Below are positions 1 to 39,463 of a DNA stretch of 39,463 bases, in pieces. The DNA lies in assembly GCA_012521815.1 (NCBI GenBank), contig JAAYLR010000012.1, positions 1-39,463 on the forward strand, written 5' to 3'. A program made the translations under genes and the position numbers. Positions within the stretch are counted from its first letter, which is position 1. Every line of letters starts with the position of its first letter. This DNA comes from Acidobacteriota bacterium (GTDB lineage Bacteria > Acidobacteriota > Thermoanaerobaculia > Multivoradales > JAGPDF01). The notes below the pieces were generated by a model. It searched no databases and was not told the origin of the DNA. It was given only the letters and a program-made list of their open reading frames with translations.

Positions 1-381
1 CTCGTCGTCCTCTCGACCTCGAACACCCTGACGATGGCGGTGCTCGAGCGGGTGCGCGAGCTCGGCACGCTGCGCGCCATCGGCGCCTCGGCGGGGCAGC
101 TCGCCCGGCTCGTGCTCGCCGAGGCGCTCTGGCTGGCGCTGCTCGGCGCGCTCCTCGGCGGCGGCGTGGCGGCGCTGCTCATCGCGCTGCTCAACGCCCT
201 CCACCTGCAGATGCCGCCGCCTCCCGGCGCCGTCAACCCGATCGACCTCCGGCTCGCCTGGGTCCCCGAGGCGTTCGCGGGCGCGGTCCTCCTCATGCTC
301 GCCGTCCTCTCGCTCGCCGCGATCCCGCCACTCGTCCGGGTGGCCCGGCTGCGGATCGTCGAGGCCCTGACGCATACATGA
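1..381 (+). CDS. FtsX/MacB-type ABC transporter permease, C-terminal part
   Basis: The 5' end lies outside the window; the frame is open from base 1. The visible 126 residues begin with the stretch NTLTMAVLERVRELGTLRAI, which is the usual sequence after the penultimate membrane segment of FtsX-domain permeases (MacB and LolC/E group). Two hydrophobic segments follow, near residues 40-65 and 90-112. Such proteins work with a separate ATPase in mechanotransmission or lipoprotein and peptide export rather than in ordinary solute transport. The stop overlaps the start of the next gene (ATGA), a LolA-like protein, so a role in outer-membrane or lipoprotein traffic is plausible. The substrate cannot be told from this fragment. 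Confidence 0.88.
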   Translation, partial: LVVLSTSNTLTMAVLERVRELGTLRAIGASAGQLARLVLAEALWLALLGALLGGGVAALLIALLNALHLQMPPPPGAVNPIDLRLAWVPEAFAGAVLLMLAVLSLAAIPPLVRVARLRIVEALTHT

Positions 382-1160
382 GCCCACCCGGACCGATGGT
401 GGCGCGTGGCCCGATCCGTGAGGCGCTCCTGGCGCTCGTGCTGAGCGCCGTCGCCACTGGCGCCATCGCCGCCGACCCCACGCCCGCCGACCGTGCCCTG
501 CTCGCCGCGAGCAACCTCTTCGCCGCTGCGCCCGAGCAGTTCCGCGCCCGGCTGGCGGCCGGGACGACCGGCGGCGCGCGCACCGAGCTCGAGATCTGGC
601 GCGGCGGCCGCGACTGCCTCCTCGTCCGCCCCCTCGCGGCTCGCCAGCGGGGGAAGCTGATCCTCCAGCGGGGCTCCGAGCGGTGGCTGTTTGCGCCCGG
701 AGCGCGGGAGCCGGTCCGGCTCGGCCCGGGCCTCCGCCTCGCCGGCACGCTCTCCCTCGAAGAGCTCTTCGGGATCGACATCGAGCGCGGCCACCGCCTG
801 CTCGGCGTGGAGAGCGCCGGGCGGATCGTGACTTTCCATCTCGAAGCCGACGAGACGACCGCCGCCGCGACCGGTGCCGCGGCGGTCCGCTGGGTCGTCG
901 ACCGCGAAACGCGGCGACCGCTGCGCGCCGACCTCCTCCTCGCCGGCGGACGGGTGGCGCGGATCGTGGAGTTCCAGGGGTTCCACCCGGGGCGGCGGCC
1001 GCTGCCCGCGCGGCTGGTGCTCAAGGACGTGTTGCGCGGCACCCCGCCGCTCGAGGTCGAGATCCTCGAAGTGGAGGAACGGCCGGTTCCGGCGGCGCTC
1101 TTCGACCTGACCGATAGCAGCGTCCGGGCGCGCCTCCTCGCCGGCGATCCGGAGCTCTGA
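378..1160 (+). CDS. LolA-like outer membrane lipoprotein-sorting protein
   Basis: A 260-residue exported protein. An N-terminal hydrophobic stretch near residues 14-31 ending in AIA looks like a signal peptide. The body is rich in beta-strand patterns, with the WLFAPGAREPVRL and LSLEELFGIDIERGHRLLG segments expected of the LolA-like family that is commonly annotated as outer membrane lipoprotein-sorting protein and sits beside FtsX-type permeases. The family folds as a half beta-barrel that holds lipid or lipoprotein acyl chains in the periplasm. The ATG overlaps the upstream permease stop by four bases, so the two are translationally coupled and probably work together. The exact cargo is unknown. 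Confidence 0.78.
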   Translation: MSPPGPMVARGPIREALLALVLSAVATGAIAADPTPADRALLAASNLFAAAPEQFRARLAAGTTGGARTELEIWRGGRDCLLVRPLAARQRGKLILQRGSERWLFAPGAREPVRLGPGLRLAGTLSLEELFGIDIERGHRLLGVESAGRIVTFHLEADETTAAATGAAAVRWVVDRETRRPLRADLLLAGGRVARIVEFQGFHPGRRPLPARLVLKDVLRGTPPLEVEILEVEERPVPAALFDLTDSSVRARLLAGDPEL

Positions 1161-1184
1161 GACGTTCGTGGCCTGAGTGCGGCC

Positions 1185-3338
1185 TCACGGCCCGGGCCGG
1201 GGGGTGATCTCCACCTCGCCGGCCAGGAGCGGTCCGCCGCCGGTGTCCCCGAACCAGGCGAGATCCTCCCGCACCAGGTCGACCTCCAGCCGGTAGCGGC
1301 CCGGCTCCTGGGGCCAGCCGATCGCCAGCTCCTGGGTCAGCTCCTCGCCTGGAACGATCTCACGCGGCAACCGCGCCCGCCCCTCGCCCGCGAGGACACC
1401 ATCGGCGTCGTAGAGGCGGTACCCCCAGAGGACGGGAAGCGGCGCCCCGCTCGACCAGGGAGCGGTGCCCGTGTTCTCCACCGTGAGGGTGAGCCACGTC
1501 TCCCCTCCGGCCCGTCCCCCCGTCGGCAGCGAGCCCGTGAGGAGCTGCGCGGAGACGAGCTCCGCGAGCGCGTCTCCCCTGCCGAGGTAGCGCACCCTCG
1601 CCTCCCCCTCGCCGGTGGGAGTACGCAGTCGGAAGGTGAGCGCCCGCACCCGGTAGCTGGGTGAATCCGGTGTCCACCAGAAGCTGTGCCATCGCCAGGG
1701 CCGGGAGGGTTCGAGGGTGAGAAGGCGGCGGGCCATCGGCTCGCCGGGCCCGGTCAGCGCGAAACGCCAGCGCCCGGCCCAGTCCCGTACCTCGAGCACC
1801 GCTCCCGCTCCCTCCGCGGCCACGAGGAGGCGCAACGGCGTCCCCGGCCAGTAGGTGGCGAGGATCACCTCGGCGGGCGGCGCCCCGGCCTGCAACCGGA
1901 AGCTTCCGGAGGCGACCTCGGCGAACGGGTCGGTGAAGCGGAGGAAATCGTCCGACCAGTACCGGTCGCGCCGTCCGGCGATCGTCCTCGCGGTGCTCTC
2001 GTACGGCAGCAGGCGAAAGAGCCCGGCGTGGGCGTGACTCTGGCTCCCGGGGTCGATCGCCGTGTAGCGCGCCACCGAGAGCGCCGCGGAGCCGCCCGCG
2101 ATCAGGGCGAGGATCCAGGAGCTGACGATCGCGAGCCGTCCCGGCGCCCCGGTGGGGGCGAACAGGAAGAGCGCGAGCGCCGGCAGGAAGTAGCGGTTCC
2201 CCACGAACGACTCGCCGCCGAAATAGTTGCCCGGCATCCAGACGAGGTAGAAGACGGCGCTCGCCGCCGCCCCGGCGAGCAGGACGAACGTGAGCCGGTC
2301 GGGCCGCCGCAGCGCCGCCGGCACGAGCGCGACGAGGAACGGGAAGTAGACGAGGAGCCCGGTGTGCCGCCCCACGAGGAAGGTGAGCGTGGCCACCGCG
2401 CTGCGCTCGGGCTCGAAACGGGGGCGCACCTGCAGCGTCTGCGTCGCTCGGTGCTCCTCGAACTGCGCCATGACCGCCGCCGCTCCCGGCCCGGCGGGGT
2501 AACCGCTCGCTGCATCGAAGCTCGCCCGCACCGCCCGGTACGGATTGCGGCTCCCCTCCAGCATCGCGGTGGCGGCCAGCACGAGCGCCACCGTCGCCAG
2601 CATGAGCGTGAGCGCCACGAACGCCCGGCGCCACGAACGGGCGAGGAGCCAGTAGCCAGCGGGCAGGAGGGCGAGCAGCAGGTTCGGTTCGCGCAGCGAG
2701 GTGAGCAGGCCGAGGAGCACCGCGCCGGCGGGCAGCGCCCACGGCCGGTCGAGCCGCGTGGCCCACCAGCCGGGCGACGCCGTGGTGACGGGCCGGGCCG
2801 CGCCGAGCGCAAGGGAGAGACCCGCGAGCGCGAGGCCGATCTGGAGCGGCTCGGTCATCCACCAGGCGAGCTGCGGCACGAGCGCCCCGGCGCCGGCGAA
2901 GGTGACGAGGAGGAGCGCGGCGCGCCCCGCGGCGCAGCGCCGGCGCAGCCAGGCCCAGGCCGCGAGGAGCCCGAACAGGAGCGCCACGCCGTTGGCGGCC
3001 CCCATCCCGATCTCGCCCAGCAGGAAGACGAACGGCGCCGCCCAGAGCGCGTAGGCGACCGGCTTCGAGTAGGCGACCCCCTCGGCACCCTGCTGCAGGA
3101 TCAGGTTCACCGGCCCGGCCGGATGGGCTTCGGCCCAGGCGCGGTCCGCCTCGGTGAACCGCAGATCGCCGTCCCGGACGAGGCTCGTGGCCATCGCGAG
3201 GTAGGTGCCCTCGTCACCGTCCAGCGTGGCGAGCGGCGCGCGGATCGCTCCCAGGGCGAGGAAGAAAAGGCCCGCGGCGAGCGCGAGCACGAGCGCCCAC
3301 CAGATCTCGCCACGGGCTCGGTCGGTAGCGGCTTTCAC
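1185..3338 (-). CDS. GT-C-like membrane glycosyltransferase with C-terminal Ig-like domain
   Basis: A 717-residue integral membrane protein starting with GTG. One membrane helix (residues 13-32) is followed by an acidic loop with D40, D42 and E43, the place where GT-C enzymes such as PMT and ArnT carry their catalytic acidic pair. About ten further hydrophobic helices run to about residue 420. The last 200 residues are soluble and end in an Ig-like or CARDB-like module (near 600-710) with ENTGTAPW and PGRYRLEVDLV motifs. By family, such enzymes use a polyprenyl-phosphate sugar on the outer face of the inner membrane. A paralogue of the same design lies divergently across 102 bp. Donor and acceptor are unknown. 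Confidence 0.72.
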   Translation of the reverse strand: MKAATDRARGEIWWALVLALAAGLFFLALGAIRAPLATLDGDEGTYLAMATSLVRDGDLRFTEADRAWAEAHPAGPVNLILQQGAEGVAYSKPVAYALWAAPFVFLLGEIGMGAANGVALLFGLLAAWAWLRRRCAAGRAALLLVTFAGAGALVPQLAWWMTEPLQIGLALAGLSLALGAARPVTTASPGWWATRLDRPWALPAGAVLLGLLTSLREPNLLLALLPAGYWLLARSWRRAFVALTLMLATVALVLAATAMLEGSRNPYRAVRASFDAASGYPAGPGAAAVMAQFEEHRATQTLQVRPRFEPERSAVATLTFLVGRHTGLLVYFPFLVALVPAALRRPDRLTFVLLAGAAASAVFYLVWMPGNYFGGESFVGNRYFLPALALFLFAPTGAPGRLAIVSSWILALIAGGSAALSVARYTAIDPGSQSHAHAGLFRLLPYESTARTIAGRRDRYWSDDFLRFTDPFAEVASGSFRLQAGAPPAEVILATYWPGTPLRLLVAAEGAGAVLEVRDWAGRWRFALTGPGEPMARRLLTLEPSRPWRWHSFWWTPDSPSYRVRALTFRLRTPTGEGEARVRYLGRGDALAELVSAQLLTGSLPTGGRAGGETWLTLTVENTGTAPWSSGAPLPVLWGYRLYDADGVLAGEGRARLPREIVPGEELTQELAIGWPQEPGRYRLEVDLVREDLAWFGDTGGGPLLAGEVEITPRPGP

Positions 3339-3428
3339 GGGTCGGCGGTCGGCTTGCCGGCGAGAACCGTTCCCGCCGGCACGTCATTCTCGCAGAGGTC
3401 GCCCTCCGCCGGGCGCGAGGCCTCCTGC

Positions 3429-3434
3429 TAAGCT
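3429..3434 (+). promoter_or_regulatory. -10-like element of the gene at 3441
   Basis: The sequence TGcTAAGCT contains an extended -10 motif with TAAGCT as the hexamer, exactly six bases before the GTG start at 3441. No convincing -35 box lies 16-18 bases upstream. With the usual distance from -10 to transcription start, RNA would begin at or next to the start codon, which would make this message leaderless. This is an inference from pattern and position and is one of several such cases in the window. Confidence 0.4.
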
Positions 3435-3440
3435 TCCACG

Positions 3441-5684
3441 GTGCGTTCGCGCTCACTCCGCCTCGTCTTCGCCTCCCTCGCGCTGGCGCTCGTCGCCTTC
3501 CCGCTCGCGCTCCGCAAACCCGGCCCGCCGCTGACCCTCAAGGCGGACGAGCCCGCCTACTACCTGATGGCGCTGTCGATCGCGCGCGATTTCGACCTGC
3601 GCTGCGATACCCGCGATCTCGAGCGGCTCTTCGAGGAGTTCCCCTACGGCCCCACCCACAACCTGATCGTCGGCAGCGACGACGGCTGGCGGACGATCCA
3701 CTTCGCCAAGCCGTACGCCTACTCGTTCTTCGCCGCCCCGTTCGCGGCCGTGGCCGGCGCGCAGGGGATGGTCGCGTTCAACTGGCTCCTCCTGCTCGGG
3801 ATGATCTGGCTCGGCGCCCGCTACCTGGGCCGCTCCAACCCGGGGCCGGTCGCGCTGCTCTTCGCGAGCGGCTTCTTCCTCCTCTCGGCCGGCGTGGCGT
3901 ACACGTTCTGGCTCCACCCCGAGATCTTCATGATGGCGGCGGTGACCGTTTCCCTCTACTTCGGACTGACCGAGCACGAGGGAGAGCGCCCCGAGCGGTG
4001 GTGGCGGCGGCCGCTCGCCTGCCCGGCGCTCCGGCTCGCGCTCTCGGGCGCGGCGCTCACGGTCGCCAGCTACCACAAGCCGGTCTACGCCGCCCTCGCC
4101 CTGCCGGTGCTCTACCGTCTCGCCCGGGGAGCCCGCTGGCGGCATCTCGCCGTCTGGCTCGGGAGCAGCGCCCTCGCCGGCCTGCTCCTCGTGGCCGGCG
4201 CGCTCGCCTGGACGGGCAAGCCGTCCGCCTATTTCGGCCAGGACCGCGCCGGCTTCTCGGTCGATCCTCCCGGCGTCTGGCACCGGCTTCCGGAGCCGGC
4301 CCCGGCCGGGGGCGGAACGCCCGCCGAACCACCGGGCGCGAACGCCTGGGGCTGGATCTTCCGGGCTCCGGAATCGGGGCCCGCCCGCCTCGTCGAAGAC
4401 TTCGGCTACTTCCTCTGCGGGCGCCACACCGGGCTCTTCCCCTATCACCCGTTCACGCTCCTGGCGCTGCTGCTCTTCCTCCTCGGCGGCCGGCGTTCCG
4501 GCGAGCGGTGGGCGCTGCTCGCCGCGCTCGCGTTGGTGATGCTCTTCTTCCTCCTGCAGATCCCTTTCAACTGGCACGGCGGCGGGGGGTTCATCGGCAA
4601 CCGGTACTACGTGGCCGTGGTCCCCGGATTCCTCTTTCTCGTGAACCGGATCGCGCCGCTTGCGCTCCTTCCGCTCGGCTTCGCCGCCGGGGGGTTGCTC
4701 ATCGGCCCCCTCTTCTTCTCGCCGCTCGGGGTGAGCGTCTACTATCCGACCCTCCAGGCGCACGTGCGCAACCGGCCGTTCGATCACCTCCCGTTCGAAC
4801 ACTCGCTGGCGCGCAAGATCCCCGGCTATCGCGGCCAGGTGGTGCGGGATCTCTGGTTCTTCGGCCGCCGGGACGTCTTCTTCCCGCAGCGGGACGAGCT
4901 GTTGGTCAGCGCCGGTCCGCCGGTCGAGATCTGGCTGGCGAGCGAACGGCCGCTCGCGAACGCGGTCTTCGAGCTGCGTTCGCCGCGCCCCGGTCAGAGG
5001 ATCTCGATCTCGGTGGCCGGCGAGCGGCGGACTGTCGAGCTGGCGGCCGACGAGGAGCCGGAGCGGCCGCACCCCATCGAGGTCGACCTGCCCCACGCCA
5101 CCCTGAAGCGCGACGAGGACGGGACGCCGGTCTGGCTCTACCGGATCGTCGTGAGGGCACGGCGCGGAGCCCAGCTGGCGGGAGGCATGGAGGACGACGC
5201 CGAGTTCCAGGTCGGCGCGCGGCTCAGCTACTACGGCAGCCGGGAGGAGGTGGCCGCCGATCTCTACCATGCCGAATGGGGGCCGATCGAGCTGCCGGCC
5301 GAAGTCATCGCGGGCGGCCGGCTCACGCTTCCGGTGACGATCCGCAATGCAAGCAAAGCTCCCTGGCCCGCCTCGGCCGGGGGCCGGGTCCAGCTCTCCT
5401 ACCACTGGCTCGCCCCCGACGGCAGCGTGGAGCTCTGGGAGGGCGAGCGCACCCGCCTGCCGGCCGACCTCGCCCCCGGCGAGCAGGCCGCGCTGCCGAT
5501 GCAGATCGCGGTCCCGAACGTACCGGGGAGCTACGACCTGGTCCTCGAGCCGGTGCGCGAAGGGATCGCCTGGTTCCATGAACGTGGACAGGGCAACACC
5601 CTCCGCCGGCACGTGACCGTCCTCCCCGCTGTCGATCTCTCGGAGGTCACCCAACCCGCCGGGAGTCCCGCCCACCCCGGCTGA
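3441..5684 (+). CDS. GT-C-like membrane glycosyltransferase with C-terminal Ig-like domain (paralogue)
   Basis: A 747-residue membrane protein with a GTG start and no Shine-Dalgarno. It repeats the plan of its divergent neighbour: one N-terminal helix, an acidic loop with D36 and E37 (KADEPAYYLMA), several membrane helices to about residue 440, then a soluble region ending in an Ig-like module near residues 620-740 with TIRNASKAPWP and PGSYDLVLEPVREG. The regions GRHTGLFPYHPF and GGGFIGNRYY have counterparts in the neighbour (GRHTGLLVYFPF, GESFVGNRYF), which shows common ancestry. It probably transfers a lipid-linked sugar at the periplasmic face of the membrane. No substrate can be named. 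Confidence 0.72.
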   Translation: MRSRSLRLVFASLALALVAFPLALRKPGPPLTLKADEPAYYLMALSIARDFDLRCDTRDLERLFEEFPYGPTHNLIVGSDDGWRTIHFAKPYAYSFFAAPFAAVAGAQGMVAFNWLLLLGMIWLGARYLGRSNPGPVALLFASGFFLLSAGVAYTFWLHPEIFMMAAVTVSLYFGLTEHEGERPERWWRRPLACPALRLALSGAALTVASYHKPVYAALALPVLYRLARGARWRHLAVWLGSSALAGLLLVAGALAWTGKPSAYFGQDRAGFSVDPPGVWHRLPEPAPAGGGTPAEPPGANAWGWIFRAPESGPARLVEDFGYFLCGRHTGLFPYHPFTLLALLLFLLGGRRSGERWALLAALALVMLFFLLQIPFNWHGGGGFIGNRYYVAVVPGFLFLVNRIAPLALLPLGFAAGGLLIGPLFFSPLGVSVYYPTLQAHVRNRPFDHLPFEHSLARKIPGYRGQVVRDLWFFGRRDVFFPQRDELLVSAGPPVEIWLASERPLANAVFELRSPRPGQRISISVAGERRTVELAADEEPERPHPIEVDLPHATLKRDEDGTPVWLYRIVVRARRGAQLAGGMEDDAEFQVGARLSYYGSREEVAADLYHAEWGPIELPAEVIAGGRLTLPVTIRNASKAPWPASAGGRVQLSYHWLAPDGSVELWEGERTRLPADLAPGEQAALPMQIAVPNVPGSYDLVLEPVREGIAWFHERGQGNTLRRHVTVLPAVDLSEVTQPAGSPAHPG

Positions 5685-5694
5685 CGAATCAAGC

Positions 5695-5732
5695 GGGAGG
5701 CGCCCCGCTCCGGCGCCTCCCTTCGGAGGTGC
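5695..5732 (+). promoter_or_regulatory. two mutually exclusive hairpins before the S9 peptidase gene
   Basis: A perfect 10-bp stem (5695-5704 with 5712-5721, loop of 7) shares its right arm with the left arm of a second hairpin (5713-5720 with 5725-5732, tetraloop CTTC, one G-T pair). The second hairpin includes the GGAGG ribosome binding site at 5725-5729, four bases before the ATG at 5734. The two structures cannot form together. No T-tract follows, so a simple terminator is less likely than a transcript structure that opens or closes the ribosome site, but chance pairing is possible in DNA this rich in G and C. Confidence 0.4.
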
Positions 5733-5733
5733 C

Positions 5734-6771
5734 ATGCGTATTCCCAGGATCCTCACGCTCACCCTCGTTCTCTTCGGCCTCCTCCTGCAGCGCCCGCAAC
5801 CGGCTCGTGCCGCCGGCGAGGACGACCGCGTCGCGAAGCTCGAACGGGCCGTCGAGAGCCTCTCGTTCGAGCTCGATCAGGTGCGCAAGGCGGTCGACGA
5901 CGTCTTCTGGTTCCAGCGCCTCGGCGACGTCGCCGAGGTGGACAAGGTGACCTACGTCGGCCCGCCGAACCCGCGGGGCGAGGAGACGTACGGCATCGCC
6001 AACGAGCGGCATCCGTTCAAGGTGCATCAGTACGTCTTCGTGCCGAAAGGTCTCGATCGCGCCAGACGCCACCCGCTCATCGTCCTCCCCCACGGCGGCG
6101 TGCACGGCGACTTCGGGACCTACCACGTGCACATCGTGCGCGAGATGGTCGCCAGGGGCTGGGTGGTGATCGCCCCGGAGTACCGGGGCTCGACCGGCTA
6201 CGGCCGCGGCTTCTACGAGGCGATCGACTACGGCGGGCTCGAGGTCGACGACGTCGTCGCCGGCCGCGACTGGGCGGTGGAGACGCTGCCGTTCGTCGAC
6301 GGCAAGCGGGTCGCGATCGTCGGCTGGAGCCACGGCGGGATGATCGCCCTGCTCGCGGTCTTCGACCACCCGGAGAAGTTCGCCGCCGCCTACGCCGGGG
6401 TCCCGGTCTCCGACCTCCTCACCCGGCTCGGCTACCTGACCGAGGAGTACAAGGGGTACTTCTCCGCCGCCCATCACATCGGCAAGAGCCCCTACGAGGC
6501 GGTGGACGAGTACCGCCGGCGCTCGCCGGTCTTCCACGCCGAGAAGCTGCGGACCCCGCTCCTCGTCCACGCGACGACGAACGACCGGGACGTCAACGTC
6601 GTGGAGGTCGAAGGGCTGATCCGCGCGCTCAAGGCGGCCGGCAAGAAGTTCGAATCGAAGATCTACCAGGACGCGCCGGGGGGCCACTCGTTCAACCGGA
6701 TCGACACCCCGTACGCCCGGGAGTCCCGGGAGGAGATCTACCGCTTCCTCGAGCGGTACCTCGGTCGCTGA
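5734..6771 (+). CDS. secreted S9 (prolyl oligopeptidase) family alpha/beta-hydrolase
   Basis: A 345-residue exported hydrolase. A signal peptide covers residues 1-26 (ending ARA), followed by a short heptad-like helix near 30-55. The catalytic alpha/beta-hydrolase domain fills the rest: nucleophile Ser199 in GWSHGG, probable acid Asp284 in NDRDVNV and His318 in PGGHSF, with an oxyanion-type PHGG segment near residues 122-125. The family cleaves short peptides after proline or related residues, or hydrolyses esters. The usual beta-propeller that restricts substrate size is absent; only the coiled helix precedes the catalytic domain. The ATG has a clear GGAGG site four bases upstream that can be hidden in a hairpin. 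Confidence 0.85.
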   Translation: MRIPRILTLTLVLFGLLLQRPQPARAAGEDDRVAKLERAVESLSFELDQVRKAVDDVFWFQRLGDVAEVDKVTYVGPPNPRGEETYGIANERHPFKVHQYVFVPKGLDRARRHPLIVLPHGGVHGDFGTYHVHIVREMVARGWVVIAPEYRGSTGYGRGFYEAIDYGGLEVDDVVAGRDWAVETLPFVDGKRVAIVGWSHGGMIALLAVFDHPEKFAAAYAGVPVSDLLTRLGYLTEEYKGYFSAAHHIGKSPYEAVDEYRRRSPVFHAEKLRTPLLVHATTNDRDVNVVEVEGLIRALKAAGKKFESKIYQDAPGGHSFNRIDTPYARESREEIYRFLERYLGR

Positions 6772-6798
6772 GCGGCGCCGCCGAGCGAGGCCGCTCAG
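6768..6798. terminator. hairpin between convergent genes
   Basis: A 9-bp perfect inverted repeat, CTGAGCGGC at 6768-6776 and GCCGCTCAG at 6790-6798, with a 13-base loop, spans the stop codons of the converging S9 peptidase and SGNH genes. It has no T-tract on either side, so if it ends transcription it probably does so weakly or with help. Position is the main argument. Confidence 0.4.
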
Positions 6799-7799
6799 GG
6801 GACGACCGGCACCCGCTTCCAGCCCTGCCCCGCCGCCAGCTCGCGGGCGGCGAAGACCCAGATCACGAGCCGCTTGCCGGCGAGGCCGTCGCCCCGCCGC
6901 AGGAGGTTGACGCGCGCCGGCGTCCCCCCGGAGCCGCGAACCGCGACGAGGTCCACGGGGAAGCCCCACGCGGCGGCGAGATGGTCGGCGAGCCCGCCGC
7001 CGCGGGCGTGCAGCTCGCCGCCGGCGTGGAAGACGAGCGCGTGGCTGTCACCGAGCAGGAGGACCGGGCTCTCCCGCCACGGCGCGAGCGGTGCCCCGCC
7101 GGAGTCGGTGAAGAGGGTCGCCGGCAGCCGTTCGGCCGGGGGCCGCGGCGCGGGCAGGAGGCGCCCAAGGTCGCCTGCGATCGTCAGCTCGTCTCGCGAG
7201 GCGCGAACCTCCCGTCGCGGCACCGCGGCGAGCCACTCCGGGCGTCCCGCCCGTTCGGCGATCGCCGCCGCCGCCACCGCGATCCCGCGCGGCGACCAGT
7301 GGGTGTCGGTGCGGCAGTAGAGCGGCTCCGCCTCCCGCTCGCGAGCCGCCCGCAGCAGCGGCAGCAGATCGAGGACCGCCACTTCGTGGCGCGCGAGCTC
7401 GGCGTAGAGCGCCGCGAGCGGCCGGGCGAGAGCGTCCGCCTCCCGAACGAGAGCGGCCGGCAGGAGCGGCTCGGGGTAGACGAGCGGCTTCGGCGGAACG
7501 GGCACGAGGAGGAGCTCGCCCCCCGCGCGCTGCACCTGCGCCGCGAAATCGACGATCGCCGGGAGGGGGTCGGCCTCGCCGCCCGCGCCGGGCGAGAGGG
7601 CGGCGAGATCGGGCAGGGTGAGCGCCCGCAGATCGGCAGGGAGATAGAGCCATCCGTCCCGTCCCGCCACCACCGCCTCGCCGCCGGCGAGCCGCTCGGC
7701 GAGCCAGCTGCGCGCGTCCCCTTCGTTTGCCGCACCGCAGGCGAGCACCCCCGCCAGCGGCAGGAGCGCCCCGGCGAGCCATCGGAGCCAACGGTTCAT
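6795..7799 (-). CDS. AlgJ/AlgX-type SGNH acyltransferase-like lipoprotein
   Basis: A 334-residue protein. The ATG at 7799 overlaps the upstream stop (ATGA). The N-terminus has a signal sequence with a possible lipobox (AGVLAC, Cys21), so the mature protein may be anchored by lipid. It has the marks of the AlgX/AlgJ SGNH domain: GRDGWLYL near residue 47, PVPPKPLVYPE, D165-T-H167-W and S252 in LLLGDSHA, matching the Asp-x-His and Ser triad of Pseudomonas AlgX. Those enzymes take acetyl groups from an MBOAT partner and place them on a polysaccharide in the periplasm. The MBOAT lies two genes upstream in the same operon. The acyl acceptor here is unknown. Confidence 0.8.
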   Translation of the reverse strand: MNRWLRWLAGALLPLAGVLACGAANEGDARSWLAERLAGGEAVVAGRDGWLYLPADLRALTLPDLAALSPGAGGEADPLPAIVDFAAQVQRAGGELLLVPVPPKPLVYPEPLLPAALVREADALARPLAALYAELARHEVAVLDLLPLLRAAREREAEPLYCRTDTHWSPRGIAVAAAAIAERAGRPEWLAAVPRREVRASRDELTIAGDLGRLLPAPRPPAERLPATLFTDSGGAPLAPWRESPVLLLGDSHALVFHAGGELHARGGGLADHLAAAWGFPVDLVAVRGSGGTPARVNLLRRGDGLAGKRLVIWVFAARELAAGQGWKRVPVVP

Positions 7800-9418
7800 C
7801 GCACCTCCCCGGCCCAGTAGACGGGCCACGTCCACCACGCCTCGCCGGCGAGCTCGAAACGCTGCACGCTGTCGAGCGCCGCCGCGACCGCCGCCCACGG
7901 TTCGAGGGCGAGCTCCACCTCCTGCCCCGCCCGCAGCCGCGCGAGCGCCGTCGGCGCCCCCTCGTGCCAGACCCGGACGTAGACCACCGCCGGGCCGTCC
8001 GGAAGCTCCACCGCGAGCGCTCCGAGCGCCTCGCGGTACGGTGACTCCCCCGCCGGCGGCGGCGCGACGGCGCGGATCCGTCCCCGCACCCGGAGCGGTA
8101 CCGCCGGCTCGCTCGCTGCCGGCGGCCGGGCGGTCCGGGCTGACCCGCTGGCGAACCCGAGCAGACGCCAGTCGCCCTGCGAGAGCTCCCGGGTGGCGAA
8201 CTCCCAGACCACCGCCCGTACGCCGGCAAGCGGCTCCTCGCCGCGCTCGAGCGCCTGCGCGAGCGCGGCGCGCGCGGCGAGCGCACCGCCGGCATTGCGG
8301 GCGATCCGCCCGACCGGCAGGCCGAGCTCGGCCGCGAGCTGCTCGGCGAGACCGGCCCCCTCCCCCCAGCCGAGGTCGGCGGTCGCGTAGACGTTCGTGA
8401 AGCTGTCGCCGAGGAGGAGCACCGGCGCCCCGCCCGCCGGCCGCCACGGCGCACCGTCGGCCGCCTGGACCACCGGCCGGATCGTGACCTCCTCCAGCGG
8501 ATAGAGCGGCGCCCAGGCGGGCAGGCCGAGGAGGGCGACGCTGTCGCCCCGGCTCCGGACCCGGCTCTCCGTACGGCGCAGCGCGAGCTCAGGGGGAGGC
8601 AGCGGCGCGCTCTCCCGGAGCCGCCGGGCGAGCGCCGCCGCCACCGCCTCCATCGCCGCGGGATGCCAGTGGCTGTCTCCCCGCAGATAGGCCCGCTGCC
8701 CCGTGGCGGCCCGGGCGGCGAGCAGCGGCGCGGGGTCGAAGAGCTCGATCCCGTCGGCGGCGAGCGCGGCGAAGAGGGGCAGCTCGGAGGGGTTCCGGAG
8801 GGGCGGCGGCGGTCCGTGCGCGGCGAGCCCCTCCGGCTCGATCGCCGGCTTGACCGGCACCGGCAGGAGCAGGAGCGGGATCCCCTGTCCGGCGAGGTAG
8901 GCGTGGAGCTCCCCAATCGCCGGTCGCGGATCGGCGACGCGGGAGGCCGTGGGCCGCGCCGCCGCTACCCGATGCCCGCCGCCGCTCGCCGGCCCGGCGA
9001 GGAACGGCGCTCCGGTCAGGTGGTCGACGTCCGCGCGGAAGTAGACCTCGCCGCCCGCTCCCGGATAGGCGCGTTCGTTGCCGGCGCCGAGCAGCCCGGT
9101 CAGGAGCGCCTGCACCGGCGGGCGTACCGCGGTGGCGAGCACCGACTCCCGGTCGATCCGGTCCTCGACCGCCGCGAAGCGCGCGGCGAGCTCGCGGTTC
9201 GCGGCGGGCAGGCCGGCCGGCAGCCGGCCGGCGAACAGCCCGGCGAAGGAGCCGCCATCGGCGAGGAGACCGCCGTGCGCGATCTCGAGCCCCCACCAGA
9301 GGAGCGGCAGCACGATGCAGACGGCGAGCAGGGCCCGTCCGGCCGCCGGCCGCAGGCGGGTGGCGGCCATCTCGGTGAGGGCTTCGCGTTCGCGGGCGGA
9401 GGGGGGGAGGCCGGACAT
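7796..9418 (-). CDS. membrane-anchored AlgJ-type SGNH protein with extra C-terminal domain
   Basis: A 540-residue protein with ATG at 9418, five bases after the MBOAT stop. One membrane helix (about residues 25-46) is followed by an AlgJ-like SGNH domain: GNERAYPGAGG then YFRADVDHLTG, LLPVPVKPAIEPEG, D248-S-H250-W and the nucleophile S339 in LLLGDSFTNVY. By family it should transfer an acyl group to an extracytoplasmic acceptor. It is longer than AlgJ (about 390 residues). The extra C-terminal 100 residues, starting before SPYREAL at 459, resemble the end of the PD40/LamG lipoprotein encoded at the head of this operon. It overlaps the second SGNH gene by four bases. Confidence 0.82.
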   Translation of the reverse strand: MSGLPPSAREREALTEMAATRLRPAAGRALLAVCIVLPLLWWGLEIAHGGLLADGGSFAGLFAGRLPAGLPAANRELAARFAAVEDRIDRESVLATAVRPPVQALLTGLLGAGNERAYPGAGGEVYFRADVDHLTGAPFLAGPASGGGHRVAAARPTASRVADPRPAIGELHAYLAGQGIPLLLLPVPVKPAIEPEGLAAHGPPPPLRNPSELPLFAALAADGIELFDPAPLLAARAATGQRAYLRGDSHWHPAAMEAVAAALARRLRESAPLPPPELALRRTESRVRSRGDSVALLGLPAWAPLYPLEEVTIRPVVQAADGAPWRPAGGAPVLLLGDSFTNVYATADLGWGEGAGLAEQLAAELGLPVGRIARNAGGALAARAALAQALERGEEPLAGVRAVVWEFATRELSQGDWRLLGFASGSARTARPPAASEPAVPLRVRGRIRAVAPPPAGESPYREALGALAVELPDGPAVVYVRVWHEGAPTALARLRAGQEVELALEPWAAVAAALDSVQRFELAGEAWWTWPVYWAGEVR

Positions 9419-9423
9419 CGGGC

Positions 9424-10920
9424 TCAGAAGATGAAGTAGATGAACGGGTTGAACTCCTGCGCCGCGAGCGCGGCGAGCGCCGCGGCGAGCAGGAGGGCGG
9501 CGAGCGCCGCGCGGGGCCAGGAGACGATCCGGGTCCACGTCCAGGCCGGTGGCGCGCCCCAGACCACGGCCGCTGCCACGCCGAGCACGAGCAGGTGGTA
9601 CGGGGTCCGCACGAGACCCGGGATCAGCGCCGCGCCCGCCACCGGCTCGCCGGCTCCGAAGAGCCAGCCGTAGTAGGTGCGCGCCGCCGGGAGGTCGCCG
9701 GCGCGGAAGAGGACCCAGGTGAGGAGGACGACGGCGAAGGTCACCCCGACCCGCAGCTCCCGCCGCAGGCGCAGGAGCGGCGAGCGCCGCCCGAGCCCCC
9801 GCTCGCCGACCAGCAGGAGGCCGTGCACCGTGCCCCAGGCGACGAAGTTCCAGGCGGCCCCGTGCCAGAGCCCGGCGAGGGTCATCGTCACGAGCGTCGC
9901 CACCGCGTAGGTCAGGTACGCCTCCCGCCGCGCCGGCAGCGCGAAGCGGTCGAGCCGCCGCCCGGTCGCCCAGGCCAGCGGCAGGAAGAGGTAGTCGCGC
10001 AGGAAGGTGGAGAGCGAGAGGTGCCAGCGGCGCCAGAAGTCGGCGATCGAATCGGCCCGGTACGGGGAGTCGAAGTTCTTCGGGAAGGCGAAGCCGAGCA
10101 TCAGCCCGAGGCCGATCGCCATGTCGGAGTAGCCGGAGAAGTCGAAGTAGATCTGGAAGGCGTAGGCGAAGAGCCCCGTCCAGGCGTCGAGCGGACTCGC
10201 CCACGAGGCGTCGAAGACGAGATCCGCGACCTTGCCGCACGGGTTGGCGAGGAGCACCTTCTTCGCCAGGCCGACGGCGACGAACGCCGCGCCGCGGGAG
10301 AGCTTCGCGAGCGTGTGGGTGCGCTCCCGCAGCTGGTCGGCGACCTCCGAGAAGCGGATGATCGGCCCCGCCACGAGCTGCGGGAACATCGAGACGTAGC
10401 AGGCGAAGTCGACGAACGACGCGAGGGCGCGCGCGTCGCCGCGATAGACGTCGATCGTGTAGCTGAGCGACTGGAAAGTGTAAAAGCTGATCCCGAGCGG
10501 GAGCGCGACCCGGAGCGTCGTGGCGATCGCCGCCTCCGGGATCCCGAGGGCGCCGGCGAGCAGGTTCCAGTTCGTGACCGCGAAGTCGAAGTATTTGAAG
10601 AAGCCGAGCAGCGAGAGGTTGGTGAGGAGCGAGAGCCCGAGCGCGACCCGCTGCCGGCGGCTCCGCGCCCCGCCGCGTGGAAGCGGCGGCGCCTCGCCGG
10701 CACCGCGCCCCGGCCGGTGGCCGGCGATGACGAGCGCCGCGACGTAGTCGACGGCGGTGGAGGTCAGCAGCAGCAGGCAGAAGGCCGGGTTCGTCCAGCC
10801 GTAGAAGAGGTAGGAGAGGAGCGCCAGCGCCCCGTGCCGGGCCTTTCGGGGCAGCGCGTAGTAGAGGCCGAGCGCGAGCGGCGCGAAGACGAAGATGAAG
10901 AGGTGGGAGCTGAAGACCAC
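9424..10920 (-). CDS. AlgI-type MBOAT O-acyltransferase
   Basis: A 498-residue polytopic membrane protein of the membrane-bound O-acyltransferase family, close to AlgI in length and pattern. It starts FSSHLFIFVFAP after a GTG with a GGAG site about nine bases upstream. The family marks are visible: SYLFYGWTNP, ISFYTFQSLSYTIDVYRG, YFDFSGYSDMAIGLGLMLG, PYRADSIADFWRRWHLS, and LAGLWHGAAWNF with the invariant catalytic His353. AlgI-type proteins move acetyl or another acyl group from a cytoplasmic donor across the membrane to a periplasmic SGNH partner. Two such partners follow directly. The gene lies three bases after the PD40/LamG gene. Confidence 0.94.
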   Translation of the reverse strand: MVFSSHLFIFVFAPLALGLYYALPRKARHGALALLSYLFYGWTNPAFCLLLLTSTAVDYVAALVIAGHRPGRGAGEAPPLPRGGARSRRQRVALGLSLLTNLSLLGFFKYFDFAVTNWNLLAGALGIPEAAIATTLRVALPLGISFYTFQSLSYTIDVYRGDARALASFVDFACYVSMFPQLVAGPIIRFSEVADQLRERTHTLAKLSRGAAFVAVGLAKKVLLANPCGKVADLVFDASWASPLDAWTGLFAYAFQIYFDFSGYSDMAIGLGLMLGFAFPKNFDSPYRADSIADFWRRWHLSLSTFLRDYLFLPLAWATGRRLDRFALPARREAYLTYAVATLVTMTLAGLWHGAAWNFVAWGTVHGLLLVGERGLGRRSPLLRLRRELRVGVTFAVVLLTWVLFRAGDLPAARTYYGWLFGAGEPVAGAALIPGLVRTPYHLLVLGVAAAVVWGAPPAWTWTRIVSWPRAALAALLLAAALAALAAQEFNPFIYFIF

Positions 10921-10923
10921 CCG

Positions 10924-13095
10924 TCACTCTCCGGCGCCGGCGGGAGGCGTTCCGAGGTCGAGTCCGAGATCGAGCCCGAGATCGAGATAGAACGGCTGCT
11001 CCCACGCCGCCGGCAGGGTGTCGGCGAGGAAGAGGCTCTGCGCCCGCAACTCCTCGGCGAACGGCCCGAGCCGCAGGACGAACCGCTCCCCCGGCCGGGC
11101 CCCGGCAGCCGGGAGCCGCTCGCCGGCGAGGAGGGCGTAGCGCGCCACGCGGATCCGTCCCGCCGGGAGCTCGCCCGCAAGGACACGGACCACCTCGAAC
11201 TCCTGCACCAGGAGCGCCTCCCGGTACGGGGAGATCTCGGCGAGGGCGGGGGCGGTGGAGGTGGCGAGGAGCCGCAGCTCGGCGATGAGCGGCGGCGCGG
11301 GCGCGGGGCGCTCGGCCCGGCGCTGACGATCGCTCGCGGCGAGCGTCGCCGCGCTCTCGGCACGGGCGCCGATCCGGAGGCTTTCCACCCAGCCCCGCCA
11401 CCGCTCCGGGCTCCGCTCCTCGCCGCCCACGGCGAAATGGACCGCGCGCCACGGGAAGAAATCGCCCGGCACGAGCTGCTCGGTGAGGTACGGGACGCCG
11501 TCGAGGTACGACGAGAGCCGCCCCGGCGTGAAGGTGACCGCGAGGCGCACCGGCCGGCCGGCGGCAAGCCGCCCGACCTCGACCGGAGCGCCGGCGGGAG
11601 CGGTATCGGAGGTCCGCAGGTGGAGCTGGAGGCTCTCCCCCTCCTGGTACAGCGTGAAGCTGCGGCTCCCCGGAGCGTTGGCGAGGGCGACGATCGGTCC
11701 CCCGCTGCCGGAGGCGACCGACCACGGCTCGATCGCGAGCTCGAGCGTCAGCTCGTTGGTCGCCATGAGCGCCCCGTTGAGCTCTTCGGCGAGGGCGGGA
11801 GCGAGGGTGAACCGCCCGCCGGCGAGTGCCATCCGGCCGCTGCCGTCGAACCAGGCCCACCCTTCGGAAGTGAAGAGATCGGCTGCGGCGAACGGTTCAC
11901 CCTCCCGCCAGCCGCGGCCGACCGTGTCGGCGTCGGGCCAGAGGAGGCGGAGCGCCTCCTCGCTCACCGGCCACCGCTCGGCCGGGAGCGGCGGGCTCGC
12001 CGCCCGGGGCGCCGGCCGGCGGGCGCCGGTCTCGCCCGCCCGGTGCCCGGCCGGCGGCGACGCGAGCCAGAGGTCGGGGAAGCGGTCGACGGCCGGATCG
12101 TCGGTGAGCCGGACCACCGGCCCCACGGGTTCGAGCGTCTCCGGATCGGTGGCAACCGCGAAGATCTCGTAGTCGGCGGTGAAGTGGTCGTGCTCGCCGC
12201 GGCTCGCGGCGAAGGCGAGCGCCGCTCCGTCCCGCGTGGGGTTCGGGAAGTAGAGGTAGCCGAAGCCGTCGATGGTCCGCGGGTCGTTCCGCGCGAGGAG
12301 CGTCGTCTGCCTGCGGCTCTCGAGATCGAGCCGCGCGATCGGGCCCCCCGCCCCGGCGCTCCAGACGCCCCAGCGCCCGTCCTGCGAGAAGACGGGCTGG
12401 CAGCCGCCGAGCCGCGGCGCCGTCTCGATCCGGCGCGTGGCGGCGTCGTAACGGGAGAAGGTCGGATCGCCGGTGGTGGCGAACCGCCCCGTCGGGTCGA
12501 TGAGCCAGCCGAACTCCGCGCGCGGCTCGGCGGTCAGCCGTTCGCGCTCGCCGCTCGCGAGATCGAGCCGGACGGTGTACCCCTCCCCGTCGATCAGCAC
12601 CACCGCCCCGTTCCCCCACCAGACGGCGGCCCGGTGCTCGGCGTAGGTCCGCGCCCGGGGGGCGAGGGTGCGGGTGGCGCCGGTGGCGAGGTCGACGAGC
12701 CGCAGCTCGCCGGTCGCCCGGCCATCCTCGTATCCGGCCCGGCCCGCGGGCAGGCTCAGGTAGACGAGACGGCTCCCGTCCGGCGAGAAGAGCGGGCAGC
12801 AGTGGTCGCGATCCGGCTCGTCGGGCGAGAGCTGCCGGGGCTCGGCCGCCGCGAGATCGCGCAGGAAGATCCGGAACTCTCCGGTACGGTTCGACTCCCA
12901 GGCGACCTGCCCCGCGCCGAGGAGCACCGCCGGCGCAGCGGGCGTCACCCCTTCCTGCGCCGGTACCCGGGCACAGCCGAGACCGAGGAAGAGCGGGAGC
13001 AGAGACCACCAGCGCGAAGACAGTCGGATACCTCCTGCCACCGGAGCGGCGTCATCCCATCCTACGTGTCCCGGCGCCGCTACGCGGATGGGCAC
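10924..13095 (-). CDS. PD40 beta-propeller / LamG-like lipoprotein at head of acylation operon
   Basis: About 700 residues. TolB/PD40-type propeller repeats occupy roughly residues 60-340 (FSPDGSRLVYLSL, FSQDGRWGVWS and YLYFPNPTRDGAALAFAASR fit the family). A LamG or concanavalin A-like domain follows at about 405-585 (SYLDGVPYL), and the last 90 residues, from SPYREAL at 622, resemble the C-terminus of the SGNH protein two genes downstream. The protein ends in a small DLGL repeat. The start is uncertain: GTG at 13095 is the longest and GTG at 13041 is possible. CTG at 13023 follows a strong AGGAGG by seven bases and gives an ideal lipoprotein signal (SSRWWSLLPLFLGLGC). It may bind the glycan that the downstream enzymes modify. 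Confidence 0.75.
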   Translation of the reverse strand: MPIRVAAPGHVGWDDAAPVAGGIRLSSRWWSLLPLFLGLGCARVPAQEGVTPAAPAVLLGAGQVAWESNRTGEFRIFLRDLAAAEPRQLSPDEPDRDHCCPLFSPDGSRLVYLSLPAGRAGYEDGRATGELRLVDLATGATRTLAPRARTYAEHRAAVWWGNGAVVLIDGEGYTVRLDLASGERERLTAEPRAEFGWLIDPTGRFATTGDPTFSRYDAATRRIETAPRLGGCQPVFSQDGRWGVWSAGAGGPIARLDLESRRQTTLLARNDPRTIDGFGYLYFPNPTRDGAALAFAASRGEHDHFTADYEIFAVATDPETLEPVGPVVRLTDDPAVDRFPDLWLASPPAGHRAGETGARRPAPRAASPPLPAERWPVSEEALRLLWPDADTVGRGWREGEPFAAADLFTSEGWAWFDGSGRMALAGGRFTLAPALAEELNGALMATNELTLELAIEPWSVASGSGGPIVALANAPGSRSFTLYQEGESLQLHLRTSDTAPAGAPVEVGRLAAGRPVRLAVTFTPGRLSSYLDGVPYLTEQLVPGDFFPWRAVHFAVGGEERSPERWRGWVESLRIGARAESAATLAASDRQRRAERPAPAPPLIAELRLLATSTAPALAEISPYREALLVQEFEVVRVLAGELPAGRIRVARYALLAGERLPAAGARPGERFVLRLGPFAEELRAQSLFLADTLPAAWEQPFYLDLGLDLGLDLGTPPAGAGE

Positions 13096-13098
13096 TGA

Positions 13099-13104
13099 TA
13101 TTCT
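13099..13104 (+). promoter_or_regulatory. -10-like element before the flippase gene
   Basis: TATTCT lies 16 bases before an ATG at 13121 that opens an eight-codon frame (MSAPGLRR) whose TGA overlaps the flippase ATG at 13144. No clear -35 box is seen. The arrangement suggests a short leader with a small coupled reading frame. Evidence is pattern only. Confidence 0.3.
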
Positions 13105-13143
13105 GCCCCTTCACCTGACCATGAGCGCCCCCGGACTCCGCCG

Positions 13144-14574
13144 ATGACCGCGCCCGACGCGACCGCCCGCGGGCTGCTCCGCTCCTCGAGCGCCGCGACC
13201 CTCGCCCAGATCTGGCGGATGGGGCTCCTCCTCGGGACGAACATCGTCCTCCGCCGGCTCCTCCCCGCCGGCGAATGGGGGATCTGGACCTGGGCCGAGT
13301 CGGTCTTCCTGATCCTCGCCACGGTGCGCGATCTCGGGATGCCGAGCCACGTCGTGCGGCTGCGCCCCTCGCCGTTCGGCGCGCTCCTCGCCGTCGAAGC
13401 GATCTGGGGAGCGCTGCTCGCCACCGGGGTCGCCACGGCCGCGCCGCTGCTCGCCCGCCTCTTCAGCGATCCGGAGCCGGCGGTGGTGCCGGTGCTCCGG
13501 GTGCTCGTCGTCTATCTCCTTCTCGAGGGGCTGGCGGCGGTGCCGCTGACCTATCTCGAAGCCGAGCTGCAGGTGCAGCGATCGCTGTTCCCCGAGCTGC
13601 TGCGGGGCATCACCTACTGCGCCGTGACCTTCACGCTCGCGCTTCGCGGCCAGGGCGTCTGGAGCATCGTCTGGGGACAGATCGCGGCGGTGAGCGTCTA
13701 CGCCGCCGCCCTCTGGCTCGCCACCCGGCGGGAGATGCGGCTGCGCTCGGTTCCCGCGAACCGGTTCCCGGCGCTCGTGCGCGACGCCCTGCCGGTCGGC
13801 AGCGTCTGGCTCCTCCAGATCGCCGTCCTCTACCTCGACAGCCTGATCGTCGGCTGGCGGTTCGACCAGGTCACGGTCGGCGAGTACGGCTTCGCGCTGC
13901 TCTGCGCCCTGCTCGCCACCCGGGTGATGCAGCAGCCGGTGGCGCGGGCCCTCTACCCCGCTTTCGTCGCCCTCCGCGACGATCCCCGGCGGAAGTTCGA
14001 GGCGTACCGGCTCGGCACGCTCGTCCTCGCGGCGCTCGAGATCCCCGCCGCCGCGCTGCTCGCGGTCAACGCCGACCTCGCGGTGCGCCTGCTCGGCGGC
14101 ACGCAGTGGGTGGCCGCCCCCGGTTTCCTGCGGGTCCTCGCCTTCGCGCCGCTCGTCGACCTCTTCGGGCGCTTCGGCGGCGAGCTGCTCATCGCCCTCC
14201 ACCGCGACCGGGTGCGGGTCGCCTCGCTCGTCGCGAACCTCTTCTCGATCGGCGCCGCCGGCCTCCTCTTCACCGGCTGGTTCGGCCCCGCGGGGATGGC
14301 CTGGGCCCGCTACCTGCCGCTCGGAGCGCTGATCGTCGCCTGGGCGGTCCACCGGATCGACCCGGCCGGCTTCCGTCGCCTCGCTACCGATCTCGGCGGG
14401 ATCGTGCTCGTGACGGCGCCCCTCTTCGCGGCCGTCCGGGCGCTCGGGCCGGAGGCACCGTGGCCGCGCCTCGGCCTCTCGCTCGCCGCCGCCGCGGGCT
14501 CCCTCGGGACGAGCTGGTGGCGCTTCGGCGCCGATTTCCGTTCGTTCTTCGGCCGGCCGGCGAGCGCTCAGTAG
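13144..14574 (+). CDS. Wzx-like polysaccharide/lipid-linked oligosaccharide flippase
   Basis: A 476-residue protein that is almost entirely hydrophobic helices (about 12 to 14), opening with an amphipathic region and LRSSSAATLAQIWRMGLLLG, as in the Wzx / RfbX / MurJ-like polysaccharide transport superfamily. Such proteins flip undecaprenyl-linked glycan units from the cytoplasmic to the periplasmic face of the inner membrane. Its neighbours, which include a methyltransferase, epimerases and glycosyltransferases, support a surface-polysaccharide role. No Wzy polymerase or chain-length protein is found in the window, so the polymer may be short or other genes may lie elsewhere. It converges with the methyltransferase gene, overlapping by seven bases. 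Confidence 0.85.
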   Translation: MTAPDATARGLLRSSSAATLAQIWRMGLLLGTNIVLRRLLPAGEWGIWTWAESVFLILATVRDLGMPSHVVRLRPSPFGALLAVEAIWGALLATGVATAAPLLARLFSDPEPAVVPVLRVLVVYLLLEGLAAVPLTYLEAELQVQRSLFPELLRGITYCAVTFTLALRGQGVWSIVWGQIAAVSVYAAALWLATRREMRLRSVPANRFPALVRDALPVGSVWLLQIAVLYLDSLIVGWRFDQVTVGEYGFALLCALLATRVMQQPVARALYPAFVALRDDPRRKFEAYRLGTLVLAALEIPAAALLAVNADLAVRLLGGTQWVAAPGFLRVLAFAPLVDLFGRFGGELLIALHRDRVRVASLVANLFSIGAAGLLFTGWFGPAGMAWARYLPLGALIVAWAVHRIDPAGFRRLATDLGGIVLVTAPLFAAVRALGPEAPWPRLGLSLAAAAGSLGTSWWRFGADFRSFFGRPASAQ

Positions 14575-15470
14575 CGCACGACCACCGGCGGCAGCCGCCG
14601 GGGCCGGAGGCGCAGCAGCCGCGCCCGGAAACACTTGAGAGAGCGTTGCCACGCGGGCGGCGGTGCCACCCCCGGCGCGCCCGCACCGGCGGCTGCCGGC
14701 TCCTCCGCCCGCGCCGCGTGGAAACGGGCGAAGTAGCTCTGCTGGGGGATCCGGTCGCCCGTCGCCCCCGCTACCTTCGTCGCCGCCACGAAGAGCCCCA
14801 CCTGCCGCGCCCGGAAGCCGCCGTAGGCGAGGTGGTCGAGGCAGCCGGGCTCGTAGCGGCGGATCGGCCACCGCGGCGAGTCGAAACGGCCGCGCACCCA
14901 GAAGGGAAAGAACTCGAAGAACCACTCCGCGTCGAGCCGCCAGCCGTTGGCGGTGTAGAAGTCGTGGAAGAGCGTCGGGGAGAACATGTAGAAGCCGTGG
15001 TCGACGTGGTTCGTCGACGGTGCCATGCCGTGCACCATCCGTCCTCCGGGCTTCAGGAGCGCGTGGAGGTTGGCGAAGACCCGGGGCAGATGGAAGACGT
15101 GCTGGATCGTCCCCGCCTCGAAGACGGCGTCGAAGCGGCCGGCAAGCCCGGCCGGCAGCGGCTCGTTGAGATCGAGCAGGTGGTCGGGCCGCTCCCAGTC
15201 GGAGACATCGGCGCTCTCGACCTCCGCGAAGCCGAGGAGGCGGAAGAAGGTGCGATCCGAGAGGCAGCCCTGCCGGGCGAGCTCCGGCTGGTGGGAGAGC
15301 TCCACGGGTCCGGGATCCGCGAGTGTGACTTCCTGTTCGGCCGCCCACTCCCGGAGCTCCGCCTCGGTGCAGTAGATCGACATCCGTCCGAGCTCGAGGA
15401 GCCGGCCGGAGAAGGGGTGGCGGCGCGCCTCGTCGAGCAGCAGCCTCGCGGTGCCGCGCGGGATGCCCAT
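14568..15470 (-). CDS. SAM-dependent methyltransferase (class I)
   Basis: A 300-residue protein. The core pattern of a class I methyltransferase is visible: a first strand and loop around LLELGRM, an acidic strand end at DLNEPLP, then FDAVFEAGTIQHVFHLP and LHALLKPGGRMVHGMAPS, which correspond to motifs III and IV. The following NHVDHGFYMFSPTLFHDFY segment is shared by glycan-cluster methyltransferases of unknown acceptor. It probably methylates a sugar or a lipid-linked intermediate. The ATG overlaps the stop of the upstream epimerase (TGATG), so the two form an operon read leftwards. The glycine-rich loop of the SAM site is less canonical than usual. Confidence 0.7.
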   Translation of the reverse strand: MGIPRGTARLLLDEARRHPFSGRLLELGRMSIYCTEAELREWAAEQEVTLADPGPVELSHQPELARQGCLSDRTFFRLLGFAEVESADVSDWERPDHLLDLNEPLPAGLAGRFDAVFEAGTIQHVFHLPRVFANLHALLKPGGRMVHGMAPSTNHVDHGFYMFSPTLFHDFYTANGWRLDAEWFFEFFPFWVRGRFDSPRWPIRRYEPGCLDHLAYGGFRARQVGLFVAATKVAGATGDRIPQQSYFARFHAARAEEPAAAGAGAPGVAPPPAWQRSLKCFRARLLRLRPRRLPPVVVRY

Positions 15471-16369
15471 CAGAGCCTTCCGGCGGCCCGTTCGGCGCGA
15501 TACCAGGCGATGGTGCGGGCGAGCCCTTCGGCGAGCGGGATCCGCGGCCGGAAGCCGGTCTGCGCGGCGGTGGCCTCGACGTCGGCGCGCCGCACCCGCT
15601 CCAGCGGCCGGTCGGCGAGCGCGCCGATCTCGGGCGGCGGCCCTCCGACCATCAGGCAGATCCGCTCCGCGATCTCCCGCACCGTGACGAGCTGGCCGCT
15701 GCCGAGGTCGAACCGGCGCCCTTCGATCCGGGGGGTGCGCGCGAGGGCGAGCAGGCCCGCGGCGACGTCGGCCACGTGGATCCAGTCGACCGGCCGGGTG
15801 CCGCTCGAGAGCTTCGGGGGGCGGCCGGCGAGCGCTTCGAGGATCGAGTATGGGACGACCTTCGCGACGTCCCCCTGCCCCTCGCCGTAGACCATGAAGA
15901 TCCGGGCGGTGACGACCGGCGCGGCGTAGAGCGCGTGGAAGAAGCGGGCGTAGAGCGCCTGCGCCCCCTTCGCCACCGCGTACGGCGAGCCGGCCGGCTC
16001 GTCGGCCTCCGGCTCCTCCATCGAGCCCGCGAGCACGAGCCGCCGGCAGCCGGTCCGCGAGCCCTCGATCAGGATGTTGACCGAGGTCGCGAGGTTGTCC
16101 CGGAAGGCGGGCCCCACGAGCTCGATCCCCCGCCGCCCGGTCACGAGGCTCGCGAGGTGGAAGACCACCTCGGGGCGGGCGGCGGCGAAGACCCGGGAGA
16201 CATCGTCGAGCCGGGCGAGGTCGCCCTGGAGCCAGGTGACCTCGCTGCTCGAGGCGCGCGCCGTGCGGGAGACGGCGAAGATGGCGGCCCCCGCCTCGCG
16301 CAGGTCCGCGAGCAGGCGGGTGCCGAGGAAACCCGAAGCACCGGTGACGAGGACTCTCTGGCCGCGCAT
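15470..16369 (-). CDS. NAD(P)-dependent sugar epimerase/dehydratase (extended SDR)
   Basis: A 299-residue protein with the nucleotide-binding motif GASGFLG at residues 10-16 and the catalytic pair Tyr130 and Lys134 in SPYAVAKG. The rest follows the nucleotide-sugar epimerase/dehydratase pattern (VFHLASLV, RIFMVYGEGQGD, VDWIHVADVAAGL). It should act on a nucleoside-diphosphate sugar in the cytoplasm, by epimerising, dehydrating or reducing it; the precise reaction cannot be told from sequence. The Ser of the usual Ser-Tyr-Lys triad falls in LAGSMEEP. It is divergent from the glycosyltransferase at 16433 and coupled to the methyltransferase downstream. Confidence 0.85.
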   Translation of the reverse strand: MRGQRVLVTGASGFLGTRLLADLREAGAAIFAVSRTARASSSEVTWLQGDLARLDDVSRVFAAARPEVVFHLASLVTGRRGIELVGPAFRDNLATSVNILIEGSRTGCRRLVLAGSMEEPEADEPAGSPYAVAKGAQALYARFFHALYAAPVVTARIFMVYGEGQGDVAKVVPYSILEALAGRPPKLSSGTRPVDWIHVADVAAGLLALARTPRIEGRRFDLGSGQLVTVREIAERICLMVGGPPPEIGALADRPLERVRRADVEATAAQTGFRPRIPLAEGLARTIAWYRAERAAGRL

Positions 16370-16371
16370 CG

Positions 16372-16432
16372 GGCGAGAGGATAGCGCACGACGCCCTCCG
16401 GCGGGGCGCCTGCGATACCATCTCCTCTCGCC
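16372..16432. promoter_or_regulatory. symmetric divergent control region with 10-bp inverted repeat
   Basis: A perfect inverted repeat, GGCGAGAGGA at 16372-16381 and TCCTCTCGCC at 16423-16432, lies next to both divergent start codons (ATG at 16369 on the minus strand and ATG at 16433 on the plus strand). Each gene therefore has CCTCTCGCC just before its start and neither has a Shine-Dalgarno. -10-like hexamers TATCCT (16378-16383, minus) and TACCAT (16416-16421, plus) lie 8 and 11 bases from the starts. The symmetry could be an operator for one regulator or a shared start context. Confidence 0.45.
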
Positions 16433-17635
16433 ATGCACGTGCGCACCTGGCTCGGCCGCTTCCAGCGCCTCGCCGCTCGCCTGGAGCGCCGGGCGCGCCG
16501 GGTGGAGCAGCGCGTCGTGCACCTCGCGCCGGAAGGCCGGCCCGCCGGCCGCGCCCTCCTCTCCTACATCGTCGACCCGTTCCTCCACGGCGACGAGACC
16601 GCCTTGCCGCTCTCCCACACCCACTTCTGGGAGTCGTGGCGGATGGGGCGCACCCTCGTCGAGCTCGGCTTCGCGGTCGATGCGATCCACTGGACGAACA
16701 CCGCCTTCCTCCCCGCCACGGCGTACGATCTCGTCGTCGACGTCCGGCTGAACCTCGAGCGCCTCGCCCCGCTGCTCCCCGGCGCGGTGAAGGTGATGCA
16801 CATCGAGACCTCGCACCCCGCGGTCCACAACCCCGCCCAGCGCCGCCGCCTCGACGAGCTCGCCGAGCGCCGTGGCATCCGCCTCGCACCGTTCAAGATG
16901 CTCGAGGAGAACCGGGCGATCGAACACGCCGACGCCGCCACGGTGCTCGGCAACGAGGTGACGCAGGCGAGCTACCGGTTCGCCGGCCGCCCGCTCTACC
17001 CGGTGCCGATCTCCCAGCCGCTCCTCTGGCCGTTTCCGGAGGCGAAGGCGTTCGCCGACTGCCGCCGGCGCTTCCTCTGGTTCGGCTCCGGCGGGATGGT
17101 CCACAAAGGGCTCGACCGGGTGCTCGAGGTCTTCGCCGGTCTGCCCGAGCTCGAGCTGGCCGTCGTCGGGCCGGTCGACCGGGAACACGCCTTCGTGAAG
17201 GCGTTCCGGCGCGAGCTCTTCGAGACCCCGAACATCGTCTGCCACGGCTGGATGGAGATCGCCTCGCCCGCCTTCCGGGCGCTCGCCGATCGCACCCTCG
17301 CCCTCGTCTACCCCTCCTGCGCCGAGGGGCAGAACGGCGGCGCCGTGACCTGCATGCACGCCGGGCTCCTCCCCGTGCTCTCCCGCGAGAGCGGCCTCGA
17401 TCTCACCGACGAGCGCGGGCGCCTGCTCCTCGACTCCTCGCTCGACGAGATCCGGGCCCGGGTCCTCGAGCTCTCCGAGACGCCCCCCGCGACGCTCGCC
17501 GCGATGGCCCGCCGCTCGTGGGAGTGGGTCCGTGCCCACCACACCCGGGAGCGCTTCGCCACCGCCTGGCGCGACGCGATCGTCGCGATCCTCGGCGCGC
17601 GCCGCCCGGATCTCTCCCTGAGTCTCCCCGACTGA
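16433..17635 (+). CDS. glycosyltransferase, GT-B fold (family 4-like)
   Basis: A 400-residue soluble protein. The C-terminal half carries the GT-B donor domain pattern: FLWFGSGGMVHKGLDRVLEV, ELAVVGPV and VYPSCAEGQNGGAVTCMHAG, near residues 218-310. The usual E-x7-E retaining motif is incomplete: the segment has Glu where expected first but no second Glu, which departs from classical GT4. The N-terminal domain starts with HFWESWRMGRTLVELGF, a common acceptor-domain opening. It should add a sugar to a lipid-linked or protein acceptor in the cytoplasm. It heads a row of closely spaced genes (PIG-L deacetylase, epimerase, cytidylyltransferase). ATG is used without a ribosome binding site. Confidence 0.8.
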   Translation: MHVRTWLGRFQRLAARLERRARRVEQRVVHLAPEGRPAGRALLSYIVDPFLHGDETALPLSHTHFWESWRMGRTLVELGFAVDAIHWTNTAFLPATAYDLVVDVRLNLERLAPLLPGAVKVMHIETSHPAVHNPAQRRRLDELAERRGIRLAPFKMLEENRAIEHADAATVLGNEVTQASYRFAGRPLYPVPISQPLLWPFPEAKAFADCRRRFLWFGSGGMVHKGLDRVLEVFAGLPELELAVVGPVDREHAFVKAFRRELFETPNIVCHGWMEIASPAFRALADRTLALVYPSCAEGQNGGAVTCMHAGLLPVLSRESGLDLTDERGRLLLDSSLDEIRARVLELSETPPATLAAMARRSWEWVRAHHTRERFATAWRDAIVAILGARRPDLSLSLPD

Positions 17636-17643
17636 CGGCTCCG

Positions 17644-18399
17644 GTGCTCGACCTCCTCGTCCTCTCCCCCCACCTCGACGACGCCGCGCTCTCGTGCGGC
17701 GGCACCCTCGCCGCCCGTGCCCGGCGGGGGGAGCGGATCGTGATCGCCACGCTCTTCGCCGCCGACGAACCGGCGACGCCCCCATCCCGGCTCGCCGCCA
17801 ACCTCGCCCGCTGGTGGGGGCTCGCGCCGGGCACGATCATGCGCGCCCGGCGGGAGGAGGACCTCGCGGCCTGCCGGGCGCTCGGCGTCGGAGCGCACCA
17901 CCACGCGCTCCCCGAGGCCCCCTACCGGAGCGATCCCGAAACGGGAGCGCTGCTCTACCCGCGGCTCGGGCAGCTCTTCCCCCGCCGCCCGCCGGTCGAA
18001 CCGGCGACCGCGGCCGCCCTCGACGCCGCGCTCGCCGCGCTGCCCGCGGCCCGTGAGGTCTGGCTCCCCCTCGGCGTCGGCCGCCACGTCGACCACCAGC
18101 TCCTGCGAGCGGCGGCGGAGCGCCGGCTTCCGGCCCCGCGCCGCTACTACGAGGAGTACCCGTATGCCGCCTGGAGCCGGCTCGGGGTCTGGCGCCTGAC
18201 GCGCCCCCGCTCCGCCTGGCGCCATGAGATCGTGCCGCTCGCTCCGGAAGAGTTCGCGGCGCGTCTCGCCGCCATCGGCTGTTACGCCTCCCAGCTCCGG
18301 GCGCTCTTCGGCGGCGCCGATCAGCTCGAGCGGAAGCTGCGCCGCCACGTCCGGCGCCGCGGCGGGGAGCGGCTCTGGCAGCGGCGGGAGGAACGATGA
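17644..18399 (+). CDS. PIG-L/LmbE-family zinc deacetylase
   Basis: A 251-residue protein with GTG start eight bases after the glycosyltransferase stop. The family metal site is clear: His10 and Asp13 in SPHLDDAALSCGG, and His148, Asp150 and His151 in GRHVDHQL. PIG-L family enzymes remove an N-acetyl group from a GlcNAc unit in a lipid- or small-molecule-linked glycan, using zinc. Here, between a glycosyltransferase and sugar-nucleotide genes, it probably deacetylates an amino sugar in the growing glycan. The stop overlaps the next ATG (ATGA). Length is normal for the family. Confidence 0.9.
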   Translation: MLDLLVLSPHLDDAALSCGGTLAARARRGERIVIATLFAADEPATPPSRLAANLARWWGLAPGTIMRARREEDLAACRALGVGAHHHALPEAPYRSDPETGALLYPRLGQLFPRRPPVEPATAAALDAALAALPAAREVWLPLGVGRHVDHQLLRAAAERRLPAPRRYYEEYPYAAWSRLGVWRLTRPRSAWRHEIVPLAPEEFAARLAAIGCYASQLRALFGGADQLERKLRRHVRRRGGERLWQRREER

Positions 18400-19325
18400 G
18401 GATCCTCGTCACCGGCGGCGCCGGCTTCATCGGCAGCCACCTCGTCGATGCCCTCCTCGCCGCGGGGCACGAGGTCGCGGTGCTCGACGACCTCTCGACC
18501 GGCCGCCGGGAGAACCTTCCGGCCGCCGCCCGGCTCCACGTCGCGAGCGTGGCGACGGCCGCCGCCGAAGCGGTCGTGCTCGCCGAACGTCCGGAGGCGA
18601 TCTTCCACCTCGCCGCGCAGGTCGACGCCGCCCGCAGCCTCGCCGAGCCGCTCCTCGACACCGAGGTGAACGTCCTCGGCACGGTGCGCCTGCTCGCTGC
18701 CGCCGCGACGGCCGGCGTTCCGCGCTTCGTCATCGCCTCGAGCGCGGCGGTCTACGGCGATCCCACGGTGTTCCCGACCGTCGAAGCGGAGCCACACCGG
18801 CCGCTCTCGCCGTACGGCATCGCCAAGTCCGCCGCCGAGCGGTACCTCGAGAGCTTCGCGCGCGACCGGGGGCTCACCGGCGTGGCGCTGCGGTTCGCGA
18901 ACGTCTACGGGCCCCGGCAGACCGCCCTCGGCGAGGCCGGCGTGGTGGCGGTCTTCTGCCGGCGGCTCCTCGCCGGTGCCCCGCTCACCATCCACGGCGA
19001 CGGCCGGCAGACACGCGACTTCGTCCACGTCGCGGACGTCGTCGCCGCCTGCCTCGCCGCCCTCGGCGCGCCGTCCGGCGCCTGGCACGTCGCCACCGGC
19101 GTCGAATCCGACATCCTCACGGTGGCGGCCGAGCTGCGCCGCCACCTCGCGCCGGAGGCGCGAATCGTCCATGCCGCCCCCCGGCCGGCCGATCCGCGCC
19201 GCTCCGTTCTCTCCCCCGACCTCGCCGCCGGCCAGCTCGGCTTCCGTGCCCGCATCCCGCTGGCCGCGGGGCTCGAGCGGACCGCCGGCTGGTTCCGCTC
19301 CCACCCGGAAGGAAACGTGCGATGA
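18396..19325 (+). CDS. NAD-dependent nucleotide-sugar epimerase (GalE/RmlB-like SDR)
   Basis: A 309-residue extended short-chain dehydrogenase. The NAD motif GGAGFIG covers residues 7-13 and the catalytic Tyr140 and Lys144 lie in SPYGIAKSAAERY. FHLAAQVDAARSLAEP, FANVYGPRQ and GDGRQTRDFVHVADVV are typical of UDP-glucose 4-epimerases and their relatives. It should interconvert a nucleotide sugar at C4 or a nearby carbon. Downstream and overlapping by four bases is glucose-1-phosphate cytidylyltransferase, so a CDP-sugar is also a possible substrate, although GalE-like enzymes usually use UDP-sugars. It is too short and differs in motif from a typical CDP-glucose 4,6-dehydratase. Confidence 0.88.
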   Translation: MRILVTGGAGFIGSHLVDALLAAGHEVAVLDDLSTGRRENLPAAARLHVASVATAAAEAVVLAERPEAIFHLAAQVDAARSLAEPLLDTEVNVLGTVRLLAAAATAGVPRFVIASSAAVYGDPTVFPTVEAEPHRPLSPYGIAKSAAERYLESFARDRGLTGVALRFANVYGPRQTALGEAGVVAVFCRRLLAGAPLTIHGDGRQTRDFVHVADVVAACLAALGAPSGAWHVATGVESDILTVAAELRRHLAPEARIVHAAPRPADPRRSVLSPDLAAGQLGFRARIPLAAGLERTAGWFRSHPEGNVR

Positions 19326-20134
19326 GCCACGAACGCAGCCCGAAGTCCGAGATGCCGGTCGTCATCCTCTGCGGCGGCCAGGGTACCCGCCTGCGCGAGG
19401 AGACCGAGCACAAGCCGAAGCCGATGGTCGAGATCGGCGACCATCCGATCCTCTGGCACATCATGAAGCATTACGGCCATTACGGCCTCGAGCGCTTCGT
19501 GCTCTGCCTCGGCTACAAGGGGTGGGCGATCAAGCAGTTCTTCCTCCGCTACCACGAGATGCAGCGCGACTTCACGATCTCGATGCGGGGGGACGCGAAG
19601 CCGGAGTTCCACAACGCCCGCGGCGAGGAAAGGTGGCGGGTGACCTGCGCCGAGACCGGCCTCGAGACCGGTACCGGCGGCCGGCTCTGGCGGGTGCAGC
19701 GGTACATCGACACCGAGACCTTCTTCTTCACCTACGGCGACGCGGTCGGCACCGTCGACCTCGACGCGCTGCTCGACTTCCACTGGCGGCACGGAAAGAT
19801 CGCCACCGTCACCGGGGTCCACCCGACCTCGCGCTACGGCGAGATGAAGGTGCGCGACGGGATGGCGGTGGAGTTCAACGAGAAGCCGACGGTGGCCGAG
19901 GGCGTGGTCTCGGGCGGCTTTTTCGTCTTCGAGCGGCGGGTCTTCGACTACCTCGACGCCGCGCCCGACCTCTTCCTCGAGCTCGCGCCCCTGCAGCGGC
20001 TGGCTCGCGACGGGGAGCTCGGCGTCTACGTCCACGAAGGGTTCTGGCACCCGATGGACACCTACCGCGACTACCTCCACCTCAACGGCCTCTGGCGCTC
20101 GGGAGCGGCCCCCTGGAAGCTCTGGGAAGAGTGA
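19322..20134 (+). CDS. rfbF: glucose-1-phosphate cytidylyltransferase
   Basis: A 270-residue nucleotidyltransferase that makes CDP-glucose from CTP and glucose-1-phosphate, the first step to CDP-linked deoxysugars such as abequose, tyvelose and paratose. The nucleotide motif GGQGTRLREET begins at residue 18, followed by KPKPMVEIG, HIMKHYGHYG, and the RfbF-typical FVLCLGYKGWAIKQFF, YGDAVGTVDLDALL, VSGGFFVFE and EGFWHPMDTYRDY. Salmonella RfbF is close in length (257). The start overlaps the epimerase stop by four bases. The enzyme usually travels with a CDP-glucose 4,6-dehydratase (RfbG), which is not present in this window, so either it lies elsewhere or the CDP-glucose is used as such. Confidence 0.93.
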   Translation: MSHERSPKSEMPVVILCGGQGTRLREETEHKPKPMVEIGDHPILWHIMKHYGHYGLERFVLCLGYKGWAIKQFFLRYHEMQRDFTISMRGDAKPEFHNARGEERWRVTCAETGLETGTGGRLWRVQRYIDTETFFFTYGDAVGTVDLDALLDFHWRHGKIATVTGVHPTSRYGEMKVRDGMAVEFNEKPTVAEGVVSGGFFVFERRVFDYLDAAPDLFLELAPLQRLARDGELGVYVHEGFWHPMDTYRDYLHLNGLWRSGAAPWKLWEE

Positions 20135-20217
20135 CCGAGGCGCGCTCCGCCGCGCGCGCAGGCGATCCGGATTAGACTCCTGACCGACCCGGGCCGTTCT
20201 TTCGCTGCCGCGACCTC

Positions 20218-20985
20218 ATGCCCTCCACCCCCCCCGACCTCTCGCTCGTCGTGCCGGTATTCGACGAAGAGGAGAGCCTGCCCCGGCTCGTCGAGGAGAT
20301 CCGCACCGCGCTCGCACCGCTTGCGCTCACCTGGGAGCTCCTCCTCGTCGACGACGGCTCGCGGGACGGTTCGCTTGCGGTGATGCGTGAGCTCGCGGCG
20401 GCCGATCCCCGGCTGCGGCTCTTCGCCCATCGCCGGAACGCCGGCCAGACCGCGGCGCTCGCGAGCGGTTTCCGCGCCGCGCGCGGCGGGGTGATCGTGA
20501 CCCTCGACGCCGATCTGCAGAACGACCCGGCCGACATTCCGCGCCTGCTCGACCGCCTCGCCGCGGGCGACTGCGACTGCGTCTCCGGCGTGCGCCAACA
20601 GCGGCAGGACAGCTGGGTGCGGCGCCTCTCCTCCCGGATCGCCAACGCCGTCCGCAACCGGGCGACCGGCGAGGCGATCACCGACGTCGGCTGCTCGCTC
20701 AAGGCGTACCGGCGCGAGTTCCTCGACCACCTGCCGCTCTTCGACGGCATGCACCGCTTCCTCCCCACGCTGGTGCGCTGGAACGGCGCCCGGCTCTGCG
20801 AGATCCCGGTCAGCCATCGTCCCCGCCGCTTCGGGGTCGCCAAGTACGGGATCGGGAACCGGCTGTTTCGGGCACTCGCCGACCTCGGGGCGGTCCGCTG
20901 GATGCGCCGGCGGTGGATCGATCCGCGCAACGTCGCCGAGCTCCCGCCCGCGTCCGGCGCGCCGCCGGAACAACCCGGCCGATGA
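20218..20985 (+). CDS. polyprenyl-phosphate glycosyltransferase, DPM1/ArnC-like GT2
   Basis: A 255-residue family 2 glycosyltransferase with LVVPVFDEEESLPRLVEE at residues 9-26, LLVDDGSRDGS, RNAGQTAALASGF and the metal motif DADLQNDP, all shared with dolichyl- or undecaprenyl-phosphate sugar synthases (DPM1, ArnC, GtrB). It is soluble: the two C-terminal membrane helices of ArnC/GtrB are missing, as in DPM1-type enzymes. It should charge a polyprenyl phosphate with a sugar on the cytoplasmic side. The next gene, overlapping by four bases, is an ArnT-like transferase that uses just such a donor, so the pair probably works in sequence. Confidence 0.9.
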   Translation: MPSTPPDLSLVVPVFDEEESLPRLVEEIRTALAPLALTWELLLVDDGSRDGSLAVMRELAAADPRLRLFAHRRNAGQTAALASGFRAARGGVIVTLDADLQNDPADIPRLLDRLAAGDCDCVSGVRQQRQDSWVRRLSSRIANAVRNRATGEAITDVGCSLKAYRREFLDHLPLFDGMHRFLPTLVRWNGARLCEIPVSHRPRRFGVAKYGIGNRLFRALADLGAVRWMRRRWIDPRNVAELPPASGAPPEQPGR

Positions 20986-22646
20986 CGGTCATGGACCTGC
21001 ATCGCCGCTTCGCGCCGCTCCTGCGTCACGAGCGGCTCCTCGTGGCGCTGCTCGCCCTCGCCCTCTTCCTGCCGGGGATCGGCGCCCGCGACCTCTGGAA
21101 CCCCGACGAACCGCGCTACGCCCAGGTGGCCCGCGAGATGCTCGCCTCGGGAGAGTTCTTCGTGCCGCACCTCAACGGCCGGATCTACTCCGAGAAACCG
21201 CCGCTCCAGTTCTGGGCGATCGCCCTCTGCGGGGCGGCGCGCGGCGGAGTCGACGAGGTCGCGGCGCGCCTGCCGGCGGTCTTCGCCGCGGTCGCCGCCA
21301 CCCTCCTCCTCTTCGCGCTCGGCCGCCGTCTCTTCGACCGGGAGACCGCCTGGATCGCGGCCGCCGTCTTCGCCACCAGCGGCAAGATCCTCCTCCAGGG
21401 GCGGATCGGCCAGATCGACATGCTCCTCATCGCGCTCGTGACCGCGGCGATGTACTGCTGGACGCGCGGGCTGCTCGAGCACCGGGCGGGGTGGTACCGG
21501 CTCTTCTTCCTGTTCTGTGGTCTGGCCACCGTGGCCAAGGGGCCGGTCGGCCTGCTCCCGCCGCTGCTCGCGATCGTCGTCTTCGCGCTCGTCGCCGGGC
21601 GCCGGGAACTGTTGCGCGAGCTGCGGATCGGCAGGGGACTGCTGCTCTGGGCGGCGCCGGTCGCGGCCTGGCTCCTGCCCGCCGCGCTCCGCGCCGGTCC
21701 CGCCTACCTCGCGACCCTGGTCCTGCGCCAGAACCTGGAGCGGTACGCCGATCCGTGGCACCACTTCCAGCCCTGGTACTACTACCTCCAGATCCTGCCT
21801 GGCGACTTCTTCCCCTGGAGCCTCCTCCTGCCCGGGGCGCTCGTCGCCGGCTGGCGCACCCTGCGCGGCGAGCGGCGGGAGCGGTTCGTCTGGGCGCTCT
21901 GCTGGGTGGTGGTGACGCTCGTCTTCTTCAGCCTCTCGCCGGGCAAGCGCACCGTCTACATCCTGACGATGTACCCGGGGCTCGCGCTCGCGCTCGCCGC
22001 GGGCCTCGGCGAGCTGCGCCGGAGCTGGCCGCGCGGCCGGGCGTGGCTCGAGGCGCCGCTCCTCCTGCTGGCCACGGTCGCCGGCCTCGCGCCGCTCGCC
22101 CTGCCCCGGCTTGCGACGCGCAACCGCACCGAGATCTCGCTGCTCGGAGGCTGGCTGGTGCCCGCGACGGCAGTGCTCCTCCTGCTCTTCGCCGCCGCCG
22201 CGCTCCTCGCCTGGCGCGCCGCGCGGCGGGGACGGATCGGGGCGGCCGTGGGCAGCCTCGCGGCCGGCACGGCGGCGGTAGCGCTCGTCGCGGTGACCAC
22301 GATCCTCCCCGCCTTCGACCTCTTCAAGTCGGCCCGGAGCCTCTCCGCCGAGCTGCTCGCGCGCGCCGCACCGGCAGAGCCGTATGCGATCTGGCCGCGC
22401 CTCGACGCCACCTTCCTCTTCTACACCGGGCGGTTCAGCGAACCGCTCGCGACCGAAGCCGAGCTGCGCGCGTTCGCCGCCCGCCCCGAGCGGGTCTGGC
22501 TCCTCGCCCGGCGCGACGAGCTCGCCCGGCTGACGCCGTCTCTGCCGCTCGTCGAGATCGCGCGCGACGCCGATCCGCGCCGGGGTTATATCCTGCTCAG
22601 CCAGGTTCCGCCGGCGCCGGCCGGAGAGAAGGAGGAGAGACGATGA
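20982..22646 (+). CDS. ArnT-like GT-C glycosyltransferase (PMT family)
   Basis: A 554-residue membrane protein of the ArnT/PMT group. A first helix (about residues 16-33) is followed by RDLWNPDEPRYAQVAREML, whose Asp-Glu pair is the catalytic acid region of ArnT, then NGRIYSEKPPLQFWAIAL, ATSGKILLQGRIGQIDMLL and about ten further helices. The C-terminal 150 residues are a soluble periplasmic part. Family members move a sugar from a polyprenyl phosphate to lipid A or another acceptor on the outer face of the inner membrane. The gene overlaps both its neighbours, the ArnC/DPM1-like synthase and a saccharopine dehydrogenase-like gene. The sugar is not known. Confidence 0.9.
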   Translation: MTVMDLHRRFAPLLRHERLLVALLALALFLPGIGARDLWNPDEPRYAQVAREMLASGEFFVPHLNGRIYSEKPPLQFWAIALCGAARGGVDEVAARLPAVFAAVAATLLLFALGRRLFDRETAWIAAAVFATSGKILLQGRIGQIDMLLIALVTAAMYCWTRGLLEHRAGWYRLFFLFCGLATVAKGPVGLLPPLLAIVVFALVAGRRELLRELRIGRGLLLWAAPVAAWLLPAALRAGPAYLATLVLRQNLERYADPWHHFQPWYYYLQILPGDFFPWSLLLPGALVAGWRTLRGERRERFVWALCWVVVTLVFFSLSPGKRTVYILTMYPGLALALAAGLGELRRSWPRGRAWLEAPLLLLATVAGLAPLALPRLATRNRTEISLLGGWLVPATAVLLLLFAAAALLAWRAARRGRIGAAVGSLAAGTAAVALVAVTTILPAFDLFKSARSLSAELLARAAPAEPYAIWPRLDATFLFYTGRFSEPLATEAELRAFAARPERVWLLARRDELARLTPSLPLVEIARDADPRRGYILLSQVPPAPAGEKEERR

Positions 22647-23818
22647 GCCGGAAGACCAGGATCGCCCTGCTCGGCGCCGGCCGCGTCGGTGCGGCAATGG
22701 CGCTCGATCTCGCCGCCGACCCCGGGCTCGAGGTCGTGGTGGCCGACCGCGACGAGCGGGCGCTCGCCCCGCTGGCGGCGCGCGGGCTCGCCGTGCGGAA
22801 GGCCGATCTCGGCGGCCCCGGCCTCGACGAAATCCTCGCCGCCTGCGATCTCGCCGTCGGCGCGGTACCCGGCTACCTCGGCTTCGCCACCGCCCGCCGG
22901 GTCATCGAAGCCGGCCGGGGGCTCGTCGACATCTCCTTCTTCCCGGAAGACGCCTTCGCGCTCGACGAGCTCGCGCGCGAGCGCGGGGTCACGGCGCTCG
23001 TCGACTGCGGCGTCGCCCCCGGCCTCTCGAACCTCCTGCTCGGCGCCGTGGCGGCCCAGATGGAGCGCGTCGAACGGTTCACCTGCTACGTCGGCGGCCT
23101 GCCGGAGCACCCGCAGCCGCCCTGGGAGTACAAGGCACCGTTCTCTCCGGTCGACGTGCTCGAGGAGTACACCCGGCCGGCCCGCTACGTGCGCGGCGGC
23201 CGGATCGTCACCGAGCCGGCGCTCGCCGGCCTCGAATGGCGCGAATTCCCGGGGATCGGCTCCCTCGAGGCGTTTCTCACCGACGGCCTCCGCAGCCTGC
23301 TGACCACGATGCCGCAGATCCCGGAGATGCGGGAGCTGACGCTCCGCTACCCGGGACACGTGGCGAAGGTGCAGCTGCTGCGCGACAGCGGCTTCCTCTC
23401 TTCCGAGGCGCTGGAGGTCAGCGGCACCCGGGTGCGGCCGGTCGACCTCGCGTTGCGGCTGCTCCTGCCGCACTGGGAGTTCGCTCCCGGCGAGCCCGAT
23501 CTGACCGTCTTCGAGGTGATCGTCGAGGGAGTGGAAAAGGGCGGTCGCGTGCGCCGGGTCTTCTTCTTCCTCGACCGTTTCGACGCCGCGACCGGTACGC
23601 TCTCGATGGCGCGCACCACGGGTTATACCGGCACCGCCATCGTCCGGCTCGTCGCCCGCGGCCTCTTCCACCGCCCGGGGATCCATCCTCCCGAGCACCT
23701 CGCGACCGCGCCCGGCTGCGTCGACTTCGTCCTGGGCGAGCTCGCCGCCCGCGGCATCCGCCTGGCGGAAAGGAGGGAGTCCCTCCCGCCCGCGGCGACT
23801 CACTCCTCGTCGAGATAG
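22643..23818 (+). CDS. saccharopine dehydrogenase/reductase-like oxidoreductase
   Basis: A 391-residue protein of the saccharopine dehydrogenase (Lys9-like) family. The NAD(P) motif GAGRVG is at residues 11-16, and VDISFFPEDAFALDELA, VDCGVAPGLSNLLLG, YKAPFSPVDVLEEYTRPA and MARTTGYTGTAIVRL follow the bacterial family pattern. Such proteins are often annotated in lysine degradation or carboxynorspermidine synthesis, but many members are of unknown substrate. Here the start overlaps the ArnT-like gene by four bases, so it may belong to the same operon and act on something tied to that pathway, or the coupling may be historical. It converges with the ABC ATPase gene with an overlap of 19 bases. 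Confidence 0.85.
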   Translation: MSRKTRIALLGAGRVGAAMALDLAADPGLEVVVADRDERALAPLAARGLAVRKADLGGPGLDEILAACDLAVGAVPGYLGFATARRVIEAGRGLVDISFFPEDAFALDELARERGVTALVDCGVAPGLSNLLLGAVAAQMERVERFTCYVGGLPEHPQPPWEYKAPFSPVDVLEEYTRPARYVRGGRIVTEPALAGLEWREFPGIGSLEAFLTDGLRSLLTTMPQIPEMRELTLRYPGHVAKVQLLRDSGFLSSEALEVSGTRVRPVDLALRLLLPHWEFAPGEPDLTVFEVIVEGVEKGGRVRRVFFFLDRFDAATGTLSMARTTGYTGTAIVRLVARGLFHRPGIHPPEHLATAPGCVDFVLGELAARGIRLAERRESLPPAATHSSSR

Positions 23819-25119
23819 AGCTCTTCGGTGTCGTCGTCGTAGGCGAACAGCTTGGCGTACCGGCCCCAGTTGATCGCGATGTCGAGCTGCTCTTCGGCCT
23901 GATCGCCGATCTCGCCGGCGAGCACCTCGCGGAACTGGTCGCGATCGACCCCGCTTTCCGCGTCGGCCTGCAGCGTCTCGTAGATCCAGCGCACCGTCGG
24001 CTGGCGGAGGATCCGGCCGGCGACCAGCTCCCGGCGGGCGAGGATGCTGGCGTCGGCCCAGGCCTGGCCGAGCGGCGTCAGGAACAGATCTCCCTCGTGG
24101 ACCCGCAGCAGCCCGAGCAGCTCGCCGGCCTCGACGATCGGCAGCAGCTCGTCGAGCGCGAGGGAGAGCTCGCCGCCGAGGCGATAGATGTCGGCGGTGC
24201 CGCCGTCGCTCGCGAGCTTCTCGACGAAACCGGCGAGCGCTCCGAGCTCCGCATCCGGCAACCGCTGATGGAGTCTCTGCGCGGCCTCGCTCGCCATCTC
24301 GGCCTCGCTCTTCGTCTTGCCGGCGACGGCGGCGTAGACACGGTCGACCAGCGCCTGGAAGTGCGGGTCCTTGCGCCGGCGCGGATGGGCGAGCGCCACC
24401 GGGATCTCCGTGAGGATGTGCCCGGGGTCCTTCCCCATCACCACGATCCGGTCGGCCATCAGCACCGCCTCTTCGATGTTGTGGGTCACCATCAGGATCG
24501 CCTTGGTGGGGAGCACCCGGTCGAGCCACAGCTCCATCAGCTCGCCCCGCAGGCTCTCGGCCGAGAGCACGTCGAGCGCCGAGAACGGCTCGTCGAGGCA
24601 GAAGAGCTCGGGCTCGACCGCCATCGCCCGGGCGAATCCGACCTTCTGCCGCATGCCGCCGGACAGCTCCCGCGGATAGGCCGAGGCGAAGCCGCCGAGG
24701 CCGACCATGTCGATCAGCTTCGCCGCTCTCTCCTCGCGCTCCTTGGCCGCGACCCCCCGCGCCTTGAGCGCGATCGTCACGTTCTGCGCCACCGTCAGCC
24801 ACGGATAGAGCGCGAAGGTCTGGAAAACGATGGTGGCGTGCGGGTTCACGCCCACGAGCCGCTCGCCGCGATAGCGGACGTGACCGGTGGTGGCGACGCT
24901 CAGGCCGGTGATGATCCGGAGCAGCGTCGACTTCCCGCAGCCCGACGGACCCAGCAGACAGACGAACTCGCCGCTCGCGATGTCGAGATCGACGTCGCGA
25001 ATGGCGGTGAAACGCTTGGCTCCCCGGCCGTACGTCTTGCCCACGCCGCGGACGCTCAGCAGCGGCGCCGCGGCCGGCGGCGGGCTCACCGCGGCGGCGG
25101 TGACGGTCTCATTCGACAC
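23800..25119 (-). CDS. ABC transporter ATPase, nitrate/taurine type, with C-terminal AAA-associated domain
   Basis: A 439-residue protein. The ATPase domain (about residues 20-265) has Walker A GPSGCGKST at 57-65, signature LSGGMRQK, Walker B LFCLDEP and switch His in VTHN, and its closest pattern is the SsuB/TauB/NrtD group. Residues 290-439 form an extra region like the AAA-associated C-terminal domain found on many of these ATPases, with a winged-helix flavour (VHEGDLFLTPLGQ, REVLAGEIGDQAEEQL) and an acidic tail. The extra domain may gate transport or sense something in the cytoplasm. The GTG start overlaps the permease stop by 11 bases. No substrate-binding protein is nearby. Confidence 0.92.
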   Translation of the reverse strand: MSNETVTAAAVSPPPAAAPLLSVRGVGKTYGRGAKRFTAIRDVDLDIASGEFVCLLGPSGCGKSTLLRIITGLSVATTGHVRYRGERLVGVNPHATIVFQTFALYPWLTVAQNVTIALKARGVAAKEREERAAKLIDMVGLGGFASAYPRELSGGMRQKVGFARAMAVEPELFCLDEPFSALDVLSAESLRGELMELWLDRVLPTKAILMVTHNIEEAVLMADRIVVMGKDPGHILTEIPVALAHPRRRKDPHFQALVDRVYAAVAGKTKSEAEMASEAAQRLHQRLPDAELGALAGFVEKLASDGGTADIYRLGGELSLALDELLPIVEAGELLGLLRVHEGDLFLTPLGQAWADASILARRELVAGRILRQPTVRWIYETLQADAESGVDRDQFREVLAGEIGDQAEEQLDIAINWGRYAKLFAYDDDTEELYLDEE

Positions 25120-26833
25120 GGTAGCGCTCCTCGGCGACGCGATAGAGGCGTTGCCAGAACGTGCGGTTAACGAGCACCACGGCCACCACCAGCAACAGCG
25201 TCCCCGCGAGGAGCTGCGGATAGCGCGCCTCGTTGGTGGCGGCGGCGATGACGGCGCCCACGCCCCGGGTCATGTAGGTGCGTTCGCCGAACACCACGTG
25301 CTCGGCGACGATGCTCGCGTTCCACGCCCCGCCGCCCGCGGTGATGAGGCCGGTGACGAGATACGGGAAGAGCGCCGGCAGGACGAGGGTGCGCCAGCGA
25401 TCCCAGCGGCCGAGACGCAGCAGCTCCGTGGTCGCGCGCAGATCCTGGGGGATGGCCGTCGCCCCGGCGATGACGTTGAACAGCAGGTACCACTGGGTGC
25501 CGAGCAGCATGAGCACGATGGCGGCGATGTCGAGACCGCCGGGCAGGCGCAGCAACCCGAGCAGGAGCACCGGGAAGAGCGCCGTCGCCGGCACCGAAGC
25601 CACCACCTGCACCAGCGGTTGGAGAATCGCCGCGAGCCGCCGGTTGGTGCCGATGGCCACTCCGAGCGGCACCGTCCAGACGAGCGCCGCCAGCAGCGCG
25701 ACCATGACGCGCAGGAAGGTGGCTCCGAGCCCCAGCATCAACTCCCGCCAGCTCGCCGCGGACAGGGTGGCGAGCATCGCCACCGCGCGGACTCCCCCGT
25801 AGACGACGACGAGCGCGAGCACGGCTCCGGCGGCGACCAGGAGCGGAGGGGTCCGCTCGCGGCCGGGCCGGTCGAGCGACGGGACCGGTTCCGCGGCCCG
25901 TGCCCGGCCGTCGAGGTGCTCGCTCAGCGGCACGACGACACGCGCCGAGATCCCGGCCAGGAGCCGCGAGCCCGCGAGCAGATCGCGGAACCACGACCGC
26001 GGCGGGTCGTCGCCCTCGATCATCTCGACCTTGAACCGGTCGGCCCAGGCGAGCAACGGCCGCCAGACGAGCTGATCGAGCAGGACGATCACGAGGACGA
26101 GGGCGCCGATCCCCCAGCCGACGGCGCGCAGGTCGCCGGCATCGGCCGCCGCCTGCAGATACGAGCCGAGCCCCGGCAGCCGGAAGTCGCGGGTTCCCAC
26201 CCGGTAGCTCTCGGAGGCCATCAGGAAGAACCAGCCGCCGGCCCAGCTCATCACCGAGTTCCAGAGCAGCGGGATCGCCGCGAACGGCAGCTCCACGGCG
26301 CGGAATCGCAGGAAACGCCGGAAGCGGAAGACCGCCGCGGCCTCCCGCAGCTCCTGCGGCAGCGTCGTGAGCGACTGGTAGAAGCTGAAGGTCAGGTTCC
26401 AGACCTGGGAGGTGAAGATCAGCACGATCGCCGCCAGCTCGGCGGCCCACGCCTGCGGCAGCACCGCGACGAGACTGAGCAGCACCACGGGCAGGAACGA
26501 GAGGATCGGCACGCTCTGCAGCACGTCGAGCAGCGGCATGAGCACCCGGCGCGCGGCGTGGTAGCGCGCGGCCGCGTAGGCGTAGGCGACGCTGAAGAGG
26601 AGCGAGAGGAGATAGGCCGCGGTCATCCGCCCGACCGAGAGGAGGGCGTACCAGGGCAGCGCCCGCGGCGCGAGGGTGATCTCGGGCCCCGTGACCACCG
26701 CCGGCGCATGGATCGTCATCCGCACGCCCGCGTAGATGAGCGCGGCGAGCAGCAGCAGGATCAGCGCGTCGGCCGGAGCGAGCGCACCGCTCTGGGGCGG
26801 GGCGGGACGGAAGCTGAAGCGGAAGCGGGTCAT
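25109..26833 (-). CDS. ABC transporter permease with two fused permease domains
   Basis: A 574-residue membrane protein that carries two SsuC/TauC-type permease units in tandem, about residues 20-270 and 310-570. Each has its own EAA-like coupling loop: LPQELREAAAVFRFRRFLRF in the first and IPQDLRATTELLRLGRWDRW in the second. One gene therefore supplies both halves of the channel, where relatives use a homodimer of single-domain permeases. It should import an anion or small organic ligand, with the following ATPase gene overlapping by 11 bases. Without a binding protein in the window the substrate cannot be inferred. ATG start at 26833. Confidence 0.9.
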   Translation of the reverse strand: MTRFRFSFRPAPPQSGALAPADALILLLLAALIYAGVRMTIHAPAVVTGPEITLAPRALPWYALLSVGRMTAAYLLSLLFSVAYAYAAARYHAARRVLMPLLDVLQSVPILSFLPVVLLSLVAVLPQAWAAELAAIVLIFTSQVWNLTFSFYQSLTTLPQELREAAAVFRFRRFLRFRAVELPFAAIPLLWNSVMSWAGGWFFLMASESYRVGTRDFRLPGLGSYLQAAADAGDLRAVGWGIGALVLVIVLLDQLVWRPLLAWADRFKVEMIEGDDPPRSWFRDLLAGSRLLAGISARVVVPLSEHLDGRARAAEPVPSLDRPGRERTPPLLVAAGAVLALVVVYGGVRAVAMLATLSAASWRELMLGLGATFLRVMVALLAALVWTVPLGVAIGTNRRLAAILQPLVQVVASVPATALFPVLLLGLLRLPGGLDIAAIVLMLLGTQWYLLFNVIAGATAIPQDLRATTELLRLGRWDRWRTLVLPALFPYLVTGLITAGGGAWNASIVAEHVVFGERTYMTRGVGAVIAAATNEARYPQLLAGTLLLVVAVVLVNRTFWQRLYRVAEERYRVE

Positions 26834-26867
26834 CGCGAACGAGGCTCCGGGAGCCGCGGAGGTTCTA

Positions 26868-26889
26868 CCGGCCGGCGCTCTCCGGCCGG
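26868..26889 (-). terminator. hairpin after the WaaE-like glycosyltransferase gene
   Basis: Two copies of CCGGCCGG, at 26868-26875 and 26882-26889, form an 8-bp stem with a 6-base loop just downstream of the glycosyltransferase stop at 26899. No T-run follows; instead TAGAAC, a possible -10 element for the ABC operon, comes next on the same strand. The hairpin may separate the two transcription units. Confidence 0.4.
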
Positions 26890-26898
26890 CGCGAGGCC

Positions 26899-27771
26899 TC
26901 AGCTCTCGCCCGGCCGCTTCCAGGTGCTCTCGCTGTCATCGAAGGCGGGCAGCTGGATCGCGTCGCCGCGCTGGCTGCGGATGTTGTACTCCCAGAGCCG
27001 CGCGTACTTCAGGAAGACGCCGAACGACTGGAGCAGACAGAGCACCAGCCCGTGCCGGCCGTCGAGGAACCCCAGCTGGAGGAAGTAGGTGCGCAGGAAG
27101 CGCCAGAACGGCCGTCCCGCGACCTCGGTGAAGCCCGCCTTGCGGCCGTCGCGGAACGCCTGCGCCGCGCCCCACTCGGCGTAGTTGAGGAACTTCGGGA
27201 AGTACTGGTCGAACGAACGGAACGTGTTGTGCTCGAACGGGTTGCGCAGTACCGGCACCGGCCCCTCGATCTCCAGGTCGGCGTGCACCCGGCGGTTGGG
27301 ATACCGCCCCTTGTCGCGCCGGAAGAGGCGGACCACCTTGTCGGTCGACCAGCCCGAATGGCGCACCACCTTGTCGATGAAGATGTTCTCCCGCCGGATG
27401 GAGAAGCCGTTGACCTGCTGCGGCGTGGCGAGCGTCCGGAGGATCTCGGCGGCGAGCGGCGGCGGCACCCGCTCGTCGGCGTCGATGATCAGCACCCAGT
27501 CGTGGGAGACGCGATCGATCGACCAGTTCTTCTGCGCCGCCGAGCCGAAATACTCCCGCTGCAGTACCTTCACGTCGTAGCCGGCGGCGATCTCGAGGGT
27601 GCGGTCGGTCGAATAGGAGTCGACCAGCAGCACCTCGTCGGCCCACTGGACCGATTCGAGGCAGCCCGCGATGTTCACCTCTTCGTTGTAGGTGGTCACG
27701 ATCACCGACACCTTCTCGCGGTCGGGTCGGTTCTTCAGCGCTTCGATCGTCGCTTGCTCACTGGCTCTCAT
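26899..27771 (-). CDS. family 2 glycosyltransferase, WaaE/KdtX-like
   Basis: A 290-residue GT2 enzyme of the group that adds the first heptose or glucose to the LPS core (WaaE) and relatives. It shows VSVIVTTYNEEVNIAGCLES near residue 21, DEVLLVDSYSTDRT, the metal motif IIDADERVP, then RRENIFIDKVVRHSGWSTD and an LFRRDKGRYPNRRVHADL region that are typical for the group. A hydrophobic segment near residues 235-255 may attach it to the membrane. The ATG lies inside the end of ymdB (14-base overlap), so it is coupled to the rny-ymdB operon, an unusual partner for a glycosyltransferase. The acceptor is unknown, probably lipid A core or another membrane glycolipid. Confidence 0.87.
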   Translation of the reverse strand: MRASEQATIEALKNRPDREKVSVIVTTYNEEVNIAGCLESVQWADEVLLVDSYSTDRTLEIAAGYDVKVLQREYFGSAAQKNWSIDRVSHDWVLIIDADERVPPPLAAEILRTLATPQQVNGFSIRRENIFIDKVVRHSGWSTDKVVRLFRRDKGRYPNRRVHADLEIEGPVPVLRNPFEHNTFRSFDQYFPKFLNYAEWGAAQAFRDGRKAGFTEVAGRPFWRFLRTYFLQLGFLDGRHGLVLCLLQSFGVFLKYARLWEYNIRSQRGDAIQLPAFDDSESTWKRPGES

Positions 27772-28621
27772 CGCGCACCAGGAGGCCCTCGATTCGCGTC
27801 GCGCGGCCGCTCGCCGGATCGACCTCGAGCAACGTGGCGGCGAGCCGCACGTCGCGCTTGGCGACCTCGAAGGAAGCCGGGGTCTGCAGCAGGAAGCGCT
27901 GCAGCACCCGGTCGGCGCGGAAGCCGATGACGGAATCGTAGGGCCCGGTCATGCCGACGTCGGTCTGGAGCGCCGTGCCTCCGGAGAGGATCCGCGCGTC
28001 GGCGGTGGGAACATGGGTGTGAGTACCGAGGACCGCGGTGACGCGGCCGTCGAGATGATGGGCGAGCGCCTGTTTCTCGCTCGTCGCCTCGGCGTGGAAA
28101 TCGACGAGCACTACCCTGACCTCCGGCGGCAGCGCCGCGAGGAGGCGATCCGCCACGCGGAACGGCGAGTCGACCTGACGCATGAAGACCTGCCCCTCGA
28201 GGTTGATCGTCGCCACCGGCACGCCGAGGGCGGTCCGGCCGACGTGGAGACCCCGGCCGGGGTTGCCATCGGGGTAGTTCGCGGGCCGCAGGAGCCGCGC
28301 GTCGCCGGCGAGCAGCGCGATGCCCTCCTTCTTGTCCCAGACGTGGTTGCCGGTCGTCAGGCAGTCGATCGGCAGCGCCGTGAGCTCCCCGAGCACCTCG
28401 GGGTTCACGCCGAAGCCGCCGGCGGCGTTCTCCACGTTGACCACCACGTAGTCGGCCCGGTGGCGGTCGACGAGCCGCGGCAGGAGGTTGGCGAGCGCCC
28501 GCCGGCCCGGGCGGCCGACGACATCGCCGACGAAGAGAAGACGCAGTACCGCCCCGTTGCCGGCGTCCCCGCGCGGCTCGCCGGCGTCTCCGGGAGGAGG
28601 CGGCGCGGAAGCCCGGCTCAC
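27758..28621 (-). CDS. ymdB: YmdB-family metallophosphoesterase (2',3'-cyclic phosphodiesterase)
   Basis: A 287-residue calcineurin-like phosphoesterase of the YmdB family (TIGR00282). Metal ligands are plain: FVGDVVG (Asp), [29 protein letters not shown] and [10 protein letters not shown]. Bacillus YmdB hydrolyses 2',3'-cyclic nucleotides and affects RNase Y-dependent RNA levels and biofilm formation. The rny gene directly upstream (GTGA overlap) is the classical neighbour. The GTG start gives 25 residues before the usual beginning (LRLLFVGD), so a shorter start is possible, but the four-base overlap supports the long form. Confidence 0.94.
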
Positions 28622-30177
28622 CGCGCGATCTCCACCGCCCGGGTCTCACGGATGACGGTCACCTTGATCTGGCCCGGATAGGTCAGCTCCGCCTCGATCC
28701 GCCGGGCGATCTCCTTGGAGAGCACGAAGGCCTGATCGTCGGCGATCTTGCCGCTGTCGACGACCACCCGGATCTCGCGCCCCGCCTGGATCGCGTAGCT
28801 CTTCTGCACGCCCTTGAACGAGCTCGCGATCTCCTCGAGCTTCTCGAGGCGCTTGACGTACGTCTCCAGCACCTCGCGGCGGGCCCCCGGCCGGGCCGCG
28901 GAGAGGGCGTCGGCGGCGGTGACGAGCACCGCCTCGAGCGTCTGCGGCTCGTAGTCGCCATGGTGGCACGCCATGGCATGGACGACCTCCTCGCTCTCGC
29001 CATGCTTGCGCAGCAGCTCGATGCCCAGCTCGAGGTGGGTCCCTTCCACCTCGCGGTCGATCGCCTTGCCGATGTCGTGGAGCAGCCCCGCCCGCTTGGC
29101 CACCGCGGCGTTGCCGCGCAATTCGGCCGCCATCGTGGCGGCGAGGAAGGCCACCTCCTTGCTGTGATGGAGCACGTTCTGCCCGTAGGAGAAGCGGTAG
29201 CGGAGACGGCCGAGGAGCCGCAGCAGCTCCGGATGCATGCTCGGGATCTTGAGCTCGAGCAGCGTCGCCTCCCCCTCCTGCTGGATCCGCTGATCGAACT
29301 CGGCCTTGACCTTCTCCACCACCTCCTCGACGCGCGCCGGATGGATCCGGCCGTCGGCGATGAGGCGCTCGAGGGCCACCCGCGCGATCTCGCGCCGGAA
29401 CGGATCGAAGCCGGAGAGGATCACCGCTTCGGGGGTGTCGTCGACGATCAGGTCGATGCCGGTCGCCATCTCGAGCGCCCGGATGTTGCGCCCTTCGCGG
29501 CCGATGATCCGCCCTTTCATCTCGTCACTCGGCAGGACGACCACCGAGACCGTGCTCTCCGCGACGTAATCGGAGGCCGAGCGCTGGATCGCCATGCCGA
29601 TGATCCGCTGCGCCTGGCGTCCGGCCTGTTCCCGGGCCTCCTCCTCGATCCGGCGGGCGAGCTGCGCCCCTTCGACGCGGGCCTGGTCCTCGATCGTGTG
29701 GATCAGCTCTTCTTTCGCCTGCCCGGCGGTCATCCCCGCGATCTGCTCGAGCCGCTGCCGCTGCTCGCGCACCAGCCGCTCCGCCTCCGCCGCCTGCCGC
29801 TCGCTCTCCTGCTCGCGGGCGACGAGCCCTTTCTCCCGCGTGGCGAGCTCCCGGTCGCGCTCCTCGACCTGGCCGAGCCGCTTGTCCAGGCTGTCTTCCC
29901 GCTGTGTGAGGCGGCGCTCGACGGACTCGATCTCGGCTCGCCGCTTGCTCGCCACCGCCTCGAACTCGGTGCGAGCCTGCAGGAGCTTCTCCTTGGCCGA
30001 GAGCTCGGCCTCCTTGACCCTGGATTCGGCCTCCCGCTCCGCCGTTCGCAGGAGGGTCGCCGCCTCTTCACGGGCCCGCTGGAGAACGCGAGCGCTCGTC
30101 CGGCGAACCACGAGCCAGCCGATCCCGGCGACGAGCAGAACGCCGAGGACGACCTCCCCGATCATCACGCTGTTCAC
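28618..30177 (-). CDS. rny: ribonuclease Y
   Basis: A 519-residue endoribonuclease that starts mRNA decay at the inner membrane. It has the full family plan: one membrane helix at residues 4-22, a long coiled coil (about 30-190), a KH domain (about 210-275, with [15 protein letters not shown]) and an HD domain with His367-Asp368 in [10 protein letters not shown], almost the same position as in Bacillus RNase Y. Length is standard. The start is GTG with a GTGAGG tract near; ATG four codons later is a weaker choice. The gene follows 6S RNA and zapA and is followed by ymdB with a four-base overlap. Confidence 0.97.
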
Positions 30178-30239
30178 GGCCTCACCCCCCCGGTTCGATC
30201 CGAAGGAGTGGGCGGAGGGGGCGGCAACGCGGGGGAGCG

Positions 30240-30430
30240 GACAGCTCCCGGGTGGCCGTGGGAGACGCTGCGTTTAGAACCTGAAACGCATCAGGTGGGT
30301 GCCCGCACGAATGGCCATCAGCGTCCCCGTCGGAGCGGGGCTGGCACCGGCCATCCGGATCTGAGGCTCCCGGATAGGTAATGTTGGTTCTACCGTGCGT
30401 CGGCTCCTCACGAGCCACCCAGGAGATGTC
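30240..30430 (-). ncRNA. ssrS: 6S RNA
   Basis: This 191-base region between zapA and rny folds as 6S RNA should. The ends (30430-30414 and 30240-30256) pair over 17 positions with a single mismatch; two further helices, cgtg with cacg and gacgc with gcgtc, continue inward. A large asymmetric central bubble follows, with the small hairpin ACCTGA-TGCGTT-TCAGGT on its 3' side, and the terminal arm ends in a CCCCG-CGGGG hairpin. Length and the zapA neighbourhood are typical. 6S RNA mimics an open promoter and binds the housekeeping RNA polymerase holoenzyme in stationary phase. No separate promoter is obvious, so it may be cut from a zapA transcript. Confidence 0.85.
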
Positions 30431-30480
30431 ACTACCGCAATCATTTCCACGTTCTCGAGGCGCTCCGATCGGCGCGCGGC

Positions 30481-30768
30481 TCAGACGGCATCCGCGAGCT
30501 TCTCGGTCAGTTGCGCCACCCTCTCAGCACACTCCACGCGGTCCCGTTCGCGTTCGCTGCGGGACCGGATCAGTTCATCGGCCAGGTTGAGCGCCGCCAG
30601 GATCGCCAGCCGGCTGCGATCGGCGCTCGGCGCGAGGTCGGCGGCACGGCGCATCCGTTCGTCGACCAACTCGCCCAGCCGCCGGAGATGTCCGGGGTCG
30701 GGACTCCCCTTGAGGGGGTAGACCACCCCGAAGATCTCGACCTTGGCTCCACCCTGCTCGTCGCTCAT
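30481..30768 (-). CDS. zapA: cell division protein ZapA
   Basis: A 95-residue protein with the ZapA pattern: a short N-terminal strand pair (KVEIFGVVYPLKG), then two helices with RLGELVDERMRRAAD and RLAILAALNLADELI, and a charged C-terminal coiled coil. ZapA bundles FtsZ filaments at midcell. The position before 6S RNA and rny is one seen in many bacteria. ATG start; a possible promoter lies upstream at 30839-30867. Confidence 0.92.
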   Translation of the reverse strand: MSDEQGGAKVEIFGVVYPLKGSPDPGHLRRLGELVDERMRRAADLAPSADRSRLAILAALNLADELIRSRSERERDRVECAERVAQLTEKLADAV

Positions 30769-30838
30769 ACTGGCCCGTCCACCGCTGTTCCGCCGCTACC
30801 GGCACGGGCATCGGGGACGACTCCGCTGTCTGCAATAT

Positions 30839-30867
30839 ACCATATGGCAAGTCTCGGATTTGTTGAA
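30839..30867 (-). promoter_or_regulatory. candidate promoter of zapA and 6S RNA
   Basis: On the minus strand TTCAAC (30862-30867) and TATGGT (30839-30844) are 17 bases apart, matching a sigma-70 -35/-10 pair at four of six positions each. They lie in the one AT-rich patch of the region, about 70 bases upstream of zapA. The gene pair zapA/fadD is divergent here. Confidence 0.4.
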
Positions 30868-30907
30868 CTTAGCCCGGTCGCCAGGCCATCCGGGTGGCGC
30901 AATGGGC

Positions 30908-30913
30908 TAGAAT
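30908..30913 (+). promoter_or_regulatory. -10-like element of the acyl-CoA synthetase gene
   Basis: TAGAAT is a good -10 hexamer 26 bases before the ATG at 30940; no clear -35 is seen. The leader then contains a strong ribosome binding tract (AGAGGGGG) five bases before the ATG, in contrast to the leaderless-looking starts elsewhere in the window. Confidence 0.4.
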
Positions 30914-30939
30914 GAGGGAAGTCTCGAGAGGGGGAAAAC

Positions 30940-32733
30940 ATGTCGATTCGCACGCTCGCCGAGCTCCTCGCCCAGGTCGCCGCTCGCCAGAAACCCGACC
31001 TCCTGTTGCACAAGGTCGATGGCAGCTACCGGCCGATCTCCACCGCCGAGTTCATGACCGGCGTCCTGCGCCTCTCGCACGCGCTCGGCCGCCTCGGCGT
31101 CGCACGCGGGGATCGGGTCGCGCTGATGGCGGAAAACAGCCCGTCCTGGCCGACCGTGGACTTCGCGACCATCGCCCGCGGGGCCGCGCTCGTGCCGATC
31201 TATCCCACGCTGCTGCCCGAGCAGGCGGCGTACATCGCGCGCGACAGCGGCTCGAAGGTGCTCTTCGTCCAGGGCCGCGAACGGCTCGAAGGACTGCTCG
31301 CGCAGAAGCCCCAGATGCCGGCGACCGAACAGATCGTCTGGATCGACGGCGACGCGCCCGGCGACGGGTACACGACGCTCGCTCTCCTGCTCGAGCAGGG
31401 CCGTGACGCCGATCCGGCCACCTTCGACGCCGGTCTCGCCGCGACCCGGCCCGAGGATCTGGCGACGCTCATCTACACCTCCGGCACCACCGGCGACCCG
31501 AAGGGCGTGATGCTGAGCCATTCGAACCTCGTCTCCAACGTCGTCACGGGCACCCAGGTGCTCGCGCTCAGGGGCGACTACACGGTGCTCTCCTTCCTCC
31601 CGCTCTCCCACTCCCTCGAGCGCACCGTCGACTACTGCTACTTCTATTGCGGCTGCACGATCGCCTACGCGGAATCGATCCAGACGGTCGCCCAGAACCT
31701 CCTCGAGGTCCGCCCCCACGTCTTCGTCGCCGTGCCGCGCGTCTACGAGAAGGTCCAGTCGCGGGTCATGGAGACCGCCGCGGCCGGCTCGGCGGTCAAG
31801 CAGCGGATCTTCTCCTGGGCCCTCGACGTGGGCCGCCGGGCACTCCCCTATCGCCTGCAGGAGAAGCCCGCGCCCGGCCTCCTGGGCCTCGAGCTGGCGG
31901 CGGCGGATCGGCTCGTCTTCGGGAAGATCCGCGAGCGGCTGGGCGGCCGGTTCATCTTCGCGATCTCCGGCGGCGCCCCGCTCCCGCGCGAGGTCGCGGA
32001 GTTCTTCTGGGGGGCCGGCATCCGCCTCTTCGAGGGGTACGGACTCACCGAGACCTCCCCGGTCATCTCGGTCAACGCCTTCTCCAAGGTCAAGCTGGGC
32101 ACCGTCGGCCAGCCGCTGCCGGACGTCGAGGTGCGGATCGCCGAGGACGGGGAGATCCTCGCCCGGGGGCCCAACATCATGCAGGGCTATTTCGGGCAGC
32201 CCGAGGCGACCGCCGAGATGATCGACGAGGATGGCTGGCTCCACAGCGGCGACATCGGCCACCTCGACGCGGACGGCTTCCTCGCGATCACGGACCGGAA
32301 GAAGGAGCTCATCGTCAACGCCTACGGCAAGAACATCGCCCCGGCGCCGATCGAGAACGCCCTCAAGGCCAGCCGGTTCATCTCGCAGGCGGTGGTGATC
32401 GGCGACCGCCGGCAGTTCCTGGTCGCCCTCCTGGTTCCGGATTTCGAGACGCTCGTCCCATGGGCGGAAAAACAGGGGTTGCCGACCGCCCCGGCGGAGC
32501 TGGTCGCCACGCCCCAGGTCCGCGATCTCGTGCGCGAAGAGGTCGAGGCGATCAACACCCAGCTGGCGCGCTATGAACAGGTCCGCAACTGGGCGCTGCT
32601 GCCGGCCGAGTTCACCCTCGAAACGGGCGAGCTCACGCCGACCCAGAAGGTCAAGCGGCGGGTCGTCAACGAGAAGTACGGCGAGATCATCGAGCGGCTC
32701 TACCGCGAGGGCGAAACCGCCGCGGGCGCCTGA
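30940..32733 (+). CDS. long-chain fatty acid--CoA ligase (FadD-like AMP-forming synthetase)
   Basis: A 597-residue AMP-forming acyl-CoA synthetase. The phosphate-binding motif YTSGTTGDPKG begins at residue 179; FEGYGLTETSPVIS, GWLHSGDIGHLDADGFL and the Lys-bearing region near the C-terminus (PTQKVKRRVVNEKYGEI) complete the set. The length and the VFVAVPRVYEKVQSRV segment fit the bacterial long-chain (FAA1-like) group. It activates free fatty acids with ATP and CoA for degradation or for lipid synthesis at the membrane. It is a single gene, divergent from zapA and convergent with the PP2C gene, with its own hairpin terminator. Chain-length preference is not visible. Confidence 0.93.
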   Translation: MSIRTLAELLAQVAARQKPDLLLHKVDGSYRPISTAEFMTGVLRLSHALGRLGVARGDRVALMAENSPSWPTVDFATIARGAALVPIYPTLLPEQAAYIARDSGSKVLFVQGRERLEGLLAQKPQMPATEQIVWIDGDAPGDGYTTLALLLEQGRDADPATFDAGLAATRPEDLATLIYTSGTTGDPKGVMLSHSNLVSNVVTGTQVLALRGDYTVLSFLPLSHSLERTVDYCYFYCGCTIAYAESIQTVAQNLLEVRPHVFVAVPRVYEKVQSRVMETAAAGSAVKQRIFSWALDVGRRALPYRLQEKPAPGLLGLELAAADRLVFGKIRERLGGRFIFAISGGAPLPREVAEFFWGAGIRLFEGYGLTETSPVISVNAFSKVKLGTVGQPLPDVEVRIAEDGEILARGPNIMQGYFGQPEATAEMIDEDGWLHSGDIGHLDADGFLAITDRKKELIVNAYGKNIAPAPIENALKASRFISQAVVIGDRRQFLVALLVPDFETLVPWAEKQGLPTAPAELVATPQVRDLVREEVEAINTQLARYEQVRNWALLPAEFTLETGELTPTQKVKRRVVNEKYGEIIERLYREGETAAGA

Positions 32734-32758
32734 CCGGAGCCGGCTCGCAGGCCATGCC

Positions 32759-32792
32759 CGGCGCCCGCTCCGGCGGGCGCCGTCTCATTCTT
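32759..32792 (+). terminator. intrinsic terminator-like hairpin after the acyl-CoA synthetase gene
   Basis: A perfect 10-bp stem (CGGCGCCCGC at 32759-32768 with GCGGGCGCCG at 32773-32782) closed by a TCCG tetraloop is followed by TCTCATTCTT. The T-rich tail is moderate, but with such a strong stem it should stop transcription coming from the left. It also lies right beside the stop of the convergent PP2C gene. Confidence 0.6.
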
Positions 32793-33564
32793 CGGGGTTC
32801 TCTTCCGCGGACTCGACCTTCGCCAGCAGCACGGTGACGTTGTCGAGCCCGCCGCGGGCGTTGGCCGCCCGCACGAGGCCGCGGCAGACGACGTCGAGCG
32901 GCTCCTCCGAGCGGAGCTGCTCCCGGATCTCGGCGTCGTTCAGCATCGTGGTGAGGCCGTCGGAGCAGAGCAGGAAGAGATCCCCTGCGCGGACCTCGCG
33001 CTCCTGCACGTCCACCATCACCTCGCTGTCCCCGCCGAGGGCGCGGGTGACGACGTTCTTGAGCGGATGCGATCGCGCCTGCTCCGCGGAGAGATGGCCG
33101 GCCACCACCTGTTCGTTGACCCAGGTGTGATCCTGCGTGAGGAGCTCGAGCTGATCGTCCCGAAGCCGGTAGGCCCGGCTGTCGCCGACATGGGCGATCG
33201 CCGCGGTCTCCCCGTCCAGCAGGAGGCCGACCACGGTGGTGCCCATCCCCTGCAGGTTGCCGTTCTGGCGGATGGCGTTCAGGACGTCGTCGTGCGCGAT
33301 CCGGATCGCGGCCCGCAGCCGGTTGGAGTGCCGCTGCAGCCGGGCGTCGTAGACCACCGGCCAGGTCCGGTCGTGATCGGCGCTCGCCCGCACGAACTCC
33401 AGGATCGACGCCACGGCGATGCGCGAGGCGATCTCGCCGTGGCTGTGCCCCCCCATGCCGTCGGCGACGACGAAGATCTGCAGGGCGGGGTCGATATGGA
33501 AGCAATCCTCGTTGTGGGTGCGCACCATACCGACATCCGAGAGCCCCACCGCCTTCGCACGCAA
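32785..33564 (-). CDS. PP2C-family serine/threonine phosphatase
   Basis: A 259-residue bacterial PP2C (Stp1/PrpC-like) phosphatase. The metal motifs are complete: RTHNED at 15-20, ADGMGGH at 34-40, AHVGDSRAYRL, LFLLCSDGLT and GGLDNVTVLL. It removes phosphate from Ser/Thr residues in a metal-dependent way, usually against an Hanks-type kinase; no kinase is in the window. The start appears to be TTG, two bases after the stop of the DnaJ-domain gene; GTG at codon 6 is an alternative. Its place at the end of the RodZ gene row suggests that phosphorylation may control that group, but this is only an inference from position. Confidence 0.92.
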   Translation of the reverse strand: MRAKAVGLSDVGMVRTHNEDCFHIDPALQIFVVADGMGGHSHGEIASRIAVASILEFVRASADHDRTWPVVYDARLQRHSNRLRAAIRIAHDDVLNAIRQNGNLQGMGTTVVGLLLDGETAAIAHVGDSRAYRLRDDQLELLTQDHTWVNEQVVAGHLSAEQARSHPLKNVVTRALGGDSEVMVDVQEREVRAGDLFLLCSDGLTTMLNDAEIREQLRSEEPLDVVCRGLVRAANARGGLDNVTVLLAKVESAEENPEE

Positions 33565-33566
33565 CC

Positions 33567-34214
33567 TCAGCCACCCTTTCTGAAAGTACCCGGCCTGCCT
33601 TTCCTCGATGACCGGCTCAGCTCATCGAGGGCATCCCGGATCGCAGCATCCTCTCCGCCCCAGACCAATGCCTGATTGTAATACCACTCGGCCCGATCGA
33701 ACAGGCCCGCGGTCGCGTGCAGCTTGCCCGCCAGCTTGAGGTAGGTCGCGTTCATCTCCTCGAGCTCGCACGCTTTCACGATCGCCGAGAGCGCCTGTGG
33801 AAGGTAGCGCCGGTGATGGCTGCAGGCCTGCGCGAAGTGATGCCACGCGAGGGCGTTCTGGGGATCCGCCTTGGTCGCCCGGTCGAAGCTCTCGGCCGCC
33901 TGGACGAAGTTCCGCTCCCGGTAGAGACGGATCCCCGCCTGGAGATGGACCCGCGCCAGCCGTTGCGCATCGCCCGCCGAAGGGTTGACCTCGACGCGGG
34001 CGAGCTCCTGGTCGAGCTGCCGCCGGCGCTCCGGGTTCGAAAGGACGTTGAACGCTTCGGTGAACTGCTGGAACTCCTCTTCGGCTCGCAGTCTCGCCTC
34101 GCCGCGGAAACGGTCGGGGTGCGAGGTGCGGGCGAGCTCCCGGAAGCGCTGGCGGATCTGGTCCGTGGTCGCCGAACGCGATACCCCGAGGATCAGATAG
34201 AGGTCCCTGGCCAC
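33567..34214 (-). CDS. DnaJ-domain protein with TPR-like repeats
   Basis: A 215-residue protein. Residues 3-70 form a J domain with the HPD motif at 32-34, which stimulates the ATPase of a DnaK partner. The region from about 85 to 185 has helical pairs typical of tetratricopeptide repeats (AGIRLYRERNFVQAAESFDRA, then AEWYYNQAL). The C-terminus is basic. It lacks the Gly/Phe-rich region and zinc fingers of DnaJ itself, so it is a specialised co-chaperone. The GTG start has no ribosome site but a -10-like TACTAT seven bases upstream. Coupled to the PP2C gene; neighbours are the RodZ group. Confidence 0.85.
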   Translation of the reverse strand: MARDLYLILGVSRSATTDQIRQRFRELARTSHPDRFRGEARLRAEEEFQQFTEAFNVLSNPERRRQLDQELARVEVNPSAGDAQRLARVHLQAGIRLYRERNFVQAAESFDRATKADPQNALAWHHFAQACSHHRRYLPQALSAIVKACELEEMNATYLKLAGKLHATAGLFDRAEWYYNQALVWGGEDAAIRDALDELSRSSRKGRPGTFRKGG

Positions 34215-34221
34215 GATGCCG

Positions 34222-34227
34222 ATAGTA
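34222..34227 (-). promoter_or_regulatory. -10-like element of the DnaJ-domain gene
   Basis: TACTAT on the minus strand lies seven bases before the GTG start at 34214, the spacing at which transcription would begin on the start codon itself. No -35 box is clear. It may allow the DnaJ/PP2C pair to be transcribed separately from the RodZ row upstream. Confidence 0.4.
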
Positions 34228-34228
34228 T

Positions 34229-35254
34229 CTAGCGTGCCTTGATCTTGTACAAGCGGCTGGCGTTGGCCCGTACTGGGTCAGAAACATTACGGTCGGCGGC
34301 CAGGTTCTTCAAGTCCCGGACGCCGAGACGCGGCACCAGCCGCACCGCCACCGCGACCGGAGTCTTGGGGTTGCGCGCCAGGGCGAGCACGATCCGGTAT
34401 TTGGTGATCCACTCCCGGTGCCGGGAGACCTCGAGCAGTACCTCCTCGATCACCGCGCGGCTGCTGGCGATCTGCTCCAGCTCGTCCTCGCTCATGGCGC
34501 TGCCGTTGAGGGCCGCCCGGGCCACCGACTGGTTGAGGTCACGCACCAGGATCCCGCGCAGGGTCCGGGAGGCGCCACGTGCCAGCTTGATCCGCAGCGG
34601 CACGGGCAGCGACCGGATCTGCCCCTCGGTGAGGCCCGTGGACTCGTCCATCTCGCCGTGCGGCGCGCTCTGGCGAGCCTCGTTCAGAGCCGCGAGATCC
34701 GCCGCATCGAGCGCGTCCTCTTCGTCGAGGAGATCCGGGGGCGGCGCGATCGGTTCCGGCGCCCGGACGAGGTGCTCCCGGTACTCGTGGAGCCGGCGCT
34801 GGACGCCGGGGGCGAGCCGTGGGTTGCGCTCGAGCGAGTCGAGGATCTCGGGCGCCTCGACGATCGCGTCCTGGCGAAGGATGAGGATCTCCTGCAGCTC
34901 CGGCGAAATCACTCCGGCCAGCTCCGCGAGGAGATCCCGCGGAACGTCTCGCCGCCGGAGCACCGCGGCCACCACCGTGGGGTGCCGGTGGTGCCGGCCG
35001 AGGTAGACGAGCTCACGCTCGCCCGCGTCCTGAGTCACGAAGGCGGCGAGGATCCGTGGTTCCATCCGGGCCAGCGCCGCCTCGGCCCGCGCCGCCATCT
35101 CGGGCTCACCGCTCCCGGCGATGAGGATCTGCAGGTTGAGGAGCCGCTCGAGCGAAAGCGGAAGCAGGCCATCGGCCGCCGCCGCCACCAGGCGCCGATC
35201 GGAGCCCGAGAGCACCGCCGCGACGAGCGGATCGTCGAGAGGCGGCGTGTTCAG
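34229..35254 (-). CDS. repeat protein of unknown function next to RodZ (ARNPKTP family, long form)
   Basis: A helical protein of about 341 residues with no recognised enzymatic motif. The C-terminal part contains LARNPKTPVAVAVRLVP with Asn295 and ends DLKNLAADRNVSDPVRANAS, a pattern close to leucine-rich repeat variant or HEAT-type units. The gene at 36250 encodes the same C-terminal signature, so the two are paralogues placed on both sides of RodZ. No ATG, GTG or TTG opens the frame near its natural beginning. The best start is CTG at 35254, which overlaps the RodZ stop as CTGA, just as ATGA and GTGA overlaps link other genes here; GTG at 35215 is the alternative. Function unknown. Confidence 0.65.
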   Translation of the reverse strand: MNTPPLDDPLVAAVLSGSDRRLVAAAADGLLPLSLERLLNLQILIAGSGEPEMAARAEAALARMEPRILAAFVTQDAGERELVYLGRHHRHPTVVAAVLRRRDVPRDLLAELAGVISPELQEILILRQDAIVEAPEILDSLERNPRLAPGVQRRLHEYREHLVRAPEPIAPPPDLLDEEDALDAADLAALNEARQSAPHGEMDESTGLTEGQIRSLPVPLRIKLARGASRTLRGILVRDLNQSVARAALNGSAMSEDELEQIASSRAVIEEVLLEVSRHREWITKYRIVLALARNPKTPVAVAVRLVPRLGVRDLKNLAADRNVSDPVRANASRLYKIKAR

Positions 35255-36174
35255 CGTGGCTGCTCTCCGCCTGCGGAGCCGGCGGCTCCGGGCCGTTCGA
35301 TGCGCAATCCCCGCACGACGTTGCCGGGCGAGGCCGGCAACGAGAAGGGGCGGCCGTTGACGAGCAGGTCGACCGCTGCGCGATTGCCGAGCGTGAGCTC
35401 CACCCAGGAATCCGCTTCGAGCACGATCGCTTCTCCCCCGGCCAGCAGCTCGCCCGGCCGCCGCCGCCCGTCGACCCGTGCCTCGATCCAGCACTCGTCG
35501 CGCAACAGGATCTCCACCACCAGGGGGGCCGCGAGGGCGACCTCGGGACCCGCCTCCAGCGCCGCTCGCGGGGAAAGATCCGGCACCGCCGCGACCTCCG
35601 CGGGGCTCGCGTTCACCGGGGGCCCGGCTGGCGCCGGGGTCTCCGGCGAAGCTTCCGGCGTCACGGCGAGGTCGTCCGCGTCCTGACGCTGGCTGCCGGG
35701 AACCGCGGTCGCGGCGATCGCCGGGACCAGGGAGGGGGGCTCGTCGCCGCGCTCCAGCGCCCGCCGCTCGGCCCAGAAAGAGAGCATCACCGCCACTCCC
35801 AGGAGCACGACCATCGCCGCTGCGAGCAGGAGGCCGTAGCCCCAGGGGTTCGAGAAACGGCGGCGCGGCGCCGGCTTCTCCTCCGTCACCGCCGTTCCCT
35901 CGGTGCCGACGAGCAGGAAGGCGTTGACCACCTCGTCGGGATCGAGTCCCACGACCCGCGCGTACTCCCGCAGGAAGCCACGCGCGAAGACCGGCGCGGG
36001 CAGCACGTCGAACCGGCCCTCCTCGAGCGCTTCGAGGTAGCGAAGGCTGATCCGCGTGCTGTCGGAGATCTCGCGCAGGCTCACGCCACGCGCCTCGCGC
36101 TGCCGCCGGAGCCAGGGGCCGAAGGCGACCTCGGGTGCGGTCTCTTCGGGATTGTGAGGAGGATTCTCCTGCAT
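35251..36174 (-). CDS. rodZ: RodZ-like cytoskeletal protein
   Basis: About 307 residues from ATG at 36174 (GTG at 36201 is also possible). An N-terminal helix-turn-helix of the RodZ type (FGPWLRRQREARGVSLREIS, then SLRYLEALEEGRFDVLPAPV and GFLREYARVVGLD) is followed by one membrane helix at about 115-135, a Pro/Ala-rich linker, and a C-terminal beta domain of the DUF4115 kind (CWIEARVDGRR, LTLGNRAAVDLLVNGRP). RodZ links the MreB filaments inside the cell to the wall-synthesis machine outside. It sits between two related repeat proteins in one gene row. No MreB is in the window. Confidence 0.9.
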   Translation of the reverse strand: MQENPPHNPEETAPEVAFGPWLRRQREARGVSLREISDSTRISLRYLEALEEGRFDVLPAPVFARGFLREYARVVGLDPDEVVNAFLLVGTEGTAVTEEKPAPRRRFSNPWGYGLLLAAAMVVLLGVAVMLSFWAERRALERGDEPPSLVPAIAATAVPGSQRQDADDLAVTPEASPETPAPAGPPVNASPAEVAAVPDLSPRAALEAGPEVALAAPLVVEILLRDECWIEARVDGRRRPGELLAGGEAIVLEADSWVELTLGNRAAVDLLVNGRPFSLPASPGNVVRGLRIERPGAAGSAGGEQPR

Positions 36175-36249
36175 CGTACGGGTGGGCGTCACACCGGTCA
36201 CAGCCCCGCTGCGCGTCCACCGCGCGAGTGGGCCCGATCCGCCAGCAAT

Positions 36250-37029
36250 CTATCCGCGCCCCTGCCGTGGGTCAACCGCGCCACGCTCCCGGGCCGCCAG
36301 CCCGCTGAGCAGGCGCGCCCGTTGCCGGACCGCCTCGGCCAGCCGGGGATCGATCGCGATCGCCGCGAGCTCCGCCTTGCGCAACGCCGGGAGCAGGGCG
36401 AGGACGGTGGCCAGCGGGGTCTTCGGGTTGCGGGCGAGCGCGGCCCGCACCGCGGGACGCGCTCCCCACCGCCGGCTCGCCGCCACCGCCGCCAGGCAGC
36501 CGGGCACCGCCCGCTCGCTCGCGAGCAGCGGCATCAGCAGCCCCTCGGTGAGTCGCGGATTGTCGAGCAGGGCGACGACGACCCGCGGCGTCGGATCGAG
36601 CCGGAGGTGCGCGATCACCCCCGGGCCGCCGCTGCGAGCGAGCGCCGTCCGTTCGCCCACCGCCATCCCCGGCAGCCGCTCGACGAGCGCGAGGTCGGCC
36701 GCCCGCCGGACCGCGGGGTTCACTCGCGGGTCGCGGCCGATCCGGGCAAGATCGGGCCAGTAGAGGCTGCCCACCCACTCCAGCGCGAGGACCCGCGGGG
36801 TCGCCGGATGCGCGACGGCCTCGCGGCGGATCTCACGGCTCGCCGCGAGGCGCGGCACCGTGGCCAGCAGCCCGATGATCCGGCTGGTGACGAACGGGTT
36901 GCGCAGGACGATCCTCGCCTGCTCGGCTTCGAGCTGCGCCAGGTGGGCATCCACCAGCGCGGCGAGCTCCTCGCCCGCCGCCTCCGCGAGCCGCTCCGCG
37001 AGCCCTTCCGGTACCGGCCTGGTACTCAC
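36250..37029 (-). CDS. repeat protein of unknown function upstream of RodZ (ARNPKTP family, short form)
   Basis: A 259-residue alpha-helical protein, without signal peptide or membrane segment. Several units have the form NP-x-(T/V)-x... followed by a Leu-rich helix (RNPFVTSRI, HPATPRVLAL, DPRVNPAVRRAAD, DPTPRVVVALLDNPRL, ARNPKTPLATVLAL with Asn201), as in HEAT or leucine-rich variant repeats that serve as binding surfaces. The last 50 residues match the end of the protein encoded at 34229. GTG start, six bases after a TAGAGT hexamer, with GGAGAG directly before. It probably is the first gene of the RodZ row. Function unknown. Confidence 0.7.
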   Translation of the reverse strand: MSTRPVPEGLAERLAEAAGEELAALVDAHLAQLEAEQARIVLRNPFVTSRIIGLLATVPRLAASREIRREAVAHPATPRVLALEWVGSLYWPDLARIGRDPRVNPAVRRAADLALVERLPGMAVGERTALARSGGPGVIAHLRLDPTPRVVVALLDNPRLTEGLLMPLLASERAVPGCLAAVAASRRWGARPAVRAALARNPKTPLATVLALLPALRKAELAAIAIDPRLAEAVRQRARLLSGLAARERGAVDPRQGRG

Positions 37030-37035
37030 CTCTCC

Positions 37036-37041
37036 ACTCTA
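37036..37041 (-). promoter_or_regulatory. -10-like element of the repeat-protein/RodZ gene row
   Basis: TAGAGT on the minus strand ends six bases before the GTG start at 37029, so a transcript starting at the usual distance would begin on the start codon. It stands in a 53-bp divergent region back to back with the similar element of the GreA-domain gene. Confidence 0.42.
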
Positions 37042-37068
37042 GCCGCTCGCAGCCGCCAAGCGCTCTGC

Positions 37069-37074
37069 TATCCT
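37069..37074 (+). promoter_or_regulatory. -10-like element of the GreA-domain gene
   Basis: TGcTATCCT, an extended -10 motif, ends eight bases before the ATG at 37083 and no Shine-Dalgarno is present. The same hexamer at the same distance precedes the epimerase gene at 16369, which makes chance less likely. Confidence 0.42.
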
Positions 37075-37082
37075 GCGCCCGC

Positions 37083-39167
37083 ATGACCGAGTCCGGGGAG
37101 TCGTTCGCGAAGCTGATCGGCGAGGAGGCCTGGGCAGAGATCGACGATGCCTGGGTCGAGGCGGTCGCAGCCCGCCCGGGCGAGGTCACGCGTCACGCCG
37201 GGGTGTTGCAGCAGCTCGTCGCCGCCGGCCGTGAGCGCCAGGCCGCCGAGCTCTTCGAGGTGCTCGACGAGCAGCTCGTCGAAGCCGCGCTCTGGGAGCC
37301 GCGCCTGGCGCTGCTGCGCGAAGCCGGCCGCCTGGCCTCCGGCGGCGAAGCGCTGCACCGGCGGGTCGCCGAAACGCTCCGCCGCCTCTACGGCGACCGC
37401 CCCAGCTTCGAGGCGTTCGCCGAGAAGGTCGGCCTCTTCCGCGCCCCCGACGTGGTCCCGCGAACCTGGGAGAAGGTCGAACGCCTCCTCGCGCTGCTCG
37501 CCTTCGACGTCGGCACCGTGGTCGAGATGCAGGGGCGCGGCGTGGGCCGGATCGTCGAGGTCAACCTCGCGCTCGAAAGCCTCCGGATCGACCTCGAACG
37601 GCAGCCGGGGCTGGTGGTCGGCTTCCGCGCCGCGTCCCGCCTGCTCCGGACGTTGCCCGCCGGGCATTTCCTGCGCCGGAAGCTCGAGACCCCCGAGGAG
37701 CTGCAGGAGCTGGCGGCCGCCGATCCGCCAGCCCTGCTGGGCCTCCTGCTGGCGGGGAGCGAGCGGCCGCTCACCGCGGGAGAGATCAAGGAGGCCCTCG
37801 CCGGCCTCGTCGACGAGAAGCGCTGGACCTCCTGGTGGGCCAGCGCCCGCAAGCACCCGCAGGTCATCACGGGCGGCGGCGGCCGCCAGACCTACCACTG
37901 GGCGGCCTCGTCCGCGGCGGCGCTGAGCGCGCTGCGCGCGGAGTTCGAAGCCGCGGCGCCCCGCGAACGCCTCGACCTCCTCCGCCGTCACGCCAGCCGG
38001 GACGAGGCGTTCACCCGCGGCATGGCGGCCGGGATCGCCGCGCACGCCACCGCCGAACGGGAGCACGACCCCGCCCTCGCCTTCGAGAGCTGGTTCGCGC
38101 TCGAACGCGCCGGCGTCCTGCCACCGGACCTCGGCTGGACGATCGACGATCTGATCGGAGCCCCGGCCGATCCGCGGCGTCTGCTCGCCGGCCTCGAGGA
38201 CCGGATCCTGCGCGAACGCGCCCTGGCGATGATCCGGGAAAGGCGCGCGGACTGGGTCGAGATCTACCGCGACGCGCTGGCGAAGGAGGCCGATCCCCGC
38301 GTTCTCGGCTTCCTCACCGAGGCGCTCCGGAGCGTCGCTCCCGCCGAGCGGGAACGGTTCCTCGAAGAGCTGCTCAACCAGCCGCGCCGCAACCCCGCCG
38401 CCTTCGTCTGGTTCGTCGAGCAGGCGGCGGAAGAGGCCGAGCTGCGCGCCCGCAACCCGCTCCGCCTCCTCCAGCAGCTGCTCGCCAGCCTCCGCGACGG
38501 TGCGTTCACGCCGTTCCGCAGCCGGCTCGCCGCGATGATCGAATCCGGAGGCACCCTTCCCCGCCTCCTCTCGGCGCTCTCCGAGGAGCAGGCCGCTCAG
38601 GCCCTCGCGCTGCTCGAACGCGACCACGCGCTGGCCGACTACCAGCGCGCCCCTCTCCTCAACGCCCTGACGCTGCGCTTCCCGGCTCTCCGGGAGGGTG
38701 CGGAGAGTGGCCTTCTCTACGTGACCCCGGAGGCCCTCGCGGCCCGGCGTGAAGAGCTGCAACGGCTGACGCAGGTGGAGATTCCGGCCAACCGGAAGGC
38801 GATCGAGGAGGCGCGCGCCCACGGCGATCTCCGGGAGAACTTCGAGTACAAGGCGGCCCGGGAACGGCACGAGTACCTCAACGCCCGCGTCGCCGCCCTC
38901 CACCGCGATCTCGGCCGCGCCCGGCCTCTCGATCCGGCGACCATCGACGCCAGCGAGGTGCGCATCGGCACCCGCGTCACGCTGCGCGACCGCGAGGGCA
39001 ACGAGCGGCGCCTGACCATCCTCGGCCCCTGGGACAGCCGGCCGGAGGAGGGGATCGTCTCCTACGAGTCGGACCTCGCCAAGCGGCTGCTCGGCGGCAC
39101 GGTGGGCTCGGTGGTTCCGGTGGGCGAAAGCGAGCTCACGATCATCGGCATCGTCCCCTATCGGTGA
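37083..39167 (+). CDS. long GreA-domain transcription factor
   Basis: A 694-residue protein whose last 155 residues are a complete GreA: the coiled coil with GDLRENFEYKAARER (Asp582 and Glu585 matching the catalytic Asp41 and Glu44 of E. coli GreA) and the C-terminal FKBP-like part ending VGESELTIIGIVPYR. GreA rescues backtracked RNA polymerase by making it cleave its own RNA. The first 540 residues are mostly helical; near 141-200 a beta segment (FDVGTVVEMQGRGVGRIVEV) resembles polymerase-binding CarD/KOW-like folds. Long GreA forms of this kind are known in spirochaetes and chlamydiae. The N-terminal role is unknown. ATG start without ribosome site. Confidence 0.88.
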   Translation: MTESGESFAKLIGEEAWAEIDDAWVEAVAARPGEVTRHAGVLQQLVAAGRERQAAELFEVLDEQLVEAALWEPRLALLREAGRLASGGEALHRRVAETLRRLYGDRPSFEAFAEKVGLFRAPDVVPRTWEKVERLLALLAFDVGTVVEMQGRGVGRIVEVNLALESLRIDLERQPGLVVGFRAASRLLRTLPAGHFLRRKLETPEELQELAAADPPALLGLLLAGSERPLTAGEIKEALAGLVDEKRWTSWWASARKHPQVITGGGGRQTYHWAASSAAALSALRAEFEAAAPRERLDLLRRHASRDEAFTRGMAAGIAAHATAEREHDPALAFESWFALERAGVLPPDLGWTIDDLIGAPADPRRLLAGLEDRILRERALAMIRERRADWVEIYRDALAKEADPRVLGFLTEALRSVAPAERERFLEELLNQPRRNPAAFVWFVEQAAEEAELRARNPLRLLQQLLASLRDGAFTPFRSRLAAMIESGGTLPRLLSALSEEQAAQALALLERDHALADYQRAPLLNALTLRFPALREGAESGLLYVTPEALAARREELQRLTQVEIPANRKAIEEARAHGDLRENFEYKAARERHEYLNARVAALHRDLGRARPLDPATIDASEVRIGTRVTLRDREGNERRLTILGPWDSRPEEGIVSYESDLAKRLLGGTVGSVVPVGESELTIIGIVPYR

Positions 39168-39210
39168 CGACGCCGGCGCGGCGCGCGCGGGCAAGCCGGA
39201 ATCGCCGGGC

Positions 39211-39463
39211 TCAACGCGCGGTACGCGCGGGCGGCGGCAGCGTCTCCGAGTCGGCTTCGTCGTAGTAGTCGAGCAGCGCCGCCACCACCGCCGCCGCCAC
39301 TCGCTGCCGGAACTCCTGCGTCCGCAGCAGCTGGCGGTCCTCCGCGTTCGAGAGGTTGCAGACCTCGAGGAGGATCCGGGCCGGTACTTCGTTGTAGCGG
39401 AGCACCGCCGGCACCCAGGCGCGCCGGTTGCGAATGATCGTCTCGCGCACCGGCTTGAACGGA
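39211..39463 (-). CDS. N-acetylmuramoyl-L-alanine amidase (Amidase_3), C-terminal part
   Basis: The 5' part of this gene lies beyond the right edge. The 83 visible residues start PFKPVRETIIRNRRAWVPAV and contain VPARILLEVCNLSNAEDRQL, the region of the AmiC-type zinc amidases that holds the catalytic Glu (LLEVCNLSN, usually LVELGFLSN). The tail FRQRVAAAVVAALLDYYDEAD fits the last helix of the fold. These enzymes cut the bond between muramic acid and the stem peptide when cells divide or remodel the wall. It converges with the GreA-domain gene, leaving 43 bases between the stops. Confidence 0.82.
   Translation of the reverse strand, partial: PFKPVRETIIRNRRAWVPAVLRYNEVPARILLEVCNLSNAEDRQLLRTQEFRQRVAAAVVAALLDYYDEADSETLPPPARTAR

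Follow-up and report, generated by a model that had tools for sequence, protein, structure and literature searches.

A four-gene putative O-acylation cassette headed by a propeller/lectin-like protein in an acidobacterial genome and in other phyla

Biofilm and cell-wall polymers carry decorations added by MBOAT-SGNH systems, and for only a few of these systems are the acceptor and the manner of its selection known. The stretch of DNA considered here (the window, 39,463 nucleotides) carries a compact set of such genes headed by one for a protein with a propeller and a lectin-like domain, and the question it raises is what a protein of this kind contributes to an acyltransferase cassette and to the choice of its acceptor. 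By kinship with relatives that public records place in Acidobacteriota or Thermoanaerobaculia, the host is a Thermoanaerobaculia-like acidobacterium, with a genome of 2.95 Mb (98.6% complete) in which one MBOAT and two ALGX-family genes are found, all inside the cassette. The four minus-strand genes, termed lead, MBOAT, SGNH1 and SGNH2, lie to the base where an initial annotation had placed them and the tight coupling that it described is exact: 3 bases separate the lead stop from the GTG start of the MBOAT, 5 bases separate the MBOAT stop from the ATG start of SGNH1, and the SGNH1 stop and SGNH2 start overlap in ATGA. GC3 is 0.90-0.97 in all four reading frames and the Pfam matches of all four proteins are above the family cut-offs. 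A promoter scan of the window was empty, although such a scan says little for an organism of this kind. The features are as follows.

10924..13095, minus strand: lead, 723 aa (Pfam, AlphaFold2 model, Foldseek, PDB profile search; the start codon and the lipobox are predicted)
10972..11298, minus strand: C-terminal "PYREAL" domain of the lead, with no Pfam match (found at the C-terminus of complete leads; homology with the extension of SGNH1)
9424..10920, minus strand: AlgI/DltB-type MBOAT, 498 aa, with His353 and a C-terminal FIYFIF containing Tyr495 (PF03062, DltB structures, motif conservation)
7796..9418, minus strand: SGNH1, 540 aa, with an N-terminal membrane anchor, an AlgJ-type SGNH domain and a C-terminal extension (PF16822, AlphaFold2 model, AlgJ fold, triad)
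7799..8101, minus strand: C-terminal extension of SGNH1 (about residues 440-540), OB-like in the model (hmmsearch with the extension profile, 1e-38; model strands)
6795..7799, minus strand: SGNH2, 334 aa, AlgJ/AlgX-type SGNH and predicted lipoprotein (PF16822, AlgJ sequence match)

The acyltransferase core and its class

The MBOAT matches PF03062 (4.7e-25) and DltB structures (7e-31), and its conserved histidine is His353, in LWHGA; NCBIfam yielded a single match, to DltB and below threshold. Its C-terminal end, NPFIYFIF, fits FxYxxF, and all complete MBOATs of the clade have a closely similar tail fitting the motif, the clade being made up of the 27 MBOATs in the host's order with at least 58% identity. 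FxYxxF has been demonstrated to be an acyl-carrying motif in PatA and DltX, and the tyrosine of the PatA shuttle motif is auto-acetylated, an acetylated peptide of such a kind serving as the donor for PatB (PMC12148441). Both SGNH proteins match the ALGX family PF16822 (7.3e-26 for SGNH1 and 2.1e-27 for SGNH2). SGNH1 has a single N-terminal hydrophobic segment (residues 22-49) and a triad of Asp248, His250 and Ser339 that is invariant in the A4 set, and the best PDB fold for its AlphaFold2 model (pLDDT 84) is AlgJ (4o8v, 2.3e-15), PatB1 being weaker (3.5e-6). The triad of SGNH2 is Asp165, His167 and Ser252, its best PDB sequence match is again AlgJ (6e-11), it has no C-terminal module, and a lipobox spotted by eye (VLAC) predicts that it is a lipoprotein. 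The Asp-x-His and Ser motifs are kept in both SGNHs, with the exception of the L101 SGNH2, in which the called gene has no GDS motif.

MBOAT-SGNH extracytoplasmic acyltransferase systems are recognised by an AlgI/DltB-type MBOAT with a conserved histidine, a C-terminal FxYxxF motif on the MBOAT and an SGNH partner with a Ser/Asp/His triad outside the cytoplasm. All of these were found, the location of the SGNHs being predicted from an anchor or a lipobox, and on sequence grounds the cassette is a member of the class that has none of the testable defining features of the alginate, cellulose or peptidoglycan systems. The strong conservation of motifs suggests that its chemistry is acyl transfer, and very probably the cassette exports groups of the acetyl type and attaches them to a polysaccharide at the cell surface.

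The alginate system of Pseudomonas (AlgI-AlgJ-AlgF-AlgX) resembles the cassette in its AlgI-type MBOAT, in the core fold of SGNH1, which is that of AlgJ, and in having two AlgJ/AlgX-family SGNHs per MBOAT, one of them anchored. It had initially been held that two SGNHs for one MBOAT was a departure from alginate acetylation, but this was mistaken: there a single MBOAT, AlgI, already works with both AlgJ and AlgX, the latter being the proposed terminal transferase (PMC4148444), so that the unusual point of the cassette is not its SGNH count. The differences are that the window cassette has no alginate synthase, AlgF, AlgK or AlgE genes, alginate synthase and export genes being absent from among the annotated window genes, and that the lead has no Alg counterpart. 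The carbohydrate-binding module of AlgX gave no match with the SGNH1 extension, which is OB-like with weak matches. Cellulose acetylation by WssFGHI likewise combines an MBOAT with an AlgJ/AlgX-like SGNH, but has a different accessory protein, and the window lacks a cellulose synthase gene. The DltB/DltX/DltD system has a homologous MBOAT and an acyl-Tyr relay to an SGNH-type protein, whereas in the cassette the MBOAT itself bears the shuttle motif, there is no DltX, the SGNHs are of the AlgX family and neither DltA nor DltC is encoded nearby. No description of the gene set was found in the open-access papers searched.

The lead protein and its linkage to the MBOAT

In Pfam the lead matches Laminin_G_3 (1.3e-6) and PD40 (2.9e-4), and its AlphaFold2 model (pLDDT 82) places a lectin-like domain after a TolB-like propeller. 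The layout is a six-bladed TolB-like propeller (about residues 60-345), a ConA-like lectin domain (about 425-585) for which the sequence match is weak, and a new C-terminal domain (about 600-708). The protein fits a relaxed lipobox pattern (LGLGC, Cys41), from which it is predicted to be a lipoprotein; many relatives' leads have a lipobox and some have a membrane anchor. The original description of a PD40/LamG lipoprotein stands, with lipoprotein status as a prediction, but it had overlooked the C-terminal domain held in common with SGNH1 as well as the PKD and SbsB-like Ig domains that most relatives' leads carry between the propeller and the lectin domain, a stretch that is missing from the window's family.

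Across 149 genomes of the host's class, strong lead homologues turned up in six families (f1-f6) of the order to which the host belongs, and a single weaker one lay beyond that order. The gene order lead-MBOAT-SGNH recurs around lead homologues in the order, and a lead is in the same cassette for 25 of the 27 clade MBOATs, one of the other two being without a lead (G047) and the other ending at a contig edge (G053). The view that a propeller/lectin-like lead is part of an AlgI/AlgJ-type O-acylation cassette, which was to be given up if the lead were missing from most relatives with the other genes, is borne out by this count. Viewed from the lead, an MBOAT adjoins it at 35 of about 41 loci with room to judge and is absent at six; the stand-alone leads are L043, L055, L058, L062, L099 and L100, some of which are second copies in cassette-bearing genomes. 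At L040 SGNH1 and the lead are fused in one ORF of 1231 aa with both ALGX and LamG matches, and L089 has the same arrangement, which is strong evidence that the two proteins work together. Chance adjacency of the lead was rejected on the strength of the 25 linked MBOATs and the L040 fusion. The idea that any MBOAT of these genomes has a lead-like neighbour was also rejected: the three lower-identity MBOATs with surroundings that were inspected (44-47%; L115-L117) are without one, and the remaining lower-identity MBOATs are located elsewhere than leads.

Outside the order, a scan of named genomes found the cassette in Phycisphaeraceae, Myxococcota, Verrucomicrobia, Lentisphaeria and Zipacnadia, with more divergent versions in Armatimonadota and Poribacteria. 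The phyla in which the core recurs are Myxococcota, Planctomycetota, Verrucomicrobiota, Lentisphaerota and Armatimonadota; these matches come from metagenome bins, and single phylum labels may be wrong. The cassette is rare in the rest of the Acidobacteriota, with one match outside the class among 396 sampled genomes of the phylum. Variations in layout were also seen. The Armatimonadota and Poribacteria loci L108, L109 and L110 have the order divergent propeller protein, SGNH2-like gene, MBOAT, SGNH1, and at L035 (genome G031, 3299-10865) there is a tandem duplication, lead-MBOAT-SGNH-MBOAT-SGNH, with a single lead gene in front.

A C-terminal domain common to the lead and SGNH1

The lead ends in a domain of about 110 residues with the motif PYREAL, and SGNH1 carries a homologous C-terminal extension. 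The lead domain has no match in Pfam. A single hhalign comparison of the two gave a probability of 98% (E 1.5e-13), and in hmmsearch their profiles cross-match both ways. The model of the SGNH1 extension is OB-like, with weak structural matches to OB-folds (E above 0.1).

The extension is closely tied to the second SGNH, which in the host's order is a minority state found in four of 26 genomes (the window's, G021, G053 and G054). Every one of the 13 judgeable cassettes with SGNH2 has the domain within SGNH1 or adjoining it, against none of about 21 cassettes that lack SGNH2 (P about 1e-9 for a table whose rows are related by descent). Mapped on the MBOAT tree, the four-gene state requires five changes, three of them forced by well supported branches, giving at least three and probably four to six. 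Such repeated joint changes of SGNH2 and the extension are evidence that the two act together. The position of the domain is not fixed: in the Phycisphaeraceae locus L083 (11971-13710) it interrupts the catalytic domain of SGNH1, lying between its Asp-His motif and its Ser motif rather than at the end, and at L108 it is encoded by a small ORF of its own that follows SGNH1.

Mechanism, acceptor and alternative readings

The reading preferred here, and one considered reasonably probable, is that the cassette is a trans-membrane machine, complete in itself, for O-acylating an extracytoplasmic glycan, with the propeller/lectin lipoprotein as a dedicated partner that positions the acceptor. The MBOAT, aided by His353, would take an acyl group, most likely acetyl, from cytoplasmic acyl-CoA and load it onto Tyr495 of the FIYFIF tail, from which it would pass to Ser339 of the membrane-anchored SGNH1. 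In the three-gene form SGNH1 would then transfer it directly to the acceptor, and in the four-gene form, such as that of the window, it would do so through or alongside the lipoprotein SGNH2 (Ser252), in the manner of AlgJ and AlgX in alginate acetylation. The lead may hold or position the acceptor, its C-terminal domain being a likely docking or glycan-contact module. The lectin-like and sialidase/arabinanase-like folds of the lead speak for this scheme, as do the motifs, the linkage and the fusions described above. The stand-alone leads, which may point to an MBOAT-independent use of the protein, and the G047 MBOAT without a lead count against it, and so do the weak sequence match of the lectin-like domain and the lack of conserved nearby genes for the acceptor.

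Where the acceptor is made is another matter. In the window the cassette adjoins polysaccharide genes (13144-22646: flippase, epimerases, PIG-L deacetylase, NTP transferase, GT2, PMT-type), the flippase gene being divergent from the lead and 48 bases away, and it could be that an O-antigen or exopolysaccharide made by these genes is what is acylated, as the initial annotation had suggested. The flanks of the cassette are, however, not conserved across genomes. Among 110 genes flanking 27 other cassettes the commonest families were sulfatases (6) and TPR repeats (5), glycosyltransferase group 1 matches numbered two, no conserved polymer synthase or other fifth gene emerged, and no polymer synthase, cellulose-synthase or flippase family was among the most frequent neighbours. 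As flanks elsewhere are not conserved and glycosyltransferases are rare, the polysaccharide genes are a local feature of the window; the suggestion is weakened accordingly and now appears unlikely. A stand-alone cassette that is not tied to a polymer synthase, and which combines an SGNH with an MBOAT bearing an FxYxxF tail as in PatA, might instead be a PatA/PatB-like system for peptidoglycan O-acetylation with accessory lipoproteins. Both SGNHs are, however, of the ALGX family rather than PatB-type, with AlgJ a better match than PatB1, the four-gene form has two of them, and the described Pat systems have no lectin/propeller lipoprotein, all of which makes peptidoglycan a highly improbable acceptor.

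The other alternatives concern the roles of single components. Instead of serving as a second transferase, SGNH2 might edit or take off the acyl group as an esterase, the four-gene form then being a write-and-erase unit: SGNH proteins are often esterases, AlgJ shows acetylesterase activity in vitro (PMC4148444), and a gain and loss of SGNH2 together with the SGNH1 extension would fit such a unit. Its membership of the AlgX/AlgJ transferase family, and not of a known esterase family, leaves this rather doubtful. That the lead is a glycoside hydrolase or lyase trimming the acceptor, and not a binding or scaffold subunit, is very unlikely; its propeller and lectin-like domain do resemble sialidases and the GH43 arabinanase AbnA, which Foldseek returned along with TolB, but the whole-chain TM-scores were low (0.2-0.3), the propeller alone is nearest to TolB, a non-enzyme, and no glycosidase family in Pfam or NCBIfam matched the lead.

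An extended form of the preferred reading, a positioning lead in an O-acylation machine, can be offered tentatively. The cassette may represent a glycan-acylation system, spread over several phyla and not described before, whose lead is obligate, docks to SGNH1 via the new domain and presents a surface glycan, whilst in the version with a two-SGNH relay a second copy of the domain recruits SGNH2. A partner protein that is kept with its transferase over several phyla, and is also found fused, provides a handle on polymer selection, and the coupling of the new domain with the second SGNH provides a testable idea as to why some systems need two SGNHs, a question posed by AlgJ and AlgX.

Two further features of the surroundings may be recorded. 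Sulfatase-superfamily genes are frequent near the cassette or orphan leads (L036, L037, L039, L043, L045, L052, L055 and L100), and several of them have a Thr where the CxPS motif normally has its Cys and may therefore be something other than sulfatases; as relatives carry 10-58 such genes per genome, and the window's own genome four, no claim is made for them as partners. Beside the cassette in the window are two mutually divergent genes (1185-3338, minus strand, and 3441-5684, plus strand) for homologous large predicted membrane proteins of 717 and 747 aa, which have no Pfam match and homologues of which are found near some other leads.
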